DNA of 64,000 bases from Kordiimonas aquimaris (GTDB taxonomy: Bacteria; Pseudomonadota; Alphaproteobacteria; Sphingomonadales; Kordiimonadaceae). Shown in pieces: positions 1-64,000 of the stretch (position 1 is the first letter of the stretch; the number at the start of each line of letters is the position of its first letter). Location: assembly GCF_025574485.1 (NCBI RefSeq), contig NZ_JAOBPO010000003.1, positions 163,867 through 227,866 of the forward strand, written 5' to 3'. The notes beneath the pieces are model-generated. The model had not been told where the DNA came from. It made no database searches and worked only from the letters and a program-made list of their open reading frames with translations. The translations under genes and the position numbers were made by a program.

Positions 1-1
1 T

Positions 2-1729
2 AAAACACCCATTTTAAACGCGGACATACAGTTATACGTTCGCACTCAAATACCTGAAAAACTGAAAGCAGGCGATACTGTCAGTACGCTCGCAGTATTT
101 AACCCGATGAATGGTCCAATAGTTCCAGGCGGGTTCAATTTTGCACAATATAGCCTATTAAATAATATTGTCGCCCAAGGCTTTACCGTTTCAAAAGTAC
201 AAAAAATTGCGACAATGCCGAGAGAGTACAATTTTCAAGTGTGGCTCGAGAATTTTAGGACCAATATTGCTCAACAAATATCAAAACACATGGAACCAAT
301 AAACGCTGGCATTGCTGTCAGCCTCATTACTGGCCAAAGACACTACCTAGATAGTGAAACGAATGCAGATTTACGTGACACAGGTCTCTCACACCTGCTT
401 GCTATATCAGGGTTGCACATGGGCTTGTTAACAGCAGCAGCGTTTGCTTTATTTGAATTAGCTTTTGCCAGTATTTCTGTTGTCGCGTTGCGATACTCAC
501 CAAAGAAACTGGCTGCAATTTTATCCTGGATGTTTGCATGCATATATCTGATGGTTTCTGGTGGAAGCACGGCCACCATTCGCGCCTTCATTATGGTTTC
601 AGTAGCTATTCTTGCGGTCTTGACAGATCGTCGAGTTGTTTCACTGCGTAGTGTCGCACTTGCAGCTTTCATTGTTCTTTTAATTGATCCTGCGGCACTA
701 TTAAGCGTCAGCTTTCATATGTCATTTGCTGCAACTACGGCTCTAGTTTTGGCATTTGAGCACATAGATGCCATAAGACGAGATAAAAGAAGAACACAGA
801 AAACCGCTAATACCCGATCATTATTCAGAACCACTATATTTTATATTCTCGCAACTGCAGGCACGACATTAATTGCACAAATCGCTGTAGCTCCTTTTGC
901 TTTATATCATTTTCAAGCGTTATCACTTGTAGGTTTGCTTACAAATATAATTGCTATCCCTATAATGGCATTCATTGTTATGCCTGCTGCTTTTTTAAGC
1001 CTATTGTTCATTCTTATAGGTATCGAGCCGTTTCCATTAATTATTATGGAATATGGTTTAGAAGTAATTTTGTATTTAGTTCAATATGTTAGAGGAATTT
1101 CCGAAGGTGTTTTTTATTCCTTGCCTTATCATTCAATATTGCTGCCAGCCAGTGGGGTTTGCATTGTTATTTCATGCGTTATGAGTGGAAGAAATGGGCT
1201 GTTGTTTTGGTCCATATCTGTTCCTCTTGCTTTAGTTCTGCTCGCAGCTGAACCGGCTGATATATTAATTGATAACGGTGGAACCGTCATCGCATACCAT
1301 ATTGATGATGAACAAAGCATCGCAATCGTCGGAGGTCGTCGAGGCGGCTTTCGAGATGAAGCATGGAAGAATTACTGGGGGGTAGACCCTGAAATTGCAG
1401 TTCGTAAAATCGATCAAAAGTGCGACACCAGAGCCTGTTTAATAAATATACCGCATAATAATTTATCAGGCAGTCCGCTCAAAATCATACGCTCAAATAC
1501 GCTTGAAACAACCAGAGTTGCATGCAGTGCTGGTGCAGTCGTCATAGCATCATATAGGCATAAAAATTATTGCAGAGAAGCTGGATTATTTTTAGCTGCA
1601 GAAGACATCAAGCGATATGGTCCTGTTGGCCTTTGGTTGCAAAAGGCTAACAACAACATATCGCCTGACAATCAAGACGTTTGGCCAATATTAAAAGTAC
1701 GCTGGAGTACACCGTTACCTGTAAGGTAA
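2..1729 (+). CDS. comEC: ComEC/Rec2 family DNA-uptake membrane protein, 5' truncated
   Basis: The frame is open to the left edge of the window, so the start lies outside. The visible part opens with the end of the DUF4131-type N-terminal domain (a PGGFNFAQY segment), followed by the multi-helix competence domain with the characteristic HLLAISGLHMGL motif and many hydrophobic segments. A soluble C-terminal part contains cysteine pairs (CDTRACLI, CSAGAVV) as in alphaproteobacterial ComEC proteins. ComEC forms the inner-membrane channel that brings single-stranded DNA into the cytoplasm during transformation. It converges on lexA with 22 bases between stops. Family assignment is firm; whether the cell is competent is not shown. 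Confidence 0.9.
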   Translation, partial: KTPILNADIQLYVRTQIPEKLKAGDTVSTLAVFNPMNGPIVPGGFNFAQYSLLNNIVAQGFTVSKVQKIATMPREYNFQVWLENFRTNIAQQISKHMEPINAGIAVSLITGQRHYLDSETNADLRDTGLSHLLAISGLHMGLLTAAAFALFELAFASISVVALRYSPKKLAAILSWMFACIYLMVSGGSTATIRAFIMVSVAILAVLTDRRVVSLRSVALAAFIVLLIDPAALLSVSFHMSFAATTALVLAFEHIDAIRRDKRRTQKTANTRSLFRTTIFYILATAGTTLIAQIAVAPFALYHFQALSLVGLLTNIIAIPIMAFIVMPAAFLSLLFILIGIEPFPLIIMEYGLEVILYLVQYVRGISEGVFYSLPYHSILLPASGVCIVISCVMSGRNGLLFWSISVPLALVLLAAEPADILIDNGGTVIAYHIDDEQSIAIVGGRRGGFRDEAWKNYWGVDPEIAVRKIDQKCDTRACLINIPHNNLSGSPLKIIRSNTLETTRVACSAGAVVIASYRHKNYCREAGLFLAAEDIKRYGPVGLWLQKANNNISPDNQDVWPILKVRWSTPLPVR

Positions 1730-1751
1730 CTCAGCAGCTCCATCCAAAAAG

Positions 1752-2444
1752 CTAATGATATTGGCGGAATAATCCAACAAGCTTACCTTGTACTTGAACA
1801 CGGTCAGCTTTATAAACTTGTGTTTGATGGTCCCTATTTGCAGGCACAAGGGCTATCTCAGCACCATTCTTTTCCAACGTTTTAAGTGTGGCTTCTTCTC
1901 TATCAACAAGCGCAACCACAACGTCTCCGCTCCGCGCAACATTACCACTTTCAATAATAACGGTGTCACCATCCATGATCCCAAGTTCAATCATTGATTC
2001 ACCAGACACTTCCAATGCAAAACAATCACGCGGTGTTGTCATACCTTGAGGAACAGAAATAAAACTATCAGCATTTTCTATCGCTTCTATCGGCGTGCCT
2101 GCCGCAATTTTTCCGTGTAGTGGGATTTGTCTCGTATCACTATCAACATCTGATGAGCGTTTGTTATTTATACCAAAGTCTACATTAACAACACTAGACT
2201 GAGCAGGTTTATTACTATGTTCCTGAAAACCTTCAGGTAACTTTAAAACTTCAAGCGCACGGGCACGATTAGCAAGCCGACGAATGAAGCCGCGCTCTTC
2301 CAACGCATTTACCAACCGATGCACACCTGATTTAGACTTTAAATCCAATGCATCTTTCATTTCATCGAAAGAGGGTGATACACCACCTGAACTTAAACGT
2401 TCATCAATGAAAGCCAATAATTGTTGCTGTTTTGCCGTCAACAT
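1752..2444 (-). CDS. lexA: LexA, SOS-response repressor and autoprotease
   Basis: This 230-aa protein has an N-terminal winged helix-turn-helix (residues 1-65, starting MLTAKQQQLLAFI) that binds SOS boxes, and a C-terminal S24 peptidase domain. The self-cleavage bond is visible as Ala115-Gly116 in GKIAAGTP. The catalytic dyad is Ser150 in SGESM and Lys188 in ATLKTL. Length and linker match alphaproteobacterial LexA. A GTTC-N7-GTTC box lies 33 bases upstream of the start, so autoregulation is expected. It follows moeA on the same strand with about 90 bases between, which fits its own promoter, and it faces comEC tail to tail. Confidence 0.97.
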   Translation of the reverse strand: MLTAKQQQLLAFIDERLSSGGVSPSFDEMKDALDLKSKSGVHRLVNALEERGFIRRLANRARALEVLKLPEGFQEHSNKPAQSSVVNVDFGINNKRSSDVDSDTRQIPLHGKIAAGTPIEAIENADSFISVPQGMTTPRDCFALEVSGESMIELGIMDGDTVIIESGNVARSGDVVVALVDREEATLKTLEKNGAEIALVPANRDHQTQVYKADRVQVQGKLVGLFRQYH

Positions 2445-2476
2445 ATAGTGTCTCCAAGCATTTTCGTTTACCTTAT

Positions 2477-2491
2477 GTTCTCTTTTAGTTC
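2477..2491. promoter_or_regulatory. SOS box (LexA operator) upstream of lexA
   Basis: The sequence GTTC-tcttta-like spacer of exactly seven bases-GTTC is the direct-repeat SOS box known from alphaproteobacteria. It sits 33 bases upstream of the lexA start codon, in the gap between lexA and moeA, where it would give LexA autorepression. The motif match is exact; binding is inferred. Confidence 0.8.
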
Positions 2492-2537
2492 ACTATTTGA
2501 TTGAATGTCAAGGTAAAACAAAATCATTCAAAACTGA

Positions 2538-3731
2538 TCAGAATGGTATAAATGGAACGAGGGATCCAGCTTGTGCAGCCGGCGCATCCATAGGTCTTAT
2601 GATCAAGCCATCACATTGCGCCAAAACAGTCTGCAAACTACTGTCTTGGCTGGCTGCAGCATCAACATGACGTTCACCAGCATTGCCGATAAGGCGAGCA
2701 CGCAAGTAATGTTGTCGCGGCCCATTGGCAGGTAAAGCGGTTGCCGTTGGCAAAAGTACACCGCTCGGTAATGGAGCAGGGCGCCCCATTAATTTATCAA
2801 CTAATGGACGCAAGAATAAAATAGCACAAACGAAAGCAGACGCAGGATTTCCCGGTAAACCCACAACATACTGACTTTCACGTTTTCCAAAAATTAAAGG
2901 CTTGCCAGGGCGCATTGCAACCTTCCAGAAATTCAGTATTAACCCTTTGTTTTTAAGCGCTTGTTGTACGAAGTCCTTATCACCAACAGAAGCTCCGCCA
3001 ACAGTCACGAGTATGTCAGCATCACTTGCAGCATCAATTGCAACTTCAAGCGCTTCCGGACTATCGCCGGCACTGCCGACAAAGCTAACTATCGCACCAA
3101 TTTCTTTCATCATTGCTGATAATTGAGGTTTTACACTATCCACCGTTTCATATGGATTAAACAACGCTTTGTCAGGCGACGCCAACTCGTCGCCTGTCGA
3201 AAGAATAGCGATCTTCGGTGCACGATATACCATCAGATGAGATTGACCTGCAGCTGCCGCCAGCCCAATTGATTTAGGTGACATAAAAGTACCCGAATCT
3301 AAAACTACTTGTCTTTCGTTAAAGTCTGCCCCTTTTGGCCTGACATTATTTTGAGGTTTAGATACTTCTTGAGTATTGATTATATCATCAACACGTTCGA
3401 CATTTTCCTGAATTACGACCTGGTCGCAACCTTCAGGTACCGCAGCGCCAGTGAAAATGCGAATTGTTTCACCAGAACCAACTATCCCGGAAAAAGGGTG
3501 GCCTGCAGCGCTTTCACCAGTAACCTTTAAAGATACATCTTTGCCCTTAATCTCCGCACTATTAACAGCATATCCATCCATAGCAGATAAAGCCGTTCCA
3601 GGTTGAGAGCGCCGCGCAGCAACAGGGCTTGCAATGACACGACCTGATGCGTTTTCAACTGCAACTTTTTCGGTTTGCAGAGGCTTCGCATCACCAACAA
3701 TACGCGCAAATGCTTGCTCAACTGATATCAT
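2538..3731 (-). CDS. moeA: MoeA, molybdopterin molybdenumtransferase
   Basis: MoeA inserts molybdate into adenylylated molybdopterin to complete the molybdenum cofactor. The 397-aa protein shows the N-terminal SAMDGYA motif, the domain II segment with [12 protein letters not shown], the MPT-binding core with LSTGDEL and [13 protein letters not shown], and RPGKPLIFG followed by [11 protein letters not shown], then the small C-terminal domain. Length is normal. Its ATG overlaps the moaC stop as ATGA, so the two are translationally coupled at the end of the trpGDC-moaC-moeA run. The molybdate importer modABC lies about 50 kb away in this window. Confidence 0.96.
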
Positions 3732-4216
3732 GATGCTCTTTCACTTCCGCGTTCATACAGGCCAGATTTACCGCCCTCCTTGGAAAGGAGGCGCACATCG
3801 GTAATTTGCATATCCTTATCAACCGCTTTAGCCATGTCGTAAATAGTGAGTGCGGCCACTGATGCAGCGGTTAGCGCTTCCATTTCCACACCTGTCTGCC
3901 CTGTTACTTTTGCCGTAGCTTCAATATGTAAAATAGTCTTGGAAGCATATGTAAAGTTAACTTTCACACTTGTAATAGCTAAGGGATGACAAAGAGGGAT
4001 TAAATCATGTGTTTTCTTTGCTGCCATGATGCCCGCTATCCGTGCGGTTGCTAACACATCACCTTTCTTCATTACATTGTCTTTAATTTGCTGCATTGTT
4101 TCAGGCTTCATAACAACAGATGCTTCAGCTACAGCTCGCCTGTTTGTTACTGTTTTGTCACCAACATCAACCATATGTGCGGCACCAGTAGCATCCGTGT
4201 GACTTAGCTTGCTCAT
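3728..4216 (-). CDS. moaC: MoaC, cyclic pyranopterin monophosphate synthase
   Basis: MoaC acts with MoaA in the first step of molybdenum cofactor synthesis, making cyclic pyranopterin monophosphate from the GTP-derived intermediate. The 162-aa product starts MSKLSHTD and carries the signature stretches [16 protein letters not shown] and [26 protein letters not shown], which include the catalytic and hexamer-contact residues. The start is chosen because it makes an ATGA overlap with trpC and restores the family's normal length; an upstream start would lie inside trpC. It also overlaps moeA by four bases. Confidence 0.97.
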
Positions 4217-5013
4217 GCCGCGCCTTTCTGCAGCGCTTGCACAGCAACCGAGACATCTGGCTCGCGCATGAAAGTTTCTCCGATTAAAAAGCAAGAAGCG
4301 CCAGCCGCGGCACATTGAGCAAGGTCATCTGATGTTTTTAAACCAGATTCAGCAACTGCAATTCTATCTCTTGGTAAAGCCGGTACTAAATCGAGTGTAT
4401 TATCTAATGATACTTCCATCGTTTTCAGGTTTCGATTATTTACACCAATCAACGGACTGTTGAGTTTAAGTGCACGCATTAACTCAGCTTCGTCATGCAC
4501 TTCGATCAGGACATCCATGCCCAATGAGATAGCTATCTCTTCCAATTCGGATGCCTGATCATCAGATAATGCTGCCATAATCAGTAAAATACAATCTGCA
4601 CCGAGCGCACGAGATTCATAGACTTGATATGGGTCAAGCATAAAATCTTTACGTAAAACTGGAATATCACACGCGGCTCGTGCTTCTAACAAATAGCTAT
4701 CATGTCCTTGGAAATATGGCTTATCAGTCAACACAGACAAACATGCAGCGCCACCAGCAACATATGATGCTGCAAGTTCCGCAGGCACAAAACCTTCTGC
4801 ACGGATAAGGCCTTTTGATGGACTTGCTTTTTTTATTTCACAAATAAACCCATAACGTTCCAGAGAAACTTGTGCTTTAAGGGCATCCACAAAACCGCGC
4901 GGCTTAGACACATTCCCAAGGCTGGATTTCAATACCTCTATGGGTGTTTGTGATTTTTTCACCGAGATATGCACTTGTTTTCGTGCACAGATTTCTTTCA
5001 GAATATCTGACAT
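4213..5013 (-). CDS. trpC: TrpC, indole-3-glycerol-phosphate synthase
   Basis: TrpC closes the indole ring in tryptophan synthesis, converting CdRP to indole-3-glycerol phosphate. The 266-aa TIM-barrel shows [13 protein letters not shown] (catalytic lysine region), [30 protein letters not shown] and AVAESGL, then the phosphate-binding end FLIGETFMR. The start MSDILKEI is chosen by homologue length and because it lies one base after the trpD stop. It is monofunctional, not fused to TrpF. It is part of the trpG-trpD-trpC-moaC-moeA run with overlapping or abutting genes. Confidence 0.97.
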
Positions 5014-5014
5014 G

Positions 5015-6043
5015 TCACGCCTTACCATCAAATTGCTGAGTGTAGCGAGCCCAGCGTACCATCGTAGCTTTAGCTGCACCGCTATCAATTAACTCACATG
5101 CTTTATCTATGCCCGCCTGCAAACTATCTATCTTGCCTCCAACAATGAGGCTAGCTGCTGCATTGAGTGAAACAATATCGCGGAAAGCAGATTTCTCTCC
5201 ATTCATCATACTTTCAATCGCTAACGCATTGTATTGCGCGTCACCGCCACGAATACACTCAGGTTTAACGAGGTTAATACCAATATCTTCCGGATCAACT
5301 TCGAATTCAGTAATAATATTGTCTTTCAATTCGGCGACATAAGTCGTCCCTGTCGTCGTTATTTCGTCCAAACCATCACTTCCGTGCACAACCCAGGCAT
5401 GGTCGCTACCTAAACCTCTTAGAACTTCAGCTAACGGACGAACCCAGTGGCGATCAAACACTCCCATTACCTGCCGTTTGGCAAGAGCAGGGCTTGAAAG
5501 AGGTCCTAGTAAATTAAATATAGTCTTGAACTTGAGAGCCGAGCGTACTGGTACCACATGCCTGACGGCTTGATGATGTGTACGCGCAAACATAAATGTA
5601 AAACCAGTTTCATCGAGAGTTTGCTGAACTTGCTGTATGCTGAGTTCAAGGTTTCCGCCAAGCGCCTCCAGCACGTCTGCTGAGCCAGACTTTGATGATG
5701 CTGCACGATTACCATGTTTAGCAACAGGTATCCCAGCTGCGGCAATAACAAATGCTGCAGCTGTCGACACATTGAAAGAATCGATTCCGGAACCACCAGT
5801 ACCACATGTATCAACCGTAGCATCAGGTGCATTAATGCGCGCAGCATTAGCGCGCATGACCTTGGCACCGCCTATAATTTCATCAATGGTTTCGCCGCGC
5901 ATCCGAAGCGCCGTCAGAAAAGCAGCAATTTGTGCTGAATCGACATCTCCGCTCATTATTCCCTGAAACGCAGAACATGCCTCATCTTCACTTAAGGTTC
6001 GACCTGCAACGATATCACTCAATATGGGTGCTAGATCAGGCAT
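5015..6043 (-). CDS. trpD: TrpD, anthranilate phosphoribosyltransferase
   Basis: TrpD transfers phosphoribose from PRPP to anthranilate. The 342-aa product has the helical N-terminal domain (MPDLAPILSDI; FLTALRMRGETIDEI), the glycine-rich PRPP loop DTCGTGGSG and the KHGNRAASSKSGSADVLEALG motif. The start at MPDLAP is supported by family length; it overlaps the trpG stop by eight bases. The trpC start follows after one base, implying coupled translation of all three trp genes. Confidence 0.97.
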   Translation of the reverse strand: MPDLAPILSDIVAGRTLSEDEACSAFQGIMSGDVDSAQIAAFLTALRMRGETIDEIIGGAKVMRANAARINAPDATVDTCGTGGSGIDSFNVSTAAAFVIAAAGIPVAKHGNRAASSKSGSADVLEALGGNLELSIQQVQQTLDETGFTFMFARTHHQAVRHVVPVRSALKFKTIFNLLGPLSSPALAKRQVMGVFDRHWVRPLAEVLRGLGSDHAWVVHGSDGLDEITTTGTTYVAELKDNIITEFEVDPEDIGINLVKPECIRGGDAQYNALAIESMMNGEKSAFRDIVSLNAAASLIVGGKIDSLQAGIDKACELIDSGAAKATMVRWARYTQQFDGKA

Positions 6044-6626
6044 CAAGCAGGCTTTCTTTTTCGCAAAACTCAATGAAGTTTCTAATCAAATCATGACCAT
6101 GTTCGGAGGCTATGCTTTCAGGATGAAACTGAACCCCATGCAATGGGTATTCTTTATGAGAAAGCCCCATGATAATGCCATCATCCGTCTGTGCAGTAAC
6201 TTTCAGGCATTCAGGGATTGTCTCCGGGTCAACAGTCAGTGAATGATAGCGTGTTGCAACATATGGAGACGGCAAATTAGCAAAAATGCTTTCTTCTGAA
6301 TGGAAAATGTCGCTGGTTTTTCCGTGCATTACATAAGGTGCCTTAACAACAGAAGCGCCGAAAACCTGCGCGATTGTCTGATGACCAAGACACACACCGA
6401 GAATAGGGATTGTATCCTTAAGCGCCCTGACAAGATCAAGGCAAATACCAGCTTCATTCGGCGTACATGGACCTGGGCTAATGACTATACCTTTAGGTTT
6501 TTTAGCAATTACATCTTCGACGCTTATTTGATCATTACGATAGACTGCCACATCCACGCCCAATTCCACGAGATAATGGTACAAATTGTATGTAAAGCTG
6601 TCGTAGTTATCGATTAATATATACAT
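6036..6626 (-). CDS. trpG: TrpG, anthranilate synthase glutamine amidotransferase subunit
   Basis: TrpG supplies ammonia from glutamine to TrpE for anthranilate synthesis. The 196-aa class I amidotransferase starts MYILIDNYDSFTYNL, has the oxyanion/nucleophile segment LGVCLGHQTIAQVFG with the catalytic Cys, and the His-Glu pair in VQFHPESI. The start is set by the conserved DNYDSF motif, which normally lies within the first ten residues. It is the first gene of the trpGDC-moaC-moeA run. Its partner trpE is about 1.2 kb upstream on the same strand, separated by an oppositely oriented deacetylase gene. Confidence 0.97.
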   Translation of the reverse strand: MYILIDNYDSFTYNLYHYLVELGVDVAVYRNDQISVEDVIAKKPKGIVISPGPCTPNEAGICLDLVRALKDTIPILGVCLGHQTIAQVFGASVVKAPYVMHGKTSDIFHSEESIFANLPSPYVATRYHSLTVDPETIPECLKVTAQTDDGIIMGLSHKEYPLHGVQFHPESIASEHGHDLIRNFIEFCEKESLLDA

Positions 6627-6798
6627 TATATGATCTTCATTAATGCCAATTAATCGGCAATTTATTTCGACCCTCATACTAAGGCGCTTGGTTTTAACAG
6701 GCAAGAGAAGGCCACATAAATATCTAAAACTTTTCGTGACACATAATTCACTTAAATCTTTTATTTAGTATCGCAAAATAGAGTAAGTTTTTCTTTCT

Positions 6799-7812
6799 AT
6801 GAAGTATTCCCGTCATAACCAGAGAGTAACGACAAAGAAGTGGGCAATTGGCTTGTATACTGTAATTGTTATTACGATTTTTGGAGTGATGATGACTGCA
6901 TTGTTGGAGCAGAACACCGCTGTTTCCTCTGTTAACGATTTAGGTATATCTCAAGCCGAGCTTACAGCGATTGTAGAAGAATACGCAGGAACAAATACGG
7001 ATGTAAAAACGCCCGAACTTGTTGAGTCAAAAACTCTTCAACTTTCTGAAAACTATCCTTCAAGCACTGCCAACAGAGCGGCCTGGACTCATCATGCCGT
7101 TAACTGGAGCGAAACCGACAAGCCGAAGATTGCAATTATCATTGATGATTTGGGATTAGACGAAGAAGCAACATATACTTTTGCCAAGATGACAGGTCCG
7201 CTAACGCTGGCATACTTGCCATACGCTGAACATCTTGAGGCACAAACAAAGCTTATTCGCGAAGCAGGGCATGAATTAATGGTTCACCTGCCAATGCAGT
7301 CACAGCGTGAAACAGCAGATCCCGGCGATAATGCATTGCTTGCGGATTTGACGTTCGACGAGTTTTCCAAACGCTTAGAGTGGAATCTCTCTCGATTCGA
7401 TAATTATGTAGGCATTAACAACCACATGGGAAGCAGTTTAACTGAAAACCCCGGCTTAATGGTCCGCGTTATGGCGCGATTAAAACGCGACGGCCATCTT
7501 TTTGTGGATAGTCTCACAACACCTGATAGCGTTGGCGTTCGTGCGGCAAATGCCGTCAATGTACCCTATGCAAAACGTGATGTGTTTCTAGATAATGAAC
7601 GAAATCCAGATTATATCCGCGGGCAAATAGCAACGCTTGAACGTATAGCAAGAAAACGCGGATATGCTGTTGGTATTGGGCATCCATACCCTGAAACAAT
7701 AACAGAGTTAAAAAGGTGGCAAGAAACACTAGAGGGTAAAGAATTACAGCTCGTGCCCATCAGTCAAATCGTCAACATTACGAATGAACGGCGCAAAATA
7801 GTTACAAAATAA
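6799..7812 (+). CDS. Divergent polysaccharide deacetylase family protein (YibQ/DUF610-like)
   Basis: The 337-aa product has a cytoplasmic N-terminus rich in basic residues, one membrane segment at about residues 16-34, a linker, and a periplasmic divergent polysaccharide deacetylase domain. That domain shows KIAIIIDDLGLDEEAT (paired Asp), LAYLPYAEHLEAQTKLIREAGHELMVHLPMQ and NNHMGSSLTENPGLM, typical of the DUF610/YibQ branch. In other alphaproteobacteria members often sit near envelope genes; the substrate is unknown. It is on the plus strand between trpG and trpE, ends eight bases before the end of trpE, and interrupts an otherwise continuous minus-strand trp block. Confidence 0.88.
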   Translation: MKYSRHNQRVTTKKWAIGLYTVIVITIFGVMMTALLEQNTAVSSVNDLGISQAELTAIVEEYAGTNTDVKTPELVESKTLQLSENYPSSTANRAAWTHHAVNWSETDKPKIAIIIDDLGLDEEATYTFAKMTGPLTLAYLPYAEHLEAQTKLIREAGHELMVHLPMQSQRETADPGDNALLADLTFDEFSKRLEWNLSRFDNYVGINNHMGSSLTENPGLMVRVMARLKRDGHLFVDSLTTPDSVGVRAANAVNVPYAKRDVFLDNERNPDYIRGQIATLERIARKRGYAVGIGHPYPETITELKRWQETLEGKELQLVPISQIVNITNERRKIVTK

Positions 7813-7819
7813 TGATCAT

Positions 7820-9325
7820 TTATCCGCGATTTGAAGAGGCAAAGCGCAATGCTTCCTTTGCTGCCACAACAAGCGCGCGAGCCTTATTAACACATTCCTG
7901 ATATTCTGATTCAGGGTCACTGTCAGCAACTACGCCTGCACCTGCCTGAACATGCATTTCACCATCTTTTACAATAGCGGTACGCAAGACAATCGCACTA
8001 TCCATTGAACCGTTTGCACTAAAATAACCGACACTACCGGCATATGGACCGCGTGCGTCCACTTCAAGTTCGTCAATTACCTCCATTGCGCGCACTTTTG
8101 GTGCACCAGAAACTGTACCTGCCGGAAATCCTGCGGACAAAGCGTCAATCGCATCATATTTGGGATCAATATCACCAACTACATTCGAGACGATATGCAT
8201 AACATGGGAATAATATTCTACAGTATTACGCGCTGTCACATTAACAGTTCCGGCTTTTGCAACACGACCAACATCATTACGCCCTAAATCCAGTAACATC
8301 AAATGCTCAGCCAGCTCTTTTTTGTCTGCCAATAAATCATCAGTTAATGCCTGGTCTTCTTCCGGCGTTTTACCGCGTTTGCGTGTTCCTGCAATCGGGC
8401 GAATTGTTACTTCATTATCTCTTAGCCGCACCAAAATCTCTGGACTGGAACCAACAATGGCAAAATCGTCAAATGACAGGTGATACATAAAAGGTGATGG
8501 ATTGGTGCGCCTTAGTGCACGGTAAAGAGCAAACGGCGGCAATTCAAAAGGCATTGTAAAACGCTGACTAAGGACAACCTGGAAAATATCCCCTTCCAGA
8601 ATGTATTCTTGTGCTCGCTTAACAATATCCAGATATTGTTCTTTTGGCGTGTTGGAAACTGGCTCATTAAACAGCGGTGCAGCGACTGATTGAGAAAGCG
8701 GCAATTGAGCATCCAACCGGTCCAGCATGCTGTCGATCAAGCCTTGAGCTTCACCGAAGGCTTTGGCAGCAGTAACATCGTCTTCTGGCCGAACTGGAAT
8801 AACAATGGTTATCAGGTTAGTTACACTATCAAAAATTGCCATCACAGTTGGTCGAATAAATAACGAAGTTGCCAAACCAAGTGGGTCAGGGCGGGCAGGG
8901 CCAATATCTTCCATCTGGCGAACAATATCGTAAGCCATATACCCTACAAGACCTGCAGCCATTGGTGGCAACGGGTGCGGTAGGTCTATTAAACTTTCAT
9001 CAACTAGTGCACGAAGACTTTCAAGCGGAGGCCGTTTATCAGCAATAAACGCTGTAGAATTTTGATGAAAATTTCTGCATATCTCTACATTTTCATCACG
9101 GTTTCGCCAAACGATGTCAGGGCGCAATCCAATGATAGAATACCTCTCCCGGTGATCACCACCTTCAACAGATTCGAGCAAACAGCTATGTGTTTCACCT
9201 TTGGTAAGCTTCATATACGCCGAAACCGGCGTATCCAAATCAGCAACTAAAGAACGAAATAGTACCTGCGGCGCACCCGCATTATAGCCATTTGAAAATT
9301 CATCGAAGTCTATCGTATCAATCAC
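7820..9325 (-). CDS. trpE: TrpE, anthranilate synthase component I
   Basis: TrpE makes anthranilate from chorismate with ammonia supplied by TrpG. The 501-aa product has the tryptophan-binding motif near the N-terminus (SCLLESVEGG), which predicts feedback inhibition by tryptophan. The C-terminal chorismate-binding domain has SPEILVRL, PIAGTRKRG, FPAGTVSGAPKVRAMEVIDELE and GAGVVADSDPESEYQE. Its start overlaps the ppiD stop as ATGA, so it is probably transcribed and translated with ppiD, a common alphaproteobacterial arrangement. Confidence 0.97.
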   Translation of the reverse strand: MIDTIDFDEFSNGYNAGAPQVLFRSLVADLDTPVSAYMKLTKGETHSCLLESVEGGDHRERYSIIGLRPDIVWRNRDENVEICRNFHQNSTAFIADKRPPLESLRALVDESLIDLPHPLPPMAAGLVGYMAYDIVRQMEDIGPARPDPLGLATSLFIRPTVMAIFDSVTNLITIVIPVRPEDDVTAAKAFGEAQGLIDSMLDRLDAQLPLSQSVAAPLFNEPVSNTPKEQYLDIVKRAQEYILEGDIFQVVLSQRFTMPFELPPFALYRALRRTNPSPFMYHLSFDDFAIVGSSPEILVRLRDNEVTIRPIAGTRKRGKTPEEDQALTDDLLADKKELAEHLMLLDLGRNDVGRVAKAGTVNVTARNTVEYYSHVMHIVSNVVGDIDPKYDAIDALSAGFPAGTVSGAPKVRAMEVIDELEVDARGPYAGSVGYFSANGSMDSAIVLRTAIVKDGEMHVQAGAGVVADSDPESEYQECVNKARALVVAAKEALRFASSNRG

Positions 9326-11250
9326 TGAAGGTTTTCAGACGTAAATAGTTGATTAATGAGAATATTATTGATTTCTGCAGGATAACGCTGCGCTAAATAT
9401 GCCTGATACTGAACAAACAAATCTTCCTGAAAGCCAGCGTTAAGTTGATCAAGCAGTGTATCCACTGTAGCCAAAGAAGTTGCTGGATCACCAGGCTCAG
9501 CAGAAAGCACTTTAACCACGACATAGCCATTACCGTCAGCAGATACTTCACTATCCGTTTCGCCAACATCTAGATCAAAAATCAAATTACGAATATTAGC
9601 AGAAAGGCTTGAATTGCCATCACTGCTACGCGCAACATTGTTCGCATCAAATGACGTACCGCCAAGCTCGTCAGCAACCAATTCTGCACTTTCACCGTTG
9701 CGAAGTCTTTCAGCAGCAGCATCAGCGATTTCACCGGCTCTTGCTTGTCTTTTTTGCGCGATCAAATCAGTCTCAACACGAAAGCGTACATCTTCCAAAG
9801 CTTGTTCAGCGGGTTCATCAATTGAAGTTACCTTTAATATATAAACACCAGCTGTTGCGTCGGTTGGGTTAAGGTCAATCAATTCAGGCTCTGCTTCCAG
9901 TTCTTCACGGAAGGCAGCGGATTGAACAATATATTCATTTTGCTGCGTCACAACACGTGTACCGTCTGTGCCCACACCGCTTGCATCAACACCAGTAACA
10001 ACAGCAAGCGGCAGCCCTACAGTTGTAGCAATTTCGGACAAATCCGCTGTGTCTTCCAAGGCTGTATCAATACGCTCCTGATAATCAAACAATATATCAA
10101 TTGCTTGTTCATTACGGTAATCAGCCTCCAGTTCGGCTCTCACTTCTTCTAAAGGGCGCGCTTCAGTATTTATGACCTCAGAGACCATAAATACATTCCA
10201 ACCAGAAATGTCTTCAACTGGGATAGACGCTGTGTTTTCCGCCAACTCAAAAACAATACGAGCAGCATCTGTACCAAATATCGTTTCAAGCTCTGCTTGA
10301 TTGTTTTCACCTAGCTCAAGTTCATTGGCTACAAATTCAGTTGTTGCCACCGCTGTTTCCACAAAGTCAGCGCCAGCGTTTACACTTTCAACAAATGTTT
10401 GAGCATCTTCTTCATTGTTAAAATTTACCTGCAGGATATCACGGCGTTCAGATGGAGCATACTCAGCACTCCGGCGCTCATAAAGGTCTTCAACTGTTCC
10501 CTCAGGCACTTCAACTTCCGAAGCAAAATAATCCGGTGTAAGTAGAAGATACTCGTATGAACGGCGTTCTGGAGTCATGTATGAAGCTTTACTTGCTTCA
10601 TAATATGTTGCGATTTCCTCTTCAGTAGGCGCTGGAATATCAGTCAAATCTGCTGACGTAATATTAATTAACGAAGCATTCCGGCGTTCACCACGCCAAA
10701 CATGAAGGTTATCAGCAAGGCTACGCGGCACCATGTTTTCAATTAAAAAACTCTCAAGCAATTGCTGCCGTGCAACACCAGAACGAATATCGTCAAATAG
10801 TTCACGCTCCGTTGTTTGAGAGCTAAAGAGTGCTTGCTGCATTAGTTGAGGACTAAAACTACCATCCGGAGACTGAAAAGCCTCAATTTCACTAATTTGC
10901 TTGGCTAATTGCTCATCAGTGGCACGCAAACCCAGACTAGATACATGTTCGCGAATAGCGGCATCCACAATCATCTGACTCAGAATTTGACGATCAAGTT
11001 GCATCATCTGGATAAGTTGCGGCGTACTGATGTCACTACCAAATTGCACTTGTAGTTGCTGCGCGCGTTGTTGAACCGCCCTAAAAAACCGGTCAGTTCC
11101 AACTTCAGTGCTGCCAACAGTGGCAACAGATTGATTTGACCCACTCAGCATACCGGGACCAATACCCCAGATTGCGAATGCCGCAATAAGAAGACCAAGT
11201 AATGCCGTGACGAAAAAGGAGTTAAGACCCCCGCGCAGTTTGAGCAGCAT
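9322..11250 (-). CDS. ppiD: PpiD-like periplasmic peptidyl-prolyl isomerase/chaperone
   Basis: The 642-aa product has a short cytoplasmic start (MLLKLRGGLNSFF) and one membrane anchor at about residues 11-33. A SurA-N-like chaperone domain follows (ETEVGTDRFFRAVQQRAQQLQ; LDRQILSQMIVDAAI), then a degenerate PPIC/parvulin-like region and a C-terminal domain. PpiD-type proteins help fold exported proteins at the periplasmic face of the translocon. The head is divergent from tpiA across about 250 bases, and the tail overlaps trpE by four bases. The isomerase active site is not conserved well enough for me to claim activity. Confidence 0.9.
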   Translation of the reverse strand: MLLKLRGGLNSFFVTALLGLLIAAFAIWGIGPGMLSGSNQSVATVGSTEVGTDRFFRAVQQRAQQLQVQFGSDISTPQLIQMMQLDRQILSQMIVDAAIREHVSSLGLRATDEQLAKQISEIEAFQSPDGSFSPQLMQQALFSSQTTERELFDDIRSGVARQQLLESFLIENMVPRSLADNLHVWRGERRNASLINITSADLTDIPAPTEEEIATYYEASKASYMTPERRSYEYLLLTPDYFASEVEVPEGTVEDLYERRSAEYAPSERRDILQVNFNNEEDAQTFVESVNAGADFVETAVATTEFVANELELGENNQAELETIFGTDAARIVFELAENTASIPVEDISGWNVFMVSEVINTEARPLEEVRAELEADYRNEQAIDILFDYQERIDTALEDTADLSEIATTVGLPLAVVTGVDASGVGTDGTRVVTQQNEYIVQSAAFREELEAEPELIDLNPTDATAGVYILKVTSIDEPAEQALEDVRFRVETDLIAQKRQARAGEIADAAAERLRNGESAELVADELGGTSFDANNVARSSDGNSSLSANIRNLIFDLDVGETDSEVSADGNGYVVVKVLSAEPGDPATSLATVDTLLDQLNAGFQEDLFVQYQAYLAQRYPAEINNILINQLFTSENLQ

Positions 11251-11504
11251 TTGCTGTTGCTCCCTTTATCAAATACCCAATGTGACCACTATACAGTCTG
11301 CCAGCATGTCACCTTTAATTACAAGACAGCATCCTTAGCGCTGCAAACCTTGAAAAACAAGTCTGACGATGTAGTTCGGCGTCAAAACGAGCAAATTAAT
11401 CTATCAATCGCGCTAGCGATACAAAATGAAATTTGATAGGTACATCGTTAATCGCCGTTTGCACTCGTTATGCAAACCAACTTTGACATTGAAAGAAACA
11501 ATTG

Positions 11505-12260
11505 ATGACGCACCCAAAATCGATAGTCGCCGGCAACTGGAAAATGAATGGTCTAAGTGACAGTATTGCGCAACTAGATGCTTTAGCTGGGATGTTGGAC
11601 AAAGGGGTAAAAGCAGATTGTGACGTGCTGATCTGCCCACCATTTACACTATTATCCGCGTTTGCAATGCAAACGCCAACCTCAGTTGCGATCGGGGCGC
11701 AAGATTGTCATATGAATAGCTCCGGAGCACACACCGGCGACATTAGTGCAGAAATGATTAAAGATACCGGTGCGTCATATGTGATAATTGGTCACTCTGA
11801 ACGACGTGCTGACCACGGCGAAACTAATGAAATCGTTTCAGCAAAGGCCAAGGCAGCAATACATATTGGCCTTAAAGCAATCATTTGTGTGGGTGAAACA
11901 GAATCACAGCGCGATGCAGGTCAAACACTTTCAGTGGTATTGTCACAAGTGATCGATTCTATACCTTCGGATGCATCAGCCGATGATTTTATAATTGCAT
12001 ATGAACCTGTATGGGCGATTGGCACAGGGCGTACGCCAACCGTTCAAGATGTTGCAGATGTTCATGCAGCTATTCGCAAACAACTTGTTGACCGTTTTAC
12101 CGAAGCAGGGAAGGGCATTGCAATTTTGTACGGAGGGTCAGTTAAACCGTCCAATGCCGATGAACTTATGAGTGTTGAAAACGTCAACGGTGCCCTTGTT
12201 GGTGGCGCCAGTTTAAAAGCAGAAGATTTCAACGGAATCATCGACGCATACAGAAAATAG
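11505..12260 (+). CDS. tpiA: TpiA, triose-phosphate isomerase
   Basis: TpiA interconverts dihydroxyacetone phosphate and glyceraldehyde 3-phosphate. The 251-aa barrel shows AGNWKMNG (catalytic Lys), [15 protein letters not shown] (catalytic His), [15 protein letters not shown] (catalytic Glu, loop 6) and [11 protein letters not shown]. The ATG at 11505 is preferred to the TTG immediately before it; a purine-rich GAAAGAAA stretch precedes it. It is divergent from ppiD and is followed by secG, the usual tpiA-secG order. Confidence 0.97.
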
Positions 12261-12355
12261 CTTTTTCACTTGGCAACTAGGCGTAATTTAGGATAGAAAC
12301 CGCGCTTTGTAGTGTGCGCTCGTTATAGCGCTAAATAACCAGACGGATTATACCG

Positions 12356-12682
12356 ATGGAAACGATTTTATTAACCATCCACCTGATTGTTGCAATTGCA
12401 ATGGTCACCACAATATTGTTGCAACGCTCTGAAGGCGGTGCACTTGGTATCGGCGGCGGCGCAGGTGGCATGATGACAGCGCGCGGCGCTGGCGATGCCT
12501 TGTCCAAAACGACAAAATGGCTTGCCATTATCTTTCTTGCTAACTCTTTGGCATTGGGCTGGATATCAGCCAACAACGATGACAACGCTTCGGTGATTGA
12601 TCAGGCGATAGAGCAAGGAGAGCAAAATCAGGAAAATGTGCTCCCTGAAATACCAACCGTCCCACAGGACGGCGAGGGATAA
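12356..12682 (+). CDS. secG: SecG, preprotein translocase subunit
   Basis: The 108-aa product has two membrane segments (residues 2-20 and about 57-75) around the conserved cytoplasmic loop LLQRSEGGALGIGGGAGGMMTARGAGDALSKTTKW cut here only for description, the hallmark of SecG. An acidic C-terminal tail follows. SecG stimulates SecYEA-driven protein export. It lies between tpiA and pyrG, as in many alphaproteobacteria, and is followed by a strong intrinsic terminator. Confidence 0.93.
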   Translation: METILLTIHLIVAIAMVTTILLQRSEGGALGIGGGAGGMMTARGAGDALSKTTKWLAIIFLANSLALGWISANNDDNASVIDQAIEQGEQNQENVLPEIPTVPQDGEG

Positions 12683-12693
12683 GAGACTAAAAC

Positions 12694-12724
12694 GCGGGGG
12701 CCAAGAGCCCCCGCTTCTCTTTTA
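12694..12724 (+). terminator. Rho-independent terminator after secG
   Basis: A perfect eight-base-pair GC stem (GCGGGGGC pairing with GCCCCCGC) with a five-base loop is followed by TTCTCTTTT. It lies 12 bases after the secG stop and ends the tpiA-secG transcription unit before pyrG. Confidence 0.9.
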
Positions 12725-12828
12725 TAGAGACTAAAAACAAGATTTTGATTTACAGATTAGCTCTGTAGTCATGGTGAGAAAGATATGTCCACAACGAGTG
12801 GACTATATCATTTTGCATGAGAGGCTTT

Positions 12829-14460
12829 ATGACGCGTTATATATTCATCACAGGCGGTGTTGTTAGTTCATTAGGAAAAGGGCTCCTGTCTGCGTCGCTA
12901 GGCGCATTATTACAGGCCCGCGGATACTCTGTACGTTTACGTAAGTTGGATCCCTACTTGAATGTAGACCCTGGAACAATGAGCCCGTATCAACACGGTG
13001 AAGTATATGTAACAGATGATGGTGCTGAAACAGACCTAGACCTTGGTCACTATGAGCGCTTTACAGGTGTTGCTTCACGTCAAAGCGATAATATTACCTC
13101 TGGACGGATATATCAGCAGATCATCAGCAAAGAACGACGCGGTGACTATCTTGGTGGTACAGTTCAGGTAATTCCACATGTTACTGACGCCATCAAAGAG
13201 TTTGCGTTGGCTGATCAAGATAATATTGACTTTATGCTTTGCGAGATTGGTGGCACAGCAGGTGACATTGAAGCCGCACCGTTTATGGAAGCTATTCGCC
13301 AACTTTCAATCGACCTTGGCCGTGGGCGCTCCATTTTTGTGCATTTAACGCTGGTGCCTTACTTGGCCGCTGCAGGTGAGTTGAAAACAAAGCCAACTCA
13401 ACACAGTGTGCGCGATCTACGTTCTATTGGTATTCAGCCAGATATTCTTGTTTGTCGATCAGAGCACCCGATCCCAGATTCTGAACGTCGCAAAATGTCA
13501 CTCTATTGCAATGTATCTGAAACCGCCGTTATTCCTGCACTGGATGCGCCGTCCATTTATTCTGTTCCGGTAAACTACCATAAAGAAGGACTTGATGTTG
13601 AAGTACTGAAGGCATTTGGGCTTGCACATTCACAAGTGCCTGATTTGCACCGCTGGGAAGACATCATGGACCGGGTTGAAAATCCGGAAGGTGAAGTAAC
13701 AATTGCTGTTGTTGGCAAATACACTGGCCTAAGAGACGCCTATAAATCACTCAACGAAGCGCTGATTCATGGCGGTATTGCAAATAAAGTTAAAGTTAAC
13801 ATTGAATGGATCGAATCTGAATTATTCGAACAAGAAGACGCAATTACAAAACTTGAAAACGTAAACGCTATTCTTGTACCAGGTGGTTTTGGTAAACGAG
13901 GGACCGAAGGCAAGATAGCCGCAGTTAAGTTTGCCCGCGAGCGCGGTGTGCCATACTTTGGCATCTGCCTTGGCATGCAAATGGCAACGATTGAAGCTGC
14001 GCGCAACCTGGCTGGTCATACAGAAGCAAGCTCCACTGAATTTGAAGAACACGATAATCCTGTTGTCGGTTTAATTACCGAATGGGTAAGTGCAGATGGA
14101 AGCATTGAAACAAGGACAGAAGAAACTGAACTTGGCGGCACAATGCGCTTAGGTGCCTATACAGCACACCTGAAAGAAGGATCTAAAACCGCAGAGATAT
14201 ACGGTAATACAGTTATTTCAGAGCGACACCGCCATAGATATGAAGTTAATGTTGGATATGTTGAGAAACTCGAAAAAGCCGGCGTTTTATTCTCGGGCAT
14301 GTCACCCGATGGCGCTTTGCCTGAAATAATTGAGCTCCCAGACCACCCTTGGTTTATTGGTGTTCAGTTCCATCCAGAACTAAAATCAAAGCCTCTTGAT
14401 CCGCACCCCTTATTTGCCAGTTTTGTCAAGGCTGCTGTAGCACAGAGCAGATTAGTTTAA
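12829..14460 (+). CDS. pyrG: PyrG, CTP synthase
   Basis: PyrG aminates UTP to CTP using glutamine. The 543-aa product has the synthetase domain ([22 protein letters not shown]-loop and CTP/UTP site) and a C-terminal class I glutamine amidotransferase domain with [17 protein letters not shown] (nucleophile Cys) and [12 protein letters not shown] (His/Glu). The start at MTRYIF matches the family start and has a GAGAGG Shine-Dalgarno; a start four codons upstream is possible but would place that site inside the gene. It is flanked by terminators on both sides. Confidence 0.97.
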
Positions 14461-14498
14461 AATAAACACGCTAATCATTTGCATAATTTTTATATATT

Positions 14499-14520
14499 AG
14501 GAGGTTTCGGCCTCCTTTTT
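14499..14520 (+). terminator. Rho-independent terminator after pyrG
   Basis: AGGAGG, a six-base loop, CCTCCT and then a run of T form a short hairpin-plus-U-tract about 40 bases after the pyrG stop. Confidence 0.75.
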
Positions 14521-14593
14521 GCATTGTCTAGTTTTGATTAATTACGCACGAGCAAAATTTGCCGGTGTTAGTAACAAAATTTACGAGGCTCCG

Positions 14594-15385
14594 ATGCATC
14601 AATATACATTCATATTATGTGTTTTCATGTCATTTCTTGCGCTATCTCCCGCGCATGCAGATCGCCAGAAACAGGCTCAAAAAGCTTTTACTGATGCTCA
14701 ATATATTGTGACGCATTACCGGGACACACTAGACAATGAAAAATTATTTGAAGCAGATCGTTTAATTGAAAGCGCGTGGCGCGATTTAAAACATTTTTAC
14801 GGTACAACAACTGCGTTATCATCAGACCTTGCCCTTATTCGCGCTCGTTCAGCAAGCAGTAGAAAAGACAAAGCACGCGTTACAGAGGCGTGGCAAACTG
14901 CACTCAGTTTACAGCCAGCTAACTTGCCAGCAGCGCGAAGACTTTCATTGAATATCGCTGCTGCAAACGCAACAGGAACAGCCGGCGATGTTCAATCGTC
15001 TACACGTTATTTCGCTGCAGCTAGAACCTATGCATTTTCACGAGATAAAGACGCAAAGGAACTACAGCTTCGGCTCCGCCTTCAAGAACTTAAACTTGTA
15101 GGAGCATCATTTCCGTGGCGCAAACTAAATGACAACCTATTGGATATGCGCAATTTCTCTGAGGGTTTTGCGATGTGGACATTGCCTCGGCTTGATGCAT
15201 TGTTAGGTGAAGCAGAATTAAGGTTGTCTCTAGAGCCCGAAAAAGATCATAAACGCAACAATTTAGCCGACTTGAAAGCAAAAATAATTCTGCTCACCAA
15301 AGGCATGGAGGGCAATATCCCTCCCAATTACATTGAGCGCGTTCGCAACTTCTATTACGCAATCGAAGATTATTACGACCTTTAA
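14594..15385 (+). CDS. Exported hypothetical protein, helical repeat-like
   Basis: The product of 263 aa begins with a clear signal peptide (MHQYTFILCVFMSFLALSPAHA, cleaved before Asp). The mature part is largely helical with TPR-like phrases such as RVTEAWQTALSLQPANLPAARRLSLNIAAAN, and ends in YYAIEDYYDL. I do not recognise a named family. The ATG at 14594, preceded by GAGG, is chosen because the longer frame would begin inside the pyrG terminator. It stands alone between pyrG and a convergent peptidase gene. A periplasmic or outer-membrane-associated scaffold role is possible but unsupported. Confidence 0.7.
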   Translation: MHQYTFILCVFMSFLALSPAHADRQKQAQKAFTDAQYIVTHYRDTLDNEKLFEADRLIESAWRDLKHFYGTTTALSSDLALIRARSASSRKDKARVTEAWQTALSLQPANLPAARRLSLNIAAANATGTAGDVQSSTRYFAAARTYAFSRDKDAKELQLRLRLQELKLVGASFPWRKLNDNLLDMRNFSEGFAMWTLPRLDALLGEAELRLSLEPEKDHKRNNLADLKAKIILLTKGMEGNIPPNYIERVRNFYYAIEDYYDL

Positions 15386-15424
15386 TCAACGGTCAAAATA
15401 ACCGACAGCATAAATGGACCACGG

Positions 15425-16963
15425 TTACTTGCCGTAATTCTGTATAACCGCCGCATAAATCGATATTGCGTCCCACAAGTTTTGAATGCGCATGTTTTCA
15501 TTACGTCCATGTTGATTGTTATCATGATTGGCAATAGGCAAAACAATGATAGGTGCTTTCAGGTTTCTCTCAAAAACCACGATTGGCAAACTACCGCCAA
15601 GCGTTGGGGTTTGCATGGTCTTTTGGCCGTCAATTTGATCAAGTATTGAGACAAGTTTAAGCGATTCTTTGCCATCAAGTGGTGTTTTGAATGCACCGTA
15701 ACCACCAGGACGCCAATCAAGTTTAATGATACGAGGATATTTTCGCCTATCATCAAGTGACGGCGCGGTTCTCACCACACGATAACCAAGCGATCGGAAA
15801 TGCGCTTCAATCTTGCGCTCAACACCTCTAGGTGTTTGATTTTTAACAAGCCTGAAGTTAATTGATGCCTTTGCGGTTGGCTGAATAATATTGCGTGATT
15901 TATCCTCAACACCTCCAGCCTGAAAACCCTTAATGACAATTGCTGGTTCCATGACCAGTTCTTCAATGCGTTTCTCTGGTCGCTCTCTTTCAGCCAATGC
16001 CAATTCATTTTTCAGACTGTCATCAATATTAGGGATAGCGGCAATTGCCGCGCTTTCGGCAGGTGTAATTGAAGGCACATCATCGTAAAAGTTTGCAACA
16101 GCGATACTGCCATCTTCATTCTTTAAACTATTCAATGCACGGATCATTATATCCGTAGGGTTTGGTGCCCAATTTCCATAATGGCCGCTATGAAGCGGAC
16201 GAGCAGGACCATATGTTTCCAGTTCCAGGGTCATTGCACCTCGCATACCGTATACAAGCTGCCGTTTGCCGCTTTGATGCAGAGGCGCATCGCAGAAAAG
16301 AATAAGATCACTCTTAAGCAGGTTACCATGTGCCTTCAGAATCTTATCAAGCGTTGGGCTACCAATTTCTTCTTCACCATCCAAAATAAGTTTAATGTTG
16401 ATTGAAGGTTGAATACCAGCTGCTTGCATCGCATCCAAAGCAGCCATCAGAGCAATTACAGGAGCTTTATCATCACCCGCAGATCGCGCAAATATCCGCC
16501 ACATAGGGTCTATGGAATCATTGTCCTTAGGCCATGATATGACGGGCGCACCGCCTTCAACGGTACCGGCACGAAGCGTTGGCTCAAATGGTGGCGAAGC
16601 CCAGTTTTCGGCTATAGCTGGCTGTCCATCAAAATGCGCATAAAATAATACAGTCGTTGTTGCACCATCTACCAAGCGCTCTGCAATTACATAGGGCGCT
16701 CCGCCAGCTCTCACAATTTGAGAATCAAACCCACGCTTAGCGATATACTCTGTAATCCACTCTGCATTTTTTTGTTTCTGACCTTTACGAGCACCAGTAT
16801 TGGGAATGGAGAGAAATTCTTTAAAATCATTCAATATTCTGAGTGCATTATTACTGCGAAACTCAGATACATAATCCAGCTCGCTCGCGCTTATAGATTT
16901 GCCAGCTGAGAATATGAAAACCAGTGAACACACCAAGACAAATTTTAGTTTCCAATAATTCAC
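15425..16963 (-). CDS. Exported M20-family metallopeptidase
   Basis: The 512-aa product has an N-terminal signal peptide (MNYWKLKFVLVCSLVFIFSAGKSISA) and an M20/M25/M40 dizinc peptidase fold. Metal ligands are visible in LFYAHFDGQP (His, Asp), SAGDDKAPV (bridging Asp), LDGEEEIGSP (general base Glu and ligand Glu), ILFCDAP (Asp) and near the end in NHDNNQHGRNENMR (His). The middle contains the dimerisation/lid domain with the HSGHYGNWAPNP segment. It probably cleaves dipeptides or short peptides in the periplasm. The substrate cannot be read from sequence. It is monocistronic and convergent with the preceding gene. Confidence 0.9.
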   Translation of the reverse strand: MNYWKLKFVLVCSLVFIFSAGKSISASELDYVSEFRSNNALRILNDFKEFLSIPNTGARKGQKQKNAEWITEYIAKRGFDSQIVRAGGAPYVIAERLVDGATTTVLFYAHFDGQPAIAENWASPPFEPTLRAGTVEGGAPVISWPKDNDSIDPMWRIFARSAGDDKAPVIALMAALDAMQAAGIQPSINIKLILDGEEEIGSPTLDKILKAHGNLLKSDLILFCDAPLHQSGKRQLVYGMRGAMTLELETYGPARPLHSGHYGNWAPNPTDIMIRALNSLKNEDGSIAVANFYDDVPSITPAESAAIAAIPNIDDSLKNELALAERERPEKRIEELVMEPAIVIKGFQAGGVEDKSRNIIQPTAKASINFRLVKNQTPRGVERKIEAHFRSLGYRVVRTAPSLDDRRKYPRIIKLDWRPGGYGAFKTPLDGKESLKLVSILDQIDGQKTMQTPTLGGSLPIVVFERNLKAPIIVLPIANHDNNQHGRNENMRIQNLWDAISIYAAVIQNYGK

Positions 16964-17117
16964 TTTAATCTCCCCGTAACAAGTACAATCACTTTGTTAT
17001 TTACCTGACCAGGCAAACATCATCCAATACTGATCACGTAACATCAAAACAATCAACCAGTAGTCCTTGCGAGTTTCCTGCATTACGAGTAATAAAATAC
17101 TGTTTTACTGCATTTAG

Positions 17118-18425
<1,308 letters not shown>

Positions 18426-18581
18426 AAAAACCACACTGCGCGGTGGTCAAACTCATCTGATTTCCGCGCAATAATCTATCATTTCGAATCACAATAAAAA
18501 TCAAAGCTTTAAAATAGCGATTTACAATAAAAATCGCCTGATTTGTTCACTTTTCTCTTGCTTATGCGACTCGAGAATGAG

Positions 18582-18905
18582 ATGATTCGAATCATGAAAA
18601 GAATCGGAAACATAATACACGGAATGGGGCGCAGCTGGCAGGCTGGGTTCTGGATGCTTCTTGTGGCTTATTTTGCTTTTCATGCCTTTAACGGAGCTAA
18701 CAGTATTAGTGCTCTTAAAAACTTACAAGTACAAGAACAAGAACTACTTGCCCTCGCTCAAGCTGTTCGTACAGAACGCCTCATGATGGAAAGCCGCACA
18801 CGTGCAATGTCAGGTACAAAAGTTGACCCCGATATGCTTGAACAACAAGTCCGTGTTCGTCTTGGCTTTACACACCCCGACGAAGTGATTGTTATAACTA
18901 ACTAA
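18582..18905 (+). CDS. ftsB: FtsB-like septum formation initiator (DivIC family)
   Basis: The product of about 107 aa has one membrane segment (QAGFWMLLVAYFAFHAFNG) followed by a periplasmic coiled coil (ISALKNLQVQEQELLALAQAV) and the C-terminal RVRLGFTHPDEVIV typical of FtsB/DivIC proteins. These join FtsL and FtsQ in the division complex. Position between eno and pdhA is the usual alphaproteobacterial location. The start is uncertain: ATGs at 18564, 18582 and 18594 are in frame and none has a strong ribosome-binding site. Confidence 0.85.
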   Translation: MIRIMKRIGNIIHGMGRSWQAGFWMLLVAYFAFHAFNGANSISALKNLQVQEQELLALAQAVRTERLMMESRTRAMSGTKVDPDMLEQQVRVRLGFTHPDEVIVITN

Positions 18906-19057
18906 TCACAAACGATTAACTAACTTTAAGTTAATTTAATATTTCACATTTATTTCATATACTTATATGATATTGCAAATTTCATTTTTCCCCTGTATCC
19001 ATAGGCGAGTTTTGTAAGCGTTGGGCGTTTCCCCGCGACCTTTTCAGGAAGGCCGAT

Positions 19058-20110
19058 ATGACCACTAAGAAAAACACAACAAAATCCACATCTAAATCTT
19101 CATCAACGAAAGCATCTCCGCGTCGTCGCGCAGTTAAATCAGCGATGTATAGACCATCTGACGATGACCTTATTGCCTTTTATCGACAAATGCTGTTGAT
19201 ACGGCGGTTTGAAGAAAAAGCTGGTCAGATGTATGGAATGGGGCTGATCGGTGGATTTTGCCATTTGTATATCGGTCAAGAAGCTGTTGTAACAGGCGTT
19301 CAGACAGCTTTGAAAGACGGCGACAAAGTGATTAGCGGATACCGCGAACATGGTCACTTGCTTGCTGTAGGTGCTGACCCAAAGGCTGTTATGGCAGAGT
19401 TAACAGGGCGTTCCGGCGGTGTATCACAAGGCAAGGGTGGTTCAATGCATATGTTTGATCCCGCTCGTGGTTTCTATGGTGGCCACGGTATTGTGGGTGC
19501 GCAAGTAGCGCTGGGAACAGGCCTTGGTTTTGCGAACAAGTACCGTAAGACGGATAATGTGTCAGTCGCATATTTTGGTGATGGTGCAGCCAACCAAGGG
19601 CAAGTTTACGAGAGCTTCAATATGGCGCGTATATGGAATTTGCCTGTTATTTATATCATTGAGAATAATCAATACGCAATGGGTACCAGTGTTAGCCGCT
19701 CAAGTTCGCAGGTTGAATTGTTCCGCCGCGGTGAAAGCTTTAATATTGAAGGCAAGCAAGTTGATGGCATGAATGTTTTGGCTGTTCGCGGTGCTATGGA
19801 AGAAGCAGTAAAGATATGCCGTGAAGGTAAAGGCCCTGCAATTCTCGAGATGAAAACATATCGCTACCGGGGTCATTCAATGTCAGACCCTGCTAAGTAC
19901 CGCTCCAAGGAAGAAGTGAAAAAGATGCGGGCAGAACATGATCCCATTGATCAGGTTAAGGAAATGATACTGAAAGCCGGAGTTATGGACGAAGCTGCTC
20001 TGAAAGACGTGGATAAGGAAATGAAAAGTATCATTTCTGATGCTGCAGCATTTGCTCAAGAATGTCCTGAACCTGAGTTGAGCGAACTTTATACAGATGT
20101 AATGGCGTAA
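19058..20110 (+). CDS. pdhA: PdhA, pyruvate dehydrogenase E1 alpha subunit
   Basis: With PdhB it decarboxylates pyruvate and reductively acetylates the E2 lipoyl group. The 350-aa product has a Lys/Ser/Thr-rich N-terminal tail (residues 1-30), then the thiamine diphosphate fold with the [19 protein letters not shown] motif (GDG..NN) and the phosphorylation-loop-like [14 protein letters not shown]. It is the first gene of pdhA-pdhB-pdhC-cupin-lpd. The stop is 11 bases before the pdhB start with GGAG between, indicating one operon. Confidence 0.97.
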
Positions 20111-20121
20111 GGAGCAGAATA

Positions 20122-21519
20122 ATGGCTATTGAAATTACGATGCCCGCACTTTCGCCGACAATGGAAGAAGGCACACTTGCAACATGGCTTGTTAAAGTTG
20201 GTGATACAGTTGCCTCTGGTGATGTGCTCGCTGAAATTGAAACTGACAAAGCAACAATGGAAGTGGAAAGCATAGATGACGGCGTTGTTGCCAAAATTCT
20301 TGTTGAAGCTGGTACTGATGAAGTAAAAGTTGGTACCTTGATCGCTATTCTGGCGGAAGAAGGCGAAGACCCTAATGCATTAGATACGCCAACTAAAGCT
20401 AGTTCAGCACCGGATAACCAAGGCAATACCGCCGAAGGCGCTAAGGCAGAAACATTAACAGAGGTTACTGAAACTGCTGCACAGCCTAAACCAGCAATAG
20501 TAGCAGAAGATGTTCATATTCCTGATGGCACACCGATGCAGAACATAACTGTGCGTGAAGCGCTGCGTGACGCCATGGCAGAGGAAATGCGCCTAGACCC
20601 TGATGTATTTGTTATGGGTGAAGAGGTTGCTGAGTATCAAGGTGCTTACAAGGTAACACAAGGATTACTTGATGAATTTGGTTCTGAGCGGGTCGTAGAC
20701 ACGCCCATTACCGAGCATGGCTTTGCCGGACTAGGTGCTGGTGCTGCCTTCGCTGGCCTGAAACCTGTTATTGAATTTATGACATTCAATTTTGCCATGC
20801 AGGCCATTGATCACATCATCAACTCTGCAGCAAAAACACGCTATATGTCAGGTGGCCTCGTTGAATGTCCAATCGTATTCCGCGGCCCCAACGGTGCCGC
20901 TAGCCGTGTTGGCGCTCAACACAGTCAAAACTATGCATCGTGGTATGCCAATGTACCGGGTCTTATCGTTATTGCGCCTTATGACGCAGCTGATAACAAA
21001 GGTTTGCTAAAAGCTGCTATTCGTAACCCGAACCCTGTCGTGTTCCTTGAAAACGAATTGATGTACGGCGAAAGCTTCGATGTGCCTGATATGGAAGAAT
21101 ATGTAGTGCCTATCGGAAAAGCACGCACTTTCCGTGAAGGTACAGATGTTACGATCATTTCCTACTCAATCACTGTTGGACAGGCATTAAGAGCTGCAGA
21201 AAAACTGGCGGAAGAGGGTATTAGCGCCGAGGTCATCGACCTGCGCACTATTCGCCCATTAGATATAGATGCTGTTATTGAAAGTGTGAAGAAAACCAAC
21301 CGCTGCGTTGTGGCAGAAGAAGGGTGGCCGCAATGCTCTGTTGCCAGCGATATCTCTGCGCAATTGATGGAACAAGCGTTTGATTGGTTGGATGCACCCG
21401 TAACACGCGTTAACAGCGTTGATGTGCCACTACCATATGCCGCCAACCTGGAAAAGGCCGCCGTTGTTGATGCTGACAAAATTATCGCAGCGGCAAAAGC
21501 CGTTTGTTACGAAGAGTAG
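20122..21519 (+). CDS. pdhB: PdhB, pyruvate dehydrogenase E1 beta subunit with N-terminal lipoyl domain
   Basis: The 465-aa product is longer than a plain E1 beta because residues 1-80 are a complete lipoyl domain with the lipoylation Lys in [14 protein letters not shown] linker of about 50 Ala/Glu/Pro-rich residues follows, then the E1 beta catalytic domain ([53 protein letters not shown]). Lipoylated E1 beta is known from several alphaproteobacteria. Its lipoyl domain is almost identical in protein sequence to that of pdhC next door, while the DNA differs at many synonymous positions. Confidence 0.97.
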
Positions 21520-21528
21520 GAGGATAGA

Positions 21529-22830
21529 ATGGCTATAGAGATTTTCATGCCTGCGCTGTCGCCTACGATGGAAGAGGGCACACTAGCTACATGGCTCGTT
21601 AAAGTTGGTGACACTGTTGCTTCCGGCGATGTGCTTGCAGAGATAGAAACTGACAAAGCAACAATGGAAGTTGAGAGCATCGACGACGGTGTTGTTGCCA
21701 AAATCCTCGTTGAAGGCGGTACAGACAATGTACCTGTTGGTCAGATCATCGCCATTCTAGCAGAAGAAGGCGAAGACATTGCGGATATAGAGTTACCTGA
21801 GACTAAAAGCGAAGCAAAACAGCCAAACAGCGCACCTGATGAAAAAGTCGAAGCAGAAGTGCAGAAAACGGAAACTCCTAAACCAGCACCTGCTCAACCA
21901 TCAGCTGGTGACCGCATAAAAGCATCGCCGCTTGCACGCCGCATTGCAAAGCAGGAAGGTGTCTCGCTTTCATTAATTAACGGAACCGGTCCTAATGGGC
22001 GTATCGTTAAACGCGATGTTGAGGCTGCTCTTAAGGGCGGCTCAGTAGCAGTCTCTGCTCAAACAACAGAAATACAAGCTGCGCCAGTTGCAGACACATC
22101 CAAAACGGTTGCACAAACATACTATCCAGCACATGATGGCATTCCGGTTCGTGAAGAACGACTGTCAAACATGCGCAAAACAATTGCCAAGCGTTTGACA
22201 GAATCAAAAACAACCGTTCCACATTTCTATCTGACTATTGAATGTGAGTTGGATAAATTACTTGCACAGCGTAAAGAATTGAACGCCAAACTCGCCGATA
22301 GCGGTGTGAAATTATCAGTGAATGATTTTATCATTCGCGCATGTGGTCTTGCACTAAAGAAAGTGCCTGCGGCTAATGTTCAATTTGCTGGTGATAAGAT
22401 GTATTGGTATGAACGTGCTGATATTTCAATGGCCGTTGCGATTGAAGGCGGCCTAGTAACGCCTGTAATTCGCGGTGCAGACCAAATGGGCCTAGCAGAT
22501 ATTGCCAAGGCGTCCAAAGAACTAGCGACAAAAGCACGTGACGGCAAACTAATGCCGGAAGATTATGCGGGCGGAACATTCTCGCTATCTAACCTTGGTA
22601 TGTTTGGCATTAAAGAATTTTCAGCGGTCATCAACCCGCCACAAGGCGCTATACTCGCTGTCGGGGCAGGTGAACAACGCCCCGTGGTTAAAGACGGTGC
22701 GCTTGCTGTTGCAACAGTAATGAGTTGCACTATGTCATGCGACCATAGAGCCGTTGACGGCGCTGTTGGTGCAGAATTCCTTGCAGCATTCAAAGGGTAT
22801 CTCGAAGACCCTATGACCATGTTATTGTGA
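21529..22830 (+). CDS. pdhC: PdhC, dihydrolipoamide acetyltransferase (E2)
   Basis: E2 forms the core of the complex and transfers acetyl from lipoate to CoA. The 433-aa product has one lipoyl domain (residues 1-80, [11 protein letters not shown]), a Pro/Ala linker, the E1/E3-binding domain (ASPLARRIAKQEGVSLSLI..GTGPNGRI), a second linker and the catalytic domain ending with the active-site motif CDHRAVDGAVGAEFL. The start follows pdhB by nine bases with AGGAGG present. The downstream cupin gene begins at its stop. Confidence 0.97.
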   Translation: MAIEIFMPALSPTMEEGTLATWLVKVGDTVASGDVLAEIETDKATMEVESIDDGVVAKILVEGGTDNVPVGQIIAILAEEGEDIADIELPETKSEAKQPNSAPDEKVEAEVQKTETPKPAPAQPSAGDRIKASPLARRIAKQEGVSLSLINGTGPNGRIVKRDVEAALKGGSVAVSAQTTEIQAAPVADTSKTVAQTYYPAHDGIPVREERLSNMRKTIAKRLTESKTTVPHFYLTIECELDKLLAQRKELNAKLADSGVKLSVNDFIIRACGLALKKVPAANVQFAGDKMYWYERADISMAVAIEGGLVTPVIRGADQMGLADIAKASKELATKARDGKLMPEDYAGGTFSLSNLGMFGIKEFSAVINPPQGAILAVGAGEQRPVVKDGALAVATVMSCTMSCDHRAVDGAVGAEFLAAFKGYLEDPMTMLL

Positions 22831-22838
22831 GAACAGAA

Positions 22839-23198
22839 ATGGATGTAATTAATATTCAGCAAAAGCTGTCTTTGTTTAATGATACCTGGACGCCGAAAGT
22901 TATTTCAAAAGTTGATGGCCATCAGATTTATCTGGCCAAATTGGACGGTGACTTCATCTGGCATCAGCATGATGACCAAGATGAAATGTTTTTGGTGATT
23001 GAGGGCACCCTCAATCTGGAATTTCGGGACCGCGAAGTAACGCTTAATGCTGGTGAAATGATTGTGGTGCCGAAAGGTGTCGAACATCGCCCTCACACAA
23101 GTGAAGGCTGTAGCGTCATGATCATTGAGGATGCATCAACAGATCATACCGGTGGTATCGATGATCCGCTGCGTAAAGAAAATCACGACCATATTTAA
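22839..23198 (+). CDS. Small cupin-domain protein
   Basis: The product of about 119 aa is a single cupin barrel. The metal-binding motif 1 is visible as WHQHDDQDEMFLVIEG (two His, Glu), and motif 2 as VPKGVEHRPHT. It lies between E2 and E3 genes of the pyruvate dehydrogenase operon with only nine bases after the pdhC stop; a GTG start overlapping that stop (22827) is also possible. The function is unknown. Related small cupins are often annotated as mannose-6-phosphate isomerase-like, but that is not supported here. Confidence 0.82.
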   Translation: MDVINIQQKLSLFNDTWTPKVISKVDGHQIYLAKLDGDFIWHQHDDQDEMFLVIEGTLNLEFRDREVTLNAGEMIVVPKGVEHRPHTSEGCSVMIIEDASTDHTGGIDDPLRKENHDHI

Positions 23199-23236
23199 TA
23201 TAGAATATACAACGCCCTAAACTGCGAGGATTCATA

Positions 23237-24634
23237 ATGAGTAATTCGTTTGACCTAATTGTTATTGGTGGTGGCCCTGGCGGCTATGTTGCAGCCATAC
23301 GCGCAGGCCAACTTGGAATGAGCGTTGCATGTGTTGAACGTGAAAACCTTGGCGGCATCTGCCTAAACTGGGGATGTATTCCAACAAAGGCGTTGCTTCG
23401 CTCCGCTGAAGTATACCATCTGGCTAAACACGGCGCTGATTATGGTCTTAAAATCGGATCGGTCGATTATGATTTTGATGCAATAATAAAACGTAGTCGG
23501 GGCGTTGCAGGACAGCTTTCAGGCGGCATTAAATCACTATTAAAGAAAAACAAAGTTACACATATTGAAGGAGAAGCATCCTTCAAATCTGCCAATGCGC
23601 TATCTGTGAAAAGTAAAGATGGCAAATCAAGCGATATTAACGCCAAAAACATTATCATTGCCACAGGTGCACGTGCACGGGAACTACCGCACCTGAAAGC
23701 AGATGGTGATCTGGTTTGGAGTTACCGCCATGCACTTGCTCCTAATACAATGCCAAAAAAATTGCTGGTCATTGGTTCGGGTGCAATAGGTATCGAGTTT
23801 GCAAGTTTTTATAATGATCTGGGCAGCGATGTTACCGTTGTTGAAATGATGGACCGTATTCTGCCCGTAGAAGACCATGAAGTTTCTGCCTTTGCCGAAA
23901 AGACTTTTAAGAAGCAGGGTATGACGATTAAAAAGTCTGCATCGGTAACAGAGTTAAAGAAATCAAAAACCAACGTTACATGTATCGTTGAAAGTAACGG
24001 CAAGAAAGAAGAAATCACTGTTGACCGTGTCATTCTGGCAATCGGCATTACAGGTAATGTCGAAAATATGGGACTGGAAGATATTGGCGTTAAAGTTGAT
24101 CGCGGCCACATTGATGCAGATGGTTATGGCCAAACTGGTGTAAACGGTGTTTGGGCGATTGGCGATGTAGCTGGGCCACCATGGCTAGCTCATAAGGCTT
24201 CACATGAAGGTATTATCGCTGTTGAGAAGATTGCGGGTCTCGACAATGTTCATCCGCTTGATACGGGCAACATTCCCGGCTGTACATATTGTAGGCCGCA
24301 AGTTGCCTCTGTCGGCATGACAGAAGAAAAAGCCAAAGAAGCCGGCTTTGATATTCGTGTTGGCAAATTCCCGTTTGTTGGAAGTGGCAAAGCCATTGCC
24401 CTCGGTGAGGTTGAAGGCTTTATTAAGACGGTTTTCGACAAGAAAACCGGTGAGCTACTCGGTGCACATATGATCGGTGCAGAAGTAACGGAGCTTATTC
24501 AAGGGTATACCGTTGCACGTACACTGGAAACGACAGAAGCTGAATTGATGCACACCATATTCCCACACCCAACACTATCTGAAATGATGCATGAAAGTGT
24601 GCTGGATGCTTATGGTCGCGCCATCCATTTTTAA
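23237..24634 (+). CDS. lpdA: Lpd, dihydrolipoamide dehydrogenase (E3)
   Basis: E3 reoxidises dihydrolipoamide using FAD and NAD. The 465-aa product shows the FAD GGGPGG motif near residue 11, the redox disulfide in GGICLNWGCIPTKALL, the NAD-binding GSGAIGIEFASF, the second FAD motif GVWAIGDVAGPP and the catalytic His-Glu in FPHPTLSEMMHE. The start has GAGG upstream. It closes the pdh operon; lipA follows after about 135 bases. Confidence 0.97.
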   Translation: MSNSFDLIVIGGGPGGYVAAIRAGQLGMSVACVERENLGGICLNWGCIPTKALLRSAEVYHLAKHGADYGLKIGSVDYDFDAIIKRSRGVAGQLSGGIKSLLKKNKVTHIEGEASFKSANALSVKSKDGKSSDINAKNIIIATGARARELPHLKADGDLVWSYRHALAPNTMPKKLLVIGSGAIGIEFASFYNDLGSDVTVVEMMDRILPVEDHEVSAFAEKTFKKQGMTIKKSASVTELKKSKTNVTCIVESNGKKEEITVDRVILAIGITGNVENMGLEDIGVKVDRGHIDADGYGQTGVNGVWAIGDVAGPPWLAHKASHEGIIAVEKIAGLDNVHPLDTGNIPGCTYCRPQVASVGMTEEKAKEAGFDIRVGKFPFVGSGKAIALGEVEGFIKTVFDKKTGELLGAHMIGAEVTELIQGYTVARTLETTEAELMHTIFPHPTLSEMMHESVLDAYGRAIHF

Positions 24635-24769
24635 TACTTGCAGTAATCGCGCTGTTCTGGACACCAGCTATGCGTTCAGGTAAAAGCAGCCACACATTCT
24701 TAAATGGTCAAACTGTGAATGGTATGTGCTAATCTATTCGCTCAACGGAACAGTATAAAGTAGGGCAGT

Positions 24770-25690
24770 ATGAACAAACCTGAAGATAACGAAAAGTTCC
24801 AGCGCAAACCTAAATGGATACGCGTTAAAGCACCTGTTAGCCGCGAATATCAGGCAACACGCAAACTGATGCGTGACAAAAACCTGCACACTGTTTGTGA
24901 AGAGGCTGCTTGCCCAAACATTGGTGAATGTTGGTCCAAAAAACACGCTACCGTTATGATCTTGGGTGACACTTGCACACGCGCTTGTGCCTTCTGTAAC
25001 ATCAAAACTGGCCGTCCTATGCAGGTTGATCCGCTAGAGCCAATGAATACGGCAGAAGCATGTGCTGCAATGGGGCTCAATCACATCGTTATCACATCCG
25101 TAGACCGCGATGATCTTGACGACGGTGGTGCAGATCAATTTGTTCGCGTAATTGAAGCAATCCGTGAAAGAAGCCCACACACAACAATTGAAATTCTAAC
25201 ACCTGACTTCCGCAATAAACCGGGCGCTATTGAAAAAGTTGCTCGTGCAAAGCCCGATGTGTTTAACCACAATCTGGAAACTGTGCCACGCCTGTATCCC
25301 AAAATTCGCCCAGGTGCGCGTTTTTATCATTCACTCCGCTTGCTAGACACGGTTAAGCAAATTGACCCATCCATATTTACCAAATCCGGCATCATGGTAG
25401 GTCTGGGCGAAGAAAGATTAGAAGTCAGCCAAGTCATGGACGATATGCGCATGGCAGATATTGATTTCATGACAATTGGCCAGTATCTACAACCAACACC
25501 GCGTCATGCAAAAGTTGAACGGTTTGTCACCCCTGACGAATTCAAGTCATATGAACGTATGGGCAAAGGCAAAGGTTTTCACTTGATCTCAGCTACGCCT
25601 TTAACACGCTCCAGCTATCATGCAGGAGACGATTTTGCCAAGCTACGTGATGCTAGAAACAAAAGCCTCAAAGCAAATAATAAAACTTAA
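24770..25690 (+). CDS. lipA: LipA, lipoyl synthase
   Basis: LipA is a radical SAM enzyme that inserts two sulfurs into the octanoyl group on lipoyl domains, here encoded next to two lipoylated proteins. The 306-aa product has the auxiliary cluster cysteines in [15 protein letters not shown] and the radical SAM motif [26 protein letters not shown] and the C-terminal [10 protein letters not shown] serine are also present. Its stop overlaps the stop of the convergent MipA-like gene by a few bases. Confidence 0.97.
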
Positions 25691-26520
25691 AAGCTATAGC
25701 TTAAAAATAACCCAGCGCTAAATTGGTTAGCCGAACCACGCTGTTCGATTAAGGTGGATTCACTGGCTTCATGGCCAAGCCTGTCATACCCTGTAAAAGC
25801 AACTGCGCTGACATTACGTGACAGAAGTATGATCTGCGAACCTGACACGCCGTAAGACACGACACCACTGCCTGCATTATACTGTGCAAGCCCTGATCCA
25901 GTAGCCTGCGCTGCATTCACGCCAAAAAATGCCTGATTGTAACGCTTATTGGCAAACTTCAACTTTGGCCCAAACGAGAAAATGCCCGTTTTTCCAAATA
26001 CTGTATTACGACCAGTACGGTTGACCTCAAATTCACCAACAAAGCCTTCGTGACCATTGATTCCGCGCCGAAGTTCAAGCTTCGAGCTGAAATTCCGCGC
26101 CGCATATTGAAGAAAGCCACCAGCTTCAAAAGTAAAGTCAATTTGCCCAAAGCCATCCAGATCATTGGTTTCACTGCCAATTACTCTGAACGGGCTATTG
26201 CCTCCTTCGTCTCGACCAAAGTCAAATTTGACAAGTGGGCCAACTCGCCATCCATTTTGGTTAATTACATTGTATCCAACACCTTCTTGTACTGAAGCAA
26301 AAAAGCTATTCCCATACGCCACACGAATATTTGGCAAAAGGGAGAGCTGGTAATCATCGTCGCCGACATATGTCGGGTTAAAAAGCACACCACCACCAAC
26401 GGATACTGTCCATTCAGGCTTGATATCAGGCCGTCCTGATGGTTGACCTTGCGCCGACGTGTCGTTGCTGTATGTCAGTGTCGTAATAACCGCAGCAAAC
26501 GTGAATATTGAAACTTTCAT
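25687..26520 (-). CDS. MipA/OmpV family outer-membrane protein
   Basis: The 277-aa product has a signal peptide ([23 protein letters not shown]), then alternating beta-strand pattern with [31 protein letters not shown] and a C-terminal strand [11 protein letters not shown] ending in Phe, as outer-membrane barrels do. These features match the MipA/OmpV family of scaffold or porin-like proteins. It is inserted, on the minus strand, between lipA and ratA, which are neighbours in related genomes. Function is unknown; OmpV-like proteins have been linked to osmotic or murein functions. Confidence 0.85.
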
Positions 26521-26687
26521 TTCTTTTCCATTTATTGATTGTACGCTGTCAATTCTCTTACGAAATTCAATGGGTTTGGATGATTATTTCTTAAAGTAAA
26601 CATCATGTGTATGTCCGTACTAAATCAGAGCTTTACCAATCTAGAATGGCAATTTAATGATGATCTTAGATAGATGCAGGGTGATAC

Positions 26688-27137
26688 ATGGCCAAGTTTA
26701 CAGAAAACAAGATACTGCCTTACACACCAGAACAGGTTTTTGCACTTGTAGCTGATGTGCAAGCGTACCCGGATTTCCTGCCTTGGTGCATTGGAGCACG
26801 TGTATATAATCGTAAACCAAGCAGTTTTGATGCCGATGTCATCATTGGATTTAAGATGTTCCGCGAGACATTCACGTCACGCGTTACATTTTTGGAACCA
26901 AGTAAAGTTGATGTTGACTATATTAAAGGGCCAATGAAGCGCTTATATAACCATTGGCGATTTATTCCAGAAGGCGAGGGTGCCTGTCAGGTGGAATTTG
27001 CCGTTGAGTTAGAGTTCAAAAATCATGTTCTAGAGCAAATGATAGGCCGGGTTTTTACTGAAGCCTGTGAACGCATGGTAGATGCATTTGAAGAGCGAGC
27101 ACACGAGTTATATTCTCGGCGTGACACCGATGACTAA
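26688..27137 (+). CDS. ratA: RatA/COQ10-family START-domain protein
   Basis: The 149-aa protein is a single START/polyketide-cyclase fold, with LPYTPEQVFALVADVQAYPDFLPWCIGARV and FAVELEFKNHVLEQMIGRVFTEACERMVDAFEERA typical of the family. In E. coli RatA was described as an inhibitor of 70S ribosome association; eukaryotic and alphaproteobacterial homologues (Coq10) bind ubiquinone. Location after lipA is conserved in alphaproteobacteria. The stop overlaps the end of the convergent pncC by four bases. Confidence 0.93.
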   Translation: MAKFTENKILPYTPEQVFALVADVQAYPDFLPWCIGARVYNRKPSSFDADVIIGFKMFRETFTSRVTFLEPSKVDVDYIKGPMKRLYNHWRFIPEGEGACQVEFAVELEFKNHVLEQMIGRVFTEACERMVDAFEERAHELYSRRDTDD

Positions 27138-27625
27138 ACATCCAATGCATTCAAAATCATTGATAGTGCATGTTTAACTGTCTTGCTACGCACTTCGCTT
27201 CGATCCGAGTTCTCAAAAACCATGTGAGCAACAATCGGCGCTGAGCCTTGTTCAGCTAATCCAAACCATACTGTACCCACAGGTTTAGATTTAGTGGCAC
27301 CGCTAGGACCTGCAATACCGGTTACCGAAACAGCTATATCTGCTCTTGAATTGGCAAGCGCGCCATACGCCATTTCTTTTGCTGTTGCTTCTGAAACAGC
27401 ACCAAATTCGGTTAAACTACGTGCAGAGACGCCCAGCATTTGCTGTTTTGCTGCATTTGAGTATGTAACAAACCCTCTGTCCACAACATCAGAAGAGCCA
27501 GCAATTTCAGTCAGCGCTGCAGCTATAAGGCCGCCCGTGCAGCTTTCTGCTGTTGCTATCTTCATCCCTTTCAAACGGGCCGCTCGTAGTACTTTTTCGG
27601 CCTGAATAAGTGTTTCTTTATCCAT
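27134..27625 (-). CDS. pncC: CinA C-terminal domain protein, NMN amidohydrolase (PncC type)
   Basis: The 163-aa protein is a stand-alone CinA C-terminal domain with MKIATAESCTGGLIAAALTEIAGSSDVVDRGFVTYS and VTGIAGPSGATKSKPVGTVWFG. Family members deamidate nicotinamide mononucleotide to nicotinic acid mononucleotide for NAD salvage. The N-terminal molybdopterin-like domain of full CinA is absent, which is normal for this subfamily. It lies 21 bases downstream of pgpA on the same strand. Confidence 0.93.
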   Translation of the reverse strand: MDKETLIQAEKVLRAARLKGMKIATAESCTGGLIAAALTEIAGSSDVVDRGFVTYSNAAKQQMLGVSARSLTEFGAVSEATAKEMAYGALANSRADIAVSVTGIAGPSGATKSKPVGTVWFGLAEQGSAPIVAHMVFENSDRSEVRSKTVKHALSMILNALDV

Positions 27626-27646
27626 CGGATAGCTCCATTCACTTCG

Positions 27647-28147
27647 TCAAATGAAAAGGTATGTAATGACTTCAAGGCATATAAGTGCATACACACCAGC
27701 AACCAAATCATCGACCATTACGCCAAACCCACCTGAGACTTTTCTATCTAACCAACCAATAGGATAAGGCTTCCATATGTCAAATATGCGAAACAAAACA
27801 AATGCAGCGATTATTTTTTCAATGGATGCCACACTATAAAACAACGGTAACAACGCGAGCCATTGGCCTGCAAACTCATCAATTACAATTTCTGGGGCAT
27901 CATGAACGCCTGTTTCGCGTTCGATATGATCAATTGCATATGTGCCGATAACGGTTGCCGCTATAATAATAACGAATAACTCTGTCGCACCAATCCCAAT
28001 CTCGTAAAACAGGTGCGCAATCGCAAGCGCAGCCAACGACCCCCAGGTACCTGGGGCTGGTCGTAAAAGGCCAGAGCCAAAACCTACAGCTATCCAATAT
28101 GCTGGAGAGCTAAATCGCGTATTCCATGACGAAAGTGATTGTTTCAT
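27647..28147 (-). CDS. pgpA: PgpA, phosphatidylglycerophosphatase A
   Basis: PgpA dephosphorylates phosphatidylglycerophosphate to phosphatidylglycerol in the inner membrane. The 166-aa product has the family motif GSGLLRPAPGTWGSLAAL near the N-terminus, the acidic motif EIVIDEFAGQWLAL and several membrane segments. The start shares one base with the ispDF stop, so it is coupled to ispDF, and it is followed by pncC. Confidence 0.94.
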   Translation of the reverse strand: MKQSLSSWNTRFSSPAYWIAVGFGSGLLRPAPGTWGSLAALAIAHLFYEIGIGATELFVIIIAATVIGTYAIDHIERETGVHDAPEIVIDEFAGQWLALLPLFYSVASIEKIIAAFVLFRIFDIWKPYPIGWLDRKVSGGFGVMVDDLVAGVYALICLEVITYLFI

Positions 28148-29355
28148 TATATATTTTTACTTTCAGGCAGACGCACAGTTGCCGATGCTTGCGCCGCAAT
28201 GCCTTCGCCGCGTCCAGTAAAGCCAAGTTGTTCTGTTGTCGTTGCCTGCACGCTAACACGATCAATGCCGATACCCGCAATTTCAGCAATTCTCTGCCGC
28301 ATATTTTGCATATGAGGGCCAATTTTCGGCAGTTCACATATAATTGTTACAGAAAGGTTCGTAATCTGACCACCTTGGGCAGTTACACGTTCAGTGGCAA
28401 ACGATAAAAATCTATCGCTGGAAACACCTCGCCATGCATCATCTGATGGTGGGAAATGAAAACCGATATCGCCGTCAGCGATGCTAGCAAGCACAGCATC
28501 AGTTAAAGCATGTAAAGCGACATCTGCGTCGGAATGACCTTTAAGGCAGAAATTAAAAGGCACTTTCACACCACAAAGCCAAACATGATCACCCGCATCA
28601 AAGCGGTGCACATCAAACCCAGTGCCTGTTCTAACATCTGTTAATTGTGTTCTCAGCATTTGTTCTGCTCTCAAGAAATCAGCTTGTGTTGTTATCTTAA
28701 AATTTTGCTGTGTACCTGGACAATAATGTACTTGGCTACAATTTGCCTGAAAAATTGATGCGTCATCCGTATACTTATCATCGTCAGCATTACGGTGAGC
28801 GTTTAATATATCGTCATATGGAAATACCTGCGGTGTCTGTACAGCAAAAATTGACGACCGATCAACGCTACTCGCTTGCATATCATCAGTATTTAATCGT
28901 ACCAACGTGTCAACTACAGGCAGAGCAGGAACAACAGCTTTTGCACCAGCATCCATAGCAATCGAGATAGCCTCGAACAGTTCAGATGTTATGAAAGGTC
29001 GAGCAGCATCGTGAATATACACCGACTTAATCGATTTTCCTTCTAATGCCTCTAAACCATTCCGCACGCTGGCTTGTCGCGTGCTACCGCCAATAACGGG
29101 CTCATGAATGTTTCTAACTTCCACACCACTGGCATTAAAGAGTTCAAAGTCATCAGCATGAATTACAGGAACGATGACCGCATCAGGAAGGCATTCCAAC
29201 AGTGCATCAATCGTATGAGCGATAACGGACCGCCCATGCAGTAAGCGATATTGTTTAGGCAAACCTTTGCCAGCACGATGACCCCGTCCAGCAGCAACCA
29301 AAATAACGGCGTCTTTTGGGCTATCAGATAGTCCATTTTCGGGCTGTATTGACAT
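28147..29355 (-). CDS. ispDF: IspDF, bifunctional MEP-pathway enzyme
   Basis: The 402-aa fusion carries two steps of isoprenoid precursor synthesis. Residues about 15-235 are IspD (CTP:MEP cytidylyltransferase) with VAAGRGHRAGKGLPKQY and VYIHDAARPFIT. Residues about 240-400 are IspF (MECDP synthase) with RTGTGFDVHRFDAGDHVWLCG, KGHSDADVALHALTDA and GDIGFHFPPSD. The fusion is typical of alphaproteobacteria. It is divergent from dusB, with 86 bases between the start codons. Confidence 0.97.
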   Translation of the reverse strand: MSIQPENGLSDSPKDAVILVAAGRGHRAGKGLPKQYRLLHGRSVIAHTIDALLECLPDAVIVPVIHADDFELFNASGVEVRNIHEPVIGGSTRQASVRNGLEALEGKSIKSVYIHDAARPFITSELFEAISIAMDAGAKAVVPALPVVDTLVRLNTDDMQASSVDRSSIFAVQTPQVFPYDDILNAHRNADDDKYTDDASIFQANCSQVHYCPGTQQNFKITTQADFLRAEQMLRTQLTDVRTGTGFDVHRFDAGDHVWLCGVKVPFNFCLKGHSDADVALHALTDAVLASIADGDIGFHFPPSDDAWRGVSSDRFLSFATERVTAQGGQITNLSVTIICELPKIGPHMQNMRQRIAEIAGIGIDRVSVQATTTEQLGFTGRGEGIAAQASATVRLPESKNI

Positions 29356-29441
29356 CGTAAATCTCGCTCTAGATTTCTATTAGAAGTTCTGGCATAAGCA
29401 GTGCCTAAATATTAGGCACTTCCCATATAGGATATGTTTCT

Positions 29442-30428
29442 ATGGCTATTAGCATTGGTCCGGTTGAAATCAAAGACCCCGTTATACTTGCACCTATGTC
29501 CGGTGTTACAGATATGCCGTTTCGCAGACTTGTGAAAAGATACGGTGCTGGGTTGGTTGTTTCTGAAATGATAGCTTCAGAAGCCATGATTAGAGCAACA
29601 GCTCGCAGTCAAAAAATGTCAACCAACTGTGCCGAAGAATTCCCTATGTCTGTTCAGTTAGCAGGTTGTGAAGGCGCAAAAATGGCGGAAGCTGCGAAAC
29701 TAAACGAAGACCGCGGTGCTGCAATCATTGATATAAATATGGGGTGTCCGGTCAAGAAAGTAGTCAATGGGCACGCTGGTTCAAGCTTAATGCGCGACCT
29801 TGATCATGCAGGAGAGCTTATCCATGCAACAGTTAATGCGGTTTCATTACCCGTAACCCTGAAGATGCGCCTCGGCTGGGATGACAACAGTTTCAATGCT
29901 CCTGAACTTGCTAAAATTGCTGAGCAGGCAGGTATCAAAATGGTTGTAGTTCATGGCAGAACACGCTGCCAGATGTACCGCGGTCATGCGGATTGGAAAA
30001 AAGTCGGCATCGTTAAGGATGCTGTTTCGCTTCCAGTTATTGTAAACGGCGATATCAACGAATTTGAAGATGTTACGCAAGCACTCAGCGATTCAGGCGC
30101 AGATGGTGTTATGATTGGGCGCGGCACATATGGCCGCCCTTGGTTTGTAGCACAGGCAATGCACTATTTAAGGACCGGGGAAAAAATAGCCCCACCAGCT
30201 CTTGATGAGCAAATGAATACAGTTTTGGAACACTATGAAGACATGCTCATTCACTACGGTGTTGAGGCCGCTGTTCGTATTGCTCGCAAACATATTGGCT
30301 GGTACACAAAAGGTCTGCATGGCTCTGCCGAATTCCGCAACCACGTTAATAGGCTTGATGATCCTGCAACTGTGAAAGAAGCAATCACTGCGTTCTATTC
30401 GCCTTTGTGCGATCAGCTTGCGGCCTGA
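29442..30428 (+). CDS. dusB: DusB, tRNA-dihydrouridine synthase
   Basis: DusB reduces specific uridines in tRNA using FMN and NADPH. The 328-aa product has the FMN-barrel start [16 protein letters not shown], the catalytic Cys in [20 protein letters not shown], the [17 protein letters not shown] segment and [14 protein letters not shown]. dusB upstream of ntrB is a long-known alphaproteobacterial arrangement (nifR3-ntrBC). Its TGA overlaps the ntrB ATG. Confidence 0.97.
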
Positions 30429-31507
30429 TGGTAATAAACCAACAGCCTGACCAAGATAAGCACATATTGAACAGTTTGCGCCAAGGTGTGCTCACGATTG
30501 ATACAAATAATTGTATCGCCGGTGTTTATGCATACTCAGAAGCAATTCTCGGACGCAGTAAAGAAAGCTTGCTTGAGAGTGAATTAATATTGCTCCGCGG
30601 CATCGGTAAAGACGCTCATAGTCTCGTTAATCGCGCAAGAGAAGAAAACACACCACTTAACAGTTATGATGTTCCTGTCCTGCAGCCTTTAGGTGATATT
30701 GAGTTGGTCGATTTACAGGCAAACCCAATAGATCACGAAGGTACAATTTTACTATCTATTTTACCACGCCGCATTACAGCTTTTCTCGAGAAAAGAGATG
30801 ATGTTGAGGCAGCAGCGCGCTCAGTTAGTGGCTTAGCTGCCATGCTAGCACATGAAGTTAAGAATCCGCTATCAGGCATTAGGGGCGCAGCCCAGTTAAT
30901 GGGACGCGCATTAGACGAAAAACATGCGCGCTTACCGGAGCTGATTTGCAAAGAGGTAGACAGGATCAAGGATCTTGTCGATAATTTGGAGAACTTCAAC
31001 ACATCTGAACAAGATGACCTTGAAGCAGTAAACATTCATGAGGTTTTAGATCACGTATTAAACCTCGCTGCTGCAGGCTTCGCTTCAGGAGCAACAATCC
31101 GCCCACGCTTTGATCCATCACTGCCGCCAGTCGTTGGTAACTATGACCGACTGGTTCAAATTTTCCTTAATCTTGTAAAAAACGCAGCAGAAGCGGCAGG
31201 TGAAAATGCAGACATAACGGTATCGTCTGCATATCGTCATGGTATTTGGATGCGAGGTAAAGATGGTATTCGAACACGGCTACCCATAGAGATAACTATC
31301 CGCGATAATGGCCCCGGTATTCCTGCAGCTATTTCTAGCCATCTTTTCGATCCATTCGTTAGTGCTAAAGAAGGCGGTGCCGGCCTTGGTCTATCATTAG
31401 TTGCAAGATACATAAGCAATTTTGGTGGCTCCGTAACAGCAGATAATCACCCTGAGGGGGGAGCTCTGTTTAAGGTTCAACTCGCAATGTTTGAGGACGC
31501 AAACTAA
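30428..31507 (+). CDS. ntrB: NtrB, nitrogen-regulation sensor histidine kinase
   Basis: NtrB phosphorylates or dephosphorylates NtrC according to PII signals of nitrogen status. The 359-aa soluble kinase has a PAS domain (ILNSLRQGVLTIDTNNCIAGVY), the dimerisation/phosphoacceptor helix LAHEVKNPLSGIRGAAQLM (His), and the ATPase motifs NLVKNAAEAAG, IRDNGPGIP and GGAGLGLSLV. The start MVINQQ overlaps the dusB stop (TGATG); the longer frame would extend into dusB. It shares one base with ntrC at its stop. Confidence 0.96.
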   Translation: MVINQQPDQDKHILNSLRQGVLTIDTNNCIAGVYAYSEAILGRSKESLLESELILLRGIGKDAHSLVNRAREENTPLNSYDVPVLQPLGDIELVDLQANPIDHEGTILLSILPRRITAFLEKRDDVEAAARSVSGLAAMLAHEVKNPLSGIRGAAQLMGRALDEKHARLPELICKEVDRIKDLVDNLENFNTSEQDDLEAVNIHEVLDHVLNLAAAGFASGATIRPRFDPSLPPVVGNYDRLVQIFLNLVKNAAEAAGENADITVSSAYRHGIWMRGKDGIRTRLPIEITIRDNGPGIPAAISSHLFDPFVSAKEGGAGLGLSLVARYISNFGGSVTADNHPEGGALFKVQLAMFEDAN

Positions 31508-32961
31508 TGAGCAAAAACAAACCCACAATCATTGTTGCCGACGACGATATGACAATCCGTGTTGTTGTGAGCGAAGCCCTTCGTCAGGAAGGCTGGATGG
31601 TTATCGAAGCTGAAGATGTACCCGAATTAAGGCGAGTGGTAGAACGCGGGCAGGGCGATGTTGTAATATCCGATGTTATAATGCCCGGCGGTAATGGTCT
31701 TGATACAATGGCTGAATTACTCGACAGCAGACCTGAGCTACCATTCATTATCATGAGTGCTCAAAACACGCTCTCAACAGCTATGGGGGCCACCAATAGC
31801 GGTGCATTTGATTATCTTCCTAAACCTTTCGACATTGATGAACTGGTAAGTGTAGTCAAAAAAGCACTACAAAAATCAGCCAAGCGCAATCTCAATGATC
31901 AAGAAAATGATCAAAATACCCTGATAGGTACATCACCTGCTATGCAGGAAATATATCGTACAATGGCGCGCGTTGTTAATACCGAACTCACAGTATTGAT
32001 CAGTGGTGAAAGCGGCACAGGTAAGGAGTTGGTCGCTCGGGCATTGCATGATCACGGAGCACGAAGCGAAAACCCTTTTGTTGCAGTTAACATGGCTGCC
32101 ATCCCGAAAGAATTAATCGAAAGTGAATTATTTGGACACGAGCGCGGCGCTTTCACTGGAGCTGAAACGCGTACTTTAGGACGCTTTGGTCAAGCTAAGG
32201 GGGGCACGTTGTTTCTTGATGAAATCGGAGACATGCCTCTTGATGCCCAAACACGTTTGCTCAGGGTTCTACAAGAAGGCGAATACCGAACAGTTGGCGG
32301 CAGTAACAGCATTAAAACCAACACCCGTATTATCGCTGCAACGAACAAGAACTTACAGATTATGGTTAGAGATGGTGAATTCAGGGAAGATTTATATTTC
32401 CGCCTGAATGTTGTGCCACTTTCACTTCCTCCCTTGCGGGATCGCGCTGAAGATATTCCTGCCTTAGCAGAACATTTCCTAATTAAAATCGCTGAAAGTG
32501 GTCTGCCATACAAAACCTTATCCGAGGGCGCTAAAAAAGTCCTGAAATCCTTTGATTGGCCAGGCAACGTTCGCGAGCTTGAAAACCTTATCCGGCGCTT
32601 GTGTGCATTATACCCGGGTGACCAAATCAACGGAGCAACCGTAAAAGCAGAATTTGATCGTTCCACATCGGAAATGGCAGGCGGCCCTCTTAGCATAATG
32701 GCGAACGTTACAGGTGGTAACCTGTCTCAAACAGTTAGAATGCATTTGGATCAGTATTTTGAGTTTCATGAAGGCGACCTTCCTCCACCCGGTCTACATG
32801 CACGCATTCTGCGTGAGATAGAACGCCCACTAATTCAAAAAGTGCTATCCGCAACAGCAGGTAATCAGGTAAAGGCCGCAGAATTGCTTGGCTTAAATAG
32901 AAACACACTGCGAAAAAAGATACGGGAACTTGAAATCGTTATGCCTTCGCGCAACACGTAA
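31507..32961 (+). CDS. ntrC: NtrC, sigma-54-dependent nitrogen response regulator
   Basis: The 484-aa activator has a receiver domain (VADDDMTIRV; phosphoacceptor Asp in VVISDVIMPGG; Lys in YLPKPFD), an AAA+ domain with ISGESGTGKELVARALH, the intact sigma-54 contact loop GAFTGA and Walker B GGTLFLDEIGDMP, and a C-terminal Fis-type helix-turn-helix (KAAELLGLNRNTLRKKIRELEI). It should activate nitrogen-assimilation promoters with RpoN. It is coupled to ntrB. ntrYX follows after about 100 bases. Confidence 0.97.
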   Translation: MSKNKPTIIVADDDMTIRVVVSEALRQEGWMVIEAEDVPELRRVVERGQGDVVISDVIMPGGNGLDTMAELLDSRPELPFIIMSAQNTLSTAMGATNSGAFDYLPKPFDIDELVSVVKKALQKSAKRNLNDQENDQNTLIGTSPAMQEIYRTMARVVNTELTVLISGESGTGKELVARALHDHGARSENPFVAVNMAAIPKELIESELFGHERGAFTGAETRTLGRFGQAKGGTLFLDEIGDMPLDAQTRLLRVLQEGEYRTVGGSNSIKTNTRIIAATNKNLQIMVRDGEFREDLYFRLNVVPLSLPPLRDRAEDIPALAEHFLIKIAESGLPYKTLSEGAKKVLKSFDWPGNVRELENLIRRLCALYPGDQINGATVKAEFDRSTSEMAGGPLSIMANVTGGNLSQTVRMHLDQYFEFHEGDLPPPGLHARILREIERPLIQKVLSATAGNQVKAAELLGLNRNTLRKKIRELEIVMPSRNT

Positions 32962-33065
32962 ATCACAAAGAAACAACCAGTGAATTAAACTGTTGCCTTA
33001 TTTTTCTCGCATTTTAAGCGTGATATTTGTAGAACAAATGTGACATTTATGCATCATAGGTTTTT

Positions 33066-35408
33066 ATGAGCCAAAAAATACACAAAAATACGCATGACAT
33101 CATGACTGCAACACCGACATTGCCAAATAGGCGTCTTGCAAAATTTATGTTAATTGCACGACGCCTTAAGCTCGCAGGCAAGCTAGAAGTATTGCTTTCT
33201 GTACTCGCTGTCATATCTGCAATTGCTACTTATATTACAATGTCCCAAAAATCTGCCCCAACCGAAGTAACGTCGGGGCAAACGATGCGCGTTTTGCTCG
33301 TAATCAATTTGGCGCTTCTGCTAGCACTCGGCGTCGCGATTGGGCGATGGTTTGTCCGAATTTGGTTTGCAAGAAAAGGCATGAAAGCGGGCTCCAGACT
33401 TCAAGCACGCGTTACAGGTTTCTTTATTGCCATTGCTATTGTGCCTCCAATTATCATGACCGTGTTTTCCGCACTCTTTCTGGATTTTGGTATTCAGTCC
33501 TGGTTTAGTGAGAAAGTACGTTTCACCTTGAACAACTCGCTCGAGGTTGCTGAAACATACATGATTGAGCATCGTTCCAATATTCAGAAAGATATGCTCA
33601 AAATTGCCTTTGCCTATGACCAGCTAAATTTTTCTCAGAGACGAGATCAGATAACACTGCAAAATGTAGCACAAACTGCACTCAGCACTCGCTTGTTATC
33701 CGGTGTATTTATCATTGAACAACGGGCTGGTGAAGATGGCTCTATTCTAGCAGGTGCGAACGATGGGTTGGCGTTTAATACGCCTCGAATATCAAGGGAC
33801 CTGCTAGCACGCGCGCAAGCAGGCGAAACCGTGATTGCTACAAACCTTGAGAGCAACAACGTTCTGGGTTTAATACAGTTAAATTCATTCCTGCGACCAA
33901 CTTTCCTATATGTTTCACGAGACCTTAGCCCTCAGGTACTTGAGTACTTAACCGCAACTCAGGATGCGGTTGAAGATTACGTTAACCTAGAAGGTCAACG
34001 CAGTGACATTCAGCTACAATTCAATGTAGTATTCATTATTGTTGCACTTCTCATATTGCTTGCCGCGATATGGATTGGCCTTTGGTTTTCCAGCCGCTTG
34101 GTTACACCGCTATCAAACCTTGTAGATGCTGCAGACCGTGTTGGGCAGGGTGACCTGCAAGCGCGTGTGCCAACAGTAGCCTCAAGTGATGAAGTTGGTA
34201 CATTAAGCCGTGCATTTAACCGAATGACCGATCAACTAGCAAAACATCAAGATGCTCTCATTGAGGCAAATAGCGAACTTGACGAGCGTCGACGTTTTCT
34301 TGAAGAGGTGCTTGAAGGTGTCTCTGCCGGCGTCATTGGTCTGAACGAAGACACGACCGTATTTCTCCCAAACCGTTCGGCTTTACAATTGTTGAGACTA
34401 ACGCCTGAAGATCTGGTTGGTAACAAGCTTACTGAAGTTTTGCCTGAATTCACTGATATCATTGAACAAAGCGAATTGTCAGATATTGGCGAAGCTAAAG
34501 GTGAAGTTCATCTGGAAATGGACGGCGAATATCAAACCTTGATGGTGCGCGTTTTTGTTGAGCGTAATGACGGCGGTGGCATCGGCGGTTATGTTGTTAC
34601 GTTTGATGATTTGACGGAGCAATTAGCCGATCAACGGACAGCAGCGTGGGCTGATGTAGCACGCCGTATTGCACATGAGATTAAAAACCCTCTTACGCCG
34701 ATACAATTATCGGCAGAGCGCCTCAAACGTAAATACCTAAAAGAAATCAGCAATGACAAAGAGATTTTTGGACAATGTACGGATACAATTATCCGTCAAG
34801 TCGGTGATTTACGTCGCATGGTTGATGAATTTTCATCATTTGCACGCATGCCTGCACCCATATTTAAAGGAACTGACATTACCGATGTTGTCCGTCAGGC
34901 TGTGTTTCTTCAAGAAGTCGGCGCACCTGAGATAAGCTTTACAACCGAAGTAGGCGATAATATCACCCCGATTGAAATTGATGGCCGCCTCGTTGGACAG
35001 GCTCTGACTAACGTCATTAAAAATGCAAGTGAAGCAGTGGACAGTCGGATTGAAAAAGACAAAACGCATGATAATGAAAATATTGAACCAGGCTTTGTTC
35101 GCGTTTCGTTGCAGCAGACAGCAGATAAGACACTTATAACAGTTGAAGATAACGGTCTTGGCTTGCCAGCCAATCAAAAAGATCGCCTGATGGAACCTTA
35201 TGTAACGACCCGCACCAAAGGGACAGGCCTTGGTTTGGCTATTGTGCGTAGAATTATGGAAGAGCATGGTGGTTCAGCGCGCATCGCTGATCGTCAACCA
35301 ACCGGTGCAAAAGCAATACTTGTATTCACACATAATACACTTCAAAAACGCGCTGAAAAAGCGAAACAAAACGAACTTTCAGATCAGCACCCCGCTGCAG
35401 CAGAATAA
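33066..35408 (+). CDS. ntrY: NtrY, transmembrane sensor histidine kinase
   Basis: The 780-aa kinase has several N-terminal membrane segments (about residues 40-160), a periplasmic sensor region, another membrane segment near residue 325 and a HAMP domain (RLVTPLSNLVDAADRVGQGDLQARV). A PAS domain, the phosphoacceptor motif RRIAHEIKNPLTPIQLSAERL and the ATPase motifs VIKNASEAV, VEDNGLGLP and GTGLGLAIV follow. NtrYX systems respond to nitrogen and redox or envelope signals in alphaproteobacteria. ntrX follows directly. Confidence 0.96.
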   Translation: MSQKIHKNTHDIMTATPTLPNRRLAKFMLIARRLKLAGKLEVLLSVLAVISAIATYITMSQKSAPTEVTSGQTMRVLLVINLALLLALGVAIGRWFVRIWFARKGMKAGSRLQARVTGFFIAIAIVPPIIMTVFSALFLDFGIQSWFSEKVRFTLNNSLEVAETYMIEHRSNIQKDMLKIAFAYDQLNFSQRRDQITLQNVAQTALSTRLLSGVFIIEQRAGEDGSILAGANDGLAFNTPRISRDLLARAQAGETVIATNLESNNVLGLIQLNSFLRPTFLYVSRDLSPQVLEYLTATQDAVEDYVNLEGQRSDIQLQFNVVFIIVALLILLAAIWIGLWFSSRLVTPLSNLVDAADRVGQGDLQARVPTVASSDEVGTLSRAFNRMTDQLAKHQDALIEANSELDERRRFLEEVLEGVSAGVIGLNEDTTVFLPNRSALQLLRLTPEDLVGNKLTEVLPEFTDIIEQSELSDIGEAKGEVHLEMDGEYQTLMVRVFVERNDGGGIGGYVVTFDDLTEQLADQRTAAWADVARRIAHEIKNPLTPIQLSAERLKRKYLKEISNDKEIFGQCTDTIIRQVGDLRRMVDEFSSFARMPAPIFKGTDITDVVRQAVFLQEVGAPEISFTTEVGDNITPIEIDGRLVGQALTNVIKNASEAVDSRIEKDKTHDNENIEPGFVRVSLQQTADKTLITVEDNGLGLPANQKDRLMEPYVTTRTKGTGLGLAIVRRIMEEHGGSARIADRQPTGAKAILVFTHNTLQKRAEKAKQNELSDQHPAAAE

Positions 35409-35426
35409 TAAAGGAAATTGCCGCAT

Positions 35427-36812
35427 ATGGCACTGGATATATTGATCATTGACGATGAAGAAGACATTCGCGAGTTGATTGCCGGCATACTCGAAGACGA
35501 GGGCTATGCAACAAGAACAGCTCATGATAGCGACAGTGGCCTAGCCGAGATTGAGGCGCGCCGACCATCATTGATGATATTGGATATTTGGCTGCAAGGC
35601 AGCAGGTTAGATGGCCTTGAAATTTTACAACTTGTTAAATCCCGTCACAAGGAACTACCAGTCGTTGTTATCTCGGGGCACGGTAATATTGAGACAGCAG
35701 TCGCCGCTATTAAAAAAGGCGCGTATGACTTCATTGAAAAGCCGTTCGAGTCTGACCAGCTATTACTAACAGTGCAGCGTGCTACTGAAGCTGAGCGCTT
35801 GCGCCGTGAGAATGAAGAACTGAAAAAACGATCTGCATTCTCTGTTGATATAACGGGCAGGTCTGCGGCCATAAACACACTGAGACAAAGCATTGAAAAA
35901 GTTGCCTGCACTAATAGCCGTGTATTGATACACGGCGCATCAGGTAGCGGTAAAGAAGTAGCAGCACGGCAAATCCATGCACGATCAAATCGCGCTAATG
36001 GCACGTTTGTTGTTGTGGGTGCAGCATCTATGGAACCACACCGTATGGAGCAGGAGCTGTTTGGCGTTGAACAAAACGGCGGTGTTGTAAAAACAGGGCT
36101 ATTTGAAAAAGCGCACGGCGGTACATTGTTTATCGACGAAGTTGCGGACATGCCGCTTCCGACGCAGGCAAAAATACTTCGTGTTTTAACGGATCAAGCA
36201 TTTGAGCGTGTTGGCGGTAATTCAGGTGTGAAAGTTGATATCCGCGTTATATCAGCCACAAGCAGAAACCTGGTTCACGAAATTGCCGAAGGCCGGTTCA
36301 GGGAAGATCTATATCACCGACTTAACGTTGTACCACTCACAATGGCTGCGCTTAGTGAGCGCCGAGAGGATATTCCGGCACTTGCGATAGGTTTTCTTGA
36401 AACACTGGCCGAAGCGACAGGTCGCCCCAAAATGCGGCTAGGCGACGATGCAATTGCAGCACTTCAATCTTACGATTGGCCAGGTAATGTTCGTCAGTTA
36501 AAGAATATCATGGAACGTGTTATCATCATGGCGCCAGACGATGCGGAAGGACTCATTTCAGCAGATGACTTACCTCAGGAAATTCGAATAGGCTCCAACG
36601 AATTGCTACATAACAACGGCGACAACACCATTATGACAACACCGCTTCGCGAAGCGCGCGAGTCTTTTGAACGCGAATACCTTAAAGTTCAAATTAATCG
36701 TTTTAGTGGCAACATCTCCAAAACGGCTGCATTTATCGGCATGGAAAGGTCTGCCTTACACAGAAAGCTCAAATCTTTAGGCTTATCAGGCAAACAAGAC
36801 ATTGAAACGTAA
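35427..36812 (+). CDS. ntrX: NtrX, response regulator lacking the GAFTGA loop
   Basis: The product of 461 aa has a receiver domain (ILIIDDEEDIREL; Asp in LMILDIWLQGS; KP motif IEKPFES), an AAA+ domain with HGASGSGKEVAARQIH and TLFIDEVADMP, and a Fis-type helix-turn-helix (ISKTAAFIGMERSALHRKLKSL). Where NtrC has GAFTGA, NtrX reads FGVEQNGGVVKTGLFEKA, so direct sigma-54 activation is unlikely. This is known for several alphaproteobacterial NtrX proteins. The start ATG at 35427 is used; a TTG three codons earlier is less likely. AAGGA lies upstream. Confidence 0.96.
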   Translation: MALDILIIDDEEDIRELIAGILEDEGYATRTAHDSDSGLAEIEARRPSLMILDIWLQGSRLDGLEILQLVKSRHKELPVVVISGHGNIETAVAAIKKGAYDFIEKPFESDQLLLTVQRATEAERLRRENEELKKRSAFSVDITGRSAAINTLRQSIEKVACTNSRVLIHGASGSGKEVAARQIHARSNRANGTFVVVGAASMEPHRMEQELFGVEQNGGVVKTGLFEKAHGGTLFIDEVADMPLPTQAKILRVLTDQAFERVGGNSGVKVDIRVISATSRNLVHEIAEGRFREDLYHRLNVVPLTMAALSERREDIPALAIGFLETLAEATGRPKMRLGDDAIAALQSYDWPGNVRQLKNIMERVIIMAPDDAEGLISADDLPQEIRIGSNELLHNNGDNTIMTTPLREARESFEREYLKVQINRFSGNISKTAAFIGMERSALHRKLKSLGLSGKQDIET

Positions 36813-36860
36813 ACTGTGTATAAACCAGCTACTTGAATGCAATAATCGGATGAAGTTGAC

Positions 36861-38237
36861 ATGAAAGTTATCGTTTGCGGCGCAGGGCAGGTTGGCTTCA
36901 ATATAGCAAAACACCTTTCTAATCAGCAAAATGACGTAACAGTTATTGATCGCTCGAACAAACTGATTAGAAAAATCAGCGAGTCACTTGATGTTCAGGC
37001 ATTGGTTGGTCACGGTTCTGACCCTGAAATGCTTTCCAAAGCCGGTGCTGCCGATGCTGACTTATTGGTAGCAGTTACCTTGTCAGACGAAGTGAATATG
37101 GTGACCTGTCAGGTTGCTCATTCGCTCTTCAGCATTCCCACAAAAATTGCACGCATTCGCAATCAGGTTTATCTCAAACAGCAGTGGGCAGATTTGTTTT
37201 CTCGTGACAACCTGCCGATTGACGTAATTATCTCTCCTGAACTTGAAGTAGCACAAGCATTAAGCCGCCGCCTTGAAGTGCCTGGTGCTTTTAATATGAT
37301 ACCTTTTGCGGACAATAAAGTGCGCTTTATCGGCATCCAGTTAGATGAAAACTGCCCTGTCGTGGATACACCGCTCAGACAATTGACAGAACTATTCCCA
37401 AACCTGCAAACCGTTGTGACCGCCATTTATCGCGGAGACACCTTGTTTGTTCCGCGCAGTGACGACCAGCTTCAAATTGGTGATTCCATCATAATAGCAG
37501 TTGAAACATCTACAACAGAACGCGCAATGGCTGTTTTTGGTCATGAAGAAGAGCAAGCACAGCGTATTGTAATTGTGGGAGGCGGTAATATTGGTTTGGC
37601 TCTTGCCCAATCACTCGAAAACAGCGACGGCAAACAGAACGTAAAAATTATTGAATATAATGCGGAACGTGCAACACAGCTTGCTGAAAAACTGAATAAA
37701 ACAGTTATCATTAATGGTGACGCGCTTAATCGTGAGATTTTACTTGAAGCCAACATTGCTCAAACCGACACGGTTGTGTCTGTTGCTGACGATGATGAAG
37801 TAAACATTCTTTCTTCGCTTTTGGCCAAGCAACAGGGGTGTAAAAGCGCAATAACGCTGCTTAACAACCCAATTTATGGAAACCTTGTTGGCTCTCTCGG
37901 TATTGATGTTGCAATGGACCCAAGGGAAACAACCGTATCATCAATAGTGCGCCATGTAAGGCGTGGCCGCATACGTGATTTATACAGTATCTTTGAAGGG
38001 CAGGCCGAAATAATTGAAGCCGAAGTTTTAGCTGGCTCAGAGGTTGTGAAAAAAACTGTTGGGGAACTCCGCCTACATGGTGAAGTTAAATTTGGTATGG
38101 TTGTACGCGAAGACGAAACCATACTACCTAGCGCAGATACACAACTTCAAAATGGTGACCGGGTAATAATATTTGCATTAGCGCACGCCGTTAAAAAAAT
38201 TGAACAGCTATTCTCCGCGCGTGCGGACTTGTTTTAG
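36861..38237 (+). CDS. trkA: TrkA, potassium-uptake regulatory subunit
   Basis: TrkA is the cytosolic NAD(H)-binding gate of the Trk potassium channel. The 458-aa product has two repeats, each with a Rossmann RCK-N domain (MKVIVCGAGQVGFNIAKHL and RIVIVGGGNIGLALAQSL) and an RCK-C domain. It is nine bases upstream of trkH, and trkAH after ntrYX is a conserved alphaproteobacterial order. Confidence 0.97.
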   Translation: MKVIVCGAGQVGFNIAKHLSNQQNDVTVIDRSNKLIRKISESLDVQALVGHGSDPEMLSKAGAADADLLVAVTLSDEVNMVTCQVAHSLFSIPTKIARIRNQVYLKQQWADLFSRDNLPIDVIISPELEVAQALSRRLEVPGAFNMIPFADNKVRFIGIQLDENCPVVDTPLRQLTELFPNLQTVVTAIYRGDTLFVPRSDDQLQIGDSIIIAVETSTTERAMAVFGHEEEQAQRIVIVGGGNIGLALAQSLENSDGKQNVKIIEYNAERATQLAEKLNKTVIINGDALNREILLEANIAQTDTVVSVADDDEVNILSSLLAKQQGCKSAITLLNNPIYGNLVGSLGIDVAMDPRETTVSSIVRHVRRGRIRDLYSIFEGQAEIIEAEVLAGSEVVKKTVGELRLHGEVKFGMVVREDETILPSADTQLQNGDRVIIFALAHAVKKIEQLFSARADLF

Positions 38238-38246
38238 GCTCACTAC

Positions 38247-39686
38247 ATGTGGAAAAGCCGCCTCTTATATCTTATTGGTACCTGGATTATTTTCCTGTCA
38301 TGCGTGCAGCTCATTCCTCTTGTTTATGCATCCATCACTGGTGAGGCGAGGGCATTTAACAGCCTTTTTGCCTCTACCATTCTTTCTCTGCTTCTTGGTG
38401 GTGCATTATTTTTAGGGTTTCGCTCTACTGAACGTGTACGTGTTCCGCGCCTCACTGTTTTTCTTCCACTAACAGGCATTCTTGTCCTTGCAATGATTGC
38501 AGGTTTGCCTTTGTTTTTTATGTTTCCAGACCGCGGGTTTGTAGCTGCTGTATATGACGGCATGTCACAAATAACCACAAATGGCTCCTCAGCATATGAA
38601 GGAGAAATAGATGTAATGCCCTCCATTTTACTATGGCGGTCACTTACAAGTTGGATTGGTGGCTTGATGGCTGTTGGCTTTGCATTGTCATTACTTATGG
38701 CAATGAATAGTGGCGGCATGCAGCTACACAGATCCCCCTTAAACTTCGGTGACAGCGAAACTGGGTATATACGCCTAAGAGCAACCATAAAATCAATTCT
38801 GCCCATCTATGCCGCTGTAACAATTATCTGCTTTAGCCTTATTGCCATAAGTGGAAAGTCAATTTTCAATGCGTTTTTACTGGCATTGTCTGTGATCAGC
38901 ACATCAGGGACTATACCGGACAGTATGGTGCAAAACCAAAACATGTTGACCCAATTGGTCCTTTCAATCTTTTTAGTTATTGGACTCTCAAATTGGGACT
39001 TTCACTACTTGCGTGTTAAATCACGCACTACGTCTTGGCGAAAAGATCGAGAACTGCGCATCAGTGTATTATTAATAGTTACCGCCACTTTATTTATATT
39101 TACAGTTACCGGCTTCAATTTTTCCAACTTTGTTTCATTTCTTTTTGCAAGTACTTCAGCGCTTGCAACATACGGCATTATGCCAGAAACAATTCCCACA
39201 GAAGGTGATTTATTATTACCTATCAGTCTTGGATTAATGATGCTCGCAGGCATCGGAGGCGGCGTGGCTGGAACAACAGGTGGTTTAAAACAAATGCGTT
39301 TTCTTACGATCGCTAAACTTGGAAAAGCCGAGGTTGACCGCCTAGCACATCCGCACGGAATTCACACTGTAAAATACGGAAATGTTACAGCTGAACGCGG
39401 CGACGTTGATGCCGTCTGGCTTTTACTCGGTTCTTTTATACTCATTGCTGCTATAGGCGCCATAGCCTTCGCCGTACTTGGAATAGACTTCCAATCCGCC
39501 CTTACTTTATCATTCACAGCAATGACATTATCCGGGCCACTCATTGCCAGTGCAGACCCCGCGTTTGCAGGGTATAGCAGTTTGGCAGACGCAGATTATG
39601 CCATCTTAACCGTGTTAATGCTTGTCGGTCGCGTCGAAGCGTCATTATTCATGGCAATCCTCGCAAAATCATTATGGCGTGGATAA
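38247..39686 (+). CDS. trkH: TrkH, potassium-uptake channel subunit
   Basis: TrkH is the potassium-translocating membrane subunit that works with TrkA. The 479-aa product has about ten hydrophobic segments and the repeated pore-loop features of the family, for example SQITTNGSSAYEG, LSVISTSGTIPDS, STSALATYGIMPE and the conserved GGGVAGTTGGLKQMRF. The pairing with trkA nine bases upstream supports the call. Confidence 0.96.
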   Translation: MWKSRLLYLIGTWIIFLSCVQLIPLVYASITGEARAFNSLFASTILSLLLGGALFLGFRSTERVRVPRLTVFLPLTGILVLAMIAGLPLFFMFPDRGFVAAVYDGMSQITTNGSSAYEGEIDVMPSILLWRSLTSWIGGLMAVGFALSLLMAMNSGGMQLHRSPLNFGDSETGYIRLRATIKSILPIYAAVTIICFSLIAISGKSIFNAFLLALSVISTSGTIPDSMVQNQNMLTQLVLSIFLVIGLSNWDFHYLRVKSRTTSWRKDRELRISVLLIVTATLFIFTVTGFNFSNFVSFLFASTSALATYGIMPETIPTEGDLLLPISLGLMMLAGIGGGVAGTTGGLKQMRFLTIAKLGKAEVDRLAHPHGIHTVKYGNVTAERGDVDAVWLLLGSFILIAAIGAIAFAVLGIDFQSALTLSFTAMTLSGPLIASADPAFAGYSSLADADYAILTVLMLVGRVEASLFMAILAKSLWRG

Positions 39687-39834
39687 GCACAGAACCTTGT
39701 TGACCTAAGGTCAATCATTCTGACATAACAGACAGGCTAAATAGTAATGCGATAGATATTGCAAAAAGCGACTGACATACCCACATGTTGAGCCGCTAGA
39801 ATGAAACTGGAAAAACAAGAAGAAAAAGCGAACC

Positions 39835-40083
39835 ATGTCAGAAAAAAATCAAAACCTCCAAGATGTTTTCCTTAATACAGTTCGGAAAACAAAAACTCCT
39901 GTGACAGTTTTCCTGGTTAACGGCGTTAAACTACAGGGTGTTATTACCTGGTTCGACAACTTTTGTGTTCTTTTACGGCGCGATGGTCATTCTCAACTCG
40001 TGTACAAGCACGCAATTTCTACAGTAATGCCCGGCGGACCAGTACAATTGTTTGAGCCTGAAAAAGAAGGTTTAGAAGACTGA
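39835..40083 (+). CDS. hfq: Hfq, RNA chaperone
   Basis: Hfq is an Sm-like hexameric ring that pairs small RNAs with mRNAs. The 82-aa product has Sm1 ([37 protein letters not shown]) and Sm2 ([14 protein letters not shown]) motifs, including the Gln near position 8 and the KH pair that line the RNA sites. It is followed by hflX with one base between, the standard arrangement. Confidence 0.97.
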
Positions 40084-40084
40084 A

Positions 40085-41491
40085 TTGGCGCAGAATAAAG
40101 ACCACAAACATGGGGAACATCAGTTAACTGATGGAGTTAATGGCGGCGGTTGGTCAACCGACGGTCTTGCATATCTACAGAAGAAGCATGCAGAACAACA
40201 ACGCGTATATGTTGTTCACCCATACACTAATGACAGCCTCAATCGCGAGGGCATACGAAGCCCTGATGCGCGTGTTACTGAGGCGCTCGGGCTTGCTGAA
40301 GCGATTGATGTTAAGGTCATTGGCGGCGAAGCAATCGCTTTGCGTGCAATTAAACCAGCCACATATCTCGGCACTGGTAAGCTTGAAGAACTTAAACGTT
40401 TTGCTAAATCAGAGGGCATTGATCTTATTGTTTTTGATTGCGAGCTTAGCCCAATCCAACAACGGAACCTCGAGCGAGACTTAAAAACAAAAGTTATTGA
40501 TCGTACAGCGCTCATTCTTGAAATATTTGGTAATCGTGCAAGCACGAAAGAAGGTGAGCTACAAGTTGAACTGGCTCACTTAATATACCAGCGCAGCCGT
40601 TTGGTTCGGTCGTGGACACACCTGGAACGCCAGCGCGGCGGCGCCGGCTTCATGGGTGGCCCAGGTGAAACACAGATCGAGGCTGATCGCCGTATCATCG
40701 CAGATCGTATTACCAGAATTAAAAGGCAGCTCGAAGCAGTAACACGTACACGCACACTACATCGCTCGCGCCGACAAAAGGCGCCTTATCCAATCATTGC
40801 GTTTGTCGGCTATACAAATGCAGGTAAATCGACCTTGTTTAACAAGGTTACTGACGCAGAAGTCCTGGCTGAAGATATGCTTTTCGCCACGCTTGACCCT
40901 ACAATGCGCGCCATAACTCTTGAGAGTGGGCGAAAGATCATTATTTCAGACACAGTTGGTTTTATCTCTGAATTGCCAACAACACTGGTTGCAGCATTTA
41001 GAGCAACCTTGGAGGAAGTTTTAGAAGCTGACGTAATTGTGCATGTACGCGATACTTCACATGTTGATACGGAAATTCAAAAAACAGATGTGGAAAAAGT
41101 GCTTCATGAACTAGGCGTTTCATTAGCCATTGATGAGGAGAACGCTAGTGAAGGTACTCCTGTTATTGAAGTTATGAACAAATGTGACCTTGTCCCTCAA
41201 GAAGAATTGGAGCATTGGAAAGCTGTGTCTGCCCGCAAATGTAATATTGCAGCAGTTTCAGGTTTAACAGGTGATGGCTGTTCAGATTTTCTGGAAAAAC
41301 TTGATGATACATTGAGTGCACAAAATCAAACACTTGAGATAACTATTCCTTTTCATGATGGCCAAACACCTGCGTGGCTTCATGCAAATAGCAAGGTTTT
41401 ACGCGAAGAAATAACCGATACGGGTACGTTTTATCAAGTAAGCATAGATCCTGTGAGTTGGAACAAATATAGCAAAGGTAAAAGCTTTTAA
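40085..41491 (+). CDS. hflX: HflX, ribosome-associated GTPase
   Basis: HflX binds and splits stalled or hibernating 70S ribosomes after stress. The 468-aa product has an N-terminal HflX domain (RVYVVHPYTND; TYLGTGKLEELK), a glycine-rich linker (GGAGFMGGPGETQIEADRR) and a G domain with GYTNAGKSTLFN (G1), DTVGFISELP (G3) and NKCD (G4). The only start that keeps full length is TTG one base after the hfq stop. It has an AGAAGA-like site in the end of hfq, suggesting coupling. Confidence 0.94.
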   Translation: MAQNKDHKHGEHQLTDGVNGGGWSTDGLAYLQKKHAEQQRVYVVHPYTNDSLNREGIRSPDARVTEALGLAEAIDVKVIGGEAIALRAIKPATYLGTGKLEELKRFAKSEGIDLIVFDCELSPIQQRNLERDLKTKVIDRTALILEIFGNRASTKEGELQVELAHLIYQRSRLVRSWTHLERQRGGAGFMGGPGETQIEADRRIIADRITRIKRQLEAVTRTRTLHRSRRQKAPYPIIAFVGYTNAGKSTLFNKVTDAEVLAEDMLFATLDPTMRAITLESGRKIIISDTVGFISELPTTLVAAFRATLEEVLEADVIVHVRDTSHVDTEIQKTDVEKVLHELGVSLAIDEENASEGTPVIEVMNKCDLVPQEELEHWKAVSARKCNIAAVSGLTGDGCSDFLEKLDDTLSAQNQTLEITIPFHDGQTPAWLHANSKVLREEITDTGTFYQVSIDPVSWNKYSKGKSF

Positions 41492-41507
41492 TGCTAAAGT
41501 GACAAGA

Positions 41508-42320
41508 CTATATATCGCGTTCCTCTATTTTTACCTCGTCCCATAACTGGTCCATTTCATCCAAACTAGATTGTTCAGGCGTTTTCCCTCGCTCTGACAA
41601 CTTCAATTCGACACTATGAAAACGCCGTTCAAACTTTGCATTAGCTTCTCGCAATGCTTGTTCAGCATCAATTTTCATGTGCCTAGCGAGGTTTGCCATA
41701 ACAAACAATAAATCGCCAAATTCTTCACGTAAATGTTCCTGACTATGGCTGTCATTATGTGCTTCAACTAATTCTTCGCATTCTTCCTGTAACTTGTCCA
41801 AAACCTGAGTTGTTTCAGGCCAATCAAAGCCAACACGAGCCGCTCGTTTTTGTAGTTTTATCGCACGCAGTAAAGCAGGTAGCCCTATAGAAACACCATC
41901 AAGAGCAGAGGGTAATGTTCCGGCCATTTTTGCTTTTTTTGCACGCTCTTTGGCTTTTTGTTTTTCCCATGCTTCAGTTTGAGCATCAGCATCAGCAATA
42001 TCAGTATCTGAAAAGACATGAGGATGCCGCCGTACCATTTTATCGCAAACAGCTGACACCACATTGTCAAATGAAAATGCACCTTTTTCCTCAGCTATTC
42101 TGGCATGAAAAACCGTTTGAAATAACAAATCTCCAAGCTCATCTTCGAGCGCGCCCATATCCTTTGACCGTATTGCACCGTCAACCTCATAGGCCTCTTC
42201 AATGGTGTATGGTGCAATGGTCTCAAAAGTTTGCTCAATATCCCAAGGGCAACCAGTTTCTGGGTTTCTTAATTTGCGCATGATTTCCAATAGGTCAGAA
42301 ATCGAATATTCTTGTTGCAT
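41508..42320 (-). CDS. mazG: MazG, nucleoside triphosphate pyrophosphohydrolase
   Basis: MazG hydrolyses NTPs and dNTPs and limits misincorporation and stringent signalling. The 270-aa product has two MazG repeats. The first has NPETGCPWDIEQTFETIAPYTIEEAYEV and LEDELGDLLFQTVFHA, the second has LQEECEELVEA and LREEFGDLLFVMANLARH, with the EExxE/ExxD metal ligands. It is convergent with hflX with 16 bases between; this is the conserved position next to hflX. Confidence 0.96.
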   Translation of the reverse strand: MQQEYSISDLLEIMRKLRNPETGCPWDIEQTFETIAPYTIEEAYEVDGAIRSKDMGALEDELGDLLFQTVFHARIAEEKGAFSFDNVVSAVCDKMVRRHPHVFSDTDIADADAQTEAWEKQKAKERAKKAKMAGTLPSALDGVSIGLPALLRAIKLQKRAARVGFDWPETTQVLDKLQEECEELVEAHNDSHSQEHLREEFGDLLFVMANLARHMKIDAEQALREANAKFERRFHSVELKLSERGKTPEQSSLDEMDQLWDEVKIEERDI

Positions 42321-42402
42321 TGCCTGTTGACCCGTTTGCTATTGGGAGAGATGGTATAAACTATAACAAGCCATATTTGATTTGCACGCGAAAGAACTTA
42401 TC

Positions 42403-43356
42403 ATGCCTAAACTGATGCTAATACTTTGGTTATCTCTGTTAGCAATCACGCCAACTGTCGCAGAAGATGTGCCGTTTCCAGTCGATCAGAACGCGCGATA
42501 CTATCTTAATATCCCAAAGGACGGTTTAACTGCGTTTCTTTCCCGACCAAGTATACCATTACCTTTAGTAAGCCATCATCGCGGTGGTCCGGCTCCCGGG
42601 TTTCCAGAAAATGCAATAGAAACAATGGATAATGCCTTGAAGTATGGATACGGTTTTATGGAAGTTGATGTTGCTCAACTTAAGGACGGTACTCTTATTC
42701 TTATGCATGACGACACGCTGGATCGCACCACAAACGGTGAGGGTAATTTGAGAAATAAAACCTGGGCAGACGTTAAAAGCTTGTTTCTTGAAGATGAAAC
42801 AGGTGCGCTAACCACGTTTAAAGTGCCGCTCTTACGCGATGTTCTTTCATGGGCCAAAGGCAAGACTATTTTGACACTTGATATTAAACCCAGTGTTGAT
42901 TTCAAGAAGGTTGCTGATCTTGTAACATCAACAGGCGCGCATGATTATACTGCTGCAATAGCCTATAGCATTGATCAAGCCATTGATTTTCATCGTTTGG
43001 CGCCGAACATGCCAATGTCTGTAGGATTGACTAATACAGCCGATATTGAAGAATTCGACAGAAGTGGTATTCCAAGCAAACTTGTTATTGCATGGACAGG
43101 AACAAGACTTGCCTCAAATAGCCATTATGCCAACCTCCATGCGCGTAATTGGCGTGTAATTGTTGGCACATTAGGTGGCCGTGAAAATTCAATAGACAGT
43201 AAAATCCGTGACGGGAAAACTCAAATTACATACACTGATATAATAAAACGTGGTGCAGACATTATTGCTACAGATCGGTTTTGGGCAGCTCAACGGGAAC
43301 TGAAGAATCCAAATTTATTTATTTATTCAAAATCGAACATAGCCAGCCGACCTTGA
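42403..43356 (+). CDS. Exported glycerophosphodiester phosphodiesterase family protein
   Basis: The 317-aa product has a signal peptide (MPKLMLILWLSLLAITPTVA) and a GDPD barrel. Catalytic and metal residues are visible in LVSHHRGGPAPGFPENAIETM (His, Arg, Glu), GFMEVDVAQLKDGTLILMHDDTLDRTTNGEG (Glu-x-Asp, His) and ILTLDIKP (Asp/Lys). It would cleave glycerophosphodiesters, or related phosphodiesters, in the periplasm. ATG at 42403 is preferred since the upstream TTG would spoil the signal peptide. PAP2 phosphatase follows after about 36 bases. Confidence 0.88.
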   Translation: MPKLMLILWLSLLAITPTVAEDVPFPVDQNARYYLNIPKDGLTAFLSRPSIPLPLVSHHRGGPAPGFPENAIETMDNALKYGYGFMEVDVAQLKDGTLILMHDDTLDRTTNGEGNLRNKTWADVKSLFLEDETGALTTFKVPLLRDVLSWAKGKTILTLDIKPSVDFKKVADLVTSTGAHDYTAAIAYSIDQAIDFHRLAPNMPMSVGLTNTADIEEFDRSGIPSKLVIAWTGTRLASNSHYANLHARNWRVIVGTLGGRENSIDSKIRDGKTQITYTDIIKRGADIIATDRFWAAQRELKNPNLFIYSKSNIASRP

Positions 43357-43392
43357 ATTGAGTATGCTCAAGCAACTTAGAGTAGGGGTACT

Positions 43393-44049
43393 ATGGTTAT
43401 TTTTATAAAAAACCATCCATTTTTAATTGTTATTTCGTTTCTATTTGCCTTACTCGCTATCTTGGTGACAAGTGGTAGTACTATCCAATTTGATGAAGCT
43501 GGCGTCTTGCTACTTCGCACCGCTGGAGATACGAGTGTACCTATAGGCGGTGAGGCGCGAATTGATTTCGTTTATGCTTTAACGCACTTAGGTGATTCTA
43601 AAACACTCGCCGTAATTACAATCCTTATAGTTGGCTATTTATTTTACGCACGCGAATATGTTGCTGCTAAGTGGTTTTTAATAGCAGCCGCAGGTTCATT
43701 CATCATTACTGCATTATCTAAGTACTTTTTTGGACGTGATCGTCCAGACATAGTTGAGCAGTTTGCTACAGCTACAAGCGGCAGCTTTCCGAGTGGCCAC
43801 ACGTTGAGATCTGCTGTTGTATACGCTCTAATTTCCTACTTGCTTATGCAAACCCGGTTTTTCGATCAGAAAAAGATCATTGGCATACTAACTTTAGCAG
43901 TAATCGCTGTGAACGGGGTAACTCGGGTTTACCTTGGTGTTCATTGGCCTACAGATATTATTGGCGCCTGGTTAATTGCTATATTTTGGCTTTTGTTATG
44001 TAAAAAAGGCTATGACCGCGCATGCATAAAAAGCCAGGAAATAGAATAA
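43393..44049 (+). CDS. PAP2-family membrane phosphatase
   Basis: The 218-aa integral membrane protein has about five hydrophobic segments and the three PAP2 phosphatase motifs: KYFFGRDRPD, SFPSGHT and RVYLGVHWPTDI. It belongs with lipid phosphatases such as phosphatidic acid, PGP or undecaprenyl-pyrophosphate phosphatases; the substrate cannot be chosen from sequence. A GDPD gene precedes it closely, which suggests shared phospholipid turnover, but this is inference. Confidence 0.88.
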   Translation: MVIFIKNHPFLIVISFLFALLAILVTSGSTIQFDEAGVLLLRTAGDTSVPIGGEARIDFVYALTHLGDSKTLAVITILIVGYLFYAREYVAAKWFLIAAAGSFIITALSKYFFGRDRPDIVEQFATATSGSFPSGHTLRSAVVYALISYLLMQTRFFDQKKIIGILTLAVIAVNGVTRVYLGVHWPTDIIGAWLIAIFWLLLCKKGYDRACIKSQEIE

Positions 44050-44231
44050 TTTAACTTTCCCGCAACCTTACATGCATTTCACGTATTTATTTAGCTAGAA
44101 GTGTTGATTGCGTTTTACTGTGAGGCTCGTTATTGCTTAACTTATCAGGCATTAAACGAGAACTTGCCGCAATAATGAAACATAATATGTGTTGGGATTC
44201 TACACGCCAGCATCCGCCGCGAGATTTCACA

Positions 44232-45122
44232 ATGGGCTCTAATACAGTAAATACTATTGTTACAGATAATATGAAGACAAATAATGATGCAAATCAGCTT
44301 GAAAAGAGCCATAAAAACGTGAGGTTTACTGCCATTTTGCTTGCCGGTTCACGCAGCACAAATGACTCTGTTGCTTCTATTTTTGGCAAAACATACAAGG
44401 CTCTTGTCCCACTGGTCGGGCGCCCAATGATTGCTTACGCGTTAGATGCTCTAAAGCGATCTTCTTTCATTAATGATATAATAATCGTTTTTGATGGCAA
44501 AGATGAGCTTCTAAACGAAAACAATGATCTCAAAGCTGCACTGTCAGATGATCGCATTAGTATAATAGGGCCTGCATCATCAATATGCGCAAGCGTGAAA
44601 AAGGCAATTGATCAACCCACATCCAAGTGGCCATTTCTTGTTACAACAGCAGATCATGCTCTATTAAAGCCTGAAATTGTTGATAAATTTTGTGACCAAG
44701 TTAGCAAAATCGATGGTTTGTCTGTCGGTTTTGTTGAAAAGCAAAGCATTGTTGCGATGCACCCTTCGTCTAAACGTACATACCTGCCTTTTAAAAATGC
44801 CAGCTTATCTGGCGCAAATCTTTTTGGTTTCACAGATAAGGAAGCAGTAAATGTCTTGGATTTCTGGGTTGCTTTTGAAAGCAAACGCAAAACACCATGG
44901 CGACTTTTCCAAGCCTTTGGTTTCATCAATCTTATTGGCTTGATGTTGCGCCGGTTCGATGTCAAAAGCGCATTTCGGCGCGCATCCATGGTTCTCAATG
45001 TCAATGCTCATGCTGTTATCCTAGAAGATGCAGAGGCAGCAATTGATGTTGATACACCTAAAGATTACATGCAGGTAACCAGCATACTTGAGATGCGGCA
45101 GCAAGAATCTCAAACTAGTTAA
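44232..45122 (+). CDS. MobA-like nucleotidyltransferase family protein
   Basis: The product of about 296 aa begins the conserved fold at RFTAILLAGSRSTNDSVASIFGKTYKALVPLVGRPMIAYAL, a nucleotidyltransferase N-terminal motif, followed by FLVTTADHALLKPEIV (metal Asp region) and ending with IDVDTPKDYMQV. This is typical of MobA-like NTP-transferase proteins, whose members activate small phosphates or cofactors. A molybdopterin role is possible because of mo genes in the window, but not shown. The N-terminus is uncertain: ATGs at 44175, 44187, 44232 and 44271 and a TTG at 44133 are all in frame. Confidence 0.75.
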   Translation: MGSNTVNTIVTDNMKTNNDANQLEKSHKNVRFTAILLAGSRSTNDSVASIFGKTYKALVPLVGRPMIAYALDALKRSSFINDIIIVFDGKDELLNENNDLKAALSDDRISIIGPASSICASVKKAIDQPTSKWPFLVTTADHALLKPEIVDKFCDQVSKIDGLSVGFVEKQSIVAMHPSSKRTYLPFKNASLSGANLFGFTDKEAVNVLDFWVAFESKRKTPWRLFQAFGFINLIGLMLRRFDVKSAFRRASMVLNVNAHAVILEDAEAAIDVDTPKDYMQVTSILEMRQQESQTS

Positions 45123-45220
45123 ATCTACACACCGCTTAATTATCCTGTATTTTAGTAAGTACTGGTCTATGCGTCTATTTGCGCTAATTCATGAATGAAA
45201 TCAAAATAGGGGTGCTTTAA

Positions 45221-46396
45221 ATGAGCGATTCAAGAGAATTTGATATTATTGTATACGGCGCTACAGGCTTTACCGGACGCCTTGTCGCTGAATATTTGGC
45301 ATTACAATACGGCGTCGGTAAATCTGTAAAATGGGCTATGGCAGGACGAAGTGCCGAGAAGCTCTCTGCTGTAAGGAATGAAATTGGCGCCCCTGATGAC
45401 ACGTCCTTTGTTGTTGCAGATGCAAGTGACCCTGCATCTATTCGAGCTATGGCAAATAGAACCAAGGTCGTTCTGACAACTGTTGGCCCTTATCAATTAT
45501 ATGGCTCAGACCTTGTCGCAGCCTGTGTTGAAGCAGGAACCGATTATGTTGACCTATGCGGTGAACCTCCATGGATGCGCCAGATGATTGATAAATATGA
45601 AGCTGCAGCTAAAAATTCCGGCGCACGAATTGTTTTCTCATGTGGTTTTGACTCGATACCTTTCGATCTCGGTGTTCAATATTTGCAAGATGCTGCCAAA
45701 GGAAAATTTGGCCATGTAATGCCTCGTGTCCGTGGACGTGTACGCAAAATGAAAGGCACTTTCTCTGGTGGTACCGCCGCGAGCCTTCAGGCAACAATGG
45801 CAGCGGCGGCTAAAGACCCCAGTATTTTACAATTGCTCCGCGATCCATTTTCACTGGCACCAGGGTATGAAGGGCCAGAACAACCACGTGGAACAAAGCC
45901 ATTATTCGATGATGTCATCGATAGCTGGGTAGCGCCTTTTATTATGGCACCTATTAATACACGTAATATACATCGCTCAAATCTGCTAAGCGGCAACGAA
46001 TACGGCAAAGACTTCATCTATGATGAAATGCTGGTAACAGGCCCTGGCGACAAAGGGGAGGCCGCTGCTCGCGCTGTTGCGGAAAGTAGTGCGATGACTA
46101 GTGATGATGGTCCTAAGCCAGGCGAAGGACCAAGTAAAGAAGAGCGAGAAACAGGCTTTTATGACGTACTGTTTGTAGCAACAAACGAACAAGGTGAACG
46201 CATCGAAGCCGTTGTTACTGGTGATAAGGATCCAGGATATGGATCGACGTCAAAAATGATAGCAGAAAGCGCTATTTGTTTAGTTCAAGATGACATCCCC
46301 ATGACTGGTGGAATTTGGACTCCAGCATCCATTATGGGGCGTCCGCTGACCAAACGCTTAATAAGCAATGCTGGCCTAACCTTTGAAATTCTTTAA
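45221..46396 (+). CDS. Saccharopine dehydrogenase-like NADP-binding oxidoreductase
   Basis: The 391-aa product starts with a Rossmann domain (FDIIVYGATGFTGRLVAEYLA) and continues with VVLTTVGPYQLYGSDLVAACVEAGTDYVDLCGEPPWMRQMIDKY and SCGFDSIPFDLGV. These are signatures of the SCCPDH/trans-acting enoyl reductase group rather than true lysine-pathway saccharopine dehydrogenases. The substrate is probably lipid-like by family, which is inference. It is a single gene with a hairpin just after its stop. Confidence 0.88.
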   Translation: MSDSREFDIIVYGATGFTGRLVAEYLALQYGVGKSVKWAMAGRSAEKLSAVRNEIGAPDDTSFVVADASDPASIRAMANRTKVVLTTVGPYQLYGSDLVAACVEAGTDYVDLCGEPPWMRQMIDKYEAAAKNSGARIVFSCGFDSIPFDLGVQYLQDAAKGKFGHVMPRVRGRVRKMKGTFSGGTAASLQATMAAAAKDPSILQLLRDPFSLAPGYEGPEQPRGTKPLFDDVIDSWVAPFIMAPINTRNIHRSNLLSGNEYGKDFIYDEMLVTGPGDKGEAAARAVAESSAMTSDDGPKPGEGPSKEERETGFYDVLFVATNEQGERIEAVVTGDKDPGYGSTSKMIAESAICLVQDDIPMTGGIWTPASIMGRPLTKRLISNAGLTFEIL

Positions 46397-46409
46397 AGTA
46401 ACAATGAAA

Positions 46410-46432
46410 GTTCAGCGCAAATTGCGCTGAAC
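46410..46432. terminator. Hairpin between convergent genes, terminator-like
   Basis: A perfect 11-base-pair inverted repeat (GTTCAGCGCAA and its complement, one-base centre) lies 14 bases after the stop of the oxidoreductase gene and 30 bases from the end of the convergent gene. No long U tract follows on either strand, so bidirectional termination is only likely; it could also be an RNA-stabilising hairpin. Confidence 0.5.
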
Positions 46433-46461
46433 CTCCCTGTAGTGATGCGACATGTGGGAGC

Positions 46462-47565
46462 TTAACGCACTGTCACACCAGAGACCGGATCCATTGCAGC
46501 TTTTATAGCCCATCCGCCAAAGGCTTCAGTAACAGCAAACACAAGTTGGTTTTCGCCCTTTTTAAGCGGAAGAAACACACTGTCATACAAGCCAACAGTG
46601 CCTAAATGACGGTAATCACGAGAACGATAAGTGTCGTCACCATAAGCGATTGCTTTACCATTTAGGAAAACAGTAACTCTGTCGCTAAAACCATACTGAA
46701 TAGGTATAATTCGCTCGGCATCAGAGCTGATATCTAGTTTCACCAGTAACGTATTAACATCGCCAGTTCGGCCAGATATTCGTGCTAAATTAGCTGCCCC
46801 AGACTCGTCTACTTCAAGTGTTTGCCATGACTGCTGCGCCAGTAAGTCGCTATCAAGAATGGCCTCTTTCTCAACATCGGCACTAGCAACTGTTGTTTTC
46901 CCTACGTTAAATGATGTTATTAAGTTTTCAGGAAACGGCACTCGAGGTTTTGGTTCTCCAATAGTTTCAACAGTCGCATCGGCTACGGCACGGAAGTTTG
47001 AAATATGGAAATCTTGCCGAGCACCAGAAAATCGAATGCTTCCCGCAACATTCGGAGCCATCAAATTATCGACATGTAAACTAGGTTTGTCGCTATTGAT
47101 GTAGACATCCATTTTATTGTCTTTGATCACTAACTTTACTGATGCCCATGATCCAAGATCATATTTTGATGGCACGCTATAGCGTTCACCGTGATAAATC
47201 TGCCAACCACCTAAACCATTAAACCGCGGTGTGTACTGTGTAGCGTCAGGCTTTTCAGACAAGTGAGATCGTAAGTAAAAGTGCTCTGCCGTATTATCAT
47301 TCCAGCGAAAATAAATACCGGCAAAACCTCGTTCTTTAGGCATAGATATATCGAAAGTAATGATACCGTCCTTAAAATTTCCGTTATTCAGGACAGCAAA
47401 ACCATTATTCAATCGCAAACTCTTACGACCCATATGCTCTACAAAACCGGCACCCTGTTCTGAAAGGCTCCAGTTATCTTCATTCATCTCTTGCGTATAT
47501 CCAGCTACTGAACCAAACACCGCACTCAAGAAGACACAGGTGATAATAAATATTGTGTTTCGCAT
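46462..47565 (-). CDS. Exported lectin-like (concanavalin-type) protein
   Basis: The 367-aa product has a signal peptide (MRNTIFIITCVFLSAVFGSVAGYTQ), a beta-sandwich of the LamG/concanavalin kind (FKDGIITFDISMPKERGFAGIYFRWNDN; WASVKLVIKDNKMDVYIN) and a C-terminal galactose-binding-like region (VTVFLNGKAIAYGD; VFLPLKKGENQLVFAVTEAFGGW). It may bind or process a glycan outside the cytoplasm; no catalytic residues are recognised. It is divergent from a ToxR-type regulator with a long palindrome between, so that regulator may control it. Confidence 0.7.
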   Translation of the reverse strand: MRNTIFIITCVFLSAVFGSVAGYTQEMNEDNWSLSEQGAGFVEHMGRKSLRLNNGFAVLNNGNFKDGIITFDISMPKERGFAGIYFRWNDNTAEHFYLRSHLSEKPDATQYTPRFNGLGGWQIYHGERYSVPSKYDLGSWASVKLVIKDNKMDVYINSDKPSLHVDNLMAPNVAGSIRFSGARQDFHISNFRAVADATVETIGEPKPRVPFPENLITSFNVGKTTVASADVEKEAILDSDLLAQQSWQTLEVDESGAANLARISGRTGDVNTLLVKLDISSDAERIIPIQYGFSDRVTVFLNGKAIAYGDDTYRSRDYRHLGTVGLYDSVFLPLKKGENQLVFAVTEAFGGWAIKAAMDPVSGVTVR

Positions 47566-47621
47566 AGGACATTCCTCGCTCTTCGTTGTTTTTAGTATAC
47601 AAAACTTAAACGATGAGCGCG

Positions 47622-47647
47622 TTTAAGGTTCCTTAAGAAACCTTAAA
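47622..47647. promoter_or_regulatory. 26-bp near-perfect palindrome between divergent genes
   Basis: The 26 bases centred on TTAA at 47633-47636 are self-complementary in 12 of 13 pairs, the only mismatch being 47631/47638. The arms read TTTAAGGTT and AACCTTAAA. It lies 57 bases upstream of the lectin-like gene start and 100 bases upstream of the ToxR-like gene start, so it is a candidate operator for that regulator. Binding is not shown. Confidence 0.6.
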
Positions 47648-47747
47648 TCTACAATACAGAGCCATATTCACGGCTTCTTGCTAGCTTTCCACAAATGACA
47701 CACTGTATATTAATCTTATAGGAACACTTAATTTTCACTGAGATAGC

Positions 47748-49154
47748 ATGACAAAAAATCCTGAAAATCAAAGGCATAACATTTATCACTGGGTCTTCAT
47801 TCCCGGTGAAAAACTGCTGCAACATTCTGATGGTCACGCTGTAAAACTCGAAGATAAGATAGCAAAATTACTGCTGACATTTTGCATGAACCGTGGGCGG
47901 CTAGTGACAAAAAGCGATATCATTGCAGCTGTCTGGGACGGTAGAGAATTAAGCGAACAAACCATTCCTGTCGCCATATCAAAATTACGAAAAGCACTTG
48001 GAGACGATATCAATAATCCCAAAATGCTAGAAACTATCCCGCGGCGTGGATATCGATTGCTTGATGAGTTGCCGAAAAGGAAAGCACATTCTGTTTCGGA
48101 AACATCTAAACCAACAGAACGTATCATCTTCTATACTGCAATGATTGCTATCGCGGTACTTGGAGGCCTCTATTTATTCACAGGCAATGAAAATCTTACA
48201 CCTGATCGCATCCAACTAGCGAATGCGGAAAAACCCGGCGTGATCGTAACAATTAACGATGTACGGACAACAAAAGCGACTGAAGACAAAATTGACCAAG
48301 CAATTGCGATTAGTGAACTATCTTCCTTTTTTCTAGCTCAAGTTCCAGATATTCTGGTTATACGCCATTGGTGGAACCTGGATGCACCAGATCCGACAGG
48401 CGGCATATACACGCGGTACGGTAACGCCACACCGGTTTATTCACTTAAGGCAACGCTACTAAAGGAAGACACAGGCAATATTGTTACATTCATCTTGTCA
48501 GAACCAAAAACGGATGAAGTTTTATGGACTGGCCTGCACAAAGTAAATTCAGGCAGTGAGAGCTTGTTTGGCACATTGTCCATGATGCTCGATCGTCTTT
48601 CAGTTGTAAAACGCCCAATCGATAATAAAGCACCAAACGAAGACTTACGTTATTGGAACGCTCGTTATTACATGCACCTGTCAAACCCTAGCGCCGCCAA
48701 TAAAGCATATAGTTATCTCACGGCAATAGCTGACGAAAAACAAACAACAAAGCAAGTGCTCGCAACCGAGGAGGCCTTGATGGCACGCTGGCGCGAACAA
48801 CTTGTTGCTTCAAATAACCAGATAGACCTTAATGATTACAGCTCAATTGCAACAGATCCAATATCCAGTGGCGTAAAGACGCACACTGAAATCGTTGATA
48901 AAGCAGCAATACAGCTTTATCGGCACAATAAGCCAAATGAGGCCATAGAGTTACTTGAAGAAGCTTTTTTAAAAGCCCCGGGTGACCATTACGCACTTTC
49001 ATTGATCGCCGAAGCTAAAGAACGCATTGGGTTGCGTGAAGAAGCTTTAACTGCATATAGGAAAGCTATTCGTTTAGCCCCCTATGCAAGAGCCTATCAG
49101 AGCAGATTAAAAGAGATTGAAAATAAAACCTCAGACAATGCCAAGGTAGAATGA
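47748..49154 (+). CDS. ToxR/CadC-like winged-helix membrane regulator with TPR-like C-terminus
   Basis: The 468-aa product has an OmpR/PhoB-type DNA-binding domain at residues 5-105 (KLEDKIAKLLLTFCMNRGRLVTKSDIIAAVW; SKLRKALGDD; ETIPRRGYRLL), one membrane segment at about 125-143 (IIFYTAMIAIAVLGGLYLF), and a periplasmic domain. That domain ends in TPR-like helices (NKPNEAIELLEEAFLKAPGDHYALSLIAEAKERIGLREEALTAYRKAIRLAPY). This is a one-component signal-to-DNA architecture. The neighbouring divergent lectin gene is the most likely target. Its stop is two bases from the end of the convergent TIR gene. Confidence 0.85.
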   Translation: MTKNPENQRHNIYHWVFIPGEKLLQHSDGHAVKLEDKIAKLLLTFCMNRGRLVTKSDIIAAVWDGRELSEQTIPVAISKLRKALGDDINNPKMLETIPRRGYRLLDELPKRKAHSVSETSKPTERIIFYTAMIAIAVLGGLYLFTGNENLTPDRIQLANAEKPGVIVTINDVRTTKATEDKIDQAIAISELSSFFLAQVPDILVIRHWWNLDAPDPTGGIYTRYGNATPVYSLKATLLKEDTGNIVTFILSEPKTDEVLWTGLHKVNSGSESLFGTLSMMLDRLSVVKRPIDNKAPNEDLRYWNARYYMHLSNPSAANKAYSYLTAIADEKQTTKQVLATEEALMARWREQLVASNNQIDLNDYSSIATDPISSGVKTHTEIVDKAAIQLYRHNKPNEAIELLEEAFLKAPGDHYALSLIAEAKERIGLREEALTAYRKAIRLAPYARAYQSRLKEIENKTSDNAKVE

Positions 49155-49156
49155 GG

Positions 49157-51193
49157 CTATCTTTGATAACTAGATGAGAGCAATCTCTTTGCAACACCTA
49201 ACATTTTTTCCATTTCAGGATGAGCTATATTTATATTATTTTCAGTATGTTCTACAGTATTTCTAATATCTAACATTACTTTATTTTCGATATTATTTTT
49301 TGTTTTTAAAACTGCAATTGCATGACGGAGTTTAATCCGTTTTCCCATCACAGATTTTAGTACTTGATCTGTTTCACGATTAAGTTGAGCAGTTAATGAA
49401 TTTATACTCTGCTGAAGCTGAGGTGTTGATACTCCTTCATTTATTTGATGCTCAATATCTGTGATTGCTATCCGGTAACTAAGCAGCCTGTTATATGCCT
49501 TAACGTGTCCTTGATGAATTATGCTATCAGCCATTGGACAATATGTTTTCAACATTTGATCCAAAGGGACATGCTCATTCAATTTTTCATTAACTTCAAT
49601 AAGTTGCACTGCACTCCAACAATATTGAAGTTGCTTATCTTCATCATCAGGTTCAAAGGCTAACACAGGCTTTAAGTGCTCCAATGATTCAACTAAATTC
49701 TGTTTAGCTTGCCTAAATTGACCAGCGCTATATTTACTTTCCGCAAGCCAACGGTAGCTGCGCGCCAAGTTTAAATGCGCGCGCTGATCTGTTTTATCAG
49801 CAACCCATAGTTTTTTGTATATCTCCATAGACTTGCGCGAGTATTCAATTGAGCTTTCCTTATCACCAAGAAACTCATCTGCCCAAGCCAAGTGATGATA
49901 TGCACCAGCAACATTGTTCATCCATGCAATGTCAGATTGAAACAACTCAGCAACATGCATACGAACCTTAAGGCCTTGTTCAAAAAGAGCTTTGGCCTCT
50001 TTATAGTCACCTAATTCCATCAGTGCCCAGCCAAGGTGAATATGTAAATTCCCTACTTCGGCATAGGCGCGTCGATTAAGGTCTGGTTGCGCTATAAGCC
50101 GGTCAAATAACGCAACACGTTCACGCCAGTAGTTTGCGGATTCTTGAAAGCGACCTAGTACCAATTCATATCGGCCAAGCCAGTACAAAGTGTGTATATG
50201 ATCATAAAGCGCACTTGTTGACTCAGGGTGAATTTCAAGCATTTTCTTAGTCACGAAATAAGCTTGATCAAACATTTGTTTGGCTTGTTTCTCGTCTTGT
50301 CGCCGCAGATAAACACGACCAAGCTCCATAAACACACGCGCCTTACGACCCAGAGCATCCGGCGTTAAACTATTGTCATCTTGCTGCACATAATGAGTAA
50401 CAAGCTCATTCACCACAGCGTCGATTACTTCTATGCGTCCAAGTTTTTGCAATTTCGAAACAACGAGATCATCAACCATAAACCCGATCAGATCTTCTGC
50501 TCGTTTCTGCTGAGATAGCGCAAGGTTTTTCGCCGATTCTTCGGCATTTTTCGCAAGTTGGACATTAACCACAAGACCAAGCAAAGCGAATATCACAGCC
50601 GCACCGACAACGGAAAGTGACATGACTTTCTTTTGTAATCTACGGGCTTCGCGCTGCATCAGGTCGTGCATATCAACCTCTAGCAACGCCGCAACAATTT
50701 TCTTAAATGCAAGGTTATGTCCATCACCGATGCTACGCATATCCGCAGCAAGCGGTGTCTTTCCTCGCTTTTGCGAGAGCTCTCGCAAAGGCTCAGGTAT
50801 ACAGTTTTCACTATCAGTACCTATTGAAACATCAAAGTTTGGTTCACCATCAATCAAGATACAAAGAATATTGGAAGGGGAGTTGCTCCGTAAAAAAACA
50901 TCAATTTCAAAAGCAACACGCTTAGACTTGGCAGATGCAAGAGAACACAAAACAATGAGATACTCAGATTGTTCTATAGCATTTATTATTTTATCTTCTA
51001 AAGAACCTGTAGCGGCAAGTTCTTCTCTATCGCGAAAAAATCGCCCAAGCGAATATGAGGTTTTAAGGTGTGAGTAATCATTGTTTAAATACTTGGGTAT
51101 TCGAAAACGCTCTAGGTAATTAAGCAGCTGTTTCGAAGTCGCCTTGTCAGCATGACTATAACTAATGAAAGCCTTATATTTGTATAAAGACAT
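49157..51193 (-). CDS. TIR-domain membrane protein with TPR repeats
   Basis: The product of 678 aa has an N-terminal TIR-like domain (residues 1-150: YKAFISYSHADKATSKQLLNYLE, FFRDREELAATGSL, YLIVLCSLASAKSKRVAFEIDVFL), in which Glu96 stands where TIR NADases have the catalytic Glu. A membrane segment lies at about residue 200 (LSVVGAAVIFALLGLVVNV). A linker follows (RAEDLIGFMVDDLVVSKLQKLGRIEVIDAVV), common in TPR signalling proteins, then many TPR-like repeats. The start MSLYKYKAF is chosen since the fold begins there. Function is not known; signalling or defence is possible. Confidence 0.85.
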   Translation of the reverse strand: MSLYKYKAFISYSHADKATSKQLLNYLERFRIPKYLNNDYSHLKTSYSLGRFFRDREELAATGSLEDKIINAIEQSEYLIVLCSLASAKSKRVAFEIDVFLRSNSPSNILCILIDGEPNFDVSIGTDSENCIPEPLRELSQKRGKTPLAADMRSIGDGHNLAFKKIVAALLEVDMHDLMQREARRLQKKVMSLSVVGAAVIFALLGLVVNVQLAKNAEESAKNLALSQQKRAEDLIGFMVDDLVVSKLQKLGRIEVIDAVVNELVTHYVQQDDNSLTPDALGRKARVFMELGRVYLRRQDEKQAKQMFDQAYFVTKKMLEIHPESTSALYDHIHTLYWLGRYELVLGRFQESANYWRERVALFDRLIAQPDLNRRAYAEVGNLHIHLGWALMELGDYKEAKALFEQGLKVRMHVAELFQSDIAWMNNVAGAYHHLAWADEFLGDKESSIEYSRKSMEIYKKLWVADKTDQRAHLNLARSYRWLAESKYSAGQFRQAKQNLVESLEHLKPVLAFEPDDEDKQLQYCWSAVQLIEVNEKLNEHVPLDQMLKTYCPMADSIIHQGHVKAYNRLLSYRIAITDIEHQINEGVSTPQLQQSINSLTAQLNRETDQVLKSVMGKRIKLRHAIAVLKTKNNIENKVMLDIRNTVEHTENNINIAHPEMEKMLGVAKRLLSSSYQR

Positions 51194-51294
51194 TTCTATC
51201 TTGTACCACCCGCAACAGCGCTGAAACACTTAGGTTAACTATAGTTTATTCAATCAATTAGCTTTTTACATGCTGATTGATATAGCCAAGAATA

Positions 51295-52440
51295 TCAAGC
51301 AGATCGTTCCAATATGATACGTTTTATATAGGCGCCAATAGCGAGACAAGACGTCAATCCGGGAGAGTCATAGCCAAATAGATGATAAAGGCCATCAACC
51401 CCATGACTTCTAATATCTGAAATTACAAAATCCTGATCCCCCACTTGTGGCGCAACTATCTTGGGGCGAACACCTGCATAGGAAGGGTGAAGTTTTGACG
51501 GATCAATATCAGGCCAATATGTTTGTACAGCTGTTACAAATTTTTCATGCAAATCAGCATTCACATTGTAGTCAATACGATCCACCCATTCGATATCGGG
51601 ACCAATTCGCGCGGCTCCGGCAGCATCAAGCGTAAGGTGGATACCGAGACCTCCCACAAATGGAATAGGGTAGATCAATCTATCAAACGGTGACTTCCCA
51701 TCATAAGCAAAGTAACTACCTTTGGCATACCTTGTTTGTGGGATATGTTGCTTAGTCATTCCGATTATGCTGTGAGCAATATCGGTTGCCGATAATCCAG
51801 CACAGTTTACGACTATTTTCGCCTCAATCGATATTGAAGGCTCGCAGTTTATATCAAGCTGAATGCCATATTCAGTTAACCGCCCACCTTTTACCGGAGA
51901 GTTTACAGCCAGTATTCCGCCAGAAGTTTCAAAGTCTCCTAATAAGGAGAGCATTAGCTGATGACTATCAACAACTCCCGTGGAGGGACTGTTAATCGCA
52001 GCAACTGCCTTAACTGCGGGAGCGATAGCATTCACAGCTTTAGCATCTAGGCGCTCAAGATCAGAAACACCGTTTTGAACGCCTTTTTGGTATATATCAT
52101 TAAGGCTGTCTCGCTGAGTTTCATCCGTTGCAACAATCAGTTTTCCGTAACGGTTAACGGGTACATGGTGTCTATCGCAATAATCATAAAGCATGTCGCG
52201 ACCAGCGACACACAATTGCGCCTTTAGGCTATCTTTCGGGTAATAAATGCCTGCGTGGATAACTTCACTGTTTCGAGAAGACGTTTCGGTGCCAATCATG
52301 TTTGCCTTTTCAAGCAACAAAACCTCACGCCCAGCTTGCTGTAGTTCGCGCGCAACCGACAGACCAATCACACCAGCACCAATGACAATACAGTCAACTT
52401 TTTCTGTCACATATCCATCCCGTATCGTTGATGCAGTCAT
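51295..52440 (-). CDS. FAD-dependent oxidoreductase, L-2-hydroxyglutarate oxidase-like
   Basis: The 381-aa flavoprotein has a DAO-type fold: the FAD motif CIVIGAGVIGLSVARELQQAGREVLLLEK, the substrate-side segment GTETSSRNSEVIHAGIYYPKDSLKAQLCVAG characteristic of L-2-hydroxyglutarate dehydrogenases (LhgO/L2HGDH), and GVRPKIV near the C-terminus. It would oxidise L-2-hydroxyglutarate or a similar 2-hydroxyacid. It lies alone between the TIR gene and the divergent amidohydrolase. Confidence 0.85.
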   Translation of the reverse strand: MTASTIRDGYVTEKVDCIVIGAGVIGLSVARELQQAGREVLLLEKANMIGTETSSRNSEVIHAGIYYPKDSLKAQLCVAGRDMLYDYCDRHHVPVNRYGKLIVATDETQRDSLNDIYQKGVQNGVSDLERLDAKAVNAIAPAVKAVAAINSPSTGVVDSHQLMLSLLGDFETSGGILAVNSPVKGGRLTEYGIQLDINCEPSISIEAKIVVNCAGLSATDIAHSIIGMTKQHIPQTRYAKGSYFAYDGKSPFDRLIYPIPFVGGLGIHLTLDAAGAARIGPDIEWVDRIDYNVNADLHEKFVTAVQTYWPDIDPSKLHPSYAGVRPKIVAPQVGDQDFVISDIRSHGVDGLYHLFGYDSPGLTSCLAIGAYIKRIILERSA

Positions 52441-52538
52441 GTACCAAAATGTTTCCTGAAAGGCTTATGGCATGCATTTTAATTTTGCTGTTCTCAGTCT
52501 TGCCGATACAGTAGCCAACTTAATTGGGAGGGTCCATT

Positions 52539-53804
52539 ATGTTAAATAAACTTAAAACAGTTATCGCCATCAGTGCGCTGATGATAAGCAGTGCTGCATC
52601 AGCTGATATTTTACTTGTTCCAGACGCTATATTTGATGGCGTTTCCAATAAACTCATTACCGGTAAGGCTGTATTGGTAAAAGACGGTAAAATTGCACGT
52701 ATCGCTGATCCAAGCGCATTCGCCAGTAGCACTGCAGAAGTTATCAATCTCAATGGACATACGTTAATGCCTGGCTTAATTGACTTACATAGTCATGTAT
52801 TGCTGCACCCATACGACGAAGTAAGCTGGAACGATCAGGTTTTAAAAGAAACCTATGCCGAGCGCGCCATTCGTGCATCCAATCATCTTAAACACAGCCT
52901 TCATGCCGGTTACACCACACTACGTGATTTAGGCAGTGAAGGTGCAGGCTATCTGGACGTCGGCGTCCGAGACACGCTTAATAAAGGTGTGATAGAGGGG
53001 CCACGGCTACTTGTTGCAGGTAAAGCTATTGTTGCAACTGGCTCATACGGCCCTAAAGGGTTTGGTGAACACGTGTCTGTACCGCTGGGGGCGGAAGAGG
53101 GTGATGGTAATGATCTTATTCGCATCACTCGCGACCAGATTGGCAACGGCGCTGATTTTATTAAAGTATATGCTGACTATCGGTGGGGGCCTAACGGCGA
53201 AGCAATGCCGACTTTCTCAATCGAAGAGATAAAGACCATTGTTGAAACAGCCCGCTCTTCTGGCCGTTATACTGTGGCACATGCGTCAACACCGGAAGCC
53301 ATGCGCCGCGCTATACTGGGCGGTGTTGAAACCATAGAGCATGGCAGTCAAGGTACACCTGAAATATTCAAACTTATGAAAGATAACAATGTTGCATGGT
53401 GTTCAACACTTGCTGCAGGCGAAGCTATTTCAGCATATCAAGGCTGGAAAAAAGGCGAAATGGCTGACCCACAACGCATTACTGATCAAAAGGCTGCTTT
53501 TAAGGCCGCATTGGATGCGGGCGTGACGATGTGTGCAGGTTCAGATGTTGGTGTTTTTGACCACGGTGACAATGCATGGGAATTGGAACTCATGGTTGAA
53601 TACGGTATGGCACCAATCGATGTTCTCATGAGCGCTACATCCATCAATGCCAAACTTTTACACATGGAGAGTAAAATTGGCGCAATAAAAGAGGGTATGC
53701 TTGCTGAAATAATAGCAGTGCGCGGCGATCCGATAAAAGACATAAGCACCTTGCGTAGCCCTTCATTCGTTTTGCAGGGTAGTACGATGATTAAAAAGCC
53801 ATAA
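52539..53804 (+). CDS. Exported metal-dependent amidohydrolase
   Basis: The 421-aa product has a signal peptide (MLNKLKTVIAISALMISSAASA) and an amidohydrolase barrel. Metal ligands are visible in MPGLIDLHSHVLLHP (His-x-His), with a carboxylated-Lys candidate in GADFIKVYADY, His in TVAHASTPEA, His in ETIEHGSQG and Asp in CAGSDVGVFDHGDN. It resembles the Xaa-Pro dipeptidase/imidazolonepropionase-like subfamily. The start at 52539 has a strong GGAGGG six bases upstream. It likely hydrolyses small amides or dipeptides in the periplasm; substrate unknown. It is convergent with modC. Confidence 0.88.
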   Translation: MLNKLKTVIAISALMISSAASADILLVPDAIFDGVSNKLITGKAVLVKDGKIARIADPSAFASSTAEVINLNGHTLMPGLIDLHSHVLLHPYDEVSWNDQVLKETYAERAIRASNHLKHSLHAGYTTLRDLGSEGAGYLDVGVRDTLNKGVIEGPRLLVAGKAIVATGSYGPKGFGEHVSVPLGAEEGDGNDLIRITRDQIGNGADFIKVYADYRWGPNGEAMPTFSIEEIKTIVETARSSGRYTVAHASTPEAMRRAILGGVETIEHGSQGTPEIFKLMKDNNVAWCSTLAAGEAISAYQGWKKGEMADPQRITDQKAAFKAALDAGVTMCAGSDVGVFDHGDNAWELELMVEYGMAPIDVLMSATSINAKLLHMESKIGAIKEGMLAEIIAVRGDPIKDISTLRSPSFVLQGSTMIKKP

Positions 53805-53817
53805 TTTACGCTAGACC

Positions 53818-54942
53818 TTAACCCGATGCACTTAATGAACGCGGGTCAAACGTAACTGATTTAACGAGTGCATAAACGGCTTGACCTGTCGCCAATGAAA
53901 GATCATTGGCGGCAGAGCGCGTTATTTGGGCACGTATTTTTTCACCATCTACATCAATGACAGCATCAACAAACGCTGTACCTTCGATTACCTCGAGGGC
54001 AATGAGTTTTCCGCTCAAAACATTTCTTATACTGATATGTTCAGGTCGCTCAGTAGCAAGTGAAACATCGCTGGATTTCACTAAAACACGTACCTCTGTA
54101 CCTGTAGCCGCATTAACATATGGAACGGAGATAGACTGGCTCCCAAACTTGAGCTCTGTCATATGCATAGTTTTGTCATGCGTGTTAATTGTAGCCTCAA
54201 TGATCGCGCCAATATTTCCGTGATCTGCAATATCATTGAAGTTTAGTCGCTCTAATACCTCAGCAGTAGGCCCTTGGTTAACGACACGACCATTTGCCAT
54301 CATGACAACCTGATCAGCAATCCGAGCAACCTCCGCCATATCATGGCTGACATATAGCATCGGCACTTTCAATGTTTGATGCAACCGATCAAGGTAAGGT
54401 AAAATGTCGTCTTTGGTTTGCTGATCAAGGCCAGACAATGGCTCATCCATAAGCAACAGAGCGGGGTGGGCTAAAAGCGCTCGTCCCATCGCAACACGTT
54501 GACGCTCACCGCCAGACAAAGCTGTAGGAAAACGCTCAAGTAAGTTCTTCAATCCAAATAAAGAAATAACTTCTGGAATAGATGGTGATTTCTCTTCTTC
54601 GTTAGTCAACTTTCTTCTTGAGAAAAGCGTCCCAAACAAAAGATTGTCGCGCACGCTTAAATGCGGGAAAAGGCTCGCTTCCTGAAACACATACCCGACC
54701 GAACGCTTATGTGTTGGCATATGGCTAGAAGCCTCGCTATCTTGCCATATATTGCCGCGCACTGATATTCTTCCCGGATACCCTTCCAATCCCGCAATGC
54801 ATCGTAGCACGGTGGTTTTTCCACACCCTGAGGGGCCCAATAAAGCGGTAACACCATTGGCCGGGACAGTAAAATTACAGTTTAGCTCAAACGCACCAAT
54901 GCGCCCGGCAAGTGAAACATCAATCTCACTGTGATTACCCAT
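53818..54942 (-). CDS. modC: ModC, molybdate ABC transporter ATPase
   Basis: The product of 374 aa has an ABC ATPase domain with Walker [15 protein letters not shown], signature [17 protein letters not shown], Walker [15 protein letters not shown] and the switch His in [15 protein letters not shown]-terminal Mop/TOBE domain ([29 protein letters not shown]) binds molybdate and regulates transport. The start at MGNHSEID overlaps modB by eight bases; the longer frame is rejected as it lies in modB. It supplies molybdate for the MoaC/MoeA pathway at the other end of the window. Confidence 0.95.
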
Positions 54943-55624
54943 TATTACGGTTTGTCCTAATACGGTTTTGCTGCAACATAACGATAAGAATGACAATAAA
55001 GGCAAATAACAACATGCCGGCCGACAGGATATGTGCGCTTACCCACTCTAAATTTTCAACATATTCGTATATTGCAACAGACAGTACTCTTGTTTCACCG
55101 GGGATATTACCACCAATCATCAGAACCATACCAAATTCACCAATAGTATGAGCAAAACCAAGCACCGCCCCTGTAATAATACCAGGACGGGCAAGGGGTA
55201 GGGCAACGTGCCAAAAAACCTGCCAAGGCGATGCCCTTAAGGTAGCAGCCACTTCCAGTGGCCTGTCACCAACAGCTTCAAATGCATTACGGATTGGTTG
55301 CACAACAAAAGGCATAGAATAAATAACAGACCCAATCACTAACCCCTCAAACGTAAAGGCAAGTGAACGCATACCAGTTACGCTTGACAGCCAACCACCG
55401 GCACCATCAGGCCCAAGAGCAATTAACATGTAAAAACCCAGTACAGTTGGCGGCAGCACGAGAGGCAGGGCCACGATTGTAGCGACAACTTCTCGCCAAA
55501 TTGCTCGAGAACGCGCCAACCACCAAGCAATCGGAACACCAATCAACAACAAAATAATAGTCGTCGCGAATGCAAGCTGCAATGTAAGCTGAATAGGTGG
55601 CCAAAATATAAGTAACTCATTCAT
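54935..55624 (-). CDS. modB: ModB, molybdate ABC transporter permease
   Basis: The 229-aa product has five to six membrane segments and the ModB/CysT-type permease loop [42 protein letters not shown], which contacts the ATPase, and the N-terminal motif [11 protein letters not shown]. It is between modA (five bases upstream) and modC (overlapping). Confidence 0.95.
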
Positions 55625-55629
55625 AAGTG

Positions 55630-56427
55630 TTACTTTGCCTGCAGATCGACATCATAACCATATTTTTTTATGAGCATGCCAGCTTTTGAACTCTTGAGGA
55701 AATGCAGGAATTCACTTGCCGTAGCATTTAGACGGCCATGTTCCAGTAAAACAAAATCTTGAGCAATTGGTGTATAATGAGTTTGGGGAACACGCCAAAT
55801 CGTGGTTGCCGGCCTATTAATAACTTGAGCCAAAGCAACCAAGCCAACATCAGCATTTCCTGTTTCTACAAACTGGTAGGCCTGTGCAATGTTGGCACCG
55901 CGCACTAAAAGAGGCTCTGTTTGCGAGAGTAAATCCAAACTCTTCAACACCTGAATTGCAGCAGCACCGTATGGGGCAGTGTTTGGATTAGCAATCGCAA
56001 GTCGTTGATATTTAATATCCGTTAAACTAGTAGCATTAATCTCGCTACTACTGTTGGCGGAATAAAGTGCAAGTTTCCCATAAGCGTATGTATATTGGCT
56101 ATTTTTGACTGCGAGACCATGCTGGGAGAGCAACAAAGGACGCATCTGATCTGCAGCCAAAAACACATCAAAAGGGGCGCCTTGTGTGATTTGGTTATAG
56201 AGTTGGCCAGTAGAAGCTGCACTTAAGATCACACTATGATTAGTTTCACGCTCAAACTGTATTTTTATATCTTGGGCAGGTTTTAAAAAATTTGAAGCAA
56301 CAGCAACATGTACGGTGTCAGCGGCCACAGGTAATGAAGCATAAGCGAAACACATACTCACAATGACCAACGAGATAAGCCAGTGTGCTTTATTTAATTG
56401 GTTGAATACCTTGAGGATGCGTTTCAT
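55630..56427 (-). CDS. modA: ModA, periplasmic molybdate-binding protein
   Basis: The product of 265 aa has a signal peptide ([36 protein letters not shown]) and the ModA fold: [65 protein letters not shown] and [15 protein letters not shown], with the Ser residues that bind the oxyanion. It is the first gene of modABC. The start is uncertain: an ATG 12 codons upstream exists, but the downstream one gives a normal signal peptide. Confidence 0.94.
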
Positions 56428-56500
56428 ACTTTCGCCGATAATGTGCGCATCAATAAATGTCAAACATATTGAGCTCGATTGAACATGCCTAGTCTACAAA

Positions 56501-56513
56501 ATATTAGTAATAT
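56501..56513. promoter_or_regulatory. 13-bp perfect palindrome between modA and formamidase genes
   Basis: ATATTA-G-TAATAT is exactly self-complementary around its centre and lies in the divergent gap between modA and the formamidase-like gene. It is not a match to the known ModE/Mop box, so I only mark it as a possible operator for one of the two genes. AT-rich palindromes of this size occur by chance. Confidence 0.3.
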
Positions 56514-56623
56514 GATCCTGATCACCATAAGATAATATGCATTAAACCTTTCATGGCCGAAATGACAGGCAAGACGCCAGCCCCATCAAGTCGATAACTT
56601 GGTTGAACAGAAATGAGAATAAT

Positions 56624-57871
56624 ATGCACTTAAACAAACGTTATGCCTCATCTTTAACGGCAACATTAGGCATTTTATTTATTTCCTCAACGATTACAGC
56701 GCAGGATGTAGTTGAGGTTGGTGGCCAGGGTGATAGCTGTCTTGAGGACCCGCAGTGTATCAATCGTATACACCCTGACATCCCTATGACTGCTCGGGCC
56801 AAACCTGGGCAAACCATTTTATTTCATACGCGTGATGCAGCTGATTTTCTCGGGACGGTTGATAGTCAAACTGATGTAATGAAAGAGCAGGGCGATCGCG
56901 GTTTTGGGCGGGTTCATCCCATGACAGGACCAGTCTACATTGAAGGTTCAAAAGCTGGTGATGTTGTTGCTTTCACGATTCACAAAATTAAACCGGGAAA
57001 ACATGCCTACACCAGAACAGGAGGCTTTGCGGCTGATTTGATGGGGCCAGGGTCATTAACTGCATCATGGCGTCTAACCTCGGACTATGCCGTAACGGAT
57101 GATATTCCTGGCATCAAGATTCCAAATGCCAGCTTCCCCGGTGTTGTTACAACGATGCCTGACCGAGCTAAACTTGCACAAATGCGTAATCGTGAGCAGG
57201 CATTGGCCGAAGCAGGCGGTGCCGTTCGCTTACCTAGTGCAGATGATGCTTCACCTGCGGCCATATGCGGCCCAGATGGAAACAGGCGCGACGAATGCCT
57301 ACGCACAATTCCACCTCGTGAACATGGTGGCAATATGGATATACGTTACCTGAAAACCGGCGTAACAATATACCTGCCATGTTACATTGATGGCTGCGCA
57401 CTTGCCATAGGAGACCTTCATTATGCTCAAGGAGATGGTGAAGTAAGCGGAACGGCTATTGAAATGTCCGCAGATGTATGGGGGGTTGCTGAAATAATTA
57501 AGGATGGTCCTGACCTTAGTCACGGCCCTCATTACAGCGGTGCCTCAACTTTGCTGGATATCCCATCAACCAAATTTTACGCTGTAACAGGGTTTCCGGT
57601 TAAAAAAGCAGGGTCAGTGCCACCACGCATGGAATATCTACAATCCGCCAAGGTTGCTGACTTAGAGAACTTGTCTAATGATATAAACTTGGCTGCACGC
57701 AACGCTCTCGATGGTATTGTTGACTATATCATTGCCACTTACGGCTATGACAGGCCTCAAGCTTACATTATTGCAAGCGTAGCTGTGGATCTAAGAATAG
57801 GGCAGTTAGTTGATGTGCCAAACGTAGGGGTAACCGCCATATTACCATTGGATATTTTTGAGAGCGAGTGA
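56624..57871 (+). CDS. Exported acetamidase/formamidase family protein
   Basis: The product of 415 aa has a signal peptide (MHLNKRYASSLTATLGILFISSTITAQ) and the FmdA/AmdA acetamidase/formamidase fold. Recognisable features are RVHPMTGPVYIEGSKAGDVVAFTI, PREHGGNMDIRYLKTGVTIYLPCYIDGCALAIGDLHYAQGDGEVSGTAIE and ASVAVDLRIGQLVDVPNVGVTAILPLDIF. The family releases ammonia from formamide or short amides. An exported form is uncommon. The ATG at 56624 gives a clean signal peptide. It is divergent from modA. Confidence 0.9.
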   Translation: MHLNKRYASSLTATLGILFISSTITAQDVVEVGGQGDSCLEDPQCINRIHPDIPMTARAKPGQTILFHTRDAADFLGTVDSQTDVMKEQGDRGFGRVHPMTGPVYIEGSKAGDVVAFTIHKIKPGKHAYTRTGGFAADLMGPGSLTASWRLTSDYAVTDDIPGIKIPNASFPGVVTTMPDRAKLAQMRNREQALAEAGGAVRLPSADDASPAAICGPDGNRRDECLRTIPPREHGGNMDIRYLKTGVTIYLPCYIDGCALAIGDLHYAQGDGEVSGTAIEMSADVWGVAEIIKDGPDLSHGPHYSGASTLLDIPSTKFYAVTGFPVKKAGSVPPRMEYLQSAKVADLENLSNDINLAARNALDGIVDYIIATYGYDRPQAYIIASVAVDLRIGQLVDVPNVGVTAILPLDIFESE

Positions 57872-58333
57872 GGCTACCTGGGTAATAGTTAATTCGCAAA
57901 GGATGCAATTTAGGTTTCAATAATTTTTATAAACTATTGATTTTAAAAATTTAATTTAGTTATTTACATTATAAATGTTGTAATTATTAGGTAAAAGTAA
58001 ATTTTGCAGTTACAGATTTCTTTTCAAGGCCTGTTAGCGTTTGGGTCTAGCGTTTTGCGCTAGAGCACAATCGATCACAGGCAAAAGAATTACCAAACCA
58101 CTTGAAACGAGACTTGAGGAAGCAGTGACTAATATTTGCACGACAACTCGTTAACATAGCTTCACGTATTTGATAATTCTGTCGCTGCTGCATGCCCATT
58201 CGCAAGTTCGTGAATACTTTCATTCTGCACAAAAAATCATTTTAACACAGAAGATGCTCTCTTGATCGCGTCGGGCTTGAAAAAATAATAGCTGGTTATA
58301 CGTTTCCGCAAGTACACATTGAGGGACACGATA
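57872..58333. other. AT-rich gap with hairpin between host genes and an orphan secreted-protein gene
   Basis: This 462-base stretch has no gene I can support. It is very AT-rich at 57900-58010. A seven-base-pair hairpin (TCTAGCG, loop TTTTG, CGCTAGA) lies at 58046-58064. A 61-codon minus-strand frame (58047-58232) has no recognisable features. The composition and the lack of genes suggest old insertion or deletion debris; no direct repeat or terminal inverted repeat pair could be confirmed. Confidence 0.5.
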
Positions 58334-58912
58334 ATGATAATAAAATTACTAATGATAATTGTTTTTTTAGGGGCGCTATCAATACCGGCTTCCTCATTTT
58401 TTAATGGAGACGACATTGTTGATGCCAAAATTGAAATGATTTATAGCAGCCTCCAAGGTCAATGGGAGGGTGAGTTTTTTGCCTATAAGGAGGGGAAAAC
58501 GATAGTTGCTCAAATGCCTTATCAAGTTAACTATTATGTGGCGCGGAATGATAAGATATTGATTAGTGAAAGTGGTCCAATTTCTGAACCTATGGACAAT
58601 GAATCTTTTACTCATGATGTTAGTGTTTATGACCCAACGGAAAACAAACTTCATATCTCTTTTAACAACACAAAATACAGCAAGCCTATTGTTCATATCT
58701 ATGAGCTAAGCGGTATTGATAAAGACGATTTAGAGAATGACTGGAGTTTTACGCGGGAACAAACTGGATTGGTTAGCGGCAGCATTATTGATCAGAGAGA
58801 AACAGTTTCTTACAAAGATGGATCGTATACATTTAGTTCGAAAAGCCGTTCAGGTAACAGTAGTGAACCATATGTTCTTACCTATATAATTAAGGCGGAA
58901 AAAATAGAATAA
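58334..58912 (+). CDS. Exported hypothetical protein
   Basis: The product of 192 aa starts MIIKLLMIIVFLGALSIPASS, a signal peptide, and has a mature part with SLQGQWEGEFFAYKEGKTIVAQMPYQVNYYVARNDKILISE and LTYIIKAEKIE, a beta-rich lipocalin-like pattern that I cannot place in a named family. GAGGGA seven bases before the ATG supports the start. It is isolated between an AT-rich gap and the prophage-like region, and is clearly more AT-rich in codon use than the genes on either side, which hints at transfer. Confidence 0.65.
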   Translation: MIIKLLMIIVFLGALSIPASSFFNGDDIVDAKIEMIYSSLQGQWEGEFFAYKEGKTIVAQMPYQVNYYVARNDKILISESGPISEPMDNESFTHDVSVYDPTENKLHISFNNTKYSKPIVHIYELSGIDKDDLENDWSFTREQTGLVSGSIIDQRETVSYKDGSYTFSSKSRSGNSSEPYVLTYIIKAEKIE

Positions 58913-59055
58913 ATCTATTGTAAGGCGCTATGTATTATATCTAAAAGTAGGAAGCCGCTTTCAATTTTTTCATAAAGTATTTGATGTCACAACTGTGAAC
59001 AATGAGTGACAAGTTCTGTGAACGATTACATCACAATTTTTGAGAATGATTGAGG

Positions 59056-59517
59056 CTACTTGGAATATATTTTATGCGTATAATTTATATGCGAAGAACC
59101 CTGCATGTCCGGCTGTACCGCGTTTGTACTAGCGTGTACTGGACTATCTGGAATAGCAGAAAAACCAACCGCCACACACATCATCATAGCAGCACCAGCA
59201 GTGGCCTGACGCGCTTGCTGTAGGTGCTTTCTCATGGTGGCATAAACGGATGCAGTTGCGGCATCATTGGCACGCTCCGCACGCCATTCACCGAGATCAA
59301 TTAACGCTTGCTCAACATCTTTCCCTGCCAGCTCTGCCAATCGGATCATAGTTGCGTCTTTTCGGGGCAAACTCTTACCTAATCGCCACCCACATATTGT
59401 TGCTGGTGGTTCACCAATCCTTAAGCACAATTGCCGGTCAGAAGGAAGGTTTTGCTTCCTTAAGGCCGCATCTAAATACTCAGTGATACCGATGCGTTTA
59501 AATTCAATGTTCGACAT
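59056..59517 (-). CDS. Phage HTH regulator with C-terminal membrane segment
   Basis: The product of 153 aa begins MSNIEFKRIGITEYLDAALRKQ. It has a Cro/CI-like helix-turn-helix at residues about 10-60 (DRQLCLRIGEPPATICGWRLGKSLPRKDATMIRLAELAGKDVEQALIDLGEWR), a linker, and a hydrophobic segment near residues 107-122 (AGAAMMMCVAVGFSAI). The latter resembles small phage repressors with membrane tails. The start is chosen because upstream frame residues lack DNA-binding features and include the promoter. It reads away from the initiator gene, and operators overlap its own promoter, so it is probably the phage repressor. Confidence 0.75.
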   Translation of the reverse strand: MSNIEFKRIGITEYLDAALRKQNLPSDRQLCLRIGEPPATICGWRLGKSLPRKDATMIRLAELAGKDVEQALIDLGEWRAERANDAATASVYATMRKHLQQARQATAGAAMMMCVAVGFSAIPDSPVHASTNAVQPDMQGSSHINYTHKIYSK

Positions 59518-59534
59518 ACTTAAATCCCCGTTTC

Positions 59535-59573
59535 TATCCTTAAGGATATAACACCAGTTATCCTTAACGACAA
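59535..59573 (-). promoter_or_regulatory. Repressor promoter overlapped by CCTTAAGG operators
   Basis: A perfect 14-base palindrome TATCCTTAAGGATA (59535-59548) lies 18 bases from the repressor start codon. On the minus strand, TTGTCG at 59573-59568 and TTATAT at 59551-59546, spaced 16 bases, resemble a sigma-70 promoter. The palindrome covers its start point and a half-site TATCCTTAA (59559-59567) lies in the spacer. This layout implies autorepression. A near copy occurs at 62723-62736 upstream of the structural genes. Confidence 0.65.
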
Positions 59574-59656
59574 GTGAACAAAGTTTTGCTACCAAATATA
59601 GCTCAAATGCACGCATTAAAAACAATATCTTGACAATCACACAATATTTAGTGTTT

Positions 59657-59691
59657 GTTCGGGTCACTCGAACTATTCGAGACACTCGAAC
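59657..59691. promoter_or_regulatory. 35-bp dyad of CACTCGAAC-type half-sites
   Basis: The stretch from GTTCGGGTC to GACACTCGAAC is an imperfect inverted repeat around an A/T centre, with three visible TCGAA-type half-sites. It lies between the repressor gene and the initiator gene and about 65 bases before the initiator start. A good TTGACA hexamer is at 59630-59635, but no good -10 follows. It is a candidate operator for a second regulator or for the initiator promoter. Confidence 0.5.
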
Positions 59692-59756
59692 ACACCTTCC
59701 GTGACCTATCCCCGGCACGGAAGGTGTTCTCTGGGGAACGGGGATCAGGATCAAAT

Positions 59757-60548
59757 ATGCTCAGGCATGACGTGATCATTCCAATATCAAGATCAACCTT
59801 AAGGGGTTCCGTTAAAGGCGTCCTTATGGCCATTGCAATCCGCACATATGACACAGACGAAGAAGCACACCTCACAGTAGGCACGCTTGGTAAAGAGGCT
59901 GGCTATAGCCCTCGCACCACTCAAGAAGCGGTCATAAAGCTTGAGGAAATGGGCCTCATTACTGTGCGGCGCGGATGGGGGCGCGGTGCTTACAACATCT
60001 ATGAAATGGTGCTCGAAAAGGTGCGAAATCTGCACCCTTATGATGCACCAGAGCAAAAAAATTTGGTCGATGAAAAAGGTGCGAAATCCTCCGTAAAAGG
60101 TGCGAAATCCTCCGTAAAAGGTGCGAAATCTGCACCCTACAATATAAATAATATAAATAATAAACGCGTGACGCACGCGCACGCGAGGAAAATGCCGCCG
60201 CGCACCGGACCTCACGGCCCTGCGGCGAAACATCAAAAGAGAAGAAAAAAGGAACCCGCTGTTAACCGTGGCGCTGCCACGGGCGGGGTGATGCCGAAAT
60301 TCAGTGAAGCCACCAGCAGCGAGGCGCGAGAGATGTGGAGCAATTGTCTTCAGGGGAAGACAGCCGACTTTCGCATACCAGAAAGCGCAACATTAGGCCC
60401 GATAGAGGGTGGCACAGCAAAGATTTTCGATCTGACGCCGTTTCAGCAAGACCAGATCGCACAGAATGGCCGTGTAGAGATTGTTACCAAGCTCTCACGA
60501 CTTACCGGGGACAAAATCAACCTTGTTATGATGGAGAAAGCATCGTGA
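59757..60548 (+). CDS. Phage replication initiator, winged-helix protein with intragenic iterons
   Basis: The product of 263 aa has an N-terminal winged-helix domain at residues 10-75: ISRSTLRGSVKGVLMAIAIRTYDTDEEAHLTVGTLGKEAGYSPRTTQEAVIKLEEMGLITVRRG. This is the typical replisome-organiser or plasmid-initiator fold. A repeated GAKSSVK linker (residues about 106-128) follows, then a basic part (HQKRRKKEP) and a C-terminal domain (ATSSEAREMWSNCLQ; KLSRLTGDKINLVM). The ATG at 59757 has AGGA seven bases before it and is the first that keeps the helix before the HTH. The function as initiator is inferred from the fold and from the iterons inside the gene. Confidence 0.7.
   Translation: MLRHDVIIPISRSTLRGSVKGVLMAIAIRTYDTDEEAHLTVGTLGKEAGYSPRTTQEAVIKLEEMGLITVRRGWGRGAYNIYEMVLEKVRNLHPYDAPEQKNLVDEKGAKSSVKGAKSSVKGAKSAPYNINNINNKRVTHAHARKMPPRTGPHGPAAKHQKRRKKEPAVNRGAATGGVMPKFSEATSSEAREMWSNCLQGKTADFRIPESATLGPIEGGTAKIFDLTPFQQDQIAQNGRVEIVTKLSRLTGDKINLVMMEKAS
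60016..60138 (+). repeat. Four iterons inside the initiator gene, candidate origin
   Basis: The 15-mer AAAAGGTGCGAAATC occurs exactly at 60016-60030, 60074-60088, 60095-60109 and 60116-60130. The last three are spaced 21 bases, two DNA turns. The first and last copies extend in identical fashion to 23 bases, where GGTGC and GCACC form an inverted pair around a seven-base centre. The repeats cause the GAKSSVK repeats in the protein, and they stop directly before an A/T-only block. Phage lambda has its iterons inside the O gene in the same way. Confidence 0.7.
60141..60164. other. 24-base A/T-only block, candidate DNA-unwinding element
   Basis: Directly after the last iteron lies a 24-base stretch with no G or C, made of two copies of AATATAAAT and an AATAAA end. 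It is followed by the GC-rich CGCGTGACGCACGCGC. It encodes an Asn/Ile-rich linker of the initiator protein. Iterons next to a tandem A/T block are the usual layout of a replication origin, where the duplex first opens; function here is inferred. Confidence 0.6.
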
Positions 60549-60805
60549 AACCCGATAAGAAACCACCACCTACACTGACCGAGTTGCTCGCTGTGCGAAG
60601 CGCCATTTGGGATGACATGTTCCAGATGAATGACCTTGGCCGTGACAGTGACAAAATGATGAACTCGTTTTTTCAAACTTGTTTTGCCATTGATGACATG
60701 TTGGCCGTTCAAATTAAATCCGCCAACGCCGCCGCCAAATGGCTCAAGGAAGAAATTGCCATGCTGAATGCCAAACTGGAAGACATGCAGGAGGTGCAGT
60801 CATGA
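60545..60805 (+). CDS. Small phage protein of unknown function
   Basis: The product of 86 aa starts at GTG, overlapping the initiator stop as GTGA, with GGAG nine bases upstream. It reads LTELLAVRSAIWDDMFQMNDLGRDSDKMMNSFFQTCFAIDDMLAVQI and ends in LKEEIAMLNAKLEDMQEVQS, an all-helical, probably coiled-coil protein. I do not recognise a family. Its TGA overlaps the next ATG. Position in the early or replication block suggests a DNA-metabolism accessory, which is inference. Confidence 0.65.
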   Translation: MKPDKKPPPTLTELLAVRSAIWDDMFQMNDLGRDSDKMMNSFFQTCFAIDDMLAVQIKSANAAAKWLKEEIAMLNAKLEDMQEVQS

Positions 60806-61227
60806 GCATTGAGCCAAGAACTGTCATAGGTGAGGTGAAATGCCCGTTTTGTGGTTCCGCCGCCGAAGCAATGGTCGGCGCACAGAAGGGCAATCGCACC
60901 GTTATGGCATGCCCGCGTGGATGCCGTGGCACCGCTGGTGCCTTCCCTGACCGTGACCTTAAACAAGATTATCTGGACGCAACGTCCGAAACCGAAAGAG
61001 AAGACCATGAGCAAGACACCGTTGAAAGTGAAGAAACTGGCGCGGAAATCGCAGCCGAAAGCGAAGCAGCCTCAGAAGGCGAAACCGGAACCAGTGAAAA
61101 CACCGGAACAGACGCCTGCAGCATCGCCGGAAATGACGATACCAGATGTAGCGAAGATACCGCCGGAGCCAGAGAACAAGTCAACAAGCCAGCCAGAAGA
61201 AAGTGGGGAAGCGGTAAACGGGTCTGA
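60802..61227 (+). CDS. Phage zinc-ribbon protein with acidic tail
   Basis: The product of 141 aa has a zinc ribbon at residues 13-41 (KCPFCGSAAEAMVGAQKGNRTVMACPRGCRG: CxxC and CxxxC), followed by an acidic Glu/Ser/Thr-rich tail (SEEDHEQD-like; ESEAASEGETGTSENTG) and a basic end (KPARRKWGSGKRV). It overlaps the preceding gene by ATGA, with AGGAGG before its ATG. From 61007 the DNA is shared, in another frame, with the next gene. Zinc ribbons of this type bind nucleic acid or proteins; function unknown. Confidence 0.65.
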   Translation: MSIEPRTVIGEVKCPFCGSAAEAMVGAQKGNRTVMACPRGCRGTAGAFPDRDLKQDYLDATSETEREDHEQDTVESEETGAEIAAESEAASEGETGTSENTGTDACSIAGNDDTRCSEDTAGAREQVNKPARRKWGSGKRV

Positions 61228-61717
61228 AAACGAAGCGTTCACACCTGATTTTGACGATAGTGAACCGCTTGAAGGTGAAGTCCTTAAGCCCGGTGAAAAA
61301 TCTGAGGAAGAACTCAGGCAGGAAGCCGAAGAAAAAGCCGAGCACGATGCTTACACTTTGGAAACCGACCCGCTCAAAGATGCTTTCTATGGTGTTATGT
61401 GTGCTGTATCGAACCAAGCCGCGAAAATTGCTGGACAGCGTATCCCTATGGGCGAGCCGATCGCTGCCATGCAATTGAAAAACCGTGGTGCTGTTGGTCG
61501 CATGGCGTCTGATCAGGTGTTTGATAAGCTTTGGAAAACGGCTGAATTTATGCGCGCCACACTCCGCAAACTGAAGCACGCTAACAAGCTCAAGCAGGAG
61601 TGGGGTGCCATATGGTTGCTGATGGTGGAAATGGCAGAGGAAACCATCAAGGAAGTAAATGCCCGCCAAGCAGCTTACGCTGAACAGCAGGAAGCACAGC
61701 AACAGGAGGCCGCGTAA
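61007..61717 (+). CDS. Phage protein with basic Pro/Lys/Glu-rich N-terminus, unknown function
   Basis: The product of 236 aa starts inside the zinc-ribbon gene in the +1-shifted frame, with a GAGAAG site before ATG. Residues 1-75 are a Lys/Pro/Glu-rich low-complexity region (MSKTPLKVKKLARKSQPKAK). The rest is a helical domain (DPLKDAFYGVMCAVSNQAAKIAGQRIPMGEPIAAMQLKNRG; KLWKTAEFMRATLRKLKHANKLKQEWGAIWLLMVEMAEE) that ends in a Gln/Glu/Ala tail. No family recognised. The end carries AGGAGG, which could serve a following plus-strand start at 61717. Confidence 0.65.
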   Translation: MSKTPLKVKKLARKSQPKAKQPQKAKPEPVKTPEQTPAASPEMTIPDVAKIPPEPENKSTSQPEESGEAVNGSENEAFTPDFDDSEPLEGEVLKPGEKSEEELRQEAEEKAEHDAYTLETDPLKDAFYGVMCAVSNQAAKIAGQRIPMGEPIAAMQLKNRGAVGRMASDQVFDKLWKTAEFMRATLRKLKHANKLKQEWGAIWLLMVEMAEETIKEVNARQAAYAEQQEAQQQEAA

Positions 61718-61719
61718 TG

Positions 61720-61896
61720 TTACCTTCTGACATAGTCCAGCAAAGGTTCGATGTTGTAGCCGCCAACAATCAACAGTGCGATTACAATCGCAATTACAAC
61801 GCTGCCGGGCGCTTCAAAACTAAACTTAACAGGGGATTTCATTGGGTCGTTCTCCAGCTTGAAAATATAAAATCGCTCGCTGAGAACGTTAGCCAT
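61720..61896 (-). CDS. Possible antisense one-helix membrane protein
   Basis: On the minus strand a 58-aa frame reads MANVLSERFYIFKLENDPMK and has one strong membrane helix (GSVVIAIVIALLIVGGY) with a short tail NIEPLLDYVRR. AAAGGG stands eight bases before its ATG and GGAG stands before an internal ATG (61842). The plus strand also has an open frame (61717-61983) with a good AGGAGG, but that product is Asn/Gln/Cys-rich as an antisense of hydrophobic codons would be. Which strand is used is not settled; small membrane proteins are expected in this phage type. Confidence 0.4.
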   Translation of the reverse strand: MANVLSERFYIFKLENDPMKSPVKFSFEAPGSVVIAIVIALLIVGGYNIEPLLDYVRR

Positions 61897-61924
61897 AAAG
61901 TCACCCTTTGGGGTGCTTGTCAAT

Positions 61925-61970
61925 TACCATTAATGGTATGTGCACGGTATTTTATCCACAGGTGGATAAA
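61925..61970. promoter_or_regulatory. Palindrome and DnaA-box dyad upstream of the packaging ATPase gene
   Basis: A perfect 14-base palindrome TACCATTAATGGTA (61925-61938) is followed by a 20-base dyad (61951-61970) with nine-base arms TTTATCCAC and GTGGATAAA. The left arm contains TTATCCACA (61952-61960), an exact DnaA-box consensus, and the right arm a near match on the other strand. The AGGTGG ribosome-binding site of the ATPase lies in the dyad. Possible roles are an operator, a DnaA-dependent control site or a hairpin that occludes the start. Confidence 0.55.
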
Positions 61971-61972
61971 TC

Positions 61973-62662
61973 ATGATGACTGAAGCAGAGCACACCATCA
62001 TTGTCGGCGTTACTGGTGGCGGCAAGACGACATTGGCGGAAGGGCTGACAAAGCATTGCCGCCGTATCATCGTGTTAACCACCAAGCCTAAAGCCAAGTG
62101 TTTCACCAAGGGCTATCATGAGGCGCGCAAATCTGTTGATGTGCTGAAGTACATCAAACGCAACTGGAACAGCAAGAAGGGCTTTCGCATCGTCTGGCGT
62201 GTGTTTTCCGAACCGGGCGACAACAACAAACAGATCAAGGCACTTGATTGGATTTGCCGAAACCTCTGGAAATGGCAGCAAGGTTATGCTGATGAAAAAG
62301 ACAATCGCCAGATCGTTCTGAATGTTGATGAGGTGCAGCGTTTCTTCCCGCATTCCGAGGCACAGAAAGGCCACGCCTTTACGTGGGCAGTGTCTGAGGG
62401 CAGGGATTGGGGAATAAACTTGCTAGTGGGTACACAGCGGCCCGTTAACATTCATCCGATCTTTAGAGATAACATCACCAATTTTTATTCCTTACGGCTC
62501 TCTGGTGATGCCACGTTCAAAAAGGTGAATGAGAATGTCGGCGGCGACCATATGGCACGCCTTAAAGCGATTAAGCAGTTCCATTATGCTTACTTCCGCG
62601 ACAAGGCATACATCGCTACAAACAACACGAGAAAACCGACAATCAATCGGGCTTTTCCATAA
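61973..62662 (+). CDS. Phage genome-packaging ATPase (A32/FtsK-HerA type)
   Basis: The 229-aa P-loop ATPase has Walker A GVTGGGKT at residues 12-19, Walker B IVLNVDE at 114-120 and a TQRP sensor motif at 154-157, with an arrangement like the packaging ATPases of double-jelly-roll viruses (PM2 P9, PRD1 P9). It would translocate DNA into a preformed capsid lined by membrane. It lacks nuclease or large-terminase domains. A Zot-like ATPase of filamentous phages is the main alternative, but the capsid-like gene downstream argues against it. ATGs at 61973 and 61976 are both possible. Confidence 0.78.
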   Translation: MMTEAEHTIIVGVTGGGKTTLAEGLTKHCRRIIVLTTKPKAKCFTKGYHEARKSVDVLKYIKRNWNSKKGFRIVWRVFSEPGDNNKQIKALDWICRNLWKWQQGYADEKDNRQIVLNVDEVQRFFPHSEAQKGHAFTWAVSEGRDWGINLLVGTQRPVNIHPIFRDNITNFYSLRLSGDATFKKVNENVGGDHMARLKAIKQFHYAYFRDKAYIATNNTRKPTINRAFP

Positions 62663-62676
62663 GCATCGCCAAACAC

Positions 62677-62701
62677 GGCGAGGGGTGATTCGCTCCTCGC
62701 C
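62677..62701 (+). terminator. GC-rich hairpin after the packaging ATPase gene
   Basis: GGCGAGG (62677-62683) pairs with CCTCGCC (62695-62701), extended by one wobble and one GC pair. It begins 15 bases after the ATPase stop and has no U run, so it may be a weak terminator, attenuator or mRNA-stabilising hairpin between the ATPase and the structural genes. Confidence 0.45.
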
Positions 62702-62722
62702 AGCTATAACGAGGCTCAAAAT

Positions 62723-62736
62723 TATCCTTAAGGTTA
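62723..62736. promoter_or_regulatory. Second CCTTAAGG operator, upstream of the structural genes
   Basis: TATCCTTAAGGTTA differs in one position from the perfect palindrome at the repressor promoter (59535-59548). It lies in the 150-base gap between the ATPase and the small membrane-protein genes, where a promoter for the structural operon would be expected. It is therefore a candidate second binding site of the HTH repressor, linking lysogeny and capsid gene expression. Confidence 0.5.
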
Positions 62737-62812
62737 TTTGTCCTAAATTTGACAGCCTGCCTCAAATCTGAGTCTCATGAAGCCTGTTTAACGCAAGGCG
62801 AAAATCGACCTC

Positions 62813-62923
62813 ATGAGCAAATATTTAGACGCAAAAATTATCATATCTGGCCTCACTGTGTCGTTGCTCGCCTTTGCTGCAATCGAAACTTACAAACACA
62901 TCAAAGGACAGAACAATGGATAG
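62813..62923 (+). CDS. One-helix phage membrane protein (36 aa)
   Basis: The 36-aa product MSKYLDAKIIISGLTVSLLA begins a single membrane helix (IIISGLTVSLLAFAAIETY) and ends HIKGQNNG, with basic C-terminal residues. It is too short for most gene finders. It overlaps the next gene by eight bases in another frame, which supports coupled translation. Small one-helix proteins in the inner membrane are typical of PM2-like virions. The ribosome-binding site is weak. Confidence 0.55.
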   Translation: MSKYLDAKIIISGLTVSLLAFAAIETYKHIKGQNNG

Positions 62924-63032
62924 GGCTATAGAGTTCACATTTCTTGTTGGCGCAGCCGCAACCGCATTTATCGCGGTGTCGTATGCCGCTAAAAAATGGC
63001 CGAATGCGCCGCTCATCAAGTACGTGGCATAA
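62916..63032 (+). CDS. One-helix phage membrane protein (38 aa)
   Basis: The 38-aa product starts MDRAIEFTFLVGAAATAFIA and has one membrane helix (FTFLVGAAATAFIAVSYAA) with a basic C-terminal end (KKWPNAPLIKYVA). AGGA lies seven bases before the ATG. It overlaps the preceding gene and is followed by the capsid gene after 12 bases. It is a likely membrane-associated virion protein. Confidence 0.6.
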   Translation: MDRAIEFTFLVGAAATAFIAVSYAAKKWPNAPLIKYVA

Positions 63033-63044
63033 GGGGTAAAAATC

Positions 63045-63878
63045 ATGCGGTTTGTTGTCCCTAATAACACCGAGTTTTACAATGTCAGTGCGCAGGCTGG
63101 TACGGCGAATATGACGCTACCAGCGGCAAATCATGCGCTGAACCAGATCGATCTGATCTATACGCTAAATGGCACCCGCGCCACGGAAGCGGAGATGATC
63201 GCAGACATTGACGAAATCGAACTTAAAATTGGTGGCACGACACAGCGCCGCTTTACACCAGCACAGCTATTCACGCTTGAGAAGTTGCGAGGTCAAACTG
63301 TCAAAGCAGGGCGCTTGCCTATCCGCTTTACGCAGCCGGAACGCCGCACTGACATCGGCGAAGATCGCACGATCATCTTCCTGAATGAAATCGGGCAAGT
63401 CACCATTGATGTGAAACTCAACGCGCAGGCAACAGCCCGCAAGTTGATCGCACGTCACGTTTCGACGCCGCTTGTTGCTGCTGACCTAAAGCAGCCCAAT
63501 CAAGGCAGCATCATCACGTACAAAAAGAAAAACGTGCTGATCGACAGTGATGGTGAAAACGAAGCCACCTTCATACAGTTACAAGGTCGTGCATTCCATA
63601 CATTCCACGCATTCAGCGCTGATATTACATCGCTCAAAGTGTATCTGGACCAACTCCTGATATGGGATTTTGTCGACAAGCAACATCTGGATGATCTGCT
63701 TGAAGACAATGCTTACGTACCGCAGGCGGACGTATGGTCATTTGGCGGCGAACTGCTTTCATCCCGCTATGTTGACGCAATGGTTTCAGGCGACAGCGTT
63801 TTGCGCTGGGAGTTTGAAATGGACGCAGCTAACAGCTTTGACGTTCTTATCGAAGAACTTGGATCACCTAAGAGGTAA
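63045..63878 (+). CDS. Candidate double-jelly-roll major capsid protein (PM2 P2-like)
   Basis: The 277-aa product has no signal peptide and is beta-rich throughout. Residues 20-100 follow the order I recall from PM2 P2: NMTLPAANHALNQIDLIYTLNG, then a strand DIDEIELKIGGT, then a helix TPAQLFTLEKLRGQTVKAG and a strand ending IRFTQPERR. The later part has a second strand-rich half with QGRAFHTFHAFSADITSL and VLRWEFEMDAANSFDVLIEELG at the C-terminus. P2 is about 270 aa. The start has AAGGGG upstream. The assignment rests on pattern and gene context, not on an alignment search. Confidence 0.68.
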   Translation: MRFVVPNNTEFYNVSAQAGTANMTLPAANHALNQIDLIYTLNGTRATEAEMIADIDEIELKIGGTTQRRFTPAQLFTLEKLRGQTVKAGRLPIRFTQPERRTDIGEDRTIIFLNEIGQVTIDVKLNAQATARKLIARHVSTPLVAADLKQPNQGSIITYKKKNVLIDSDGENEATFIQLQGRAFHTFHAFSADITSLKVYLDQLLIWDFVDKQHLDDLLEDNAYVPQADVWSFGGELLSSRYVDAMVSGDSVLRWEFEMDAANSFDVLIEELGSPKR

Positions 63879-63883
63879 AAACC

Positions 63884-64000
63884 ATGTCATTCGTAGCACC
63901 GGGACTAGCAGCCTACAATGAACAACAGCAATCTGCCGCTCAACCATCGGGCGGCGGGTTCTTCGGTCGCCTGCTTGACGGTGCCGGACAGATTGGGCTG
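63884..64000 (+). CDS. Phage structural-region protein, truncated by the window end
   Basis: An ATG with AGAGGT seven bases upstream begins MSFVAPGLAAYNEQQQSAAQ, followed by a Gly/Ser-rich part (PSGGGFFGRLLDGAGQIGL) that runs off the window after 39 codons. The start is five bases after the capsid gene stop, so it belongs to the same structural operon. Product unknown; a membrane or minor capsid protein is likely from position. Confidence 0.6.
   Translation, partial: MSFVAPGLAAYNEQQQSAAQPSGGGFFGRLLDGAGQIGL

Follow-up and report, generated by a model that had tools for sequence, protein, structure and literature searches.

Positions 59056-64000 of the window, the whole 64,000-nucleotide stretch of Kordiimonas aquimaris DNA analysed here, contain the left part of an 11.2-kb prophage whose genes indicate a tailless phage. 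The element extends from a half attachment site at 59068-59090 to C20:234162 (70296 in window numbering), its right end lying 6.3 kb past the window edge. An earlier note, made from the sequence alone, had the left coordinate correct; the right end was located by extending the contig rightward. The repressor, winged-helix initiator, A32-type ATPase and capsid protein listed in that note are all present by PHROG or Pfam profile matches (Table 1), and of the one-helix membrane proteins that it also named, one small ORF lies within the window, recognised by hydropathy only.

Table 1. Features of the element within the window
Feature	Position	Strand	Basis
Repressor/regulator, 153 aa from ATG (alternative 232 aa from TTG 59754)	59056..59517	-	phrog_638
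attL, half-dif at repressor end: XerC arm and centre TTTATA, XerD side degenerate	59068..59090	+	direct repeat
Palindrome TTAAGGATA-N10-TATCCTTAA, candidate operator	59540..59567	.	sequence
O-like winged-helix replication initiator, 263 aa from ATG (alternative 297 aa from TTG 59655)	59757..60548	+	PHROGs
Four iterons AAAAGGTGCGAAATC inside initiator gene	60016..60138	+	exact repeat
A+T-rich element, 25/26 A/T, candidate unwinding element	60139..60164	+	directly after iterons
Small protein, PM2 P13 place, 86 aa from GTG	60545..60805	+	ORF, position
Zinc-ribbon-like protein, 141 aa, PM2 P14 place	60802..61227	+	CPFC and CPRGC cysteines, position
236-aa protein, ORF-h place, upstream of ATPase	61007..61717	+	position only
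FtsK/A32-like packaging ATPase (P9)	61973..62662	+	phrog_2666 E 8e-17; A2 profile match
52-aa one-helix membrane protein, P7 place	62874..63032	+	hydropathy 1.81; between ATPase and MCP
Major capsid protein (MCP), PM2 P2 family, double jelly roll, 277 aa	63045..63878	+	P2_N, P2_C
112-aa membrane protein, P3 place, start only (runs to L002:5589)	63884..64000	+	ORF, hydropathy

Compared side by side with phage PM2, partly by position only, the genes follow the same order: initiator, ATPase, P7, P2, membrane proteins, P1 and lysin. The search with PM2-like capsid and ATPase profiles that the earlier note had proposed places the MCP above the cut-offs (25 bits) of both Pfam P2_N (42.0 bits) and P2_C (45.3 bits). 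The MCP family alignment (A1) matches PM2 P2 at 95.9% (profile match), and the family profile matches PM2 P2 and 9t9v; by tblastn, the element's own MCP has no match at 0.01 in phage records. Fold comparison, also proposed there, returned double-jelly-roll capsid proteins from a weak single-sequence model (mean pLDDT 48). The model matches the jelly rolls of PRD1, PR772 and PM2 P2 over about residues 6-146, the N-terminal half, and PM2 P2 is not among the 50 Foldseek matches listed for it. The ATPase matches positions 318-535 of 555 in a PHROG labelled 'terminase large subunit'; profile comparison favours P9, with the family alignment (A2) matching P9 of PM2 at 97.7% and of Jorvik at 99.1%, and tblastn in phages finds Jorvik only (E 0.02).

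Tail or terminase genes downstream, named beforehand as evidence against a tailless phage, were not recognised: 20 element ORFs searched against Pfam and 20 against PHROGs gave no convincing match to tail, portal or terminase genes. The weak matches are a tail-fibre domain in the methyltransferase ORF (E 0.022) and a terminase small subunit in an HTH protein (E 0.09). The claim of a tailless prophage, probably of the internal-membrane type, is supported. A phage satellite, a gene transfer agent and a tailed phage were dropped as identities because genes for them were not recognised in the element.

The P13-place protein has no Pfam or PHROG family match (156-aa reading), and the P14-place protein has sub-cut-off profile matches only. 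Overlap with the preceding ORF makes the start of the 236-aa ORF uncertain; its product has no Pfam match and no significant hhalign match to the relatives' ORF-h (0.67%). The P3-place protein has homologs in both G051 prophages (G051A and G051B; see below). At the place of spike P1 lies a 217-aa protein with phmmer homologs in six of nine relatives and hhalign values below 1% to P1 of PM2 and Jorvik; neither it nor the ORF-h protein has a significant profile match to its PM2 counterpart. The lysin at the P5 place is a SleB-type Hydrolase_2 (E 1e-20, above cut-off). A holin-like protein matches GTA_holin_3TM weakly (E 0.046, below cut-off), and the PHROG that it matches strongly, 6637, carries no functional label.

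The replication module differs from that of PM2, as the earlier note had proposed. The initiator matches phrog_678, 'replication initiation O-like' (E 2e-8, 297-aa reading), and, with it, phrog_391, phrog_1032 and phrog_270, all replication initiation (E 2e-8 to 1e-5); the match to Pfam HTH_36 (E 2e-4) is below its cut-off, and the structure model is unusable (pLDDT 36). Homologs were found neither by phmmer at 0.01 in 8 relative loci and 9 relative elements nor by tblastn at 1e-3 in 50,697 phage and 72,556 plasmid records. The iterons that the note had mentioned are one 15-mer repeated exactly four times in the initiator gene (starts 60016, 60074, 60095 and 60116, the last three spaced 21 bp), whereas no 15-mer occurs more than twice in 500 Markov shuffles; the plus strand of the window holds no further copy with up to one mismatch. 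The adjoining A+T-rich element ties with the stretch one base earlier as the most A+T-rich 26 bp in the element's in-window part. The initiator O of phage lambda, also a winged-helix protein, likewise has its iterons and A+T-rich element within the coding sequence; unlike in lambda, no helicase loader is recognised, the ORFs after rep having no P-type family match in Pfam or PHROGs.

The repressor gene (phrog_638 transcriptional regulator, E 4e-17, 232-aa reading) runs at its 3' end through attL, and homologs occupy the same element end in all nine relatives compared. The palindrome lies where the repressor and initiator genes diverge.

Attachment sites at the replication terminus

The half-dif at the repressor end has one mismatch in the C arm, none in the centre and six in the D arm. 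Its partner is a full dif at C20:234137-234162, past the window, and this right end of the element is the sole dif match of the host genome. With up to three mismatches, the 24-bp dif is present in 15 of 18 same-genus genomes, singly in 13 of those 15, and a reversed-pattern control gives 0; a longer pattern with up to one mismatch is found in 5 of 18. The FtsK-guiding KOPS motifs converge on the element (11 plus and 0 minus on its left, 0 plus and 25 minus on its right), and GC skew is positive in 6 of 7 samples on the left and negative in all 13 on the right. The element is located at the chromosome replication terminus. In a relative with an element-free dif (G008), KOPS within 190 kb are likewise 18+/0- and 0+/16-, with mixed polarity beyond 1.2 Mb to the left of dif.

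No integrase or recombinase is recognised in the element, and contig C20 carries no Phage_integrase gene. The host genome has three such genes, one scoring higher with the XerD model and one with the XerC model, both below the curated cut-offs of both models. An empty-site allele with the same flanks was not found: in the four element-free relatives compared, the dif neighbours differ and only the 25-28 bp of dif are common. The evidence for insertion is therefore the pair of att sites together with the signals of the terminus. With its dif-like att, its location at dif and no recognised recombinase of its own, the element matches the Xer-exploiting integrative elements (IMEX).

Half-dif sites in related prophages

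Both ends could be placed in 15 of 24 elements, by a procedure that is partly circular and leaves out nine relatives, and dif is rebuilt at the late-gene end in all 15. The arm supplied by the phage is XerC in eight and XerD in seven. On these patterns, the attP of tailless phages may be a half-dif of either of two mirror-image types. C-type phages, such as the Kordiimonas element, would bring a XerC arm and enter at the XerC side of dif; D-type phages, comprising the seven others and PM2 by its putative site, would bring a XerD arm and enter on the opposite side. The kept arm would lie at the late-operon side, so that dif is rebuilt past the late genes; the prophage would be co-oriented with the replication fork and KOPS; and both types could stack on one dif. 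Taken as a whole, this reading has about an even chance of being right, lowered from slightly better than even because only 15 of 24 elements were placed and the placement was partly circular. In G051, which would exemplify stacking, sibling prophages lie back to back with late genes 94% identical and rep, HTH and att swapped. The XerD-arm type is absent from the XerC-side types described in the available part of a review (PMC5357621).

KOPS inside the elements point toward dif 19 times and away once in 10 elements, and 29:1 in all 15, the five fetched or placed later giving 10:0; Markov simulations of the first 10 (200 runs) give a mean of 7.3 and a maximum of 15 toward dif. Since 55 other motifs of KOPS make-up are skewed likewise (463:125 together, one reaching 16:1), the in-element bias is only suggestive. 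Among reference phages, the best dif-like sites score 16.1 in PM2, 15.8 in NO16, 13.6 in VruC and 12.5 in Jorvik, of a possible 20.1: a clear half-dif in PM2, a weaker one in NO16 and nothing standing out in Jorvik or VruC. Peptide-pattern scans yielded no relatives from viral contigs (with the element's own MCP, alignment A3 and the MCPs of L021 and L032) or from genome contigs (A3 and A4); a SleB query matched four short viral contigs, which were not used.

A regulator-like ORF stands at the P15 place in all 15 elements, the element's own being the one tested for HTH families. Thirteen have a blastp partner at 0.01, and those of G197 and G201 have none. The idea that this late-end HTH gene is a polarity-specific Xer factor, prompted by phmmer and the G051 pair, was not supported: in a tree of the 15 proteins, polarity changes 4 times, whereas shuffling gives 5.3 changes, with 103 and 107 of 500 shuffles reaching as low a count.

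Proposed life cycle and its alternatives

The element is very probably a temperate, tailless member of the order Vinavirales, probably with an internal membrane, that has integrated at the host dif. Its circular genome would carry a half-dif (XerC arm and centre, degenerate XerD side) between the late-end HTH gene and the repressor. Host XerC/XerD would recombine this site with the chromosomal dif, leaving a half-site at the repressor end and restoring an intact dif at the late one, so that chromosome-dimer resolution may be kept. The repressor would silence the early region via an operator located between its own gene and rep. Upon induction, the O-like protein is proposed to bind the iterons in its own gene, open the adjoining A+T-rich stretch and load the host helicase, with replication in theta mode. 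Genes of the late operon would then provide the P2 capsid protein, membrane proteins and P9 packaging ATPase, with lysis by the SleB hydrolase and the holin-like protein.

That the prophage is still active is itself an assumption of this scheme, and a defective or domesticated remnant, having lost excision or particle formation, would differ from it only on that point. The missing XerD arm of attL fits such a remnant, as do other Xer-exploiting elements (GGI, CTX) described as stably trapped in the available part of PMC5357621. It is possible, if doubtful: the half-site pattern is common to all 15 placed elements and is therefore normal for the group, and the ORFs for rep, ATPase, MCP, the spike-place protein, lysis and both regulators are free of internal stops. 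Integration by a transposase, or by an integrase acting in trans, is quite improbable. Some Vinavirales carry IS630-type transposases or integrases, and an integrase is a regular feature of tailless Vibrio prophages located at dif, according to the accessible parts of PMC9502842 and PMC11630473; the host has its third tyrosine recombinase at C1:634104; and two of the left-out relatives, L037 on a contig of 11.5 kb and L040 on one of 13.0 kb, show no dif-like site above shuffles. Against these points stand the dif centre common to both ends, the single genomic dif at the terminus and the same geometry in 14 other elements.

The winged-helix protein might instead be a regulator, with replication driven, for example, by a factor of the host or by a rolling-circle protein that escaped recognition. 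The moderate E-values of its matches and its lack of homologs in the sampled relatives, 11 of whose 15 tested Reps have a rolling-circle Pfam match, would fit. This is nevertheless unlikely given its initiator place, best PHROG matches that are initiators and the lambda-like intragenic iterons followed by an A+T-rich element; no rolling-circle initiator is recognised in the element, and none of its ORFs is of the relatives' Rep size (379-559 aa). A true corticovirus with a swapped replicase, which the PM2 gene order would suit, is very improbable. The capsid tree groups the element's MCP with those of seven same-order prophages (support 100/99), with PM2, NO16 and VruC on the other side of that branch, and a SleB hydrolase occupies the P5 place. 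Of the Mestraviridae Jorvik and YY, the tree includes the former, which also lies outside this group but has a long branch (2.78).

Known tailless phages and Xer-exploiting elements

The virus is of an already known kind, a Xer-exploiting member of Vinavirales rather than of Corticoviridae proper. It has the P2-homologous MCP, P9-type ATPase and gene order of Vinavirales, with no recognised tail, portal or terminase genes, and it lacks a recognised P12-type rolling-circle initiator, a capsid grouping with PM2 and a P5 lysin. The earlier label, corticovirus-like, is not supported in the strict family sense. Exchange of replicases, use of winged-helix initiators and integration at dif have all been published before, the last having been proposed for Jorvik and NO16. 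What is added is an uncultured, order-specific tailless prophage lineage with a lambda-like origin. The survey yields a testable prediction on how Xer recombination takes two opposite half-sites and on why such prophages come to point at dif.

Pseudoalteromonas phage PM2 (Corticoviridae) shares the order from initiator to lysin, P2, P9 and a P7-place protein; it differs in its rolling-circle P12 initiator and P5 lysin, and its putative dif site at 747(-) keeps the XerD side, whereas the Kordiimonas element keeps the XerC side. Vibrio phage NO16 (Asemoviridae; PMC9966536) is likewise tailless and temperate, with XerCD integration at dif-like sites proposed and the word integrase absent from the paper's text; it differs in being gammaproteobacterial and in a capsid beyond the 100/99 branch. 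TLC-phi and the gonococcal genomic island, unrelated element types, resemble the element in an attP with a good XerC side and centre and a divergent XerD side, as described in the available part of PMC5357621. Rhodobacter phage Jorvik (Mestraviridae; PMC10589892; ICTV 2025, PMC12451628) has the P2/P9/P7 module in common, no predicted integrase, a dif-like attP according to its authors, with the XerC side kept as judged by eye, and a short replicase (212 aa) not of PM2 type. Its ATPase operon is inverted, its lysins are M15 and Slt, its replicase resembles a P1 lytic replication protein, and its capsid protein stays apart from that of the element in the tree (long branches).

Among the nearest known systems is clade A, described in 2022 by Yutin et al. 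(PMC9502842): alphaproteobacterial prophages, two of them in Paremcibacter congregatus. As in that clade, the element has a SleB-superfamily hydrolase at the P5 place and a host that is alphaproteobacterial, judged by its kinship, within one order, with G051; a regulator-like ORF stands at the P15 place, where the clade has an HTH regulator, TR_Z1. The G051 pair fits the published Paremcibacter pair, near-identical except for replication genes, which makes Paremcibacter the probable identity of G051. Free replicase exchange and DnaD-like winged-helix initiators are mentioned in the same paper, which calls integration unclear. The Kordiimonas element, in contrast, sits at dif, bearing on how these integrase-less prophages insert, and carries a lambda O-like gene with internal iterons.

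Gene content and affiliation

The prophage extends over 11.2 kb, from a half-att at its left end to a complete dif at its right, in a genome of 3.8 Mb, of which the window covers C20:163867-227866. Within the window, a minus-strand repressor gene and a plus-strand initiator gene are followed by those for an 86-aa protein, a zinc-ribbon-like protein, one of 236 aa at the ORF-h place, a packaging ATPase, a 52-aa membrane protein and the 277-aa major capsid protein (MCP) of the PM2 P2 family. The earlier note had observed a tailless corticovirus-like prophage at the right edge, and extension to the right bears this out, passing a protein at the spike place, a SleB hydrolase and a weakly holin-like ORF on the way to the end site. 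There is overlap between some of the called ORFs, and for the small genes the start positions are uncertain.

Features of the prophage on L002 (C20:222500-242400, the adjoining stretch of the contig; window position = L002 position + 58633)
Feature	L002	Strand	Remark
Half-att, left end	435-457		window 59068-59090
112-aa ORF	5251-5589
97-aa ORF	5526-5819
182-aa ORF	5829-6377
217-aa ORF, spike place	6374-7027
SleB hydrolase	7151-7612
ORF	7612-7842
ORF	7964-8131
Weakly holin-like ORF	8005-8589
Terminator-like hairpin, late operon	8733-8753
Cargo block, three ORFs (176, 99, 192 aa)	8979-10325
D12-class adenine methyltransferase	10296-11057	-	E 1.4e-6, above cut-off
HTH gene adjoining dif	11020-11523	-	HTH_23, E 2e-9, above cut-off
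Complete dif, right end	11638-11663		70271-70296 in window numbering

The three cargo ORFs have no convincing family, none scoring above threshold in Pfam, PHROGs or PADLOC, and the methyltransferase is common to only the G071 prophage among nine compared. Between the late-operon hairpin and the cargo block lies a perfect 17-bp inverted repeat with arms 93 nt apart (L002:8831-8957). At the other end, the 3' end of the repressor gene reads through attL (window 59056-59090), so that in the lysogen the final residues are encoded by chromosomal DNA. Left of the prophage, on the minus strand at window 53818-56463, is an operon for an ABC transporter of the molybdate type, with ATPase, permease and binding protein assigned by eye.

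The interpretation in the earlier note is mostly right, though its corticovirus affiliation is not supported in the strict sense. In the MCP tree, a branch with 100/99 support separates the capsid protein and those of seven same-order prophages from PM2, NO16, VruC, an autolykivirus, a V. cyclitrophicus tailless phage, Jorvik and ten other alphaproteobacterial rows, including that from the doubtful contig of G009, a same-genus genome. Several branches are long, making the deeper order unsure. The element is filed under Vinavirales, as a clade A-like prophage and not a corticovirus, and is of a kind already known.

Location at dif and two att types

The strongest of the new results are the exact location at dif and the two mirror-image types of att. 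TTCGCATAANNNNNNTTATGNNAAAT has a single match in the whole genome with 2 mismatches allowed, at the right end of the element, and with 1 mismatch is present in 5 of 18 same-genus genomes. A 24-bp dif core (≤3 mismatches) occurs in 22 of 29 genomes; among those of the same genus it is present in 15 of 18, 13 of these 15 in single copy. The three same-genus genomes without it are 76-93% complete assemblies, and the reversed control pattern gave zero matches. In twenty 20-kb samples taken along contig C20, GGGNAGGG lies on the plus strand left of the element (11/11) and on the minus strand right of it (25/25). GC skew in these samples changes sign at the element, and is already slightly negative in one taken 23 kb to the left of dif. 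The element-free relative G008 has the same strand switch at its own dif within 190 kb; beyond 1.2 Mb to the left, three of its samples are mixed or reversed. In G008 and G013, both complete genomes, dif lies 61-63% of the way round from dnaA. The sequences flanking dif are not shared with the four relatives compared. Three Phage_integrase genes are present in the genome, none on this contig; XerD is the better-scoring model for one of them (321.9 bits against a cut-off of 329.6) and XerC for another (303.9 bits, cut-off 335.15).

Related prophages were sampled with genome counts that include the own genome wherever it was drawn. Among the 98 genomes in the 'relatives' draw, 8 had a P2_N match; the class draw gave 10 among 385 genomes, and the order draw gave the same eight among 396. 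With the MCP alignment profile A1, 11 of the 385 class genomes matched, as did 3 of 32 from the family of G051 and 6 of 40 from the order of G106. A P2-like capsid gene is present in 2 of 19 same-genus genomes, the own and G009. The latter assembly, of 360 contigs, is 76% complete with 4% contamination. The dif beside its prophage (L019, contig C52) differs from the same-genus dif on contig C194, and C52 could come from a foreign source or represent a second replicon. In all, 23 prophages or fragments from 22 genomes were read (L019-L026, L031-L040, L087-L091), the two of G051 being counted apart and G333, a class A1 match with a broken frame, being left out. The element of G020 (L025) is 14.8 kb long, with a 924-aa ORF, possibly a fibre, beginning at the spike place; that of G027 measures 15.9 kb.

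Placement of both ends succeeded for 14 of the 23 relatives, or 15 of 24 with the own element. This count is without L019, L023 and L033 (one site only, that of L033 weak), L087 (a half-site, the late end lying beyond the contig), L031 (an ambiguous pair) and L036, L037, L038 and L040 (contigs of 10.7, 11.5, 4.4 and 13.0 kb on which no site exceeded the shuffles). In 15 of 15, the top-scoring dif-like site of the entire locus lies at the late-operon end and exceeds the maximum of 5 simple shuffles, with ≤2 mismatches per arm in 14 (the exception, G201, has 3 in the C arm). The repressor end carries one good arm (≤2 mismatches) and one degenerate arm (3-7), with centres identical between both ends in 14 of 15 elements; these half-site counts are partly circular because half-sites were sought by kept arm and centre, a circularity of which the late-end placement of the full site is free. 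The phage-borne arm is XerC-type in 8 elements and XerD-type in 7.

Both types meet in G051, where two prophages, one C-type (XerC arm kept) and one D-type (XerD arm kept), lie back to back in opposite orientation with one dif between them (L021 and L022, G051:C1:1832500-1861900). Their late genes are 94.1% identical across 6.3 kb, and a 0.6-kb stretch is 99.7% identical; the two differ by swapped segments in rep, most of the repressor end including att, and the HTH gene.

Replication module and known systems

The replication module is unlike that of PM2, as had been proposed before. The top PHROG matches of the initiator are replication initiators, the first O-like, and its gene contains four exact copies of a 15-mer. 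Directly after these iterons come 26 A+T-rich bp, tied with an overlapping stretch one base earlier as the richest in the in-window part of the element. In lambda, the origin likewise has iterons and then an A+T-rich element inside the initiator gene, the same layout. No relative of the initiator was found in phage or plasmid collections (tblastn, 1e-3). Among the Rep-place proteins of 15 of the 23 relatives, 11 have a rolling-circle Pfam match at E<0.01 (Rep_1, Rep_trans or GPA; 7/10 and 4/5 by set), the curated cut-off being passed by 5 of those 11, and none has a winged-helix match in Pfam.

Clade A, with SleB, TR_Z1 and winged-helix initiators, is described in PMC9502842, which leaves the mode of integration unclear; its Paremcibacter congregatus pair agrees with that of G051, except that no change of att is mentioned in the sections consulted. 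Some tailless Vibrio prophages sit at dif, regularly with integrases (PMC11630473). XerD-side half-sites were not met as such in the accessible parts of the literature searched (including PMC9966536, PMC5894146, PMC12451628, PMC5357621 and PMC9765430), which does not prove their absence. The published dif-like site of PM2, as quoted in PMC9966536, keeps the XerD side. Jorvik has a dif-like att (PMC10589892), and its annotated attP is by eye an XerC-side half-site, which the present dif scan does not recover. According to PMC1950889, 13 PM2-like prophages comprise four replication systems, and their circular genomes are linearised between genes XV and XVI, a point that corresponds to the place of att in the element described here.
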